Shown here piece by piece: positions 1 through 64,000 of a stretch of DNA of 64,000 nt. The DNA is from Owenia fusiformis (lineage: Eukaryota; Annelida; Polychaeta; Sabellida; Oweniidae). Where the stretch lies: NCBI GenBank assembly GCA_903813345.2, contig CAIIXF020000009.1:10226030-10290029 (forward strand), given 5' to 3'. A model generated the notes under the pieces. It saw only the letters and a list, made by a program, of their open reading frames with translations. It was not told where the DNA came from and searched no databases. Both the position numbers and the translations under genes were made by a program. Positions within the stretch are counted from its first letter, which is position 1; each line of letters begins with the position of its first letter.

Positions 1-2373
1 TTTTCCATATTCCTCAAACTCCGTTTGGTGGGATAACAAAGTATTAACTAAACTAGCTACAAATAACCTTTTGTTGAATGCATTCAGCAAGACAATCCTA
101 TCTGGATGGCCATAAGTTCTGCATAGTGTGGCTGATAAAACGGTTACTGTATGTCAAATAGATGTATATATTGTGTATATTGTGTATATATTACATAATA
201 TTATATCCTCATATTAATTATGTTTACAAATTGTGAAAATAGAATTGTGCTATCACATCCTTTTATTCATTTTTTGTATTTGTTCAAGTTAAACCAGTTT
301 ATTGCATTAAAGCGTGTCTTGCAACGTCTAATTTCACATTTTTTTACATTATTACATAATAATTACATAATTATGATTAATATTGATTATAAATTTCTTT
401 AAATTTTGTCATCAATTTTTTTCTGAAAGCATTACCACCATTATCTGTTGTTATACTTTGATAAAAACCTAACCATAGCTGTTTTAAACCTTGAAAATAT
501 AAAAACATAGAAAACAATAAATTATGTAACATTACGCTAATTATCTGGAATCTGACCCATATTTCAAAATGTCAAAATTGGTTTCTGAAAACTTCACATC
601 ATACCGAACAAAATGGTACCACATACGTCTTGTTATACCGGGTGCGGGGGTATGTCATAGAAAGAGGCCTCACTGGAATGTACCTAGCCTGTACTATTAT
701 GTGATGTCATTTTCTTAGAATTTGACATATACAGCCATTGTCAAATGAGACCACTCTAAGAAATTCTATTTTATTTTACTTAAGCCATGTAAAACATTTA
801 CTTATTTGAAGTAATTCTTAGTAATTAAATCTTACTTGGAATTAGTCAGAGAATCAAGTAAAAATAAGTAAAACCAAGTAAAAGCTCAAGGAGCTCTCAA
901 AAGTATCCTAGTAATTCAACTTATTTATATTACTTAATATTACTTAATCCAAGTAAATAAGTGAACTGAAATAGGCAATACTCATAGGAATTTGAATATA
1001 TTAATAAGTGTTCTATTTAAAGTATTATATTTACTTACGTACTGTTGTAAAATTTATTTGGTCAAATATTTCTTTTACTTTGGTCAATGTACTCAATATT
1101 GCTCTTACTTGTGTCAATAGTCACATTTTACTTTGTGAAGTATTTAATATACCCTGCCCAAGCTGGATGATATGTCCGCTGAAGTATTGTATTTACTAAT
1201 GTACTGTTGTACGATTTATTAGGTCAAGTATTGCCTTTACTTGTGACAATACACTCCACCTACCCTACCCCTAGGTTACTATAGCAACCATATTATTCAG
1301 TCTACTGAGTTTCATGATATGAAACTTTCCCAAATTATTCAAAACATGTTTAGACACATTGTGTCAAAAATTCAGTTAGATTGAAAAGAGACCAAATAAA
1401 TAGAGGATATCCTATGATTTATGAGTGATGTGATTTTTATCCACAAATGGATATGATATCTCCACGAGCGAGCATAGCGACAGAGTGCAGATATCAATAT
1501 CCATGAATGGATTAAAATCATATCACGAGTAAATCATAGGATGGTCTTTTTATTCCATAGTTAAAGTCATCATCAGAATCGTCGGGAATTAAGTGATTTA
1601 AAACGAATTTTCCAAACGATACGGCGATTGACACTTAGCCTTGTTTTGAGTCTGAAGTAGCAAAAATGCTATGGTTCAGTGAAAATTCGTCAAAAATATC
1701 ATATTTTACCACTGATTACAAAAATACCGTTTTTATTTTGACATGTTATCCTATGCATATCATGCTAACTATGGAATAAAACACAGCATCATTCCTGAAA
1801 CATATGGAACACCCTGTATAAGGTAAATTATCAAGATTATAATGTGTCAAACTTCAATTTGTTTACATATAAAATGAAATGTAATGAAAGAGCAATTAAA
1901 ACTTTTGGAGTATATTAACATGATTATAAAATGTATACAGTAAAACTTGTGTATATTGAACATTTTTTTGCCAAGAAAAAACGTTCACTGTAGGTAGGTG
2001 TTCACTAGAGAGAGGGTAATTTATACAAAGTCAGTGGACTATGTGCGTAGGAAGGGTGTCCACTAGAGACAGGTGTTCACTAGAGAGAGGTGTTCACTAA
2101 GACAGGTTTTACTATACATTTCCAAAAACATGATAATTTTATGGGTTCAAATAAAACCTTACATTAGGCCTTATGATTATGATAATACATGTATTGTGAT
2201 ACTGCACTAGCCATATGATGTTCTCGACAAATGTACATAAAAATATACCAATAATGAAACAATAATTTACACATTATTAAGCTTAGATTGAGATTCATTT
2301 TTTGTTTTAGAACATGATGTGGCTAGTGAAGAACTGCGAAATACGATAGTGACATCTATGTATAACCTTAACC
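1..2373. other. Gene-free AT-rich sequence with repeat fragments
   Basis: No convincing exon is seen. The first 60 bases resemble the edge of a dispersed family whose ends read like 'ggtgggataacaaag' (other copies near 29200-30310 and 47040-47090). Bases about 730-1250 are AT-rich with many 'aagtaaa'-like words. A palindromic element lies near 1394-1556. Bases about 1990-2110 hold a few degenerate copies of a 'ggtgttcactagagag' word. If raptor's missing 5' exons lie to the left, this stretch is raptor intron; that is an inference. Confidence 0.5.
1394..1556. repeat. Palindromic MITE-like element
   Basis: Arms beginning 'cctatgatttatgagtgatg' and ending 'cgagtaaatcatagg' are roughly reverse complementary around a centre containing 'gagcgagcatagcgacagag'. 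The centre resembles the 'gagcgcagcgaccgagtg' centre of the palindrome near 38365-38560, suggesting related foldback elements. No coding capacity is visible. Confidence 0.5.
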
Positions 2374-3624
2374 CTATTCTTGATTTATGTTTCTAGAATA
2401 TAAAAGTTTGTTTCCTCTAGCATGAATTTTATGATGTTTTTTAAGATTAGACTTTTGTGCAAATGTTTTAGAACAAACATCACATTTAAAATTCTTTTCT
2501 CCTGTATGAATTCTATAATGTATGGTGAGATGATGTTTTTGTGCAAATGTTTTAGAACAAACATCACATTTAAAGTTCTTTTCTCCAGTATGAATTATAT
2601 AATGTATGGTAAGATGATGTCTTTGTGCAAATGTTTTTGAACAAACATCACATTTGAAGTTTTTTTCTCCAGTATGTGTTCTGTAATGTATGGTAAGATG
2701 GTGTTTTTGTGCAAATGTTTTTGAACAAACATCACATTTGAAGTTCTTTTCTCCAGTATGAGTTCTGAAATGTATGGTAAGATGATGTTTTTGTGCAAAT
2801 GTTTTTGAACAAATATCACATTTGAAGTTTTTCTCTCCAGTATGAGTTCTGAAATGTATGGTAAGATGATTTTTTTGTGAAAACGTTTCTGAACAAACGT
2901 CACATTTGTAATTCTTTTCTCCAGTATGAATTCTATGATGTGCATTAAGATATGACTTCCTTGCAAATGCTTTAGAGCAAATATCACATTTGAAGTTTTT
3001 TTCTCCAGTATGAGTTCTGTAATGTAAGTTAAGATTAGACTTTTGTGAAAACGTTTTTGAACAAACGTCACATTTGAAGTTCTTTTCTCCAGTATGAGTT
3101 CTATGATGTGCATTAAGATTTGACTTCCTTGCAAATGCTTTGGAGCAAATATCACATTTAAAGTTCTTTTCTCCTGTATGAATTGTATAATGTGAGGTAA
3201 GATGACAATTTTTTGAAAATGTTTTAGAACAAATATCACATTTGAAGTTCTTTTCTCCAGTATGAATTCTATAATGTTCTACTAGTGCACACTTCCATTT
3301 GTACACTCTATGGCATATATCACAAATATGTTTTTTTCCTTTGTGACCATTTGCCCGTCTCTGAAAACAACTTTTACCACTAGACGTATCATCATTCATC
3401 AAAGAAGCAGAACTGTGTATCATATTTTTGGCCGTTTTTATCGCATCAACATTAATTATGACACCATCAACATCATTTATCACACCATCAACATAATTTA
3501 TCACACCACCAGCAGTATTTATCACACATTTGGGATGATGTATCATTTCATCAGCGTTATTTACCATACAATCAGCATTATTTGTTCCACCTGCAGTATT
3601 GATAACCTTGCTCCCCTTGTCCAT
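2374..3624 (-). CDS. C2H2 zinc-finger protein, 11 tandem fingers
   Basis: A 416-aa intronless ORF. Residues 1-99 are a low-complexity N-terminal segment with repeated Val-Ile-Asn and Asp-Gly words and no KRAB, SCAN or BTB domain that I recognise. From about residue 100 there are 11 C2H2 fingers spaced exactly 28 aa apart, joined by TGEKNF/Y linkers. Each has C-x2-C and H-x3-H ligands. The short tail after finger 11 is basic. Linkers of this kind are typical of sequence-specific DNA-binding factors in the nucleus. Fingers differ mainly in the helix (for example KSNLN, KHHLT, KNHLT), and several neighbours are nearly identical, which implies recent finger duplication. The ATG at 3624 is the first in the open frame. 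It probably lies antisense within a raptor intron, since raptor's N-terminal exons are not in the window. The DNA target is unknown. Confidence 0.85.
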   Translation of the reverse strand: MDKGSKVINTAGGTNNADCMVNNADEMIHHPKCVINTAGGVINYVDGVINDVDGVIINVDAIKTAKNMIHSSASLMNDDTSSGKSCFQRRANGHKGKKHICDICHRVYKWKCALVEHYRIHTGEKNFKCDICSKTFSKNCHLTSHYTIHTGEKNFKCDICSKAFARKSNLNAHHRTHTGEKNFKCDVCSKTFSQKSNLNLHYRTHTGEKNFKCDICSKAFARKSYLNAHHRIHTGEKNYKCDVCSETFSQKNHLTIHFRTHTGEKNFKCDICSKTFAQKHHLTIHFRTHTGEKNFKCDVCSKTFAQKHHLTIHYRTHTGEKNFKCDVCSKTFAQRHHLTIHYIIHTGEKNFKCDVCSKTFAQKHHLTIHYRIHTGEKNFKCDVCSKTFAQKSNLKKHHKIHARGNKLLYSRNINQE

Positions 3625-5423
3625 GATACTTTCTATAATAAAGGTATATTCCTCTCTGAGGTATGCCTCAGTAGTCTAATATTTATGAATAATATTAGTT
3701 TTTGAATAAAGTAAATTTATTTAATGATGTCCTTGTGAACTTTCTATAATCTCAGCAGTCCTTGATGCTTTGTTATTATAATGCTCTATTGTATTAGATT
3801 TGGATTACACTTTTGTGTCACTCTATAAAACAGTTTGATGTCCAAAGCATCATTTCCTATTAAAATATAATTTCAATGCCTTACATGTATATCATGAAAT
3901 GAGCACTAACGCCTTATTAAACACACTTTCCTATGTAGTTCTAAACACTGGTTCAGTATTTTCCTGGTATCATTTAAATATACACTGTAGTTATATTCCT
4001 GGTCTTATTAGAAGCACCTGTCTAGTTCTAAGAAGTATTAAACTCTATTTTCAGTATTTTCCTGGTGTCTTTGAATTATACATAGCCCTATTCCTGGTGT
4101 TATTAGAAGCACCTGCTAAGTTCTAGTGTAGTACTGTATTATGTGTAGTATCTCTTATGCATATCACCAGTCTTAAATCTATTTGGTATGCAAATAATGA
4201 TAACACCTCTATTATATACCTGGTATTAACTCATTGATGACCAACCCCAAGATATTTCGTCTGTGACGTCATAATCGTATCTGATCAACCCTGAGATATC
4301 TCAGGGTGCTGTTCAATAATTGTCATGTAATCTATACCAATTATCTTACCAAATATTGATGGGGTTACTAGGGGAACATGGTTGGGTGCAATTGAAATAT
4401 ATTGTCATTGGCTTCGCAAATTACATAAAATGTAGCGCATAGGGTGTTGATACAGTCTATTTTATGCTAACGTGAAAATGTGCAATTGCTTTGGCCAGCA
4501 ATGAGTTAAGGAAACTATTGTCAACATTATTAAAGTAAGCTTTATCTTAGCTTAAGATAATAGGTTATATTTGGTTGTTTGCCATTCATCCACATTCAAT
4601 AGTATTCAAGTATCTGTTGAATAGCTTATCTGATAGGTGCAAATATGCTTATGGGAGTAGTGATGTCGTGATTTCTGACATGTCACTATTATTCTGGCAA
4701 TGCATTGATGTCTCAAACAAAACATTGATGTTTTGAAAAAATTAAATCTGCTTAAAATCAGCTTTTCTTATCTTGTTTTCATGCATATGTCTCATTCCTT
4801 AATTCATTTTCCAGCAATTCATTGTACATTGTATATATACATTACTCAGTATAGACATTAAGTCGTTGTACTTTTAATAACTTCATGAATTGCCACTATA
4901 CAAATAATTTTGAAACCTGTCACATATTAATAAGGTTAAAGGTCACAATACCATATTTGGAGTAGAATATCGATGTTGCATTCTGGGAGCCAATCCTTCT
5001 TACTGCGTGACCAAATACTAACATTGAATTTTGGGAGATTCCCCCCTAGTTATAGTAGATATTATCAGGAAAATTTCAAAAATATTCCCATCTTGTTGAT
5101 CTTGCTTACTTCCTTATAATGTATCCATGTTTTCCCTGGAAGACAATTAGTGAACATCATGAATCATGGGATATAAAGAAATGATTTATGCCTTATTTGG
5201 GATTCATTTGTCTAATATGAGTCAAAATGCAATAGCTAGCTGAAATTGTAGTGCATACGTATCTACATTTATGTATATATTATCTTTTCTTGACTCTCTG
5301 ATGTCATTACAATTACATATAAGTTACAAATCCTGATTGGATTAGGCTCAATCATTGAATTAAAGAATGTAGACAAATACAAGAAAAGTTAACCTAAATT
5401 TGATAAAATTCCATATGTTGCAG
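3625..5423. other. Intergenic or intronic sequence upstream of the first visible raptor exon
   Basis: No exon is seen. Bases about 3950-4130 hold short direct repeats of a 'ttcctggt...ttattagaagcacctg' word. A TTAA-flanked element occupies 4230-4505. A pyrimidine-rich, AT-rich tract leads to the acceptor at 5422-5423. Confidence 0.5.
4230..4505. mobile_element. 276-bp TTAA-flanked non-autonomous element (piggyBac-like)
   Basis: The element is bordered on both sides by TTAA (4226-4229 and 4506-4509). Its ends are inverted repeats: left CTCATTGATGACCAA, right reading CTCATTGCTGGCCAA on the other strand. There is no ORF. A TTAA target duplication with short inverted ends is characteristic of piggyBac-type elements; the family assignment is inferred from the ends alone. 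An internal perfect 18-bp palindrome, CCCTGAGATATCTCAGGG, lies near 4290-4307. Confidence 0.6.
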
Positions 5424-5588
5424 GCCGAACACAGAACAATGGCTGCTTTCGTTCTTGCAATGATCGTCAATAGTTACCCAAATGGCCAAGAGGTGGCACT
5501 ACAGGGGAATCTTATAGCGATATGTCTGGAGCAATTGAGTGATAAATCGGCACTTTTGAGGCAATGGCTGGCTTTATGTCTCGGGAAG
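5424..5588 (+). CDS. RPTOR: Raptor exon: HEAT/ARM repeat (AEHRTM...CLGK)
   Basis: This is the first raptor exon visible, 165 nt, phase 0 in and out, after 'gttgcag' and before 'gtaatt'. It carries [13 protein letters not shown] and [12 protein letters not shown], which match the vertebrate protein almost residue for residue. It is internal, so it has no start codon. An 18-bp minisatellite begins about 30 bp past its donor. Confidence 0.93.
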
Positions 5589-8500
5589 GTAATTGTGCAT
5601 GTAACAGTTAAACCTGTGTATCTGAACCCCTCCCCAATCTGAACACCTCTCCAATCTGAACACCTCTCCAATCTGAACACCTCCTCAATCTGAACACCTC
5701 CAATCTGAACACCTCTCTAATCTGAACACCTCCCCAATCTGAACACCTCCCCAATCTGAACACCACCCCAATCTGAACACCTCCCCAATCTGAACACCTC
5801 CCCAATCTGAACACCTCCCTAATCTGAACACCACCCCAATCTGAACACCTCCCCAATCTGAACACCTCCCCAATCTGAACACCTCCCCAATCTGAACACC
5901 TCCAATCTGAACACCTCCCCAATCTGAACACCTCCCTAATCTGAACACCTCTCCAATCTGAACACCTCCCCAATCTGAACACCACCCCAATCTGAACAAC
6001 TCCCCAATCTGAACACCTCCCCAATCTGAACACCTCCCCAATCTGAACACCTCCCTAATCTGAACACCACCCCAATCTGAACACCTCCCCAATCTGAACA
6101 CCTCCAATCTGAACACCTCCCCAATCTGAACACCTCCCTAATCTGAACACCTCTCCAATCTGAGCACCTCCCCAATCTGAACGCCTCCAATCTGAACACC
6201 TCCCCAATCTGAACACCTCTCAAATCTGAACACCTCCCCAATCTGAACACCTCCCCAATCTGAACACCTCTCCAATCTTAATATCACTCAACTTGAAATC
6301 TTTTTCTCAGTCATAGTTTTTTTCTCCTATTGACTCATATATGAAGAAACCTTGAAATGTGAACACCTGCTAATCAGAACATTTCATGCATGTCCCTCTG
6401 GTATTTGGAATTTCACTGTATTGGAAAAACTTTAGTTTAAAGTGTAGTAAAATCAAAGAACACTTTCAGAACTTATTGAGATATTTTTATTGATTTTGAA
6501 AAGTGTTTTTCATATTGTGGTTTCTCTGATGAATGAATGTGGATGTATAGTTGGCACAAATCTATTTAGCCATCCTAAATAAAATTTTAGGTTTCAATTT
6601 GATGAATTGAATTTTAATCACAATTCGTTCCTTCAATGAACAATGTATACTATCTAGAATTAAATTGGATTGAAAACTACTTTTTAGGTGTGGACAAACT
6701 TTGATGCTGCTAGATGGTGTGGGGTGCGGGACACTGCCCACGAAAAGATGTACATTTTGTTAACAGATCCAGTACCAGAGGTAACAATGCTGACTTCTTG
6801 ATTTTTTTGTTTTTATGAAAAAAGTATGAAAATATTCATGCTCAAGGATAAACTGCATCAATTTATAACCATCTTAAATGAATAGATACTGCACTTTGCG
6901 GATATTTAAATATGATGTTTACTTATAACTCTTTTACCTATTGTTGTGTTGTTGTTGGTAAGGCCAAAATGAAATTACCATATTAACTATATCCCATTGT
7001 CTCCTGAAGGAGAAGCCTCACAGTCAACTGTAAAACAACATTTTTGACACACATAAACAGCATGTCTTAAGTGTCAACTTATTTTAATTACTAGGTACGT
7101 GCTGCGGCTGTGTATGCTTTGGGCACCTTCATAGCGAACAGTACGGAAAGGAGTGACCACGCTAACAACATTGACCACAGTGTAGGGCTAACACTCATTA
7201 ACTCCACGTATGATGGCAGTCCACTCGTTAGAAAGGTCAGTCAAAAAGTTTTAGGAAAAATTCTCTTATTGTATTGTTTGTATTCATCTAATGTCGAATT
7301 TCAATTCAATATATTTCATAATTTCTTAAAATTAGAGTGTCTAAAGCCGTGTGATAAAGATATGTTCATTAAGAGAAAATGCAAAGTTGTCCTGATGTCC
7401 TCTTTCAGTTATTAAGTACTAGATATAAAGAATACATTATTTATTTGTTTTCACATGTTGACCTTGACCTTGGTATCATAATGGTGTATATGGTATTAAT
7501 GAGTCACATGGTCATTTCTAGCTATAAGTGTATACAATAATATTACATGTGGAGTACATACTCCTGGATTGTATAATGTCATTCCTAAGGAATAAATTGT
7601 GAAAAAGTATTGAATTCCACATTCAAAGAATGGTTGAAAATTCCTAAATTGTTGTTGATTTCTGTTAAATTATTAACAACAAAAACAGAATGGCTTAATA
7701 TGTAGGAACCTATTAAAACTTGTTCAATAATATTTATTCATTATTTTTATTCATATTTAGTTCTGCATGATCTACCGACACATGTTGTTGCTTAAATGTG
7801 CTTTGAGAGAGGATGGCTCACACAAACCTAAACTAAACAATAGTTTTATTTCTTCTATTTCAAAAATTACATTTAGAAGGACGTAATGAGTTTTTTTAAC
7901 ACTTCATTTTTTCTTACATTGAAGTTCAGAAGTTTTTTTGCAGCTTCCTCAAGGGATAACCTTCTCTGCCTGCCCCCCCCCTCTTCCTCTTTAATACCTG
8001 CATTTTATTCAAATTTTGACTGAATCCAAATGTCTTCTAGGAGCTAGTCTATGCATTACTCTGCCTTGTACAGCAATTTGAGAATCAGTTTGCTGCAATG
8101 GCATTCAGATTCCAAGAGGAAGAGAAGTCTCATCACAGGCATAAAAGAACAAGCTCTGGGAGTGGTGGGTGAAAGAATGTATTATCCATGTATTGGCCTC
8201 TATGTGCAGTGGCCCCTTCATGCATTTGCCTCTCTGTGCATTTGCCTTTCCGTGCATTGGCCTCTTTGTGCATTTGCCTCTCCATGTATTGGTCTCTCCA
8301 TACATTGGCCTCTCCATGTATTGGCGTCTCCATGTATTGGCCTTTCCGTGTATTGACCATTCCATGCATTGACCTTTCCATGCATTGGCCTCTCCATGTA
8401 TTGGCCTTTCCATGTATTGGCCTCTCCATGTATTGGCCTCTCCATGTATTGGCCTTTCCAGGTCTTGACCACTTCGTGCATTGGCCTTTCCATGCATTGA

Positions 8501-11500
8501 CTTCTCCATGTATTGACCATTCCATGTATTGACCATTCCATGCATTGGCCTTTGCATGCATTGGCATCTCCATGTATTGGCCTTTCCATGTATTGGCCTC
8601 TCCATGCATTGTCCTATCCATATTAGCCTGTCATCTTAGTTTTATACAAATATTTGTATTACATGTAATCATATAAAACTAAGTATACAGATTAGACATA
8701 TTATATCTTTGTGTTCTCACTGCATGAAAGCATAGTGGAATGAATACTTACTTGATTTGGAACATATAAATGTCTGCATGCAAATGTGATAAACACATGT
8801 AATATTGTGAATATTGTATGCATAGTGTAGTGACTTTTGTACATGGTAACCTATCACACTTCATAATAGTGACTTCTCTTCTTCATATTATGGTAAAGCA
8901 TCTTCAGTTTATGGACGTACCTGATATGTATCTGATGTTTTAAGTACACTACAGTGTAAGTACAAATAAAATGAAAGGGAATCCAAGAATATTCTTTTTG
9001 ACATAGAACAAAGTACATATTGTACTATGCAAGATTTGACATTGTCTCAATTCGGATGATTGATGATTTAAAGGTACAGACCAACCCATAAGAAATGTCC
9101 AAGCTTATGGGTGAGAATACATCTTCAAAGAGACAATATTCAATCATACAATGTGTTAAAACTATTTCATAATATTGAACAAATATTTCACTCTACTGAG
9201 GTGAATACCTGTACATCTTTCACAAGTGATATTCCACGAAGCCCGAAGGGCAAGTGGAATATCACCTTGTGAAAGTGCTATTCACCGAAAATAGAGTGAA
9301 ATATTTGTTTTATTATATCACTGTCTAGCTAAACATCCCTAATATTATTAAGTCATAGGTTAACATTGAAATACATACGAATCTACTCGGTTCGTCTGCC
9401 ATTTGACTTACACTGAACTAAATTATTTACACTGAACGAAAACAAATTCTTTGAAAATTCCCGGGAGCGTGGGATATCGCTAGATATCTCACGGTTGTCT
9501 TATCTGATTAGCATTGCCATTGAATATTGCCAGATATCCCATGACATGTGACCCAGTTTTGACCAATCATACTGTCGCTAGCTAGATAGCGATATAATAA
9601 CAAGAATTATTCAATTTTATTCTATTAGTTGGATTGTGTTGAATCACAGAGGAGGCAAAAGCCCAGATTTCATGTTCATAAGATCCTAGAGACTCATCTT
9701 TACCCGATATAGGTTCATCAATAAATTTTGGGGTATTTCCCCATGTAGAATTGTTTTATTAAGATCATATGCAGATTAGGCTGGATCTATGAATGTGATA
9801 GGGATGCCATGTAAAATTGTAGCCTGTGTGCTTATCTGCCTGCCTAATTACGTTTTAATCATCTCTAACCATTCAGGGGCGGATCTGGGAACCAACAAGG
9901 GGGGGGGCCCAAATTTCTGATCAGAGAAAAAAACGTCCGCGCTTGCGCGAAAAAAAATTTTGGGCCCCTAAAACGCAAAAGTAGGCCCAAATTTTGAAAT
10001 TTTGAGGCCCATTTTCTTCAAAATTTGGCCTGAATTTAAAAAATAAGGCCTTATAAGGCCCAGTAATGACCAAAAAGGCCGACTTTTTGGGGGACTTAAG
10101 GCCTTTTTTTGGCCCAAAATTTTTTTTGGGCCCAATTTTTTTTTCTGGGCCCACCCAAGGGGGGGGGGCCCGGGCCCCCAGGCCCCCCCCCCTAATCCGC
10201 CAGTGCCATTGTAGCTTTGATGTTGTAGCGGAATCATCTTTTTTATTTCATGCATTTTTCTCCAGCATATAACAATAATAACAGACGGTGAAATGCAAAT
10301 AGACATGACTGGATGAATCAACTATTTGATAAACTTAAGAAAAGCTATGATATGATATGCCACATTAGCTTTTCTATCTTATTAGCTTTTTTGACCTATT
10401 TTGGTATATGATTCCTTTAATTAAACCTGCCTATCTTAAGGTTGTTTATTATAAACCTGGCTGGAAAATGTCTCCTGAAAGAGAACATTTGAGACATTCA
10501 CCTGCAGGAAATTTCTCCCTGAAGAAAGTATAATCTATGTACATGTAAATATGTTTATATTGAACCAAGTATATATACCGGTACACTGTGAATTAATTCT
10601 TCATCCAGTCAAATCTATGTTAATCCCATCAAGAAGGATCATGAATATGATGAGTTCAGAAGAAATCAAAATTCCACCATTAAGGTGGGAATAGGTCTAT
10701 CACTTTGTTAGCAGGATTGTTACTTTAAAAATTGAGATGGACCTGACCTTGCTTACCTTAAGGAACATGCCAGGAGAAATGACACAATGAAAAAAGTTAC
10801 CAGTGTAATTTCTCTTCTAACGTCATCATATTTTCTATCCTTCTACCCTGAGTGAATTTCACCACCTAAATTGACATGATGAGGTGATACTGTTTACTAA
10901 CATGTCGTTGAATTTAGATGTAGATTTTTCTTATATTTTTTTCTCCGTCTTGACGTGCAGGAATTGGTTGTATCGCTGTCAGGTTTGGTCCACCAATTTG
11001 AGAACCAATTTACGTCAATGGCTTATCGTTTCTTGGAGGATGAAAGACGTACGGATGCAGAGCGTACTTTTTTACCTGCGGGATTAACATCTGGTGGGTT
11101 TGTGATGAGTATAATTGAGGTAGTGTCGCTGGATGAAAGGTCTTGCGTATTAAATTTTTTGTTGATTGTTATAAGGGATATAAGGTAACTGTAAATATTT
11201 TTTTGCGTTTATTCAGGCATTTTAATTGTTTCCCTTTCTGCATTGTTAAGGCTTAAGTAGAAGTAGAAACCTAAGTAGAATCTGTTTGGATATAAATTTT
11301 GGCTTTTCTGGTTTTTAGATATATGCTACATATGCTTTGTATTGGTTACTATCATGTATGTGTTTTATAGGGGTTAGGGTTAATCATTGTCTTCTGATGT
11401 TGCCTTTTGTGCTTTTTCATTCAGAATTTTAAGAGGGGGTCATAGGAATTTCTGGTCACAAACTGAAATCCTGCTTTTGATCTTCTATATTTTGATTTAC

Positions 11501-14500
11501 ATAACTTCAAGTCGTATATTAAAATTTTTATTATTAGTGTTTCCATTTTCGATTGTTGTACTTATTTCATTTTATACCACATCTTCTTCCCAACACTTCT
11601 TGCTTATGCTTATACTAAACAACTAAATAGTTTCATAAATAGTTTCATAAATATAGCATTAGAGGTATTAATAATATTCAAATATTTTTAGTTATCAATA
11701 GTGTTTATTAAATATTTTGTAATATTACAGACTATAAATTAAATTATTTATTATTCAAGACATAGAATTGACAGATATTATATAAAGTAATGAATAAAAT
11801 GAAACGTGAATTAAAATTCTGGCTTATTGACTTTGACAATTTGTCTTATTTTTACGTCACTGCCACAAATTATAGCCTAGTCTCCAACTTTTTTATGGCA
11901 TTGTTCGCCATTCGCTGGTCAGCATCTGTAACAAATGGGAGGTGGTGACATTTTTGCCTTGTCTGTACATAATATTGCTACATTATTATCATAATCTGAA
12001 AAAAAACTTGTAGATACAACTATGAATCAGCCTGCCTTATTGAGCCCAACATCGTCAATGAAACGCAGTTCTTCAAAGAGCAGTCTTAAGGGCATATATG
12101 GCTCACCATCAAGTAAGTAATCATTATGAAAGAGGGAAGTCATTTTTATATTTTCATTTTATTTTTCAATATTAACCCTTAAACGGTTAGGGGAGCAGAT
12201 CTGCCCCCCCCTAAGGAACTTTTTTGATTACTTTTTCCGTAGTTTGTCTCTTGGCTTGAAACTTTCTGGCTTTTCAGAAAATTAAATTAGGCATGTTTTA
12301 GCAAAGAAATTATGACTCTAACCCATCTTTCCAGAAGGAAAGTTAGAGCTTGTTCAAGTCACGAAAATGCTCAAGTTGTCAGCACTTTTGATTTGAAACG
12401 ATTAACCCTTATGTTCTGAGAATATGAATTTCTTCATTAGTAATGGCTCAACATAGTTATAACTAAGCTCAAAATACTAGGAATTGAATAACCTTTCTAA
12501 TGATACCTAATACTCCCTGGTATGATTGTTAGTGCTCCCTAATGCCTGAGTCACATTTGCCCAGATTCATCGCCTGGTGCCTGGCCGATTGAGTATCCTG
12601 TTCACAATTGTATTCAGTTTTGAACAGAATACTGATCGACCAGGCGCTGGCCGATGAATCGGAGCAAATGTGACCCAGGCATAACTGTTGGTGTAATTCT
12701 CTATAGCCTAACCATTGAATGGTTAACGTTCAATATTTATGTTGATTATTGATTTATTTAAGCCATGGTTTGACTATTTTTCAATTTTCTACATGTTTTC
12801 ATTATTGCCATCTTTAAGTTAATATGATCTATTTTTATTTTCTGTTCATTCTTAATACATATTGTATATTTTGTTCCACATGTTTGTATTTCAATTTTCA
12901 TGTTTCATTTTCTATTAAAGTTTTTATATTCATAAGTTAGACATTTTCTACTGAATCAAACATGTTTTCATTTTTCATGTTTTATATATTATTATATTAT
13001 TCATATTTTTGTGATTATAGGCCACACTGTCAGTCCCCTGATGAACTACAGTAGTGGGAGTAGCAGCTATGATAGTCCAAATAGTGGCGAGAATCTACCT
13101 GTGTTTGAACGTATGAAACGTGTCTCGTCCAGTTCATGTATCGCAAGTTTAGGTCAGTGTTTACTCATTCAATCTATTCAAGAAGACTCCTTGGTTATTT
13201 ATGAATAATACTATAGGTACAAATATTCATTTTTTTAAAAGCTAAGAATATTCATATGCAAAATTTGTATATCCTCAAAGTGGAGAAGATATTGACATGT
13301 CCTCAAAGTGGAGGAGATATTGACATATCCTCAAAGTGGAGGAGATATTGACATATCCTCAAAGTGGAGGAGATATTGACATGTCCTCAAAATGGAGGAG
13401 ATATTGACATGGCTTCAAAGTGGAGGAGATATTGACATATCCTCAAAGTGGAGGAGTTATTGACATGTCCTCAAAGTGGAGGAGTTATTGACATGTCCTC
13501 AAAATGGAGGAGATATTGACATATCCTCAAAATGGAGGAGATATTGACATGTCCTCAAAGTGGAGGAGATATTGACATATCCTCAAAGTGGAGGAGATAT
13601 TGACATGTCCTCAAAATGGAGGAGATATTGACATATCCTCAAAGTGGAGGAGATATTGACATGTCCTCAAAATGGAGGAGATATTGACATATCCTCAAAG
13701 TGGAGGAGATATTGACATGTCCTCAAAATGGAGGAGATATTGACATATCCTCAAAATGGAGGAGATATTGACATATCCTCAAAGTGGAGGAGATATTGAC
13801 ATATCCTCAAAATGGAGGAGGTATTGACATATCCTCAAAGTGGAGGAGATATTGACATGTCCTCAAAATGGAGGAGATATTGACATGTCCTCAAAATGGA
13901 GGAGATATTGACATATCCTCAAAGTGGAGGAGATATTGTCATGTCCTCAAAATGGAGGAGATATTGACATATCCTCAAAGTGGAGGAGATATTGACATGT
14001 CCTCAAAATGGAGGAGATATTGACATATCCTCAAAGTGGAGGAGATATTGACATGTCCTCAAAGTGGAGGAGATATTGACATATCCTCAAAGTGGAGGAG
14101 ATATTGACATGTCCTCAAAGTGGAGGAGATATTGACATATCCTCAAAGTGGAGGAGATATTGACATGTCCTCAAAGTGGAGGAGATATTGACGTATCCTC
14201 AAAGTGCAAGACATTTTATTTATATAGACAACAGGCAGAAATCTCATAGCCTTGAAGTGTTTAGTTAACGATTTTCCCGTAATAGTACAATAACGTCATT
14301 TCTAAGGGCAATATAGGCCGAAGGCACAAGGTCCAATATTTCACTATATGACGTTATTAGTATCATTACCACCGTTAACGACCAGGGCTGAAATAGCAAG
14401 AAAATCTTACGCACTGAACGATATCTAATTTCCCGGTCTAGAATATATTCTAGACCGGTCCATATGGACCACCACTATGACATCACACATTTCTTAGGTC

Positions 14501-17500
14501 GATATAGTAAAATGAATGCCTTCTAAACTAGCACTAAAACCCCTAGAACTGGCCCGGCAATGTGGTAATAATAATGATTCATCCATTTAACTTCAAATTT
14601 TTTAAAATGCAAAAAAACAAACTCGATCTCATTAGTTTTTTGCATGCTTGGTAATTGTATGTCACCATCAGAAGTGCTTTATACTCTCAAACTTTTTTGT
14701 GTGTGTAACAAATAACAGGTAGTGGCAATTTGCATGTTAATGCCTTTTTATGTTTTGTGTTTATTTTTAGGTTCTAGCACAGGATATGGCAACATCTATG
14801 CCAATGTATGGAAACACTTACTTCAACTCTCAATGGACCCCTACCCTGAAATAGCAGACCTAGCCAAGGCTCTAATTAACACAATTAAATTAAAGGTAAC
14901 ATGGGATATATTGTATTCATTTATTCTTTTATTTATTTATTGTTTATTTTACTGTCACCTATTGTAAAAATATCCAGTCCTAACTAGGCTTATGAGACTG
15001 TATGTGTACTGATAGTTGATATATGTGTCAGGCCCGTAGCCAGGATTTGCCAAGGGGGGTTCACTTTTTGAAAAATTTCAGTGGGGTTTACTTGTGACAA
15101 TTTTGGTCCAAAAATGGCCAAAATCACTTAAAAAGTGCTCGGAATGTGAAAAACTGCATGATTTTGAAAGATTTTTTGGCAAGGGGGGGGAACCAATCGT
15201 CGTACAAAGTTTGTGAAAACATCGGCTGTGTAAAAAGTACAAAAAGCTCATGGTGAAGCCAACATTTTGCTTAAATGAGGCACAATCATAGAATCTCTTG
15301 TGCATTTTTGAATAGCTTCCTGTGAGACCATAAAACAAAACTACCAATAAATAAAACACCCTCATAGCTTACAGCCCCATAGCCAGGGGGTGGGGGGGGG
15401 GTTCAAGTGAACCCCTACCCCTTGGCAAAAGCTGGGTTCTGGCCGGGAATACATTAAAAGGGAAAGAGGTGGGAAATGCTGAATTAAATTTACACATTTT
15501 TGCACACTTATTTGCCACAGGCGGATGCTGCAGCTGCAGCTACCATTAAGTGAGTAGAGTATTGTAGCCATTCAATAAATTACTATAGTGTCACGTTTTA
15601 GAATGGGAAATAAAGTGGAAAAATAAGTTATTTATATAATCTCCCATAAAAAATGAATGTTTATGTACCTCAATTCTCTGGTCATGGCAATTCAAGCTTT
15701 GGCTGTATGAATTGAATTGTCTATCTAATTTTCTGGAATTGTAATCTTTTCCTTTCTTATTTCTCATTTCAAAACGTGATCACTTCATTTCTCTCATCCT
15801 GGATATTATTGACACTTTCAGATGCACAAAATAAAAAACCTTTACTTTTCCATCCCTAATAAGTTAAAGAATATGAGGGCCAAAAATATGGAATAAGAAT
15901 TATAACCACCCATGTTGCACTCCATCCCCATATGGGCCAACTATCCCCAGTTACCATAATGTTTATGTACTATGGTACATCCAATGGGCCTTCCAGATAA
16001 ACCATGTGTAATGTCTGATGTCTATACATCCAAATATAAATAAGACCCTCCCTATAATTCATCTTCTATTTTATTTAGGCAAATACGACTGCTAGACCCA
16101 GACAGGTTGCTATGCAGTCTTCTTCCTCCCAAAGTGCACCCTCTAGTCCCTCAAACAGACCCCCTGCAAACATGCATCATGCACAACTATCGTAAGTATC
16201 TGAAATAGGCTAAGTTTTCTTTTGCATTTCCAAGTAATGCTAACCAAAGAGGTGTTTCTTGTGAATTTGGTATTTTGCAGTGTGTCACATGATCATATCT
16301 GGCCAATCATAAGCAGTCTTATTGTGTCATCCCGCTAAATCTATCCAATGAAATGGGCTCAGATGTGACCATGTTTGACCAATCATATCAGTATAATAAT
16401 GGTCACATGACTCTTCATAATAAATCTTTGTGTTGGTATACACATTTTTAGTATAAGAACTCTAATCTATTTGGTAAAGTAAATAAGTTAATGAATAAGT
16501 TAAGGTAACCTAAGGTAACACATTTGCTGAGTTAAGAGTTAAGGTGGCCCTGCCTAAGGTGTCTGAAGCCTCTTTAAGACCATTAATTAAAGCATCTCGA
16601 ATGCTCCAAAAGGCACTCAACAGCCCACAGAAATAAATAAGAATATATACTTATGCCTTGGTCACATTTGCTCCGATTTTCACTGCGGCGCCTGGCCGAT
16701 TGAGTATTTTGTTCAAAATTGAATACAATACTGAACAAAACCCTCAATCGGCCGGGTGCCGGCCGATGAATCGCAGCAAATGTGACCTAGGCATTACAAG
16801 AAGGTGAACCAAAAATCCGCATGGAGAGTCTTGTGCCAAAAACATGATTTTATTATTTTGAGAATTGAGATCGAAGTCACTTTTGATTCTGGAGTTACAT
16901 GATTGTGAAAAATTGAGTTAAAAGTCAACGGCTTTTTGGAAACAGACTTTAGCAAGTTGTGATTATTGACCCTGGTGTTGAGACCCTCACAGTGTCAATA
17001 ATGCAACTCTACCTAATATTACATTTGTTTATGTCACCACTAGTAGTGTTGACATACTGTTATACATGTAGTCTCCAACTTTTTCTTGTTCGGAATTTGG
17101 CATCTTTTGCAAATTTCAGGTGATGACATTTTTCACGTTAATTCCTTGTTTAATTCATTGGCTTTAACAGATCACATGCTTTCTTTATGTTATTAGAGAG
17201 CAATAAGTAGTGCCAAACCAGTCACAATTGAATTATATCCTCCGTCCATTAAATGCATTATACCATTGATAACATAAATACTTTGTGAGCCTTCTGACAA
17301 TGACAGTTAACTCCCATGAGGCATTTTAGTCAATTTGTAGTTGAAGATGAATAATGTCATTTTTGTAATACTGTACAGGGTGGGCCAATAAAAATTGGAA
17401 CATTTTTCTGTTTATTGAATTGTCTTTATTTTTGCAGTTCAATCCATGAAAATTCAGATTATGGTAAAATGATTATTTGTGAAAATGTTAAAGATAAAAA

Positions 17501-20500
17501 TATGTATGTATGATTATTTTTGGCTTGTCATGGTCATGATCTGTATTCTGCGTGTGTCATGAAAAATTTCCAAATTTTCTCTGCTTGAGACATCAGTGCT
17601 TAAAATACAGTATCTTCCATACCATACAAAATGCACCCTTCAAATGGTCTCAACACAATTTCCATCAATTAAAACATATGTAGTTATCTCTAGGAGAAGC
17701 AAGATATGTCTCCCTTGGATGATATTGCTTAACTGACCTCAGCTTTTTTTCAAATTTGGCACAATATGTCTCAAAACCTGTGATTTAGACCAGGTATGAC
17801 TGTCAAATACAGCTAAGACTGATTGTTCAGGTGGGCGAAGGACATGTTCCATGTTCCCTTGCGTTGAGTAAAAAAATTGGAACATTTTTCCATCAATTGT
17901 AACTTTTTTGTTAGTCATGTATTATCTTCAATACTTTAGGAAATTGATAACCAATTCATTGTCAACAGCTTGTACAAATATGAATATACGAGCTCAACAT
18001 TTAATTACTGAACGTGTCCTCCACCCACCTACACAATCAGTCTGAACTGTATTTGACAGTCACGCGTGGCTTAAATGATTGGTTTGAGACATATTGTCCC
18101 AGTTTTGAAAAAAGCTGAGGTCAGTCAAGCTATATTATCCAAGGGAGACATGTCTAGCTTCTCCTAGAGATAACTACATATGTTTTAATTAATGGAAATT
18201 GTGTTGAGACCATTTGAAGGGCATATATTGTGTGGCATGAGATACTGTATTTTCAGCAGTAATGTCTCTGAAGCAGAGAAAAATTTGGAAATTTTTCATG
18301 ACGCACACAGTATACAGATCATGACCATGACAAGCCAAAAATAATCATACACACATATTTGTATCTTTAACATTTTGACAAATAATCATTTTACCATTAT
18401 CTGAATTTTTGTGAACTGAACTGCAATAATAAAGAAAATTGAATAAAAAGAAAAATGTTCCAATTTTTATTGGCCCACCCTGTATGTTAGAAAATGTTAT
18501 TTTTAGTGGAACTCCACCCAGGGATATTCCAGGTATTCTAACACGATCAACGGAATCTCCAGCTAGAGCAAACAAGGAATCTGGGCCCTCTGCGCAGTAT
18601 ACGACGCAATATACAAGATCGAGGAAACTTTTTGATAAGGGCCCAACCCAGGCAGCAGTAAGTGTACTATTGATAAATATGGGTTGCCAAACTCATGTAG
18701 GGGGGTGTATTAATCAAAATGTGAACGCATTGTAAGAAATATGTTATAGGTCATTTAGGACAAAAAAGTTTAATACAAGTTTGAATATAATAGAAGCACT
18801 GACAGTGTTGTAGCCCCGTCCATAATGTCAGCATTAATACATCTCTATTAGGTAGATCAACATTTCTATATGCAGTAATACAATGCAATACAATACAATT
18901 GAATACAATACAATACAGTGCAATACTATACAATACAATGCAATACAATACAATACTATAGAATGCAATGCAATTCTATACAATACAAGGTTTTACATTG
19001 CAACATACATTTGGGAAATAATATGAACTAAATACATTGTTGTAACAAGGCAATGGATTAGACGTGGATGAGATATTCTTTACTTTTATTTTAGATTGAG
19101 GAAAATCCCAAGGAGCACCCCCCGGATGAGATCGACACCCCCTCATTGTCCATTCGTGATCCTCAGGTGAGAAAATAGTGCCACAGTAGCTCAGGTTTTT
19201 AACAATGTGGAGTAAATGTTAAAATTGTTGTAACAAGATGATAGGAGATCAGTTTGTGTATTAAAATTGCAGAGAGAAAATTGTATGAAATAAAATAAAC
19301 CATATAGACTAATAATGGTGATTGCATCTTTAAATCTTCAACAAATAATTTTATTTTATTTTTCAAATTGATTTCCTAGTATATTCAATTTTCATCAGGT
19401 ATCCACAGAATTCTTCCAATGGTGCTGTAAATATTTTGCTCAACCAATCATGCGGCCTTCAGAAAAGCGTGACCCCGAAAGTGAGACTCATCAAACTCGA
19501 GAATGGCGATTGTTGTGTAGCTTGAACGTTAAAGATGACGCAAGAGACGAACAGTTGAGAGCAGGTAATTATTATGCATGGTGATAATACAAATGCATTA
19601 TGGGTAATAAAGGCATTATATAATAAAATGATGCATTATGGGTAACAATTATTTATTTTGATTCAATAAAGTATATAATTTAGGAAAAATGAAAAACGAT
19701 CCTTCTTTATATGTACATGTACTTGTAAAAAGGTAAAGTAAATATGTTTGTTTTTTCAGGTTTTAGTCGTCTAGATGACCAAGTTTTTATCAATCGTAAT
19801 TGTGCTATCCCAACTGTGATAAAGTTCCATCCGTATGAGTCGCATCTTGCTGTCGCAGATAGAGAAGGGGTCAGGTGAGTCCAGTCTCATGATGACCATA
19901 TTTGGACTTAATTTGAACATGTTCCTTATTTGGATGAACATGCCCTTATTTTGTGAGAATGGCATGACATTATATATGAAAAATACATGAGAGGTTTTCA
20001 CTGTAATTTTAATTGTAACAAACCATCTATTGAATCACACATAAAGGAACCCCATGGTATTGATATGAACATGCCCTTATTTTGTGAGAATGGCATGACA
20101 TTATATATGAAAAATACATGAGAGGTTTTCACTGTAATTTTAATTGTAACAAACCATCTATTGGATCACACATAAAGGAACCCCATGGTATTGATAATAA
20201 ACTACTTAGGTACCTATGTAAGTTCATCTCCCTGGTTTATATACATGCTAAAACAACTTTATTCATTTCTTCAGAGAAGCTTTGACTTAATAAATAATTC
20301 TCTGAAGAAATGAATAAAGTTGTTTTAGTGTACTTAGATACCATATTTGGAACTGGCTTGCTGTGCTCATTATCTGTAACAAATTGTTACACTTTTGTAA
20401 TTACAAAGAGATTAAGTCATGTTACGAGTTTTAAAGTATTTATATTTTTGTCAGGCCCGTAGCCAGGGGGGGTTCGATGGGTTCGAGCTAATCCCCACCC

Positions 20501-23500
20501 TGGCCAAAACATCTTTCAAAATCATGCAGTTTTTCATTTCACCATTCTGAGCACTTTTTAAGTGATTTTGGCCATTTTTGGACCAAAATTGTCACAAGTT
20601 AATCCCCCTGGAATTTTTCAAAAAGGTAACCCCCCTTGGCGAATCCTGGCTACGGGCCTGTTTGTCATCTTTATATATTTGTATTTCAGCATATGGGAAT
20701 GGGAGCAAGGTACAAGACTTAACTATTTCTATAACAAGAACCCGAAACATACAAGGATAACATCTATGGAATACATCAACTGTTCTGATACACCATACCT
20801 CCTTACTGGAACAGGTATGTGTATTCATAGAAATGCCCCCCCCCCCTCCTTAAAGTTAATGATATTAATGGCATCAGGATGTAGCAAGGATCTAGGTCAG
20901 GGCAGGCATACTTGAATAGATAAGGAAAGATTATTAATAAGACTATCCATAAAATTCATTTTCACAGTTTCTATTAAAAAATGTTGACATTGATTTTCTG
21001 ATTAACTGACTTACTTGCCTTGTGCTTTGCTACATCCATGAGATGGCCTAGATACTGGATACTGTTTGAGTAGAACTGTTGGTCATTGTAAATTTTTTCT
21101 GGACACAGTTTCAAGAAATCTATGTCCAGTGAAATCAAATTTTTGGTCTCTGAAATTACTATAGAGAGATGCTACGGCATAGTGCATACTGTGCATTTGG
21201 AAACATTCACTGTGTTTTGATTTTTGGGGTTTTCCTGAACACAGTTTTCATTGTCGAAAACAGTGATATGTTATACTGTATAGAATCAATGAGGTTATAT
21301 AATATCAAGTTTTAATGTATTGTGAATTTGAGGCTTGTGGATAATGTATAGTACTGTATGTATCATGTGGAAAACTAAAGTTACATTTCAATATTATGTG
21401 ATAATTGTTTGCAGATGATGGTGCAGTAAGACTATGGAAGACATACTACAGTGAAACAGGGGAGAGTCCAGAGATTGTAACAGCCTGGCAGGGTCTCTCT
21501 GACATGTTGCCTTCCACAAGAGGTGAGTAAATAATAGTACTATTATACAGTAAAATCTATAAATTGGAACACTTCTCTGGAGGGAATACCTGTCTACAAG
21601 GATTAATACACCAGCCCCATCTCGCTCATGTAACAATATACAATTATTGACCTCTCCAGAGGTTTACTGTCAAAATTATATCCCGAGACTGTAAACCGAG
21701 ACCTACGGTCTCGGTTTACATTCTCGGGATATAATTTTGACAGTAAACCGAATGGAGAGGTCTATAATTGTTTTGTTAGTCCGAAGAATATCTTAGATTT
21801 TTCTGACCCTTGAAGTTGACTTGAAGTTGGATCCAGACCCTCGAGACGTTCATGTTGTATTTCAAAACATCGTTTGATGCCTTGAATTCAGACTTGGTAA
21901 TGTCCATCTTAAGTGTCTCTCTGATGTATCGTGCCACTCCCCATTTAAGAAGCTGAAATGATTTCAACTTATAAAGTCCACCGTCTTTTTTTCTAATACC
22001 AACGTAAAACTTTTTCAAAAAATTATCTACATCTGCCACGGCAGTAAGTTCACTCAATGGAGTCAAATTACTCTCCTGGGCGAAGTCCACTAAAAGCTTT
22101 GTACAAAGTTTTAGATTTTTCTTCGTATTTTGACTGCCTTTACTCTCTAAGAGACTAATATATATATATCTTTTATCGACTCTTTAGATGTCATATCATG
22201 ACATATTAGTCACTTAGGTAGAGCAGTTCTTCCCATTGTCGAGTTGAAGAACTGGTATCTTTATCCTGGCTAGAACCATAGACAATTCTAGCCAGCGCCA
22301 GCCTTTTATCGAGTTAGCAGCACTCTAGTAATCACCGGTATAGGTCAGCAGTCATAGGTAATATCCTCATCTTCAACATTTTTGAAACGGCTAGTGCTAG
22401 CGGCGGCCATTTTATCGTCTGATAATGACGTCATTTTAGTGGAATGCTGGGAATATTATTCACCGGCAATGCATTGCGCGGTGTACAGTTAAAATTATTC
22501 ACCGCTCGTTGACCAATCAAAATCGAGTATTTTAACTGAGGTACTAACAATAAAAAATTGTACAGTAAAACCTGTACAGGGTGTCCAAAAAAAACAGGAC
22601 CGTAAGAAAGTTGAATAACTCGGTCAATTTTGCATATTTTGCCTTGAAATTTCAGAATTATTTAGTTCATTCAATGTGAATTTTGTTGTGAAAGTTTGAT
22701 AATAATCTACCAATTGAGTCAAAAACTACAGCTCCTTACAAAACATGCCCAAAATGTGCAAATCTCATCTCTATGCACAATTCAATCCGGCGAACAAAGC
22801 TGTTGATGATCCTCCTACACACATGTCTTTCTGAATGGACAAGTTTGTTCCAAGAACAATTGCTACTGGGGCTTACATCCTCCTGATGAAGGGTTACAGC
22901 ATCCATTGCATTCTGAACAATGCACTCCCTGGGTGGCAATGAGGAAACATGGAATCATCAGTCCCTTTTGGTTTGAAGGTGACTGGGGACTTGCTATCAC
23001 CATGAACAAGGACCAGTAAGTTCTCACCAAGTTTTGGAGGTCACTAAGCACCAGGAGGGACATCTAAGGAGATAATTAAGCAGTGGTTTCAACAAGCCAA
23101 TACCACCCCAACACTGCAAATGATATGCTGAAATGGTTTAGGCAATGCTTTGGTGGTCAACTCATCAGTTGCAGAACGCAAACCATATGGGCAGCTCATT
23201 CGCCTGATCTAAATCCCCCAAATTTTTATTTTTGAGGATTTCTCAAAGCCAATGTGTATACTGACAGGCCCCTAACAATCTTAAGAGGGCAATAACTACC
23301 CCAATATTTACCATCCACATTAATGTGTATGGGTAAGGGTCATTAACAACAGTTTATCATCAAACCTTCAGAACAAAATTCACATTGAATGAAGTGAATA
23401 ATTCTTAAATTTCAAGGCAAAATATGCAAAATTGACCGAGTTATTCAACTTTCTTACGGTCCTGTTTTTTTTTGACAACCTTTATATCTGTACACCTTTC

Positions 23501-26500
23501 TCATGCAAACCCCTTTTTCTTGGTTTCAATTTCTTGTTTTCTGACATTGTCTCACATCTTAAGAATTCTTGGATGTGATCACCTGCTAATCTGAACACAT
23601 TATGTCACCACCAGAAGTGATGACATATGATTATAGTCCCCAACTTGTTTGTGGACTGTGTCCGGCATTTGGCGTTTTGTGGTTGGTGTTCAGTGGTTGG
23701 TGTTTGTAACAAATTGCAGGTGATGACATTTTGCCTTGCTTGTAAGTTGTATTTATGCTTAGATCAATTCTCTATTTTCCATGAACACTGTATTGCAAAA
23801 TGAAAGTGAGATGTGTTACATGTTTATCTATCAAATTTTTTTTTTCTATCAAAATTGTACTTTTTATTGCCAGGCTCTGGACTAGTGACAGATTGGGAAC
23901 AGCAAACAGGAATTTTGTTGGCATCGGGAGATGTGCGGATAATACGTGTTTGGGATGTCAATAAAGAACTAAAAATAAAGGTGAGTTTTATGGTGTAGTC
24001 ATCGCACAGGAAGTTGTTTCAAGACACTAGCATGTCCTTTTTTGGTTCGTTCTTTAGAAGCCTTTGACTTTTTGAATACCTGGGCATTTCTGATTTTTTG
24101 CTTGCTTTTGCCATATTTTTGATGTTCATTTTGGCAATATTATTGAACATATAGAAAATTAGACATATTTTAATTCTAGCACACGTTTTTTTAGTTTCTT
24201 TGAAACATAGGATAATTTACCACTTGAGCTACGGAGCCGACTGGCTTTTACACCACACTGGATTTTCAAGGATTTGATTGTCCCCTTTGACATACAAGTG
24301 TGGTATTAGTGTGTGAATAGTATGGTCAGTTTATTTTCAAGTAAATATTACCAGATTTACATTTTCAGCGACCTCAGCTCTTATGAATTTTTTCTCAACA
24401 GAGTGTAAAATTCACATTTTATACAAAGTATACAAATACTTTATCATATTGGCAGGTTGCAAGCAGATTTATAACAGAGTGCCATGTACAGGGTGGTCCA
24501 AAAAATGGGACACTCGTATTTCAAAAATAAATATTGATTTTCCTGTAATTATCCCATCGAACTATCACTGATCTGTAAATAGATACTTTTTTTATAATGG
24601 ACAATAAGAAGTGATGAAAAATAGATATCCATTACATTTATCTGATGATTTACACTTTTGACATTAATTATTTGCTGGTTTTCATTACAAATATAATTGG
24701 ATGACTTGGGAAGTTTTACATGTACATGTATGCCTGTAGTGTAAACTTTGAGTACATGTATATTGTTGACCTCTACCTATGTACAAACCTGGTCATTTGT
24801 ATGGAGATTGCAAGAGCTGTTAAGGGGGGGGGTACATCCTCGTATCAAAGAAGCTGTTGTATATTTTCATTCAAAGACTTGTCAAGCGTTTTAGTCATTA
24901 AATGAATCAAGAGATCTTTTTGCGTCCTTCCAAGTGAACAATGACACGACAGCGATTCTTAAATTAATTAGCCAATCAGGATGTGAGCAAGATACAGCAT
25001 GCAGTCAACACCTAAGTACCACATGTGTATATTTTCTAATTAGTAATATGTTTTTTCTTTGATTCAGATGATATCCCTATTAACAAAAAAAGAACACAAA
25101 CATCTCTGCCTCATGCTTTTCCCTTCATTTAAATAATATGTTTTTCTTTGATTTAAATGCTATCCTTATTAACAAATGACAATAAACATCTCTATTTCAC
25201 ACTTCTCCCTTCTTAGCTAATCGAAAAATAAGAGCTGAGTAACACTTAGTTGATAGTCACACTATATGAGATATCAAAATAACACCTTTAAATAAGGACG
25301 TTATGTCTATTCAGGCAAGTGTTTATGAAACCATTAATGAAAAACAACTTTCAAGGATCTTTATCTGTTCATCTTTTGAATGATTTCACTCGTCTTTTCC
25401 TTTTGGCACATACTGGATCAGAGTTTTGATTAGTTAAACCTGTGCCAAAGTGAACTATGATTCTTTCAAATATTTCTTGGTCAGATTTTTGAACAGATGA
25501 TGAGTTTTCTATGAAGCCTTCAGTAATATAATCATGAATAGACATTTTGAAACAGCTTTATTTGCAATATAATGGGGATCAAAATACTTAAAATAATTAC
25601 TGGTTATTAATTATAATCATTCATAAAATATGTTCATCAGTCCCTAAATTTGAATCCAATTTTAACATCAAAAGCAAAATACTTGGCAGCTCAAGATTCA
25701 AACGTCATGGTTTTTTGGTGATATCTTTTGCATTCCTTTGGTCGTGTCTTTTTCTAATTTCTGGAATCAAGCATGTACTTAAATTACCTTAGAAACTCAC
25801 CTCAGCTAAACTACTGTTGTTTATTTATTGGATAATTGTCACCAATTGACATGTTAAAAACACAACCAGGATGATTATCCCACGTAACAAAGCTCGAGGG
25901 GGATATGTAAAAACTGTCCGTCCATCTATCTATCTCCGTTTGTCCACTCGATAACTAAAATACTGGTTTTTGATTCAAACAAAAGCTTATAGATGTAGGA
26001 CCTCTGCTCAAGAAGGAATTTTCAATAGGGCTACCCTATCCAATTCAAAATGGCTACCATTTTTCATAAAAAATGTAATCTTTGATAACTCAAATACAGT
26101 AGATGGATTTAGTTCAAATTTTATTTGCTGATGTCTTGGGACACAGGAGCTTTGATCAAGAAGAAATTTTCAAGATGGCCACTGACTTTCAAAATGGCTG
26201 CCATTTTTCATAAAAAACCTAATCTTTGATAACTCAAATACCAGTAGGCAGATTTGGTTTTAACTTTATATGCTGGTACCTAGGGACAAAGGAGCTTTGC
26301 TCGAGAAGAAATTTATAAGATGACAGCTGAATTTTAAAAATTGTCTGCCATTTTCCGAACAAAAAAACGTAACCTTTGATACCTCAAATACCAGTAGGAT
26401 TTGGATAAAATTTTATATGCTGATACCTAGGGACAAAGGAGCTCTGTTCAAGTAGAAATTTTCAAGATGGCTGCTATTTATCAAAACATGTTTTGTTCGG

Positions 26501-29500
26501 TGGGATTAGCTAATCCGTGGAGTTGTTGTAACTAGTTGAATATGAGGTGACAAAGAGTTCAACCCCCATCATATGTCATATATGCAGACACCGCACCTAT
26601 AAGAGCTACCATTTCTGATATTCAGTACATTTTCATAGTGAAAGACTTGCGAAGAGCTGTCACAATGGCGAACTGCACATTTGTTCACAATCTCACTAAA
26701 AATGAGAAATGCACAAACATCTCTCAGTTCGGAGGATCGATGAAACCGAAAGACAAGAACAATTTACCTATAACATTAGTATTTCAAATTTCAGTTGCAG
26801 TCGCAATATGTCTGATGAATCTTTTAGTTGTGATGTCAATAATCCGCTATAAAAAATTGCAGACGGTTTCAAACATATTCCGTGGATATCTTGCTTTAAA
26901 TGACACCGTATTTGGAGCTACAGTTGTTGTACGAGGACTATTACAACTATCTGGAACATTAAGTAAGACGATACCATGTATGATTATGAACGTTTTCATT
27001 GCCGCACCAGCTGGTGTTACAATGACGGGTGTACTACTACTGTGGATTGAAATTTACCTAACCATAAGGCGAGTATCGATAAATGGGGCATTTAGCAAGA
27101 AAGTAGCTTTTCGTCTTATAGGGTTGACTGAGATTGTATGGACAGTGTACGTTTGCAGCTTTCTTTTGTTCAATGATAACAAACGTACAGACGAATCTTG
27201 CCACTTCGGCAATGGCCTCACACACAAAAATCATTTGATAGGATTGTGCATAATTATGTTCTTGCACTTTATTGCCCTCATTGTTCTACAATGTTTAACA
27301 TTCTGGAACCTTCACAAACATGTTGCAAATCTTAAGAGGCTTGGTATGATTACACCAAAAGCACCCTTGAACAATGACAGGAATATGACGAATATGAATC
27401 AAAGAATCACAGTAATGGAGAATCCAGCATATTCCAATCCATCGCCAGGTAGCTTCAAGCAGGAATGTTCTGATGGTGAATCAAAGGCATCCGTGGAAAC
27501 CATATCGACAGATCAACAAATGCAAAATGATGTTATCAAAAATACCACGCTGTATTATCGATGGTCATTGCGCATGTCAAGGCTCGCTAAGCTCATAAGT
27601 TTCATTTTTCTGTCTTTTGCCATATGTTACGTTCCATTCATCATTTGTGTGTTTCTGTACGCAATCCATCCTGGGCAGTATGTCAGTTCACAAATTAACT
27701 ACATGTATATAGCTTTTACCATTTTAGCTTTTAACTCATTAACCAATGTTGTTATTTATCTAACTAGAAGTAAGGAGTACAGGAGAGCATTTAAGCACAT
27801 ACTTACATGTAAGCGGGGTATTGTACCAATATGACTCTCTTTATACAAAGTGTCTTTTTTTCATGACCACTACATGTCAAAGTTTTCATAAACCACAGAA
27901 ACAAAAAGTTTATTCTCTAGCAGTTAGAGACATCTGGGTTTTAATTAGTTTAATGGATGCATTATAAGGAATGTCGACAGTGAAAAAATGAGGTTGATTT
28001 TATTATGACTTAGCCCTCCCCCTGAAGATGGCCACTTAATTTCAAAATGGCCACCATTTTCCATTAAAAAAGGTAAAGTTTGATAACCAAATACCAGTTG
28101 GCGGATTTTGTTCAAATGTTATATACTGGTGCTTCAGGGATATAAAACTGCTCAAGAAGGAATTTCCAAGATGGCTGCTCGATTCAAAATGGCTGCTATT
28201 TTTCATGAAAAAATGTAATTATTGATAATTTAAATACCAGTTATACTCTATTTAGTGCATATTTTATCTCTATCATTTAATGTTCAAAATGATGAGGTAT
28301 TTATTATTAAAATATGTTTTATTTGGTGGATCTGTTGCTGTATTCTAGTTTGACTTGTCAGTACTGTGTATAAACTAGAAAGTGTAATATGTCATGCATA
28401 AATAGTTAGTAATCCTATTGTGTTTAAGGATATCATATTGTGTCTCTGTTGTAAATAATGAATGACTTTCTCCAGATTGAGGTTATACCATCAGACAGAC
28501 CTTATCTGATTTTACCTTTATTGTTTAGTACTGACTATATTGTATGATTCAAACATGAAATGAGAGTGTGGAGGATACACAATGTGAAATTATGTATAGC
28601 AAAAAATTAAGTCTCAACAAGGAGGCCATATTGTGAAAATGGCATTAGTCAAGAATCCATGCTTGCTAGGAAAACTAGGTTGGAAAGACATCCTGGACTG
28701 TGTCATTTAATGTTTTTTTAAAACACTGTTCATGAGTTAAGCCTTGCCCAAGTCGGTCTCTTTTACTTATTTTGAATTCAAGATCAGATAAGTAAAAAAT
28801 ACGGAGGCTAGTTCATGAGGTATACTATTAAGAACATGTAATAGGGCCATTGTTTTCAGTCAGAGGGGAGGGGCGCGATTGTGCCATAAACAAGCCAAAA
28901 AATAAGATTTATTTTGAATTTTACAGCATTTTAAAGCTCTTTTCTTCTTTCTCATGGTTGTATTTTCATTGATTATGGATGAAAGATATTGATTTACCCC
29001 CCCCCCCTGGCTACGCCTATGTGTAATATGTCAACAATGAGAAAATATGTTTTTGGCTAGTCATTTGAATGAATGTTATTTGCCCTATTAAATAAATTAA
29101 TGTTGCTTGTTAGGTGTTCATATAAATAAAAAATATAAAATCAATTAACTAAAACCATTTTGTTATCTATAATAGTTATGTTATTTTTATCCAATCGAAC
29201 GAAGTTCGGAGGGATATAGGGAACGCCTCCGTCCGTCCGTCCGTCCATCCGTACGTCCGTCCGGGCAATAACTCAAATACCGTTGGCCCGATTTTGTTCA
29301 TATTTTGTACACATATACCCTATGGGGGTAGAAGTTCTGCTCGAAAGCCGATTTTCAAAATGGCCGCTCATTTCAAAATGGCGGCCATTTTAGTGCCGAT
29401 TTTACAGTAATTTAGGTGCAATATGTAAAACTGTAATAGCAATATGTTTTTAGTGTAAAAAAATTATAAAGGACATTAATAAAGCTACAAATGTAGATAT

Positions 29501-32500
29501 TAAAAAAGCACATGGCAGCCATCTTGAAAAATGGCGGCATTTACTCATTATTTTATGATTTTTTGCTGTAACTCGAAAAGTAGTGGAGCGATTTTGTTCA
29601 TATTTGGTATGTGAATACTATAAACATTGCACACTGTCTAAAGACACTTTTGGTAGAAGGTGGCCATTTTGAAAAATTGTCGTCTTTTTAACGTATTTTA
29701 CTATAACTCGAAAAGTAGTGGAGCGATTTTGTTTATATTTGGTATGTGAATACTAAAAGCATGGCACACTGTCTATTGACACTTTAGGTAGTAGGCGGCC
29801 ATTTTGAAAAATGGCCACCATTTTTACAATTTTTACTATAACTCGAAAAGTAGTGGAGCGATTTTGTTTATATTTGGTATGTGAATACTAAAAGCATGGC
29901 ACACTGTCTATTGACACTTTAGGTAGTAGGCGGCCATTTTGAAAAATGGCCACCATTTTTACAATTTTTACTATAACTCGAAAAGTAGTGGAGCGATTTT
30001 GTTCATATTTGATATGTGAATACTCTAAGCATGGCACATTGTCTAATAAAAATTTGGGGAGTAGTCGGCCGTTTTGAAAAATGGCCACCATTTTTATGTG
30101 TGTTATTTTACAAGTACATGTGTGCGATTTTTCAAAAATATTATAGGTGGCTACTTAAAAGCATATTATTTCTTCTGATGACAACTTGGCTAGTGAGCAA
30201 CCATTTTGAAAATGGTGGCCTTTCTGGTGTGTTTTTATGATATTTGCTATATATTTCGTTTGTAAAAATGCCAGCCATTTCTATTCGATGGGATTCGCTA
30301 CGCTTTGGCGTTGCCGTTGTTCTGGTTTGAGTATTATATATTGGAAAGTCACATACTATAGGTTAAATATCTAGGTTTTGGGTTTTCAATTTGTTGCCCT
30401 TATTTATTTTATGTTTTGATATATCTTTCAGGTTGAAAACCTAGGTTCGTAATGTTCAGAGCACCTTCATCAAGTTTCATTTCATAATTTGTGTTTTCAA
30501 TATATTGCCGTTTGTGTCCCACCTCAGTGATGTTTTTCAAAATACTACTATTTCTAATAGGGTACTCAATTCAAATTGGCACCATTTTCACTGGCCTCCA
30601 CTTGGTTATTAAGACATTACGCTTTATAACAAAATGGACGAACTTCCATCGGAGGAAATATTTATTTTCGTCATTTTCACCTAGAAGGAGGTCGATTTGT
30701 ATCCACACATTTTATCCTTATGTTAATAGTAGCATCTGGTTCAGCAACTAGGATGTCAATAGGCCATAAAGTAAAGCAACCAAGACTTGAAATTCACCAG
30801 ATAGGGTCTCGGTTGCTGAAGTGAGGAATTCTCACTCGATTATTGGAGCTGCTATTAACTGACTGTCTATTAACTTTATTACAGCTAAAATATTTGGACA
30901 CAAATTGACCTCCTTATTGGTGACAATGATGAATATAAAAATATCCTCCAACGAAAGTTCATCCATTTTGTTATAAAGACATACGTAACATCTTTAAAAC
31001 TGGTTGGGGACCAGTGATTTTCAGGAGAATTATATTTATGATTCTCGTCCATTTATGGATTTGGTCAAATTTTTAAGCTTTTTGGTATAGGCCCTCTACT
31101 TACCTGAGAAGGAATTCCTTATATGGTGTCATCTCATGGATGTATATTTTGCCAAAAGGAGACCATATTACTACACTACTGCCAGGTTATTTCGTTCATG
31201 AAATGATCAAAATGATGACTGATTTCATAAAATACTGGATTTGTCTTAAATTTGGTGCTACTTCATTTTGGCGGTTTTATATTTTTGGCCCTATTGATGA
31301 CTATTTAATGAGGCTGTTTTTCAAGTGTCCCCGACATCCTCCTGTCTAACCAAATTCAAAATATTCATTGTCAGTGTTGTTGATGAACAATTGCTTCAAT
31401 ATTTCTTGTTGTTCCTATCAATTTAAATGGCCTGGCCATCTTGGTATCTTTCTTATATCTGTAAAATGCACCGAAATGAAAAACATGTCAAATTCCCAGG
31501 GATTTTGGTGACTATTAAATTTGGCAATTTTTTCTATTCGCAAAAATACACCAATTTAAAACGCTCGCCAAATTAAAGACAAATACAGTATGTTTTGTTT
31601 CGTGGGATCTGATACTCAGAGGAGTTGCAATTTTTTTTATAACTTTTTTTGTACTTTGTCTTTTGATCTGAAACTTTCTGACTTTTTATGTCACCACCAA
31701 AAAATGGTGACATATTGTTATGGTCACCGTTTCTTTGTGACGATATGTGTCTGTTAACGCCTTTGACCTATGACTAGTCATTTCTGAGATCATAGTTGTA
31801 ATTCTCTATAGCCTTACCATTTAAGGGTTAAGAGAGAAATTACATCAAATAGGTTTAAATGACACACCTTAAGAGAGAAATGACATCGAATTTACATAAA
31901 TCATATGTAAGAAACAGAGGGGAAATTGGCTAGCAGATTAGATTTAGGGTATGTATGTAGATGAATTGATTGACACATTTACTGTTTATTGTATTATTCA
32001 GGATCTCCCAACTGGGGCTGATAGCTGTGTAACAAGCCTGACTCATGACACATTTGGTCAATCTCTTGTTGTGGCAGGTTGTATTACTGCTTATTGTATT
32101 ATTCAGGATCTCCCAACTGGGGCTGATAGCTGTGTTACAAGCCTGACTCATGAGACATATGGTCAGTCTCTTGTAGTGGCAGGTTGTATTACTGCTTATT
32201 GTATTATTCAGGATCTCCCAACTGGGGCTGATAGCTGTGTAACAAGCCTGACTCATGACACATTTGGTCAATCTCTTGTTGTGGCAGGTTGTGTTACTGC
32301 TTATTGTATTATTCAGGATCTCCCAACTGGGGCTGATAGCTGTGTTACAAGTCTGACTCATGAGACATATGGTCAGTCTCTTGTAGTGGCAGGTTGTATT
32401 ACTGCTTATTGTATTATTCAGGATCTCCCAACTGGGGCTGATAGCTGTGTTACAAGTCTGACTCATGAGACATATGGTCAGTCTCTTGTTGTGGCAGGTT

Positions 32501-35500
32501 GTATTACTGCTTATTGTATTATTCAGGATCTACCAACTGGGGCTGATAGCTGTGTTACAAGCCTGACTCATGACACATTTGGTCAGTCTCTTGTTGTGGC
32601 TGGTTGTATTACTGCTTATTGTATTATTCAGGATCTACCAACTGGGGCTGATAGCTGTGTTACAAGCCTGACTCATGACACATTTGGTCAGTCTCTTGTT
32701 GTGGCTGGTTGTATTACTATTCATTGTATTATTCAGGATCTCCCAACTGGGGCTGATAGCTGTGTTACAAGCCTGACTCATGACACATTTGGTCAGTCTC
32801 TTGTTGTGGCTGGTTGTATTACTATTCATTGTATTATTCAGGATCTCCCAACTGGGGCTGATAGCTGTGTTACAAGCCTGACTCATGAGACATTTGGTCA
32901 GTCTCTTGTTGTGGCTGGTTGTATTACTGCTTATTGTATTATTCAGGATCTCCCAACTTGGGCTGATAGCTGTGTTACAAGCCTGACTCATGAGACATTT
33001 GGTCAGTCTCTTGTTGTGGCTGGTTGTATTACTGCTTATTGTATTATTCAGGATCTACCAACTGGGGCTGATAGCTGTGTTACAAGCCTGACTCATGACA
33101 CATTTGGTCAGTCACTTGTTGTGGCAGGTTGTATAACTATTCATTGTATTATTCAGGATCTCCCAACTGGGGCTGATAGCTGTGTTACAAGCCTGACTCA
33201 TGACACATTTGGTCAGTCTCTTGTTGTGGCTGGTTGTATTACTGCTTATTGTATTATTCAGGATCTACCAACTGGGGCTGATAGCTGTGTTACAAGCCTG
33301 ACTCATGAGACATTTGGTCAGTCTCTTGAAGTGGCAGGTTGTATTACTGCTTATTGTATTATTCAGGATCTCCCAACTGGGGCTGATAGCTGTGTTACAA
33401 GCCTGACTCGTGAGACATTTGGTCAGTCTCTTGTTGTGGCAGGTTGTATTACTGCTTATTGTATTATTCAGGATCTCCCAACTGGGGCAGATAGCTGTGT
33501 TACAAGCCTGACTCATGAGACATTTGGTCAGTCTCTTGTTGTGGCTGGTTGTATTACTGCTTATTGTATTATTCAGGATCTACCAACTGGGGCTGATAGC
33601 TGTGTTACAAGCCTGACTCATGACACATTTGGTGGTCAGTCTCTTGTTGTGGCAGGTTGTATTACTGCTTATTGTATTATTCAGGATCTACCAACTGGGG
33701 CTGATAGCTGTGTTACAAGCCTGACTCATGAGACATTTGGTCAGTCTCTTGTAGTGGCAGGCTGTATTACTGCTTATTGTATTATTCAGGATCTCCCAAC
33801 TGGGGCAGATAGCTGTGTTACAAGCCTGACTCATGACACATTTGGTCAGTCTCTGGTAGTGGCAGGTTGCGGCGATGGGTCTGTCAGATTGTACGACAGG
33901 AGGCTCTCTCAGAGTGAATGGTAAATGATCTTTCATTTTGTTTGTTGAAAAATATTCAATACAGATTTTTTGTGAGATAATTAATTAATTAATGTAAAAT
34001 CGGGAATTCAGGATCCTGCAAATTTAAAGTGTTTTGTATGTCTTTTCTAGTTATTATTGAATGTAATTGGAACTCTAACCCTCTGAAAATAAATGGTTTA
34101 TTTGATCAGTCAGATCTGACAAGGTTTATCTGTTTTTTCCAGCCGTGTGATGACATTGCGAGAACATAGTGGCTGGGTTGTGAAAGTTCATCTTCAACAG
34201 GGTATTGATGGAAAGATTATCAGTGGCAGGTATGTAGACTAGACGTCCTCTGATCACAGGGCTTCAAAATTTAGAATATCTTCTTTCTTTTTACCCCCTA
34301 CTATAACCAAGTTGGAAGCGCCTGATTAAACTGAATCACGTAATCTAATGATGCGCCGATGACGTATACATGATTGCAGTTGCAGTGTTGGGACAGCGAA
34401 TCAAATTGCGAGTTCTTAATCGGGGAAATGCTAACTGCTTATAGCAGGGGGGAAGAAGGAGGTACAGATTCTGGACACCTGCTTAGGAGGATGTAGACTA
34501 GAGGGCGTGGCCTTTGTTAGTTCAATTGGGTAGGCCACGTCATAACTCCCTGTTAAGTCCCGATTTTTACTGCTTATCCTGATTTTTTAGTCAAACCCTC
34601 GGTTTTCTAAAATCCTGCTGATTCATCGAATTATTAAACCCCAATTTTTCTCCTTATTTTTAGCAATCCATGTTTTCTCTCGATTTTTTCATATTGTCCA
34701 TTTATTTTTCAAAACCCCGATTTTTCTCTTGATTTCTTTTAGAAACTAAGATTCTCCAAATTTTTCAAATGATACCAAGATGTTCTATTCTCCTCCACAT
34801 ATGACTGAGCAATGAGGGATTTAAGTGACCATGTCAGAAATAGGTTTGTGCCACTTTTAGCCAAGTCAATTTCATGATCATGATCATGATTCATGATGTA
34901 ATAACAAACATCAGGATATTACTGATCTGGCATTGTCACTTAAATCCCTTAGAACTCAGTTATCCATGAAGGAAAATAGACAACTTTGATAGAAAGAGGA
35001 CATCATAACCTGTCAGATGGTAGCTGTAAAATTTTCCTATTATTACTCTTCTTTGAGAAATTAGTAATTTAATCTCGATTTCCTTTTTTGGGACACCCTG
35101 TATATTCACATCATGCTATTGTATGTTTCAGCGTTGGTGGTGATATCCGTTTTTGGGACCCCAGGTTCACAGAGTCAGTAAAGACAATCTCAACTTCTCA
35201 GGGCCTAACATCATTAGAGGTGCATGAGTATGCTGATGTGCTTGCGTGGTAAGTTTCATATTTCTTAAGTCTCCCTAACCCTACTTAGTAGAACAGGAAC
35301 GATCTTATTATGTCACCACCAGACGAGATGACATTGTAATAGTCTCCAACCTTTTTTGGACATTTTGGTGGTGGACCTTCGGTGGTCAGCAATCGCATCT
35401 GTAACAAATGGCAGGTGGTGACATTTGTCAGGTTAATGCCTTGTTATGGTAGTTTTTTTCATTTTTTGAATTATTTATTTTTGGCATAACTTTATGTGTA

Positions 35501-36204
35501 TATTGTTTATTTCAGCGGAAGTGTCAACCAGTACATTAGTGTGTTCAACCAATCAGGGGACAGTCTCAGCAATATCAAATACCACGAGGGCTTCATGGGG
35601 CAGAGAATTGGGCCAATCACATGCATGGCATTTCACCCACATAGGGTAAGTTATTGAAATAACCTAGTTCAGTGAGTATCTAGTTCCATGACTGCCTAAA
35701 ATTTCACTTCAAGCATCTAAATTTCATTGTTGCAGGGAATGTTGCATTTCATTGACTTTGTTTTTAAAATGTTGAAGTGTTAATGTCTAATCGCTTTGCC
35801 TATGTGTTTTATTTTTGTTATATTTTAGTGACTCTCTGTACCAAATGCATGACATAAATGGCAATCGTGTGCAAAGACTGAACCGAATGCATTCGCTTTT
35901 TTCTCCATTCGGTATTTTACCGTGTCGGCATTTCACAAAAAACGACTTTTGAAAATATCAACAAAATGCGTGTTTTGCGTGATATTTGATCATACACGCT
36001 AAATTGATGCGTGATTTCTATTTTTCCAGCAAATGCGTGACAATCACGCCTAATGCGTGAAGGTTGGGAGGGCAGCTACCTGTTATATTTCAATGACTAC
36101 CTCTTGTATTCAATGACTACCTCTTCTTTTTCCAGGTGAAGTTGGCTGCAGGGAGCACAGATGCCTTTGTCTCAGTTTACAGTACACCAGACAAGAAGAG
36201 GTGA
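5424..36204 (+). CDS. RPTOR: Raptor (regulatory-associated protein of mTOR), C-terminal part, 20 exons per transcript
   Basis: Raptor is the cytosolic and lysosomal scaffold of mTORC1 that recruits TOS-motif substrates such as S6K and 4E-BP and is phosphorylated by AMPK. Translated exons align in order with vertebrate raptor from about the last third of the HEAT/ARM repeats to the C-terminus. Exons: 5424-5588, 6688-6780, 7095-7235, then either 8041-8164 or 10961-11093, 12014-12112, 13021-13152, 14771-14895, 16079-16191, 18507-18657, 19095-19166, 19399-19564, 19760-19874, 20690-20814, 21415-21522, 23874-23980, 33790-33920 (or an upstream acceptor of the 105-bp array), 34143-34229, 35132-35248, 35516-35645, 36136-36204. 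Every junction has AG/GT and compatible phase. The visible part encodes 789 or 792 aa, depending on which alternative exon is used. Landmarks include [49 protein letters not shown] and GFMGQR. The N-terminal caspase-like domain is not in the window. Confidence 0.95.
5618..6285. repeat. Minisatellite, unit about 18 bp (CCCCAATCTGAACACCTC)
   Basis: About 36 tandem copies of 17-18 bp lie in a raptor intron, starting roughly 30 bp after the donor at 5589. Copies differ by C/T changes and by loss of one base. The antisense frames are open only because the unit is usually a multiple of three without stops; the resulting low-complexity ORFs are not genes. The same 'gaacacct' word seeds other repeats in the window (58060-58100, 61205-61880). 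Confidence 0.95.
6688..6780 (+). CDS. RPTOR: Raptor exon: ARM repeat ([15 protein letters not shown])
   Basis: 31 codons, phase 0 in and out, between 'tttttag' and 'gtaaca'. [14 protein letters not shown] and LLTDPVPE match the conserved vertebrate segment with only conservative changes. Confidence 0.93.
7095..7235 (+). CDS. RPTOR: Raptor exon: ARM repeat ([12 protein letters not shown])
   Basis: 47 codons, phase 0 in and out, between 'ttactag' and 'gtcagt'. It contains [15 protein letters not shown] and DGSPLVRK, the sequence that precedes the duplicated exon pair. Confidence 0.93.
8041..8164 (+). CDS. RPTOR: Raptor alternative exon copy A (mutually exclusive candidate)
   Basis: 124 nt, phase 0 in, phase 1 out, between 'cttctag' and donor 'gtgggt'. 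It encodes [20 protein letters not shown] followed by AFRFQEEEK and a basic, serine-rich end. Human raptor has ELVVALSHLVVQYESNF and then FIEEEKN at this place. Copy B (10961-11093) encodes the same segment with different residues. Joining A to the exon at 12014 makes an Asp codon across the junction. Using both A and B, or neither, breaks the frame. A 16-bp minisatellite starts about 20 bp past its donor. Confidence 0.88.
8186..8625. repeat. Minisatellite, unit 16 bp (CCATGTATTGGCCTCT)
   Basis: About 27 degenerate copies lie directly downstream of alternative exon A and between the two alternative exons. All six frames show open low-complexity peptides here; these are by-products of the repeat and are not annotated. 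Position close to an alternative donor makes an effect on splicing conceivable, but nothing in the sequence proves it. Confidence 0.93.
9178..9310. repeat. Palindromic MITE-like element
   Basis: Left arm 'aacaaatatttcactct' pairs with right arm 'agagtgaaatatttgtt'. Inner arms 'ctttcacaagtgatattcca' and its near complement continue the hairpin around 'cgaagcccgaagggc'. About 130 bp, no ORF, located between the two alternative raptor exons. Confidence 0.6.
9874..10205. mobile_element. Non-autonomous DNA element with ends CAGGGGCGGATC / ATCCGCCAGTG
   Basis: The ends are inverted: left CAGGGGCGGATCTGGG, right reading CACTGGCGGATTAGGG on the opposite strand. The interior is a run of self-complementary 'ggcccaaaatttt' words and G or C homopolymers. 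Internal ORFs are low complexity and not genes. Ends of this type occur in hAT-like and related MITEs; the family is uncertain. Confidence 0.55.
10961..11093 (+). CDS. RPTOR: Raptor alternative exon copy B (mutually exclusive candidate)
   Basis: 133 nt, phase 0 in, phase 1 out, between 'gacgtgcag' and donor 'gtgggt'. It encodes [20 protein letters not shown], then [10 protein letters not shown] and a tail longer by three residues than copy A. Roughly half of aligned residues are shared with copy A and with vertebrate raptor, so both copies are under protein-level constraint and the duplication is not recent. The identical phases and the same donor hexamer as copy A allow a straight swap. Confidence 0.87.
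11094..12013. other. Raptor intron with a dispersed TGTCACC...GGTGACA repeat copy
   Basis: No further exon is seen. About 11855-11955 is one copy of a roughly 120-bp dispersed family ('agtctccaac...atctgtaacaaatgg...ggtggtgacat') that recurs near 17030, 23605, 31688 and 35310. Confidence 0.5.
12014..12112 (+). CDS. RPTOR: Raptor exon: linker with AMPK-like site
   Basis: 99 nt, phase 1 in and out, between 'acttgtag' and 'gtaagt'. It encodes a Ser-rich segment with [12 protein letters not shown]. Met at -5, Arg at -3 and Leu at +4 of the third Ser fit the AMPK consensus, in the place of the human Ser722 region. The phosphosite reading is an inference; the exon is supported by phase and splice signals. 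Confidence 0.78.
12176..12722. mobile_element. TTAA-flanked element carrying a nested palindromic MITE
   Basis: TTAA at 12172-12175 and 12723-12726 flanks inverted ends: left CCCTTAAACGGTTAGG, right reading CCATTCAATGGTTAGG on the opposite strand. A 141-bp palindromic element (12542-12682) is inserted inside. A right-end-like copy ('ctctatagccttaccatttaagggttaa') also occurs near 31800-31830. Confidence 0.5.
12542..12682. repeat. Palindromic MITE, family ATGCCT(G/T)GGTCACATTTGC, copy 1
   Basis: The arms 'gtcacatttgc...ggccgattgagta' and 'tgatcgaccag...gcaaatgtgac' are inverted copies of each other. A second copy with the same ends lies at 16653-16794. Confidence 0.65.
13021..13152 (+). CDS. 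RPTOR: Raptor exon: linker with conserved AMPK site (Ser792 equivalent)
   Basis: 132 nt, phase 1 in and out, between 'gattatag' and 'gtcagt'. It ends with [17 protein letters not shown], which aligns with the human motif containing Ser792: Met at -5, Arg at -3 and a hydrophobic residue at +4 are kept. In mammals AMPK phosphorylation here creates 14-3-3 binding and inhibits mTORC1. Confidence 0.88.
13264..14210. repeat. Minisatellite, unit 28 bp (CCTCAAAGTGGAGGAGATATTGACATRT)
   Basis: About 33 tandem copies lie in the raptor intron, starting 110 bp after the donor at 13153. Variants alternate between AAAGTGG and AAAATGG and between ATATCC and ATGTCC. Neighbouring copies often alternate in type, suggesting higher-order duplication of unit pairs. 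Confidence 0.95.
14247..14385. repeat. Palindromic MITE-like element
   Basis: Arms 'gttaacgattttcccgtaat...aataacgtca' and 'tgacgttatta...accgttaac' are inverted around 'gcaatataggccgaaggcac'. It abuts the 3' end of the 28-bp minisatellite. No coding capacity. Confidence 0.5.
14771..14895 (+). CDS. RPTOR: Raptor exon: DPYPE repeat
   Basis: 125 nt, phase 1 in, phase 0 out, between 'tttttag' and 'gtaaca'. It encodes [20 protein letters not shown], matching vertebrate IWRVLLHLAADPYPEVSDVA. Confidence 0.92.
15027..15480. repeat. Two partial copies of the CAGGCCCGTAGCCAGG element
   Basis: Bases 15030-15130 match one arm of the element at 20452-20660 (shared 'aattttggtccaaaaatggc' word in opposite orientation). 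Bases about 15366-15440 hold a second fragment, 'agccccatagccagggggtg'. Both are decayed and non-coding. Confidence 0.6.
16079..16191 (+). CDS. RPTOR: Raptor exon: Ser/Pro-rich linker
   Basis: 113 nt, phase 0 in, phase 2 out, between 'ttatttag' and 'gtaagt'. ARPRQV followed by [10 protein letters not shown] aligns with vertebrate ARPQRV...TQSAPASPTN, which confirms the frame and the direct junction with the exon ending at 14895. Confidence 0.9.
16653..16794. repeat. Palindromic MITE, family ATGCCT(G/T)GGTCACATTTGC, copy 2
   Basis: Same ends and inverted arms as the copy at 12542-12682 ('gtcacatttgctccgatt' against 'cgcagcaaatgtgac'). It is intronic and has no ORF. Confidence 0.65.
17376..18482. 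mobile_element. 1.1-kb palindromic mariner-like element with TA target duplication
   Basis: Flanked by TA (17374-17375 and 18483-18484). The ends are CAGGGTGGGCCAATAAAAAT and its exact complement. The two halves are long inverted copies (each about 500 bp, a few percent diverged) meeting near 17930. No transposase frame remains. CAGGGTG-type ends with TA duplication are typical of Tc1/mariner elements. The right end lies only 24 bp before the raptor exon at 18507. Confidence 0.8.
18507..18657 (+). CDS. RPTOR: Raptor exon: linker to FDKGP motif
   Basis: 151 nt, phase 2 in, phase 0 out, between 'atttttag' and 'gtaagt'. [20 protein letters not shown] corresponds to vertebrate AQYTP...RTRKMFDKGPEQ. 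Confidence 0.92.
18885..18995. repeat. AT-rich short tandem repeat (ATACA/ATGCA words)
   Basis: Degenerate 5-bp repeat of 'caatacaata' type, about 110 bp, in a raptor intron. Confidence 0.8.
19095..19166 (+). CDS. RPTOR: Raptor exon: short acidic linker
   Basis: 72 nt, 24 codons, phase 0 in and out, between 'attttag' and 'gtgaga'. It encodes [19 protein letters not shown] and so on. Poorly conserved, but splice signals and phase fit on both sides, so it could also be a cassette exon. Confidence 0.75.
19399..19564 (+). CDS. RPTOR: Raptor exon: YFAQP segment entering the WD40 domain
   Basis: 166 nt, phase 0 in, phase 1 out, between 'catcag' and 'gtaatt'. [20 protein letters not shown] and REWRLL match vertebrate WSARYFAQPVMKIPEEHDLE and REWRFL. 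Confidence 0.93.
19760..19874 (+). CDS. RPTOR: Raptor exon: WD40 blade
   Basis: 115 nt, phase 1 in, phase 2 out, between 'ttttcag' and 'gtgagt'. [26 protein letters not shown] match vertebrate RLDDQIFLNRN and VVKFHPFTPCIAVAD. Confidence 0.94.
19933..20194. repeat. Direct tandem duplication of about 130 bp
   Basis: Two near-identical copies starting 'gaacatgcccttattttgtg' (about 19934 and 20064), differing at only a few bases. Intronic and recent. Confidence 0.85.
20249..20332. repeat. Short perfect-arm hairpin
   Basis: The arms 'ctaaaacaactttattcatt' and 'aatgaataaagttgttttag' are reverse complements, extended by 'tcttcagaga'/'tctctgaaga', around a loop of about 20 bp. Intronic. Confidence 0.75.
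20452..20660. mobile_element. 209-bp MITE with ends CAGGCCCGTAGCCAGG
   Basis: The ends CAGGCCCGTAGCCAGG and CCTGGCTACGGGCCTG are perfect inverted repeats. The flanks show a 5-bp direct repeat TTTGT (20447-20451 and 20661-20665). Its right end lies only 29 bp from the raptor exon at 20690. Partial copies occur at 15027-15480. Confidence 0.75.
20690..20814 (+). CDS. RPTOR: Raptor exon: WD40 blade
   Basis: 125 nt, phase 2 in, phase 1 out, between 'atttcag' and 'gtatgt'. [19 protein letters not shown] and [10 protein letters not shown] match vertebrate FWDWEKGEKLDYFHNGNP and TRVTAMEYLN. Confidence 0.94.
21415..21522 (+). CDS. RPTOR: Raptor exon: WD40 blade
   Basis: 108 nt, phase 1 in and out, between 'tttgcag' and 'gtgagt'. 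DDGAVRLWK and [18 protein letters not shown] match vertebrate DDGAIRVWK and [17 protein letters not shown]. Confidence 0.95.
21645..22555. mobile_element. Crypton-like element fragment with palindromic end
   Basis: Bases 21655-21770 form a long palindrome ('gtttactgtcaaaattatat' against its complement). The rest carries a minus-strand ORF (21776-22090) with a DUF3504-like look and an end segment 'attattcaccg...accaatcaaaatcgag'. The boundaries are approximate and no target duplication was identified. Confidence 0.45.
21776..22090 (-). pseudogene. Fragment of Crypton/KIAA1958-type (DUF3504-like) protein
   Basis: A 104-aa ORF with [22 protein letters not shown]-type spacing (Gly-Gly-x-Tyr, Leu-Lys, Arg-Tyr-Ile-Arg) followed by Phe-Lys-Ala-Ser-Asn. 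This resembles the N-terminal core-binding part of Crypton-derived tyrosine-recombinase proteins (KIAA1958, QRICH1, ZMYM families). No catalytic tyrosine-recombinase domain follows, so it is probably a relic. The identification rests on remembered family style, not on a search. Confidence 0.45.
22577..23484. mobile_element. Decayed Tc1/mariner-type transposon
   Basis: It begins CAGGGTGTCC after TA, and the right end 'ctttcttacggtcctg' is the inverted copy of the left 'caggaccgtaagaaag'. The inverted repeats extend about 140 bp. The interior still encodes short pieces of a transposase in broken frames, including the signature AHSPDLNPP (near 23195-23222) followed by a premature stop and [16 protein letters not shown] is characteristic of the catalytic region of mariner-superfamily transposases. 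Confidence 0.75.
23874..23980 (+). CDS. RPTOR: Raptor exon: WD40 blade, upstream of the repeated-acceptor intron
   Basis: 107 nt, phase 1 in, phase 0 out, between 'tgccag' and 'gtgagt'. [11 protein letters not shown] and [17 protein letters not shown] match vertebrate MVVDWEQETG and SGDVRIVRIWDTDREMK. Its downstream intron (at least 8 kb) hosts the GPCR gene and ends in the 18-copy acceptor array. Confidence 0.95.
23981..26664. other. Raptor intron, 5' part: repeat-rich, no exon seen
   Basis: It holds a solo mariner-type end at about 24488-24530 ('cagggtggtccaaaaaatgg') and, at 25870-26530, a copy of the dispersed 'caaaatggctgcca...cggtgggat' family that lies just upstream of the GPCR gene. 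Confidence 0.5.
25870..26530. repeat. Dispersed repeat, 'aaaatggctgccattttt' family, upstream of GPCR
   Basis: It starts near 'tatcccacgtaacaaagctcg', has short CCGTCCATC repeats, then three imperfect direct repeats of roughly 120 bp containing 'tttgataactcaaataccag' and 'aaatggctgccattttt', and ends near 'gttcggtgggattagctaat'. Related copies: 28010-28330, 29194-30310, 46940-47090, 53590-54340. Confidence 0.7.
26665..27834 (+). CDS. Class A (rhodopsin-like) GPCR, orphan, intronless, nested in raptor
   Basis: 389 aa from the ATG at 26665 (upstream in-frame codons back to 26638 lack an ATG). Extracellular N-terminus with NxS/T sites at N3, N9 and N18. Seven hydrophobic segments lie at about 36-60, 72-95, 104-133, 148-170, 190-213, 309-333 and 345-366. 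TM2 has LALND. C105 and C179 can form the conserved disulfide. The DRY position is EIY (129-131), TM6 has FAICYVPF where FxxCWxP is usual, and TM7 ends NVVIY (361-365) in place of NPxxY. The third intracellular loop is long (about 95 aa) and polar. These departures are common in lineage-expanded invertebrate receptors; the ligand is unknown. It is on the same strand as raptor and flanked on both sides by copies of one dispersed repeat. Confidence 0.88.
   Translation: MANCTFVHNLTKNEKCTNISQFGGSMKPKDKNNLPITLVFQISVAVAICLMNLLVVMSIIRYKKLQTVSNIFRGYLALNDTVFGATVVVRGLLQLSGTLSKTIPCMIMNVFIAAPAGVTMTGVLLLWIEIYLTIRRVSINGAFSKKVAFRLIGLTEIVWTVYVCSFLLFNDNKRTDESCHFGNGLTHKNHLIGLCIIMFLHFIALIVLQCLTFWNLHKHVANLKRLGMITPKAPLNNDRNMTNMNQRITVMENPAYSNPSPGSFKQECSDGESKASVETISTDQQMQNDVIKNTTLYYRWSLRMSRLAKLISFIFLSFAICYVPFIICVFLYAIHPGQYVSSQINYMYIAFTILAFNSLTNVVIYLTRSKEYRRAFKHILTCKRGIVPI
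27835..32001. other. Raptor intron, 3' part: repeat-rich, no exon seen
   Basis: Copies of the 'aaatggccgccattt' family lie at 28010-28330 and 29194-30310. The rest (30320-31950) is unique AT-rich sequence with no supported exon. A TGTCACC-family copy begins near 31688, and a TTAA-family end is near 31800-31831. Confidence 0.5.
29194..30315. repeat. Largest copy of the dispersed 'ccgtccgtcc...aaaatggcggcca' family
   Basis: It starts 'ttatccaatcgaacgaagttcggagggatatag', has a (CCGT)n-like tract, then about four tandem copies of a roughly 127-bp unit containing 'ataactcgaaaagtagtggagcg' and 'cggccattttgaaaaatggc', and ends 'tattcgatgggattcgctacgc'. The two ends are partly complementary ('atccaatcgaacg' / 'attcgatgggat'). 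No ORF. Confidence 0.8.
32002..33789 (+). repeat. RPTOR: Array of 17 extra splice-acceptor/exon units (105 bp each) before the terminal raptor exon copy
   Basis: Unit starts are at 32002 and then every 105 bp to 33577, and at 33685, with the final full exon at 33790 (18 copies in all; the 33577 unit has a 3-bp insertion). Each unit is the first 80 nt of a WD40 exon ([15 protein letters not shown]...) followed by about 25 nt of the intron end, 'tattactgcttattgtattattcag'. So each unit has its own AG acceptor in the same phase. The span to 33789 is 1788 nt, 596 codons, open throughout. Variation includes D/E, F/Y, one G-to-W, one H-to-R and V-to-E changes. Either the last acceptor is used, giving canonical raptor, or earlier acceptors add 35-aa multiples. 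Antisense ORFs are shadows. Confidence 0.95.
33790..33920 (+). CDS. RPTOR: Raptor exon: WD40 blade (last copy of the repeated exon start)
   Basis: 131 nt, phase 0 in, phase 2 out, between 'tattcag' and 'gtaaat'. [11 protein letters not shown] and [16 protein letters not shown] match vertebrate [11 protein letters not shown] and GDGSIRVYDRRMALSE. Only this copy continues into [11 protein letters not shown], so it is the functional full-length exon. The upstream copies are truncated. Confidence 0.93.
34143..34229 (+). CDS. RPTOR: Raptor exon: WD40 blade
   Basis: 87 nt, phase 2 in and out, between 'tttccag' and 'gtatgt'. [18 protein letters not shown] matches vertebrate RVMTYREHTAWVVKASLQ. Confidence 0.93.
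34230..35131. other. Raptor intron, no exon seen
   Basis: AT-rich sequence with short 'ccccgatttttct'-type degenerate repeats near 34550-34760. It ends with a solo mariner-type terminus, 'ttttttgggacaccctgta', near 35083-35103, just 28 bp before the next exon. Confidence 0.5.
35132..35248 (+). CDS. RPTOR: Raptor exon: WD40 blade
   Basis: 117 nt, phase 2 in and out, between 'gtttcag' and 'gtaagt'. [15 protein letters not shown] and [15 protein letters not shown] align with vertebrate NGDVRIFDPRMPESV and GLTALDIHPQADLIA. Confidence 0.94.
35309..35425. repeat. Dispersed repeat with ends TGTCACCACC / GGTGGTGACA
   Basis: About 115 bp bounded by inverted ends 'atgtcaccaccag' and 'ggtggtgacatt', with internal 'gtctccaac' and 'atctgtaacaaatggcagg'. 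Other copies lie near 11855-11955, 17032-17130, 23606-23732 and 31688. A MITE-like family. Confidence 0.7.
35516..35645 (+). CDS. RPTOR: Raptor exon: WD40 blade with GFMGQR
   Basis: 130 nt, phase 2 in, phase 0 out, between 'atttcag' and 'gtaagt'. [29 protein letters not shown] and AFHPH match vertebrate CGSVNQFTAIYNSSG, KYYDGFMGQRVGAI and AFHPH. Confidence 0.95.
36136..36204 (+). CDS. RPTOR: Raptor terminal coding exon with stop codon
   Basis: 69 nt, phase 0 in, after 'ttttccag'. [20 protein letters not shown] ends KKR and TGA at 36202-36204, parallel to vertebrate PHLAVGSNDYYISVYS...RVR-stop. The TGA is inside the first unit of a 57-bp tandem repeat. Confidence 0.95.
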   Translation: MKLAAGSTDAFVSVYSTPDKKR

Positions 36205-36485
36205 CTAGACCGCAACTCTAAAGTGGTCAGCCAGATCTATTCCCATTACATGTAGAGGTGACTAGACCGCAGCTCTAAAGTGGTCAGCCAGATCTATTCC
36301 CATTACATGTAGAGGTGACTAGACCGCAACTCTAAAGTGGTTTGCCAAATCTATTCCCATTACATGTAGAGGTGACTAGACCGCAACTCTAAAGTGGTCA
36401 GCTAGATCTATTCCCATTACATGTAGAGGTGACTAGACCGCAACTCTAAAGTGGTCAGCCAAATCTATTCCCATTACATGTAGAG
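36201..36485. repeat. 57-bp tandem repeat, 5 copies, starting at the raptor stop codon
   Basis: Units begin at 36201, 36258, 36315, 36372 and 36429. Each starts GTGACTAGACCGCAACTCTA, so the raptor TGA is the second to fourth base of unit 1. It would lie in the 3' UTR. The copies differ by only one to four bases. Confidence 0.95.
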
Positions 36486-37369
36486 GTCTATTCACAGACA
36501 TTTTGGGGATCTATTCACAGAACAGAATATCTATTTCCAGTACATGCACAGGTGTATAGTCAAGGAACACTATATCTATTACCAATCCGTGCACATGCTT
36601 GTACAGATATATTCACAAAACAATATATATATTCCCCGTACATCTACTGATCTCTATTATTTGCAGAACAGTATGTGTTTAGTCTGTTACCAGTATCCCT
36701 GAGCAGTATATTTATTGCCAGTTCACAGCACATGTAAATCTATTACCAGTACATGTACAGATGTCTCTTAACAGAACAGTATGAATATTGCCAGTACATG
36801 TGTATTTATCTTATTCTAGAAAAGTAAGTTTATCTATTGACAGAACATCATGTACAGATGTCTATTATTGCAATCTATTGCCAGTACACTTGCACAAGGT
36901 CATATATTGTTTAATCATATATTGTAACTCTATTAAGTGTTCAGCCAGATGTATTCTCTACATTCACAAAACAGTGTACATGTACCTATTTCCAGTATAT
37001 ATAAAGACTAGAGAGTATGTAATTACCTATTATATGTACATGTACATGTAATAGCATTTAGGTAGTTCTGCACCTTAATAAAAAATTGAAAAAGAATTGG
37101 GAAATTTCACTTCAAAATAATTTTAGCATAATATTTTCATTTTGAACTATGTGTTTTTATAATTTGTGAAAAAATCCACATAAAATTTTGAAAAATGTTA
37201 CCCACTTCTAATCATTAAATTTTGGTAATTGTAATTATGCAAATACTCACCATGCTGGTCTACCTTAAACAACCTGGTCTATTTTAAACAACCTGGTCTA
37301 ATGGTACACCTGGAAACATTAAACAAACTCTGCATTGAATTGATTGAATAGATTACACAGCCAATCTGC

Positions 37370-37530
37370 AACAATACCGGATGGTACCATTTTGGCAATG
37401 GTACTATGAAATATGGTACTGTACCGTAGGCTAAAATGGTACCGTACGGTACTGTGAACACTGTACGACACCATACTCCAACGGTACCGTATGGTACCAT
37501 ACTCTTAATGTACCATACGGTACCGTGATT
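37370..37530. repeat. GGTACC/GTAC-rich degenerate palindromic tract
   Basis: Multiple copies of 'ggtaccgtacggtac', 'atggtaccat' and similar words in about 160 bp. It is internally self-complementary and non-coding. Confidence 0.75.
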
Positions 37531-38364
37531 TTACAGTGTGGATTGGGGTGTTCGCTCATTATGTGCAATAGAAATAAGTCTTGATAAACACATTTATAAA
37601 TATGTTCATTTCCTCTCATGACAAACAATTATGGTGTTAACAAACGTGTTCATTTATAAAAAAATATCTGTAATCTCATCGATGGTACATGGGTATAAAT
37701 CTAGAATTCATTTTACACAGAACATCAATAAGTTATTGTATTGGTGGCTGTCATTTAGCATCTGTAACAATGTGTTACATTTGTGTAACATAGTGATTTA
37801 TCGTATGATCTGTAAAATGAAGTCTTCTGATTGGTCAATTCTTGTGCTGTACCAATCTGTATTGATACTGAGATTGTCCCCGTTGATCATCTCCGTCTTA
37901 ATACAGAAAATATTTGTATGGAGGGGACAATCTCAGTAGCAATACAGAGGATCACACAATAAAAACGTTATTGAATGATTTGAAGTGCAATACAGGATAT
38001 ATTCTGTTCTAGAAATTCCGTATTGGAATGAGACGAAGTTGAGTGCCAATACAGAATATCGAGATAACTTCAATAACTTGTAATGTTGTCATGTTAATAT
38101 CCTTGTATGTAAATAATATCAGCATAATGTAGTGAACGATTTGTATATGTATTATACATAAGAAGGTAATAATATGAACCTCTATAATATGCTGTTATGT
38201 AAATATGTAAAATAAAATATCATGCAATCATAAAATATTTGTACATAGAAATATGTGCGTATATTATGTACACAATTTTGCCAAACATTTTTGCAAAACG
38301 CACATTAATACCATTATAGGTTATCCCATTGTTATCTCATTGAATAAAGGTTGAGTAGGGATAT

Positions 38365-38560
38365 ATATAGGTTATTTACTGGGAGGGATCGAATATGGGT
38401 TTTATTCCGAGGGACAATATGATATTGACCGAAGGGTAATATGATATTGACCGAGGGAGCGCAGCGACCGAGTGTCAATATCATATTTCCCAAGGTCAAT
38501 ATCATATTTTCCGTGGTATAAACCCATATTCAATCCCGACCAGAAATAACCTATTTATTC
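38365..38560. repeat. Palindromic element with centre 'gagcgcagcgaccgag'
   Basis: Left 'ggttatttactgggagggat' and 'aatatgatattgaccg' are mirrored by right 'cgaccagaaataacc' and 'aatatcatatt'. It resembles the element at 1394-1556 at its centre, and is foldback/MITE-like. Confidence 0.6.
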
Positions 38561-39206
38561 CATAATACATTCCTCCTTAAAATGTTACATTTGGATAATG
38601 CTTTTATCAATTAGTCAAGGTTAAAAATAACCAGGAAAACCAAAAATAGGTTAATACGTTCCAATACGATTTTTGTCCCGGGGACAATACGATTTTTCCA
38701 TGTAATACGCTCCAATACGATTTTTTTTTCCGGGGACAATACGATTTTTTCATGTAATACGATTCAATACGATTTTTATTCCTTCATATTTCCCTGGGAA
38801 AACAGTAGTATTATGGAATAATGATGATTTACCACTTGATGTATCTGTTTAAGGAATAAAGGATAGGCCATTCAATATAAAGTAGTTATTCACCAGGAGG
38901 GATTTGATATGGGGAATATCACGAGGATGATTCCCGAGGGAATGCAGTGACTGAAAAATTTTGGAAAAATTCAAAATTTTGGAAAAATTCAAAATTTTGA
39001 AAAATGTTTTTTTTGAACAAATGAATTTTTGGGGAAATGTAATATTTTTGAATTTACCCAGGATGATATCAATATCAACCCTAATTTCATTTTTTTAATC
39101 CCGATATCATCCCTGTTCAATTATATGATTTATCACTTGCTATCATATACCTGATATTGCTCTGACCATGGTGCAAGGTGAAATTCAGTATGAGTTGGAC
39201 AGAATG

Positions 39207-39837
39207 GGTAGAGATTAAAAGGTGGATTGGATCGAGTGGATTGGATTCATGTAAAAGGTGGATTGGATCGGGAATCTTCAAAATGTGGAATTTCTTATAA
39301 AAAAATTCTGTTGATCTCCCTCTAAACAATTTCCCTCTACAGTATCACAGGTCCTTTTTGAGAAATCAGAACAAAGCAATGACAAAAACATACTCCAATT
39401 AGTTCATGGACACTCTTAAGTATTTAACCGCTTTCCCTTGTAAATCAACTTTTGTAAGACATAGATCTTTAAAAAAAGAAATGAATGTTTGTGAATGTTC
39501 ACAAAACATTTCTGGTATGTTCAGTTTGGATTGAAAACAGATGATATGGATCTTCAAACCAGTCTGCCTTATGATTTATGAAATGCCTCAAATTACACTT
39601 GGAATGAATAAAATCGTGTATCAGAAAGCGGGTACCAGGTCATCCTTCTAGCCCATCCAAGGAAAATAATATTACATCTATTATTTGACATTGTGCAAGT
39701 GAAGAGAGCACCAATCTTCCTAAAGGGAGATCAATAGAAGTTTTTAAAGGAAAATCCATATTTTGAAGATAGCCAATCCAATCCACCTTTTACATGAATC
39801 CAATCCACTCGATCCAATCCACCTTTTAATCTTTACC
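39207..39837. mobile_element. 631-bp non-autonomous hAT-like element, copy 1
   Basis: Perfect 8-bp target duplication ACAGAATG (39199-39206 and 39838-39845). The ends are GGTAGAGATTAAAAGGTGG and CCACCTTTTAATCTTTACC, extended as about 55-bp subterminal inverted repeats 'ggattggatcgagtggattg'. No transposase ORF. An 8-bp duplication is the hallmark of hAT elements. Confidence 0.88.
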
Positions 39838-40819
39838 ACAGAATGTCGTACAAAAAAGCACAGCGAATGAAGAATTTCACCATATTGAATGGCCTATCAT
39901 TATTTATTCCGATTCAAACATAAAAAATGAAACATTGTTTAAAGAGAATCGGGGATTGGTGGTTCATGAATTAACCAAACTTCCTGTTATATTCGCCGAC
40001 ACCATCCCCAGCTGTGACGTCACAATATTCAATTCAAGAGTTTACAATACGGCAACCACTTTATTCAGTGGGATTTACTTTTCCTCGATGGTGCTGTTTC
40101 CTGGTTAACATTTAAAAAAATTTAAAATAGAGAAATTGTACCATAATATGTAATGCTCCAAATATGAACAGAAGGCCATGTGTTATGACTATGTGTATTT
40201 TATATTGATTGATTTAGGGAAGATAAATAAAATAGATGAAATATAATGTAATTTTATTATGATTCCATGTTCATTTTTCTTCATTTTGCCAGAAAAGGAA
40301 GTATACGTGGGAATGTATGTTTTTAAAGAAATTTCCTCTCTACACCCTCAATCCGCAACATCATCTTGCAAAATAGTTCTGAACAGTGCAGTTCGAGTAC
40401 TGCTTTTACAAACAGCGATGTACAGTGCTGTTTTTGCAGCGCTGTTTCATAAACAGCACTGTTTGACATTGGCAGTATAACATGTCTAATATACATATAA
40501 GATGTGAATCATTTACGCAATAGCTGAGTGGAAGCAGGAAATTTTGTGAAGAAATTATTTGTCTTGATGAATATTTCTCAGTGTGAGATATTTGTGTGCC
40601 ACTCTCATTACGGATTGCGGTACCTGTTATAGACTGGTTTGATTGTTTCGGTACAATTTTTTGACAAAAAGTTTGTAATAAAAGATTTTGTGCCTTTTTA
40701 GCACCTCAAATATCCTTTGTTACAAATAAAAGCTTTTTTGTCAAAATGTCTTGCTATGATATTCTTGATTTTGTATTGCATAACATGACTAACATGACTA
40801 TGTGATACCCATATATGGA

Positions 40820-41450
40820 GGTAAAGATTAAAAGGTGGATTGGATCGAGTGGATTGGATTCATGTAAAAGGTGGATTGGATTGGCTATCTTCAAAATATG
40901 GATTTTCCTTTAAAAACTTCTATTGATCTCCCTTTAGGAAGATTGGTGCTCTCTTCACTTGCACAATGTCAAATAATAGATGTAATATTATTTTCCTTGG
41001 ATGGGCTAGAAGGATGACCTGGTACCCGCTTTCTGATACACGATTTTATTCATTCCAAGTGTAATTTGAGGCATTTCATAAATCATAAGGCAGACTGGTT
41101 TGAAGATCCATATCATCTGTTTTCAATCCAAACTGAACATACCAGAAATGTTTTGTGAACATTCACAAACATTCATTTCTTTTTTTAAAGATCTATGTCT
41201 TACAAAAGTTGATTTACAAGGGAAAGCGGTTAAATACTTAAGAGTGTCCATGAACTAATTGGAGTATGTTTTTGTCATTGCTTTGTTCTGATTTCTCAAA
41301 AAGGACCTGTGATACTGTAGAGGGAAATTGTTTAGAGGGAGATCAACAGAATTTTTTTATAAGAAATTCCACATTTTGAAGATTCCCGATCCAATCCACC
41401 TTTTACATGAATCCAATCCACTCGATCCAATCCACCTTTTAATCTCTACC
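40820..41450. mobile_element. 631-bp non-autonomous hAT-like element, copy 2, inverted
   Basis: Same length as copy 1 and nearly identical to its reverse complement. It has its own perfect 8-bp target duplication TATATGGA (40812-40819 and 41451-41458), so the two copies are independent insertions and not one inverted duplication. They are separated by 982 bp. Confidence 0.88.
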
Positions 41451-42609
41451 TATATGGAAGGACATTGAGTTGCATCCCGGAGAGCCAATCCTCCCTGACC
41501 ATGATGACGGATAAATTGTCGCTACCTGGTAGAAGATGGTAGTATAAGAGATTGAAAATGTCAAGTCAATCTTAACATTTTTCTTCCAATAATACAAATG
41601 GTTACAAAAGTTACATTGTTTCAGACACCAAGTGTCCGTTCTGGTAAAAATGGAGTCCATGACACTATTAGGTAGAAAACAACTTACTTTTCTGCCATAG
41701 GATAACATGGTGAATTGACAAAGTTTGAGAGAATATTACAAAAATCCTAGCCCATCAATTTCACTCATATTAACAGACAATAAAGAGATATCCTTAAACT
41801 TACCTCAGAAAAAGTCTTGAAAAAAATATCCCACGAAAATCAAAAGAACCGCTGGATTGTTCACACGCGTAGTGATTTTTCAATGGAAAAATAACATGGC
41901 CCAGCCAACACACCCCCTATCTCATCAATATATTCCAAAATATAATCCAATTTTTTCATGAGTTTTCTGCTTTTATCCAATGCCTAAGAGTCTGTACTTA
42001 CTTATTAACCAGCAAAAAGGTACATTGCATCCTAATATGTCCCATTTATACACCATCCAACACCCAAACAGTTTTTCAAAATGGACTACTTTTCCTATAC
42101 GATGAGTAAACAAAAGGCCAAGTGAGTTGTATTGTACCAATGTCACCACAGTAACACATAAAATGAACATAAACCATTTTGGATCACATATTTTCTTTAA
42201 CTATGTATTTCTGTATGGCGTTTTTACTTATTATCCATAGATGTACAGTTATATAATAATGTTATAGAATTATCTTTATAACAAGATGGACATGTATTTG
42301 AGAAAAAGTACAATCTGAGCAATTTATCAAAATATACTGACACTTTTATCATGAACATTGAGCGTAAAAAAATGAAACAAATTTGGACAAGAATTGATAC
42401 ATTAAAGTACTATTCATATAGTATTGAAGGTATAGGATTCTAATGTCAGGTTTAAACAATGGAATCCTGATTAATTTAATGAAAAAGTTATTTATAGATA
42501 AAGACCTCATATTCAGATGCAATGATGAATATCATACTGAACCTGCTAACACGCATAACATCAAAATATGTGTTGTATGTTAGATCCTTCATTTTATTTT
42601 GCCAATATA

Positions 42610-42669
42610 CAGGGTGTTCATAAAGTCCCTAAAATACAGTCTGTGTAAAGAGGCTTTCTGGACACCCTG
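42610..42669. repeat. 60-bp minimal mariner-end palindrome flanked by TA
   Basis: CAGGGTGTTCATAAAG and CTTTCTGGACACCCTG are near-complementary ends, flanked by TA at 42608-42609 and 42670-42671. Probably the smallest internal-deletion derivative of a mariner element. Confidence 0.65.
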
Positions 42670-43062
42670 TATTGATTTGATAACAAAACATACATAATTG
42701 GCATTTGACAGTTCTAATAAATGGCATATATATTCAGCACTCTGGCTAAATCATGTTCTAGACTAAACTACAGTTATATATTCTAACTTAGAAACAATCA
42801 AATTGTCACACTCATCCAGTCACATACATCCACATTTATATAGGCAGATCAACTTCATACTTTCAATGAGTATAAATTGCACACAATGCAAATTGTCATC
42901 CAGTACAGTGGTGTAACCAGGACCTAAAAATAGGTGAAGCAAATGTACATAGGTGAGGCAAATGAATATAGGTGAGGCAAATTTAAAAAGGAGAGGCAAA
43001 TTTGAGTAAAATGGAAAATAGTACTTACTACAAATCAATTCCTCAGTTTCAATTTAAACAAA

Positions 43063-43625
43063 ATGTCTCAATTTGTATTTTTCCATAAAATTTTGGTGAG
43101 ACGTTTGCCTCGCAAGACATTTGCCTCAACTACCTTAAGACTGGCAATAATTTGTATTTTTCCATAAAGCTTTGGTGAGACGTATTTTGCCTCGCAAGAC
43201 ATTTGCCTCAACTACCTTAAGACTGGCAATAATTTGTATTTTTCCATAAAATTTTGGTGAGACGTTTGACTCGCAAGACATTTGCCTCGACTACCTTAAG
43301 ATTGGCAATAATTTGTATTTTTCCATAAAATTTTGGTGAGACGTTCGCCTCGCAAGATATTTGCCTCAACTACCTTAAGACTGGCAATAATTTGTATTTT
43401 TCCATAAAGTTTTGGTGAGACGTTCGCCTCGCAAGATATTTGCCTCAACTACCTTAAGACTGGCAATAATTTGTATTTTTCCATAAAGCTTTGGTGAGAC
43501 GTTCGCCTCGCAAGATATTTGCCTCAACTACCTTAAGACTGGCAATAATTTGTGTTTTTCCATAAAGCTTTGGTGAGACGTTTGACTCGCAAGACATTTG
43601 CCTCACCTGCCTTAAGACTGGCTAC
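43063..43625. repeat. 79-bp tandem repeat, about 7 copies
   Basis: Unit: 'taatttgtatttttccataa', 'aattttggtgagacgtttgc', 'ctcgcaagacatttgcctca', then 'actaccttaagactggcaa'. It is preceded at about 42935-43010 by degenerate 'ggtgaggcaaat' words. It lies 0.8 kb past the CDK1 stop, possibly in the 3' UTR. Confidence 0.93.
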
Positions 43626-44381
43626 ACCCATGCAGTAGAATACACAGTTAGATAGTTCACAAATGTACAAATTATTTTAATGATAAACAATAGAATAGAA
43701 ATGTTGGTCCCTGGCTTTGTAAGTTGAATGTTCATATGTACAAGTATTCAACACAACTGTAACAAAATACATACTTACTAAAGCATTTAACAAACAATGA
43801 TGAGCTGAGTGTTCATGAGTCATTACCCATAAATTAAGGTAGTCAGTCGGTTACTTTCTCAGATTCAAATTCTAACAAGCCGATTGCCTTAAACAATTAA
43901 CAAATGGCACCTTATAAAAAGTGTTACACATCACATTTTCTGTTGCTATGGTACTGCTGCTATACATATCTACCTTAGCACCATCCTTAATGGGTGATAA
44001 ATTACTCCATAGAACAGGTTGATTTTGCATATTTGACATTTTTTGTACACTGTCAGTATCAGTAAATTATGTGTGAAACCCTTAAAATGTTGCTTTGTCT
44101 TTCAGGATCACATTCCCAATGTATTGGTGCTTATCACGAGTTGTTTTCATCATTAGTCATACTTGGGAAATGTGGTATTTTTTCAAGGTCCTTGTAAAAT
44201 TATTTCAGTGTTGGGGATAAAAATTTCCAATGAATAGTTATAAAAATTATAAAATGATACTTATTATGTGTGGTACCTGTCATGTGGTACTTATCATACA
44301 TGGTACTTATAATGCATGGTACTTATCACCTGTGAGACTGTTTGAATTTAAGTTGTCAATATGAATGGATGGGGAATCAGG

Positions 44382-44534
44382 TTACGCACACCCACTCTTA
44401 CAAATATGAGGATCAAGAATATTGTCATCTGATGGTTTTGCGGGGAGTGTTGATTTATCTAAACTGTCAAAGTACGGATGAAGGAGGGCCGCCTTGGCTG
44501 ATATTCTCTTGGCAGGGTCATAGATGAGCATTTT
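44382..44534 (-). CDS. CDK1: CDK1 exon 7 with stop codon
   Basis: Phase 0 in, after acceptor 'tttccag'. [20 protein letters not shown] and [12 protein letters not shown] are kinase subdomain XI, followed by a non-conserved 20-residue tail with two cysteines and TAA at 44382-44384. Confidence 0.94.
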
Positions 44535-47500
44535 CTGGAAAAATAAAGAGATATAAGTCTTAGAATTTCGTCACACGGTTACAATAACATTGATCTTAAT
44601 GTGGTTCTTCTAACATCAATCAGTCTCAAGTATACGAAAGATTTTCAAATTGCAATTTTTCTCAAGCAAACAAAACAGGATAAACTTATTACTGATTTTG
44701 AAAAACCTCTTTACTGAAAACAATACAATCTACACCCTTGGACATCATCAATCTGGACAATAAATCCCAAGTACATGTACTTTGATTTATCAAAAAAGTG
44801 GCAGGATTTATTGGAAAGATCTAATAGTTAAAAACACTAAATTATATCAAGTTATAACTACATGTATATACACTATTTAGACTTACTTGTAAAAGGTCTA
44901 GGCCTGTTTCGTCAAGTTATAGCTACATGTATATACACTATTTAGACTTACTTGTAAAAGGTCTAGGCCTGTTTCGTCAAGTTATAACTACATGTATATA
45001 CACTATTTAGACTTACTTGTAAAAGGTCTAGGCCTGTTTCGTCAAGTTATAACTACATGTATATACACTTTTTAGACTTACTTGTAAAAGGTCTAGGCCT
45101 GTTTCGTCAAGTTATAACTACATGTATATACACTATTTAGACTTACTTGTAAAAGGTCTAGGCCTGTTTCGTCAAGTTATAACTACATGTATATACACTA
45201 TTTAGACTTACTTGTAAAAGGTCTAGGCCTGTTTCGTCAAGTTATAACTACATGTATATACACTATTTAGACTTACTTGTAAAAGGTCTAGGCCTGTTTC
45301 GTCAAGTTATAACTACATGTATATACACTTTTTAGACTTACTTGTAAAAGGTCTAGGCCTGTTTCGTCAAGTTATAACTACATGTATATACACTTTTTAG
45401 ACTTACTTGTAAAAGGTCTAGGCCTGTTTCGTTCAGTTGTTTGACAGCAGTTTGCAGCTCGTTCTTTTTCCAGTTTGGGAATGTAGGTTTGTAATCTGGT
45501 AAACTGGTCACTCCTGGCCATGTCTCCTCTGTGGGTGTTTTCATGATTCTGTAATACAATTAAACGCTCTAATTCCGCAATTTTGTGTCCATTTTAAATT
45601 ACCATTTTCATTTTACAATTTTCTAGATATTTCTCGATTCAATGAGTAGGATACTTCAAATTCAAAATAGACCAAATGGCGTTATATATAATCGGGCGTT
45701 ATGTTCAAATATTTTCAGCTTCAAATATTAGACTCTATTATTATCTAACTGTCGTATTCTTCACTATGATTGGTCTATGTCCTTCATGTGACTAAAAAAT
45801 AACTAGCCATATTCAACGGAGGTCACATGACTTCTGTTGATGATATTCAATCATATTCATCAGTCACTACTAAGTCCAGCGTAGTTTTAATTTTATAGTA
45901 TACATCCCCAGGAGTACATTCTTACTACTATACATGTAATTAGACATCAATTGTTTGTTATTCCATTAATCTGAGTGAGGGATATAACAACGAATGATAA
46001 AACAAATATTTAATTCTATTTAATTCACCTAAATAGAATAAAATATTTGTATAATATTTTCAGACTATACCTGAATATTCTAAAGAGCTGATCAATTTCT
46101 GAATCGCCGTGGAACAGGGGTCTCTTAGTGACCATCTCAGCAAAAATACAACCAATACTCCAAACATCGACTGGGCAGGAGTAACGTGGGGATCCCAATA
46201 GTACTTCAGGGGCACGATACCATAGCGTCACCACCTGGAGTAAAAGAAACAATAATTATAAAATAAGTATTTGAAACATTTTCTAGTATTACTTCAAAAT
46301 TCATCATTTCATTCAGAACACAGCTTGATTTACATTCAAGGAATGTTAATAATCAATAAATGAGCCTGGCCATAGGAAAACCGGTCTTATCACAGAAATT
46401 AAAATTGTGCTACAGAGTCAAAAATGTGCCCAAGATTAAGAGGAAAATGTGCTAAATTAAGATCCGACTTTCCGGTCTATATATGCAAGGAAAAATTGTT
46501 AGGACATATGCCATGGCTCATTTGAAAGGTTTCTTTGTGCTTTTTAAGATAAACAAAAAAAATCATCATATTGAAAAAATCTGTGATAAGACCCCTTTTC
46601 CTGTGGCCTGGCTCATTTCTTAAAATTCCAATTATTAAACAGATGCTACAAAACGTATTTCGCATTTATTGCATTTACCTCATGGGTATAGACACGGACT
46701 GGTATTCCGAACGCCCTAGCAAGACCGAAATCTGCAAGTTTAATGACACCTTTGTTGTCTATAAGTAAATTCTGGGGCTTGAGATCCCTGTGGAGAACAC
46801 GCCTCTTATGGCAAAACACGATTCCTTGTAGAATCTGATAGGTATAACTCTGAAATACATAAAAATCGCATTTTATTACAAATCAACAAGCAAACAACAA
46901 TGTATACATAAACCTTTTGTAACTAGACAACAGCAACGGCAAAGCATAGCAAATCCCATCCAACAGCAATGGCTGGCATTTTTACAAACCAAATATATAG
47001 CAAATATCGTAAAAGGCAGCCATTTTTTAAGATGGATGGACGGAGGTGTTCCCTATATCCCTCCGAACTTTGTTCAATGGGATAACAATGTATACATAAA
47101 CAATTTGTAAATGTGAAGGCATTTTTATTTAAGTTGGAATACTGCTCAATAATATCACATGTTTGGTAAAACATAACATAATCACCATTATTAGTATCAA
47201 CTCACTAATTTGTCCCGATCCAACTTCATAAATATCAACCGAACCATTCACTTGAGACCCTAAATTATTTATTTCCGGGAAGACCTCACTATTTTCGAGA
47301 CATTTGTAAGTTTTTCTTATAATCTATGTATGATATAAAAAAATTGTTCCACTTATTTTTTTCAATTTTCCAGATCAGCTCCATCAACATAAATTAGCAA
47401 ATAGAACTAAGAGATACTACATCGTGGCTTACTCTACTTACCATCACCAATTTGCTGTCCATGACTTGGCCAGATGGGATGGAGTCGAAATATTTTTTCA

Positions 47501-48601
47501 GGTCCATGGATAAGAATTCAAAGACCAGATAGAGTTTGTTCTCTTGCATAAGGACATCTTCCAATCTGAAATCAAAAATCGAACAATAGGTCAATACATG
47601 ATCAAGGGTGTCATTGTCATACAGAATTTTTCTTTCAGCCAATTGAGTGCAATTCTGAGAAAGCTGGTTAAATGTACGAGAGTTATGGGTAAAGCATCTT
47701 ACTACTGAACCGGGTGAGGCCTCTATAAAAGGCATTTCTATAAATGGGAATCCAAATAAACAATATGTACTATTAAAGATAAAGATCAACTTTTGATCTC
47801 CCAGCATTAAAGCAAGTGGGCACCACACCCACCTGAGATTTTTAAAAGAGGCTTGCACCCACCTGAAAATCCATTTGTACTAACTTGAAAATGAGAAAAA
47901 TCATGAAAAAGTGGCAGATTTTGACCAATTTTAGTCTGAATTGTGACAGTGAATGAGAATTTTGCACCTTAGAAAAAATCCTGGGGAGATCTCTGAAGAC
48001 CCATCACAAAATTTTACTTACCCAACAATATTAGGATGTACAAGTTCTTTTAGGAGTGAGATCTCCCTGATGGCTGTTGATGGGACACCCTCTTCTTCAC
48101 TTTCCAGCCGAATCTTCTTCAAAGCGACTGTTTTGTTGGTCTTCTTATTACGTCCCTTATATACCACACCATAGGTACCTAGAATGGGTTATCATTCACC
48201 AAATATAAATTATAGGCTCCAAAAATAGATACTCACATGTATGGATCACTAATTGTGTTCAAGGATTTTTAGACAATAATTTCAGACAACAAGCAAAGTT
48301 ATTATACATGTATTGTAATTTTAATATCAAACAGTTGCGAAACTTCTGACAAAATAAAGATTTTGCTTAAAAACAACCACAAAAATATCAAACTGGTGCC
48401 TTTTGATAACAATCCCTGAGTATTTTCTGTTCAAATTTGAATGACCTCTTTTATGAAGTACTGTCTTTTTCATGAAAAGTTTTGATGCAGAAAATTAAAA
48501 AAAAGCTTAATTATTACCTTAAAATGGAGATTCACTAAAAGTCTATAGTTTCTTAGAAACTTACCTTCACCAATCTTTTCTATTTTTACGTAATCTTCCA
48601 T
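44382..48601 (-). CDS. CDK1: Cyclin-dependent kinase 1 (cdc2), complete, 7 coding exons, 315 aa
   Basis: Ser/Thr kinase that pairs with cyclins A and B to drive entry into mitosis. Exons in transcript order: 48565-48601, 48022-48178, 47442-47565, 46679-46849, 46071-46234, 45407-45548, 44382-44534; all junctions are GT/AG with matching phase (948 nt). The N-terminus is [18 protein letters not shown], with inhibitory Thr14 and Tyr15 in the Gly-loop. VALKKI holds the ATP-binding Lys, and PSTAIRE is intact. [16 protein letters not shown] separates it from CDK2. [17 protein letters not shown] and the T-loop RVYTHE are present, then [14 protein letters not shown]. The tail [12 protein letters not shown] is CDK1-like but runs on for another 20 residues to end in CKSGCA, making it longer than the human 297 aa. 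Convergent with raptor. Exon 6 ends in a nine-copy donor array. Confidence 0.96.
44881..45465 (-). repeat. CDK1: 65-bp tandem array, 9 copies, of the CDK1 exon 6 end and its 5' splice site
   Basis: Copies start (plus coordinates of 'acttac') at 44881, 44946, 45011, 45076, 45141, 45206, 45271, 45336 and 45401. On the minus strand each holds the last 24 or so exon bases GAAACAGGCCTAGACCTTTT plus ACAA, the donor gtaagt and about 35 nt of intron. The copy at 45401 is the genuine one because only it is joined to the upstream part of exon 6. The unit is not a multiple of three, and reading past the true donor meets TAG at 45353-45355. Any distal donor would therefore give a truncated kinase. Confidence 0.95.
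45407..45548 (-). CDS. CDK1: CDK1 exon 6
   Basis: 142 nt, phase 2 in, phase 0 out. [27 protein letters not shown] and [10 protein letters not shown] match the vertebrate segment. It uses the outermost (first met) of nine identical donors. Confidence 0.94.
46071..46234 (-). CDS. CDK1: CDK1 exon 5
   Basis: 164 nt, phase 0 in, phase 2 out. [32 protein letters not shown] and [15 protein letters not shown] are kinase subdomains VIII-X. Confidence 0.96.
46679..46849 (-). CDS. CDK1: CDK1 exon 4 (catalytic and activation loops)
   Basis: 171 nt, phase 0 in and out. It contains [14 protein letters not shown] with the catalytic Asp, [10 protein letters not shown] with the metal-binding Asp, and RVYTHE with the Thr phosphorylated by the CDK-activating kinase. 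Confidence 0.96.
46940..47090. repeat. Copy of the 'aagatggctgcc / ccctccgaac' dispersed family in a CDK1 intron
   Basis: 'aatggctggcatttttac', 'gatggacggaggtgttccct' and 'ccctccgaactttgttcaatgggat' are shared with 29194-30315 in the opposite orientation. Confidence 0.65.
47442..47565 (-). CDS. CDK1: CDK1 exon 3
   Basis: 124 nt, phase 2 in, phase 0 out. [19 protein letters not shown] and [20 protein letters not shown] match the vertebrate protein closely. Confidence 0.95.
48022..48178 (-). CDS. CDK1: CDK1 exon 2 (PSTAIRE helix)
   Basis: 157 nt, phase 1 in, phase 2 out. It holds [22 protein letters not shown], the cyclin-binding PSTAIRE helix, and [12 protein letters not shown]. Confidence 0.96.
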
Positions 48602-48634
48602 CTCGAAACAGTCCTTTCAACAAACAGTTGGGTC
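48565..48634 (-). CDS. CDK1: CDK1 exon 1: short 5' UTR, start codon and Gly-loop
   Basis: Coding part 48565-48601 (ATG at 48601-48599). A likely acceptor 'atttgtttcag' at 48635-48645 places 33 nt of 5' UTR in this exon and implies an upstream non-coding exon. Confidence 0.85.
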
Positions 48635-51600
48635 CTGAAACAAATGTTTGATCTGGTAACTACTAGTTTATTTTCAAACTTCATTTCAAAGATAAGATAA
48701 TGTGATTCCCCACTTTCATGAACAATTTCAAAATATTATCAAAATTTTGTTCCTAGTTTTATGGAAGCGGGAAACAAAATTCAAATCAGCTCACATGTAA
48801 GCCTACAGGCTACAGTCGACAGTCAATATATTTTGACAAATACCATTAGACATTTCTACCATCTAATTGTTTGATCATTCATTTTCTCACCATCTCGCCT
48901 GAATCAAACAGCATCTCTGAATCTATCAACTACCATGGGTGTAGCGCCTATTACGCACGGTATGCCCGTGCGTACCAAATGAATTTGATAAAAATAATGT
49001 TCAAATGCATTACATTTGTTTGCAAATTTATTGATGGTTCTGTATTTGTAATTTTTTAAAAAATGATAAAAATGTTCAAATTGCATCTTATGGACGTAAT
49101 TAAATGCTTTGACGCCTATGGAGAACTTCCCATTATCCATGCACCAGGGCCTCGTTCAAAAGATATTCTGTTTTTAAGAAACACAACTTTCTACCTACTA
49201 GATCTAGATTCAGAGTAGTAGGCTAGATCTAGATTAACTGGTTGTTTGAAAATTTAGGCTAAAAAGAACTGAAAATTTATTCAAATAATGTCAGTTAGCC
49301 TATTACAGAAATTAGATTACAACAACTGCCACAATTTGAATAGAGAAAGAAGGATACATTTCCTGCGACATTACAGTAACTATTACTCTATGGAATACAT
49401 CAGAATATAGGCTACTTTGTATTTACTAAGAATACTTTGGTTCCAACTGATTATCAATTCTCAGTCAAACAAAAGTTCAAAACTTTTTCAAAATGCTTAT
49501 CTCTTCAACATCGATTTAAAGTGTCAAACACAACCAATCTAGAGTCCAAATTGCTTCAACATGATACATATGTATTGAATAATGTGAATCACATACTCTT
49601 ACGAAAGGAACCCGGTAGAAAATCGTCATATTTTAGCTATGAAATAGAGTATATTTTATACGAACCTTGCACACTTTCAAATCCTATGTTCCATTCAAGT
49701 GTACCGCAATTTCGAATTGACCAATAGAAACGAGGCTTTCAAAATATTTTAAATACCTTCGACCAATCAAATTCTATTTTACATGAAAAAAGCTGAAAAA
49801 TTTCGACAGCGACATCTTTATTTAGAAGTAGTCACAATTCATGATATTAGATTTTGTGATTGTGTTTTCGGGGATAATATGATTACGTCTGTTGGACCTT
49901 TTTTTTGGTTGTGTTATTTGAGAGCAGAGGATTGATACGATATTTGTGATTTAGGAATAGCTCATTGTGTTGATTTATCCAGACATTTGTGTTATTCTGT
50001 AAATGCATATGGACGAATACGATTACCTGTCGATGATCTGTCCCTGCACCCCGCAAGTGAAATCTTAGTGTGTGTGACTACAAGTGTTACAATGTAAATT
50101 AATGATTGGATGATGTGTTTGCCTGTCTAATTATGCGACGAACGACCGGGTGATGTGTTATGTTATTCAGTAAACTCTCTCAATTGAAATCATAAGTGTA
50201 TATCCAATGAACTCTTGATTGTGTTGTGTGATTGTGCTATTATCATGTATGTAAACAAATGATTGGATGGTGTACAGCAATTGTGTTATGAATCATGATG
50301 AGACAGATCATTGGGTGATGTGATTTTGAGCTCAGTATACTCATGATTTGGTAATGTGATTGTGTAACTGGTAAACGCATGATTGTGTGGTGTGATTGTG
50401 TTATTCAGTGAGTTCTGATTAGGTGATGTGATTGTGTTATCCAGTAAACTTCTAACATGTCTAATTGGTGATGTGATTGTGTAGATCAGTAGACTCACAT
50501 TTGTGTAATATGATTGTGTAGCTGGTTTGCATGAAACGCATGATTGTTCTGTGTGATTGTGTTATTATGAGACAGATCATTGGGTGATGTGATTGTGTAG
50601 TTAATTATACTCGTGATTTGATTATGTGATTGTGTAGCTGGTTTGCATGAAACGCATGATTGTTCTGTGTGATTGTGTTATTATGAGACAGATCATTGGG
50701 TGATGTGATTGTGTAGTTAATTATACTCGTGATTTGATTATGTGATTGTGTAGTTGGTAAACGCATGATTGTGTGGTGTGATTGTATTATTATGAGAAAG
50801 ATCATTTTGTGGTGCGATTGTGTAGTTAAGTATACTCGTGATTTGATTAGGCCTATGTGATTGTGTAGTTGGTAAACGCATGATTGTTAGGTGTGACTGT
50901 GTTATTATGAGACAGATCATTGGGTGATGTGATTGCATATACTCGTGATTTGATTATGTGATTGCTTAACTGGTAAAAGCATGATTGTGTCATGTGATTG
51001 TGTTACTAAGTTGACTTCTGATTGGGTGATGTGATTGTGTAGCTGATAAACTCAGTTTTTCATTATAGAATCCGAATCTCAAGAATTAAATGTAAAACAT
51101 TTTTTGAGCAAGAGGCAGCTGATGAATTGAAGTCTAAAAGTGATGGAAATATATTTTTCGACTTCTTCAAAAATTATTTTATATTCGAATACTATATCTT
51201 AGTAATTTAATGAAAAATTAAGAATGTCATTGAAAATTCTTGAGCCATATATAGTGTACTACCGGTTTATTTTGCGAGTTGTAATTTCGCGAATTTTGAG
51301 AAACGCCAATTTCAGAATTTTGCGGCCATTAATTTCGCGGATTTCAAAAGTTTAAATTCCATTATTTTCTGAATCCCCAAGCTCTATAAACTAATTTACC
51401 CTATCTTCCACTACCAATGCAATATTAGGATAAGATTTACAATTTCTAAATCTTAAGTTAATGCCATGTTGCACCTCAGCTTCTAATTGGCGAAATTCAC
51501 GACAATTAAATTTTGCGTTTTTAACTCAATCGCTCAATGCGCAAAACTAAATCGCACGCAAAATAAATACTGGGAGTACAGTATTAAGAGAAATAATAAG

Positions 51601-52881
51601 TTTAGCAAGAGATATGATATGATTCTCACATGGCCTGTCCAGGGTACTATGAACCATTCATGTTGTCAAAACTTAATTCTAGCTCGATAGATCAGCTATA
51701 CATCATTGAAATATAAAGACTCCAAGCAATCACAGCTGCAGCATTTCTTCTAGACTGAGCATTGACACTTTGTGAAATCACCTTGAAAATAATTTTGTAT
51801 CATGAGCATTCAAAGGGAGATATGTGAGGTGTACCCCCTCCCCTTTTTGAGCAAATCCCTGGGTATTTCACTCGTGGTACCGAGGACAAGGAGTCTCGGC
51901 CGGAAGAATTATGTGGAACAGGTGGAAAAGCTAGCAAGGCTCTGGGCAAGGCTTCAAGTGAAAACCAGGATGATGGAGACTGTCTTTTAGATGTAAACGC
52001 ACCCCACCCCTTTGGAAAACCTTGGGGACACCTATGGGTATTTTGGCAAATATTTGAATTGACAATCTTGTACAGAATCGGTAATTCAACAAACTGAAGT
52101 TGGTGATAAATATTGCATCAAATTGATGTAATTTCTAACAAACATAAACAACTTATAATATGATGATTTTTTCAAATGTATTCATTTCAAAAATTCAAAA
52201 TACTGTACATGTAATCTTTTCTGCAATATTTCTTAACATTTGGTTCTGATATAGATTTTTACATAATATGTACTTGTGATTTACAGAGTGACAAAAATTT
52301 CAACCCCATAATTTTGGAATAACTCATAGGTTATTTATTTATATGATGGAATCTTTGAAACTTCTTGTCGGTCTATCTGTATCATATTAGAATCATAACA
52401 AGGACCTCAATTGCATTTCAGTGTTAAACCAAGCCTCAATAAAAATGCCATTCCTCTAAACCAATAAGTCTATTTACACCTGTTTGTCATGAAGGTCCGA
52501 TAATAATCAAGGTAGTTAACATGGTTAATAGTTATTCAAAAAATAGAGGATTGAATCACTCTATACTTGTGAAAATATCTTTAATGTGCTTTACACACCA
52601 ACCTAATACAATCATAAATAAACTATGTCATTGTTCTGTTCTTTAATCTTTGATCATGGGGATGATTTGATCAACAATTCAATAGTCATTTTTGGCATCA
52701 TGTTTGCAATTCCAGATCCTTACTGCTACATAGACCCACTAAAGTTGATAGAATCCAGTCATAAAGTACTGATGTGCCTCCTTTTCACTCTGTTATCTGA
52801 CTGTAGTAAAAAGGTGCATTAGAATATCTAGATCTATAATAACACCATGCAGCATACTAGTATTCCATTTCCCATCATTAT
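48635..52881. other. Region between CDK1 and the unknown membrane-protein gene
   Basis: It should hold a non-coding first exon and promoter of CDK1. Near 49700-49800 the minus strand has two ATTGG (CCAAT) boxes (49721-49725, 49763-49767) and TTTGAA (49738-49743), features of cell-cycle promoters. A GTGATTGTGT-rich repeat covers about 50200-51060. A MITE-like fragment with 'cgtgcgt' lies near 48935-49150. No coding exon is supported. Confidence 0.45.
50200..51060. repeat. Degenerate GTGATTGTGT minisatellite
   Basis: Words such as 'gatgtgattgtgtagttggt', 'aaacgcatgattgtgtggtg' and 'attatgagacagatcattgg' recur in irregular order, with a clear 120-bp direct duplication at about 50520-50760. Antisense low-complexity ORFs here are not genes. 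Confidence 0.85.
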
Positions 52882-55800
52882 TCACTCCTCATTCAGCATG
52901 TTTCCCGCTTGGCAGTCGACATACTTGAGATATTCCCTCCCAATAGCCAACATAGTAGCACCAGAAACCAATCCAAACAAAGTTTTAATCGCAGGTTTGT
53001 CTGGTAGAACAACTTGCTTGGCAGAAGCCCACATGAGAACAACGGCAAAATTAAACATAGCAGATCCAAATACGCTAAACAGAATCCTCTTTGGTAAAGG
53101 CGCCCTCTTGATGTGCTTTCGACTATACAGATAGAGTCCAACACCAAGGTGTGAATTCAGCCATAGACTATTGGCGGCAACAAGATTGTTATCTCCAAAC
53201 ACACTGAAATAGAAAAACATTATACTGTAAATCTTCCATAAATAGAGAAATATCATATAAAATGATACCAACGAAGTCATTCTGAAGTAGCCTTGTACAA
53301 GACGCCAGCATTTGTTTATTTTTAAAAATAGACAATAGACTTGTACCACAGGTGCTCCCTGGGTAATGAGAGTACGGGGCCTGCAACACATAGAAATATT
53401 TTTGCTGCAGGGAGGACCCACATTCTTATTACCCAGGGAGCACTTATCCTGTGCAAGGACTATAGTCCTGGGAAGGCCACCATCTTTGACCTGTACAATA
53501 ATGGCAACTCCGCGGAGTAGCAAATCCCAACGAACAAAATATCAATTACTGAATTCCAATCAATTATACTCATTACTTTGGTTAAAATTGAAAAATTTAG
53601 ATTTTAGAATTGCGAATTCCTGCAAAGCAGCCATTTTGAATTTTCTGAGGTACAAATCTGAAAAATAATAGCATAATTGTGATCTACTCCAAAATTCCTT
53701 CAATTTGAGTATAATATAGCCATACTTTGAAGGGATCAAAAAATGATTGCGAAATCGTACATTAGACGGCCATTTTGAATTTTACGAGGCTCGAATCAGA
53801 AAAAAGATACAATATTTGCAATCTACTCTTAATTGCCTTTCATTTGAGTATAATAAAGCTATACTTCAGAAAGACCCCTCATACACAGCCCCTGGGGGTC
53901 AGGATGAAAAACACGGAATATATGTGAAATAGATAGATGTTGCAAATATACTACCAAAATTTCAAACAATAATATTAATTACTTTGGTTTAGAATGAAAA
54001 ATTTATGATTTTTGCGAAAAAGTCCCGTCATTTTTAAAGCGGTGGCCATCTTGAAAAACTTTTTTTTGCGTAAAACTATTCATCAATATACATCTTTCCA
54101 CCAAATATGAAGAAAATCCGTCTACTAATACATGTATATGAGTTTTATGTAGTTGAATCCCCAATCATCTGGCGTTATCGGCAGAATGAGGAAATTTTCG
54201 TGTTTTGATTGCATTTTTTGCTTATTATTTATCTTATTTCAACCATTAAATTCCTCCATTTATTAGTTCTGGGGTATGTGGCATCAGTTAATACGATGAT
54301 TCCCCTTTTCAATCCAACCACCATTTTGAAAAGTGATTCAATCTCTCTTGATGAAAGTAGAAAATGTAAACCCAGATAATTGGGGTGTCAACTACATAAA
54401 TTTATTGAGGAAGGTATTTTAAGGGAGATGTGGATCATTCTCCCATGTTGTAATCGTACAGGCAAAAGATAGTGGCCTTCCCAGGACTATAGACCTGGAA
54501 CGGGATAAGGGAGCACCTGTGCCAAGATTATTCTGAAGTAGTCTATATCCAATAGACTGAATTTCCTGAGAATTCAGTCTATTGATCATTATGTCCCTCC
54601 TGTGGGAAAAAACAGGAAATTTCCTGCACACAATTATCAATTTTAGGAAACTTCACTTCCCAAAAATAAGCATTATAACAATTCAATTAAGTAGTAAGGT
54701 ACAATTAAATGCTACTAAAAGTAACACAGCATATTGTCAAATGGAAATAAAGCTAGGGGAAGTAACAAATATGCAAATTAATTTACCCAGTCGGCCATTT
54801 TAAATGGCACTTTCTATGTAAACAAATAATTTTCAATCCCTAATTTTAACATAGGTGGGCTATAGTCTGAATATTTTCATTCCAAATTTCAAAAAAAATT
54901 CAGACTAGAGGATATAGTCTAATTCTGAAGGGGCAATCAAAATTCAATGTATGCAAAAATGTTGCTGGCTTACTGAATGTCCTTGAATGAGTCATTGAGA
55001 AATAACAGAATTACTACTTTTTTCAAGGCCTGACTTCGTCGCTAAGATGCTAAATATAAGAGTTAGCTGACGTTTGGGAGTCTGACTTACCTTCTAAAGG
55101 TTAGAACCCGAATCTTAATGAAACCATATCACCTTTGTTCCGTCAACCATGGAGCATTTGCCACAACATCCAAGAGGTAAATCATGGACCGAGAAAATGA
55201 ATGATTTCCTTGTAAGTTCCGGAAGTTTCAATACGAAAAATTACCGAACATATGTGAAAACCGAATATTTGTTCGTTGTTTTCACGATTTACAGGTTCGT
55301 TTGTTCTTCAATGTTTTGGTCTAAATTATAAAGCATCACCAACAGGTCTTACTCTATTAATCGACTAATACAGAAGACGGCTCATATTTCTACGTAGCAT
55401 TTCATTCAGACCAATAGTGGGAGTGTAGATCACGCAGTTTCGTTCGTTGCGTACTTCACTTGAAATTGGTAATTTTAAATATTGACTACTTCACGTAGCT
55501 TGGCGGATGTAGAACATTGCTTAATATTCTTTTAATTTTCACACCAGACATGCTTGGTTGACACGTCAACAAAGTAAAGTTCAAGGGTCAATGCGTTATT
55601 TCGTGATAACTACAACGCCTTCCCGGAGGTCAACATTGATGAAAAATGAAAAAGTCGGAAAAGCATTTACACTAATTTCTATCAAATGCTATGTTTATGC
55701 ATCATCATCGACGCAACAAAGGTGATATGGTTTCATTAAGGACAGGGTGCATGTTGGGAAATTTTCTGCATTCCTCAATTGAGTCACATATTATTTTTCA

Positions 55801-56542
55801 AACAAGAATAACTCCTTCCCCACATTGTCTACATCTTCCAAGTTTGCACAAAGAGTGCACTTATGTGCCTAGAAAAGCCTTGTGAGAAGGTTTGTTTTGT
55901 AAAATGTATAAAAAATGAGAAAATTCAGTGAAAAAAATTTCTGAAATTTTTCTGATTTTTTTACTGAATTTTCTTGTTTTTTATACACTTTATCAAAACA
56001 TTCTTCCCACAAGTCTTTTCTAGGCACATAAGTGCACTCTCTGTGCAAAACTGGAAGATATAGACAATGTGGGGAAGGAGTGATTCTTGTTTGAAAAATA
56101 ACATGTGACTCAATTGAGGAATGCAGAAAATTTCCCATCATGCACCCTGACCTTAAGATTCGGGTTCTAACCTTTAGAAGGTAAGTCAGACTCCCAAACG
56201 TCAGCTAACTCTTATATTTAGCATCTTAGCGACGAAGTCGGGCCTTGAAAAAAGTAGTACCAGTCAAGAATATATCGACTTCCGTCAGTCCCAATACTTT
56301 GTACGTGTATTGCATGCTATTTAATCTATCATCATGATAAAATTTCTGATGAAATTTCTAAAAACCAAGCTTTTTTCAGGTAATCTCACATCTTACCGGT
56401 TGAAATCTGCTGAATTCAATATATTCACTGAAAAGGCTAGACAACTAGCACCACCAGCCAAGGGTATGTACCGAAAACAAACATTTTCTAGAGATAAATC
56501 TCCCAAATTTTGAAAATATTTCTTGAACATGGGCGCCGCCAT
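52882..56542 (-). CDS. Small multi-pass membrane protein of unknown function, two exons, 155 aa
   Basis: Exon 1 (56397-56542) starts at an ATG in a YY1-like context and encodes MAAPMFKKYFQNLGDLSLEN, then YIPLAGGASCLAFSVNIL and ends in phase 2 at 'gtaaga'. Exon 2 (52882-53203) follows 'atttcag', completes Arg, and encodes VFGDNNLVAANSLWLNSHLG, a basic loop RKHIKRAPLPKR, and two strongly hydrophobic segments, ILFSVFGSAMFNFAVVLMWA and TLFGLVSGATMLAI, before a hydrophilic tail ending NEE. Three or four membrane segments are likely; there is no obvious signal peptide. The clean in-frame splice and single ORF over 107 codons support a real gene. I do not recognise the family. The 3.2-kb intron carries the nested mobile elements at 55014-56257. 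Confidence 0.8.
53350..53445. repeat. Hairpin with arms GTGCTCCCTGGGTAAT / ATTACCCAGGGAGCAC
   Basis: Perfect 16-bp inverted arms about 65 bp apart, within the intron of the 155-aa gene. A related segment ('agtggccttcccaggactat', 'gggagcacctg') occurs in opposite orientation near 54445-54530. Confidence 0.7.
53590..54340. repeat. Copy of the 'cggccattttgaattt' dispersed family
   Basis: Two to three degenerate direct repeats with 'cagccattttgaattttctg', 'acggccattttgaattttac' and 'ggtggccatcttgaaaaact'. Related to 25870-26530 and 29194-30315. Confidence 0.6.
55014..56257. mobile_element. Palindromic TA-flanked element interrupted by a TTAA element
   Basis: Outer ends CTACTTTTTTCAAGGCC and the complement GGCCTTGAAAAAAGTAG are flanked by TA (55012-55013, 56258-56259). 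The arms (55014-55118 plus 55740-55930, against 55940-56257) are over 90% complementary by eye. Without the insertion the element is about 620 bp. It lies in the intron of the 155-aa gene. Confidence 0.8.
55119..55735. mobile_element. 617-bp TTAA-flanked element nested in the palindrome
   Basis: TTAA flanks both sides (55115-55118, 55736-55739). Inverted ends TGAAACCATATCACCTTTGTT are perfect for 21 bp. The opposite arm of the host palindrome (around 56140-56156) preserves the uninterrupted site with a single TTAA, proving insertion with TTAA duplication. It has no transposase; a 60-aa ORF at 55149 is not convincing. piggyBac-like by target site. Confidence 0.85.
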
Positions 56543-56863
56543 TTTAAATATCACGTGACAAAAGAACGAGGTTTCGGTTTTAAAATCAAATTAACCCTTA
56601 ATTACTTATTACATTTAAAAGAAATATATATTTTGATCATAAAAAGTTAGGGTAGTATCATTATAGGTTATGATTACAAAGAAATAAATCTTTGAAAAGT
56701 CACAATTATTTAAGTCTCGTGCACCTGCGAGAGCTCAATAAAAACAAGTATTTTTTGGAAATAGAAGGAATTTTTTATGTTTCCTTATTTTACTGGTATT
56801 AGCCCGGCGAGGAGTTGAAATTGGGCGTTAAACGTTGTTACATATATTCCTTAAACATCGAAG
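56543..56863. promoter_or_regulatory. 321-bp divergent promoter region
   Basis: It separates the ATG of the 155-aa gene (-) from that of the tetraspanin (+). Both ATGs sit in AAAATGGCGGC or AAGATGGCGCG contexts resembling YY1 sites. An E-box CACGTG is at 56552-56557. No clear TATA box. Inferred from layout; transcription starts are unknown. Confidence 0.6.
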
Positions 56864-56944
56864 ATGGCGCGAAGAAGACGGGATACTTCGGAAGTTAGCT
56901 GTGTGATCAAGTACTTGGTGTTTGGATTCAACGTTGTATTTTGG
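56864..56944 (+). CDS. Tetraspanin (TspanC8, TSPAN5/14/17-like), first coding exon
   Basis: 27 codons: MARRRRDTSEVSCVIKYLVF and GFNVVFW, then donor gtgagt. Human TSPAN5 has EVSCCIKYFIFGFNVIFW at its start, with the same Cys for palmitoylation and the start of TM1. Vertebrate members break at the same FW. TspanC8 proteins escort ADAM10 from the ER to the plasma membrane. The rest of the gene lies beyond the window. Phase 0 out. Confidence 0.85.
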
Positions 56945-59900
56945 GTGAGTCAAACTCAAAGAAAAAAAATTTTACACACCCAAATATAATGACATGTTTA
57001 ATTTTATGTAATAAAGGGATGTTAATATATTTCTTGATCCTTGTACTAGTGATAAATAACTCATGATCCCGTGTTCGATATTAGGAGTTCTATTTGCATT
57101 TGAAACAAGAACGTCCACCTCTTTATGTTCATAGGAAAGAATTAGAATTATTGGTCCATAAAGTCAGCTTGTCAAATTTGGGTGGAAAGGAACTTTTCAG
57201 CAATACCAAGGGTTAAAAAAGATACCTCACATCCGTCGAGGATCCCCAACCAACGTTTGTATACAGTGAACCCCCAGGTGGAATTGGCATGATATATCCT
57301 GGAGTTTTGACCATACTCGTAGAAGGCTGAAGAATTCCAAAATAATCAGGTGTATTGGTATCAGGGATTTAAGAAATATTATCAGTACAGTATCAACAAT
57401 TATCAGTAACGGTAAGGTAATGACAATTATACGTAGTGAGATCCATTACCGTTACTGCATATGCTTATCTGTTAAATCAGACCAGAGGTTTTTTATATAT
57501 CAATGTGATGACAAGTATATACAGAAAGCACTCTATATTTATTGGCAAGAGTGATCTGAACTCATTGAGTCAGTTACTACTTATCAATATTTATATTAGT
57601 AATTACAATACAAAAGAGATTATCATTCACTTATAAAGGCATTTCAGGCTTAGTATAAAATGAACTATATTAACTTCTGAGCAACATATTTTGTGATGTT
57701 TGGCTTTGTATGGAAAGTCTAGAATGATGCTGTTTTAGTTGTGTCTTTGCTCACTACTGGGATAAAAATAATTGGCATTTTTAAGGTTGTCTATGGCGGA
57801 CCTATGGTTGTCAGTCAGTCCCAGTTTTTGCCCAACCCGTAAACTTATTTTATATTGTTGTTATTTCTTCTGATTATTATCAATAGGTATTTGCTTGATT
57901 CTGCTTTGCTTTCTGATTGGCATTTCGAAAAATAGACATGTTTGAATGATTAATAGCCAAATCATGACATTATAATCAGGTTTGCTTATCAAGAAAGCAT
58001 GCCCTATTAAGAGGGTATTACACTAGGTAATGGTCTCAGGGTACTTAAAAAGGAACACCTATATCTGATCAGAACACCTCTCAATATGAACACTTTTTTG
58101 GTCCCATTTTTGTTTAACATGCCAGCCATTCATTTCCATGCTAAAAGAACCTTGGAAAGTGAAAACCCACTGTTCCAAATACTTGGCTTGTCCTACTGGC
58201 ATTCAGATCAGAGAGATTTTACTGTACATCTACTTAGTAGATAACTGTTAATATACATTGATACACCTGTAAGCTTGTTAATTGATTGATTGAGTAATTG
58301 GTCTCGTGTCAGGTATGTGCAGAAGGTCAAAGTAACCTTATATAACATTTATGTTATAACCTGTTTTTGTCTTGAGATAAGTGTGATGTGAAATTAATAT
58401 GTTTACTACTACCAACCTATGATATAAACCAGGACTAGCCAATAGCCACCAGTTTCTTTTTATTAACACAGTCAAATTGAGAGGTCTAAAAACCATAGAT
58501 ACCAGTATTCCGTAATTCCGCGGCGTGGACGGAATTTGACAAAACTTCAATTTTTTGCAGAATCCCTGATTTTCATGAAAATCCCGCGGAATTACCAGAA
58601 TTTCCAGAAATTACATATTTTACGATCTCCTACCTTTGCTGGGTATTTGAAGAGTGTCTGTTTATGTCCAACAATCAATCATTATTGAGTACAAGTACGA
58701 TTTCACCGTGAAATTCAACATTCTATCACGTTTAAATTCGCTAAAGCGAGTTCACTAATGACGCGCAGTTCTTACCTAGAAAGTAGCTGGCTTCCGTTTC
58801 CATTTGCTACGTCAATTTTCATCGTTTTAAAAGATTGCAGAATTTGGACTTTTTTTGAAAATTTGTGCAGAATTTCGATTTTCTCCTTGCAGAATTTGCT
58901 GTTTTTCTTGCAGAATTTTTTGCAGAATTTTGATTTTTTTTCATGCAGAAAACTAGTATCTGTGAAAAACATTTTGTACATGTATATGCTATTTTGTTCC
59001 AAATGTTTACAAAAACTGTTAAAATAAAATATTTCTAAATAATTTTCGCATTAAATTGTTGTCAATAACACACTACCCTACCACGTGACCACGTTTAAAA
59101 GGGAGACAGGGTACAGCTAAGTTGCAAATGGAGGACGTGGGTTTCATTCCATATTTCTGAACGTAAAATACATTTTACATTTATTTTTAGTGTTCTACCA
59201 GACATAGAATTGATTCATCAAGCAGTTTGTAGAATATTGTTGGCAAAAAACCACTATAGGCAAAGATAGATAATAGTGGGCGCAGTGAAGCAAAACTTAA
59301 TGCAATACACGATACATTTCAGTAAATCTGTCAACGTACAGGGAGCATGTAAGTTTCCCTTCGAAAATGTTACATTGATATGTAACAAAACCCCAGTAAA
59401 CTGTTATTTAAACTGCTTGTCATCGTGTTATATGTGGATACGTTTTCCAGTATGTTATTCAACTGTACTTTTGTGAATTAATTGTTTTTCTAAAATCTTA
59501 AGATACAAAATAGTCGTCCCAGAAATGTATCTTTACTTTGCCGTAAGGCATAACATATTGTGAAACATTTTTCCTCTTGTCACAAGGTTGATAATGTTTG
59601 TTTCGAGGTGTCTTGTGATGAGCGTTTCATGATTAAATGCAAAATCACTGGAGCAGATACCATCCAAAAACATCTGACATTCAACACGTCATATAAGACT
59701 ACATCGATCTGGTATTAGTTTTTTTTACAATAATAGAGAAATACGACGTCATATCACCTCTACAGCAAATCGTGAAGAACAAAATGTCGTGGCATGATGG
59801 TATTTTGAACAAACTATTTTAAATGATCGGTTTTTGAGGACAGTAGTGAATTAGACCATTCAAGGGGTTATATAGAAAGATTCTTTACATGTAGTTCACG

Positions 59901-62900
59901 CAATTTTAATTATTCTGAATAGCGGATAGTCATTAATCCTGATAGCCAATAGTCATTTATCACTTACGTGTTTATATTTAATTTCGTTATTTTATTTCAA
60001 TTTGATACCCTAGTAACACGTATAATCTAGCATTCTTGTTAATTTAATGACTAAAATGCATTTACGACCTGAAAGCCCGTGTCTAAATCTACTAAATAAT
60101 GTTTACTTTATTTGGATTAAATAACAATTGATGACACCTCAAAGCATCAACAGGCGGCCTTTTTAGTATTATTTTCACTGTTTGCAACGTAAATATACAT
60201 GAGATCGGGACATAGTATGTCTGTATAATCAGCTTACTTTCTTGCTCCCTGTACTATTGAACAATTTACATACCTTGTACCCTGTATTGATCAACTTTTG
60301 CAGCTGTGTACCGTGTACTATGACATATCAAATATTTTAAAATTTAAAACGATATTATTTACATTATTTCTTCAACTATCATATAACTTGGAACATGGAC
60401 TTCACTATTGCACCACTGAAGTTCAGCGAATAGCAATATTGACTCACTCCGAGCACCAAACGTATTAACCTTTTCACGAAGCAGTCGATATACTCAAAAG
60501 CGACCTGATTGAAAGCCAAAAAATTCGCGCATGCGCTATCGAGGTAGGGTAGTGTGATAAGTCAACATTACATAAAATACCGTGTTTTTTACAGAATGTT
60601 TTCAATGATTGGTTTAGATTAAGAGAAAAACATTGTTGAACTCAGTTCTCCATATCGATACCACTGCTTTGATATGATGGCACTCGGTAGGTTTCTTTGT
60701 AATTTTAAAACTAATTTCTGAGAGAAGTGGCTTCATGGGTGACGTGGGTGTGGACCTGACTCCAACATTAAAATGAATAGAACAACATGTAGGCATGCAC
60801 TAGTGATTTAAATATGAAAAGAAATTTGTTTTAGTCATTGTGGGATTTTCTTGTTCAATTCTGGTCTCACTCTGTCCTTATTCAGTTAAATAACAAAAAT
60901 AATGACATGCATTTTCTTATTTGAACACTGCCTTAAGTTGTCGGGTCAGATTGACACATGTAGTTGTAATGCTATACAGTATTAAAGCTAATATACTGTT
61001 TCTTTTACGCATGTTAATGATTTCCTATTGCGCTATATTCGAATGTAATTTGATTCATATTAGAAGGATGATTACAACAGATCCTCTACTTGATTACTTG
61101 ATTACAAAACATGGCAGTTTCATTTTCTGTTTTGATCCACTTAAAGATCTTTTTTGTAGAGGAAAAATTGTTATTTTTTTATTTATTGCTATAATGAAAC
61201 CTCTCTGAACACCTCCCTAATCTAAACACTTATCAATTTGAACACTTTTTCCTGATCCCTTTGACTCACATTTTGCAATGTGAACACCTTATAATCTTAA
61301 CAATTTTTGCTGGTCCCTTTGACTCACATTTTGCAATGTGAACACCTTGTAATCTTAACTGTTTTTCCTGGTCCCTTTGACTCACATTTTGCAATGTGAA
61401 CACCTTATGATCTTAACTGTTTTTTCTGGTCCCTTTGACTCTCATTTTGCAATGTGAACACCATATAATCTTAACTGTTTTTCCTGGTCCCTTGAACACC
61501 TTATAATCTTAACAATTTTTCCTGGTCCCTTTGACTCACATTTTGCAATGTGAACAACTTATAATCTTAACAATTTTTCCTGGTCCCTTTGACTCACATT
61601 TTGCAATGTGAACACCTTATAATCTTAACTGTTTTTCCTGGTCCCTTTGACTCACATTTCGCAATGTGAAAACCTTGTAATCTTAACTGTTTTTCCTGGT
61701 CCCTTTGACTCACATTTTGCAATGTGAACACCTTATAATCTTAACTGTTTTTCCTGGTCCCTTTGACTCACATTTTGCAATGTGAACACCTTATAATCTT
61801 AACTGTTTTTCCTGGTCCTTTTGACTCACATTTTGCAATGTGAACACCTTATAATCTTAACAATTTTTCCTGCTCCTGTTCAGATTAGGCAAGTTCTATT
61901 ATACATATAACCTAGCTAAGATACAAGCTCTCGTGAGCCCCCTCCCCCAATACACAGTTATTACACACATCTCCTGTGTGAGAAGGTATGTAGTCAGGCA
62001 TTTGGGAGGGGGGGGGGACACAGAGGCTTGCAGCTAGACTAGCACTTCTTCAAACCTGCTTGAACGTTCATAATATAAAATCGATTACCAGTTAATTTGA
62101 ATGCAACAGCTTGTCATTTTTATATTTTTCAACATTGCAACAGTCTTGAATCTAGATCTTTGTTCCAGTATCCTATCCATCACAATCAATTTCTCCCCTT
62201 CTTGTTTGAGGGAGAAAACAACAAAGGGCAACATATGGGCTTGATGCATGACTAATATAACTCTCAAGTAAATAATAATTCAACTTTTATAATCATGCAT
62301 CAAGTATTTGGCCACCCTCCCCCAGTATCTATTTCTTGACCATCTATTAGAGAAAGAATGGCATCCTTTGTCTGGGTATTTCACTTCTTTCCATACACTT
62401 GATCATGGGGACTTCTTTCCATACACTTGATCATGGGGACTTCTTTCCATACACTTGGTCATTAGGGCTTACTGAAAAACTTAACATTTAGAACAGGTTG
62501 GTCTTGAATCAACTGCATTCAAAACAAAACATCTCCATCCTGTCTACCAAGAATTGGAACATGTAAGATAACTATGACAAATTAACTCAAAGGAATTCAC
62601 AAGAATACAGCTTATATTTAACTCTAGAATGCCGAAAAGGAAAATTATAATAAACAACAATTTAGACTCAATCAAAGATTCTTGCCTGTTGTAGAAAAGT
62701 ATATAACGTTTTTTTTTCCAGTATTATATCTCAAGTAGACGCAAAATGTCACAATTAAGACCAAATTTGGTCAAAATATGCCAATTTTTCATGATTTTGC
62801 AAGAGTGTACAAGGGGATTCTCAATTAGCTTTTCGGGCAGCAATACCCGTACTCTAATGAAAATGTATTGAAATTCTAACCAAAAATGAGAAAGTGAAAG

Positions 62901-64000
62901 AGTAAGCGGGGTTTACTGATGTTATTATATTAAAGAGTCATGTTTCACAGAGAAAAATCAATTTGAAGCAACTCAGCCGATTAGACTGATTGAATCATAT
63001 TTTTATAGTCGGAATCATTTATCTTATGAACGTTATATCTATCGATGCTTGTAAAAATAAACCAAGTTCCAATACTAAATGAAATATCTCAATTTTCTAT
63101 ATTTACACAACTTGTATTAATTTGCTAAATTGCTACCAACCTTTCATAATATAAAAATACCAGACTAGAATTGAATTGATCAATTAACCTATATTAACAA
63201 GCCCTCCCCCCTCGTTACTCTCTCACTGTAATTTTATCACATTTTTTGTTACATTTTAGTTGCGAAGTGTATGATTTAAAAGAATTCTTTTTCTTTTTAC
63301 AAGTCATTGTTTCATATCCAATTGAGTTGGATTTCAAGTGAGTTTATCTGGTAAATACATCACTACTCAATTTGATTTTCTCTATAGGAATGTTATATGT
63401 ACCTGTAAAATAGAAATTATTAAGGCATTCGACACTTTTTAACATGTATTAACATGTTCACATAAACAGCTTTAGTATTTTGTACAAAGATATTTTTAAT
63501 TTTGGGTATAAAATTTGAGATGACTCAATGAAATTGAGAAAATCGTGAAAGGTAAGGTAAGGTTGAACTTTACTCAGCTCTCTCCAAGTATTTACATACC
63601 TGTGAATATAATCTCATAGTGATCATATTTTAAAATGCAAAATATTGTGTAAAAGGGAGAAATATTATGGAATAAAGTTATCTGGTACAAAGTAAGCACT
63701 GTAAATTATATAGAATTTCCAGAAATGCCGACACTTCATTTTTTGGAGAGAATTTCTGTGGAATAAATAAAGATCAAAAATAACATTTTCAACATTGACA
63801 AAAACCTATTTGCATTTCATTGTAAAGTCGTGATACATCAATACAATCTGTAATCAAAATATCATTTTGTGTTATTTTTAGTTATTTTCTTAGAATTCAA
63901 ATAAAATGTCCTTCAATTTTTTAGATTTAGAGTATTAATCTACTTTGTTCCTTCATAATTCCTTGTTTTTCCATTCAATGTTATCTCAAAAATGGAAGGG
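56945..64000. other. First intron of the tetraspanin gene, no further exon seen
   Basis: AT-rich. It contains 'ttgcagaattt' repeats (58830-58950), a possible element with 14-bp inverted ends CACACTACCCTACC (59069-59082) and GGTAGGGTAGTGTG (60543-60556), the 58-bp minisatellite at 61205-61880, and a triplicated 'cttctttccatacacttgat' word (62387-62466). No segment resembles tetraspanin TM2 or the large loop. Confidence 0.6.
61205..61880. repeat. 58-bp tandem repeat, about 11 copies
   Basis: Unit: 'ctggtccctttgactcacat', 'tttgcaatgtgaacacctta', then 'taatcttaactgtttttc'. One copy lacks an internal block (near 61490). The 'gaacacct' word links it to the minisatellite at 5618-6285. Confidence 0.93.

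Follow-up and report, generated by a model that had tools for sequence, protein, structure and literature searches.

The window analysed here, a stretch of 64,000 nt from the genome of Owenia fusiformis, carries part of the gene for raptor (RPTOR), a core part of the growth-control and nutrient-sensing complex mTORC1. Exon mapping, in which a human raptor sequence served as query and the array copies described below were filtered from the mapping table, placed raptor exons in order over some 85 kb; the series begins 48 kb ahead of the window and ends with the last exon, which has its stop codon at 36202-36204. The exon carrying the array, together with the next exon, matched residues 1160-1229 of a raptor PDB chain (E 6e-24), and Raptor_N had four matches in the genome, all at this locus. 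The sequence match and the ordered neighbouring exons identify the C-terminal WD40 region of raptor and confirm the first-pass annotation, which had named the gene as raptor and the exon as a WD40 exon.

At the 5' edge of this exon, tandem repeat analysis (TRF) revealed a minisatellite with a period of 105 bp, 18.0 copies, 95% matches and a score of 3363. The units lie head to tail, with a mean pairwise identity of 95.1% among the 18 copies. The acceptor string TTCAG/GATCT(A or C)CC (the slash marks the junction) is present 18 times, giving exon starts at 32002, 32107 and so on to 33685 and 33790. The 17 gaps between acceptors are of 105 nt throughout, except for one of 108 nt between copies 16 and 17, which is due to an in-frame GGT duplication in copy 16. 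From an alignment of the copies, each unit was read as 80 nt of exon, 2 nt absent from either original edge and 23 nt of intron; as 80 + 23 is not divisible by three, it was the 2-nt filler that made the frame. Columns 11-29, which are the last 14 nt of the intron and the first 5 nt of the exon, are invariant in all 18 copies, and the copies differ further upstream. The array DNA had no strong match at any other place in the genome, the remaining listed matches covering query positions 641-701, which belong to the flank 3' of the array.

The preceding exon ends in phase 0, and each of the 18 acceptors therefore joins in frame. The reading frame is open from 31948 to 33921 (658 codons), through every unit and in phase with the flanking exons, as in a coding minisatellite, and the 17 extra units amount to 1,788 nt, or 596 codons. 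The array exon ends at 33920 and is followed by GTAAAT. These results bear out most of what had been claimed for the array at first sight, namely 18 in-frame copies with their acceptors, all in the same phase, and 596 codons that stay open across a 3-bp indel. Two details needed adjustment: the unit had been read as about 25 nt of intron plus 80 nt of exon, close to the composition given here, and the acceptors had been called identical, which holds for the invariant columns and fails upstream of them.

Features of the raptor locus around the 105-bp array (positions within the window)
Feature	Position	Strand	Basis
Raptor exon 5' of the array, ending in phase 0, donor GTGAGT	23874..23980	+	Exon mapping
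Copy 1 acceptor region (3' splice site), carrying TTGAC (-29) and TTTAC (-21), which resemble branch points; top array acceptor score, 9.9	31970..32001	+	Acceptor matrix, yUnAy scan
Minisatellite of 18 copies, each of 23 nt intron end, 2 nt filler and 80 nt exon start	31979..33869	+	TRF, acceptor positions, copy alignment
Exon predicted for use of the first acceptor, 1,919 nt long with 596 extra codons	32002..33920	+	Open frame, acceptor positions
Copy 16, with 3-bp in-frame insertion, 108 bp	33577..33684	+	Acceptor spacing
Ancestral exon, 131 nt; the whole exon if the last acceptor alone is used	33790..33920	+	Raptor match, acceptor positions
Next raptor exon, after a 222-nt intron	34143..34229	+	Exon mapping

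The genome is rich in minisatellites, which cover 13.1% of the window and 9.75% of the region holding the raptor gene; a sample of 12 stretches of 10 kb gave 4.5% (5,392 of 120,000 bases). Others in the window resemble this one in both size and divergence (57 bp x 5.1, 28 bp x 33.5 and 65 bp x 9.0 are examples). For the 25 raptor acceptors that could be placed, three exons with unclear acceptors being left out, coverage alone predicts 2.4 within an array and one was observed, so that an array crossing a splice site is not surprising in itself. A unit length divisible by three is likewise a one-in-three event. Nor can the open frame serve as proof of selection: with the observed changes placed at random, the chance of a stop-free frame was 0.71 for the exon-derived part and 0.56 for the intron-derived part. 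Copies that are 95% identical hold few mutations, which makes openness unremarkable and weak as evidence.

The pattern of substitutions was more informative. In the exon-derived part, 15 changes were found among the 18 copies (column 105, which in copy 18 is the flanking base, was omitted), of which 10 were silent and five were replacements, with 11 at third codon positions. Random placement of the same base changes gave a mean of 4.3 silent changes (P = 0.00095 for 10 or more). Changes common to at least two copies were silent in seven of nine cases (P = 0.00055), and those absent from copy 18 in seven of 12 (P = 0.013). The singletons of copies 2-17 were silent in two of five cases, as expected without selection; the replacements were G>W, H>R and one changed V codon, the radical ones sitting in copies 10 and 13. 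In the intron-derived part, with changes seen in copy 1 alone omitted, only one of five changes was silent, and thus no coding constraint was seen there; three of these five co-occur in copies 8, 9 and 12 (one also in copy 1) and may represent a single event. The third-position contrast between the exon and intron parts gave P = 0.058. Control arrays examined for codon periodicity offered few positions that vary; the fixed register broke down in the 147-bp and 79-bp arrays and in the final unit of the 105-bp row.

As the raptor array itself arose from a coding exon, the turnover of 18 copies was simulated as a test of this silent excess, with uniform base changes, a simple turnover rule and a D/E change at one codon exempted. 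The models comprised no constraint, constraint on the last copy (with random duplication and deletion, right-end growth, or conversion at rates of 0.3, 0.6 and 0.9 with the last copy as donor) and translation of all copies. Runs with 12-18 exon-part changes were kept, and in the reseeding set these also had to hold at least six shared changes; in the first set the figures for shared changes required at least seven. At least 10 of 15 silent changes arose with P = 0.0004-0.0016 in the first set, under no constraint or with the last copy alone constrained, with P = 0.0018 (rate 0.3) and 0.0022 (rate 0.6) when the last copy reseeded the array, and in none of the 143 kept runs at rate 0.9. When every copy was translated, the same excess had P = 0.61 with 15% of replacements accepted and was reached by 17% of the runs with 30% accepted; strict constraint on every copy produced it in all kept runs, with a mean silent fraction of 0.97, which is above the observed one. 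For the shared changes, at least seven silent of nine were obtained in 0.05% of runs without constraint, 0.07% with the last copy constrained, and 0.57 and 0.94% (P = 0.0057 and 0.0094) with reseeding at 0.3 and 0.6, as against 30, 7 and 99.6% with all copies translated (15% accepted, 30% accepted and strict, respectively); the right-end growth model had six kept runs for this comparison. The shared changes thus exclude the reseeding models less clearly. Taken together, the simulations back the constraint seen in the exon-derived part (10 of 15 silent, P = 0.001) and give moderate, not overwhelming, support to translation of the copies, now or until recently. The annotation had suggested possible translation, and here the silent excess speaks for it; it had also left the array as either young or selected to stay open, and the answer is probably both, with 95.1% identity pointing to youth and the silent changes, not the openness, to selection.

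Which acceptor is used was approached through the splice signals. A matrix built from 24 other raptor acceptors scored copies 2-18 at 7.6-9.2, below copy 1, and all array acceptors (7.6-9.9) fall inside the leave-one-out range of those 24 sites (-0.4 to 15.7). Of 5,865 AGs, 2.4% reach the score of the last-copy acceptor. In addition, GGCAG sites within the exon, present in 11 copies, score 7.8-10.4, which is as high as the array acceptors, and their use would break the frame; the 24-site matrix therefore discriminates poorly and cannot alone settle the choice. Matches to yUnAy, the branch-point consensus, are found at -21 and -29 in copy 1 only, where TTTAC and TTGAC are putative branch points. 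Copies 2-18 have ATTAC, GTTAC or ATAAC at -21 and a sole yUnAy match at -14. The stretch free of AG measures 39 nt before copy 1 and 27 or 43 nt in copies 2-18. An arrangement of the units as short exons separated by 29-nt introns (GCAG/GTTGTA...CAG) was considered and rejected: such an intron is extremely short for an animal, none of the GT sites that scored above 1.5, with a matrix built on 20 raptor donors, was GTTGTA, and the 76-nt exons would break the frame.

Intron lengths pull in another direction. The upstream intron spans 8,021 nt to the first acceptor and the downstream intron 222 nt. According to a study of human transcripts (PMC9225289), upstream 3' splice sites are generally preferred; if more than 250 nt of intron lies upstream and less than 250 nt downstream, the choice mimics exon definition and the nearest site across the exon is favoured. 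By that account the raptor introns belong to the human class in which the last acceptor is favoured, and the two rules, pointing to the first and to the last acceptor, disagree here. Rather than an even ladder, the signals would favour a single dominant acceptor at the upstream end or, under exon definition, the last acceptor.

A coding minisatellite across a splice acceptor appears to be the best-supported reading of the locus. A 105-bp duplication would have fused the start of the raptor WD40 exon to 23 nt from the end of its intron, with the 2-nt filler between them, before spreading to 18 copies, presumably by unequal exchange. The left edge of the duplication would fall at the branch-point region, so that only copy 1 would keep a full-strength 3' splice site; the first acceptor would then be the main one, and the array would be read as exon. 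The resulting 1,919-nt exon would insert seventeen 35-residue units, each of 27 residues (sequence not shown) followed by the intron-derived ITAYCIIQ. Routine use of the first acceptor, which would add 596 residues to the protein and produce no 18-step series, is the outcome that we tentatively prefer.

The array may instead be intronic, which we regard as unlikely: only the acceptor at 33790 would be used, by exon definition, copies 1-17 would be removed within a 9.8-kb intron, and the raptor made would be normal. The 131-nt exon, with at least 8 kb of intron upstream and 222 nt downstream (cut-off 250), suits the choice of the nearest acceptor in the human data (PMC9225289), and the abundance of minisatellites, with about 2.4 of 25 placed acceptors expected inside one, agrees with it, as do the radical singletons of copies 10 and 13. 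Against it, the silent excess is seldom reproduced when the last copy alone is constrained (P = 0.0015-0.0022), and the branch-point matches seen in copy 1 are missing from the last copy.

The ladder of the first-pass annotation, in which several or all 18 acceptors are used and raptor isoforms carry 0 to 17 extra 35-residue units, is about as unlikely. All acceptors are indeed in frame, the last 14 intron nt are invariant in every copy, the scores lie within the range of the other raptor acceptors, and the conflict between upstream-site and exon-definition preferences (PMC9225289) could give mixed use. The claim is nevertheless less well supported than the rest of that annotation, as the best score and the yUnAy matches at -21 and -29 are confined to copy 1, the internal copies lack yUnAy at the usual distance, and the examined signals set no internal site clearly apart, the frame-breaking GGCAG sites scoring as well. 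An elaboration that seems improbable is that all 18 acceptors are usable and chosen in a regulated or stochastic manner, yielding raptor proteins graded by their number of part-intron units, from 0 to 17, and that copy number varies between individuals and tunes mTORC1 assembly or substrate binding. Expansion or collapse of the array during assembly is very improbable: the copy number of tandem repeats in assemblies can be wrong, but the copies are distinguishable (only one of 17 adjacent pairs, copies 6 and 7, is identical), exact repeats reach about 145 nt at most (in test steps of 5), and the window contains no Ns.

If the coding minisatellite is translated, the insert would fall between ELKIK and the final DLPTGAD, a point that we take, from the raptor structure, to be the passage from strand d of one propeller blade to strand a of the following blade. 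Ahead of every additional DLPTG, ELKIK would there be replaced by the intron-derived ITAYCIIQ. In Pfam the ancestral exon by itself matches WD40 (E 0.00025), its 21.9 bits falling short of the cut-off of 27. Queried by themselves, copies 1-12 (420 aa) gave 13 Pfam matches at E <= 1, none of them to a WD40 family, so that the extra units do not register as WD40 blades; the exon-derived part of these copies still matches raptor residues 1159-1184 (E 0.0004). With phmmer the whole array aligned to designed propellers (Tako8, best stretch 497-638), with no stretch passing alone, and these were absent from the nine matches found with copies 1-12 as query. Other Pfam matches on the array (DUF512 with three to four stretches, and others) were taken as artefacts of a repetitive query. 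For the 639-residue array, run as a single sequence, AlphaFold2 predicted a regular fold in which each unit has three strands (pLDDT 75.6, pTM 0.78); a reverse-strand open frame of the array, a comparison not matched for length (199 aa), was also all strands (pLDDT 52.4, pTM 0.45). None of 69 Foldseek matches with the array model reached E <= 0.001 (best 0.098). Since AlphaFold2 is reported (PMC11795689) as giving confident and unrealistic beta-solenoids for repeats, nothing is drawn from the predicted fold.

An insert of 596 residues in a conserved propeller would be unusual. Translation of the array would mean that a core mTORC1 subunit tolerates a recent, repeat-built insert of about that size, partly derived from intron, and that tandem duplication across a splice acceptor gave rise to a protein repeat domain, whose units can be traced by their substitutions. 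The array is also a natural competition assay, with near-identical acceptors at 105-nt steps, in which intron definition favours the first and exon definition the last. Use of the last site alone would be a measure of how far exon definition can disregard 17 decoys lying upstream. A literature search, covering few subscription journals, returned no repeat array spanning a splice acceptor and no repeat insert in raptor.

Coding minisatellites, or in-frame VNTRs within exons, are known from mucin-type proteins. The raptor array resembles them in its tandem unit that is a multiple of three, its high identity and its open frame; it differs in that its units hold the 3' splice site of an intron and would yield a peptide from former intron, that its host is a conserved signalling scaffold, and that its presence in mRNA is a prediction here. 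Tandem acceptors of the NAGNAG type are known alternative 3' splice sites. With these and other competing 3' sites (for the latter, PMC9225289) the raptor array shares several in-frame acceptors competing for one upstream donor, whereas it has eighteen near-identical candidate sites set 105 nt apart by tandem duplication. Compared with the other minisatellites of the window, the raptor array alone encloses one of the 25 placed raptor acceptors.

Two arrays begin a short way downstream of raptor donor sites, one of them in L002, a separate stretch upstream of the window with its own coordinates. At the 3' end of the gene (region 36136-36487), the last raptor exon meets a second minisatellite, the first 57-bp unit of which holds both the last sense codon of raptor and its stop codon (36202-36204).

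Features in and near the raptor gene (window coordinates unless L002 is stated)
Feature	Position	Strand	Location or basis
C2H2 zinc-finger open frame	2374-3675	-	fingers recognised by eye
Array, 17 bp x 39	5620-6278		29 nt past raptor exon ending near 5591
Intronless open frame, 427 codons	26551-27831	+	rhodopsin-family GPCR match
Minisatellite, 57 bp x 5.1	start 36197		at last raptor exon; TRF
Array, 24 bp x 4	L002 3675-3771		about 2 nt past raptor donor upstream of window

Two open frames were located inside raptor introns. The GPCR-like frame, which matched 7tm_1 (rhodopsin-family GPCR) with an E value of 1.8e-15, lies on the raptor strand within the intron immediately preceding the 105-bp array that crosses the splice acceptor of the WD40 exon. 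The zinc-finger frame lies within a long raptor intron on the strand opposite to raptor, and its fingers coincide with the 84-bp TRF array.

The units of the arrays at 26044-26471, 29353-29390, and 29560-30096 contain related words around TTCAAAATGGC and GCCATTTT, as exemplified by TTTCAAAATGGCCGCCA, and these arrays perhaps represent a single dispersed repeat family.

One raptor exon is present in two versions, with approximate positions from 8041 and from 10961 onward, which are possibly mutually exclusive exons; both matched residues 661-690 of human raptor.
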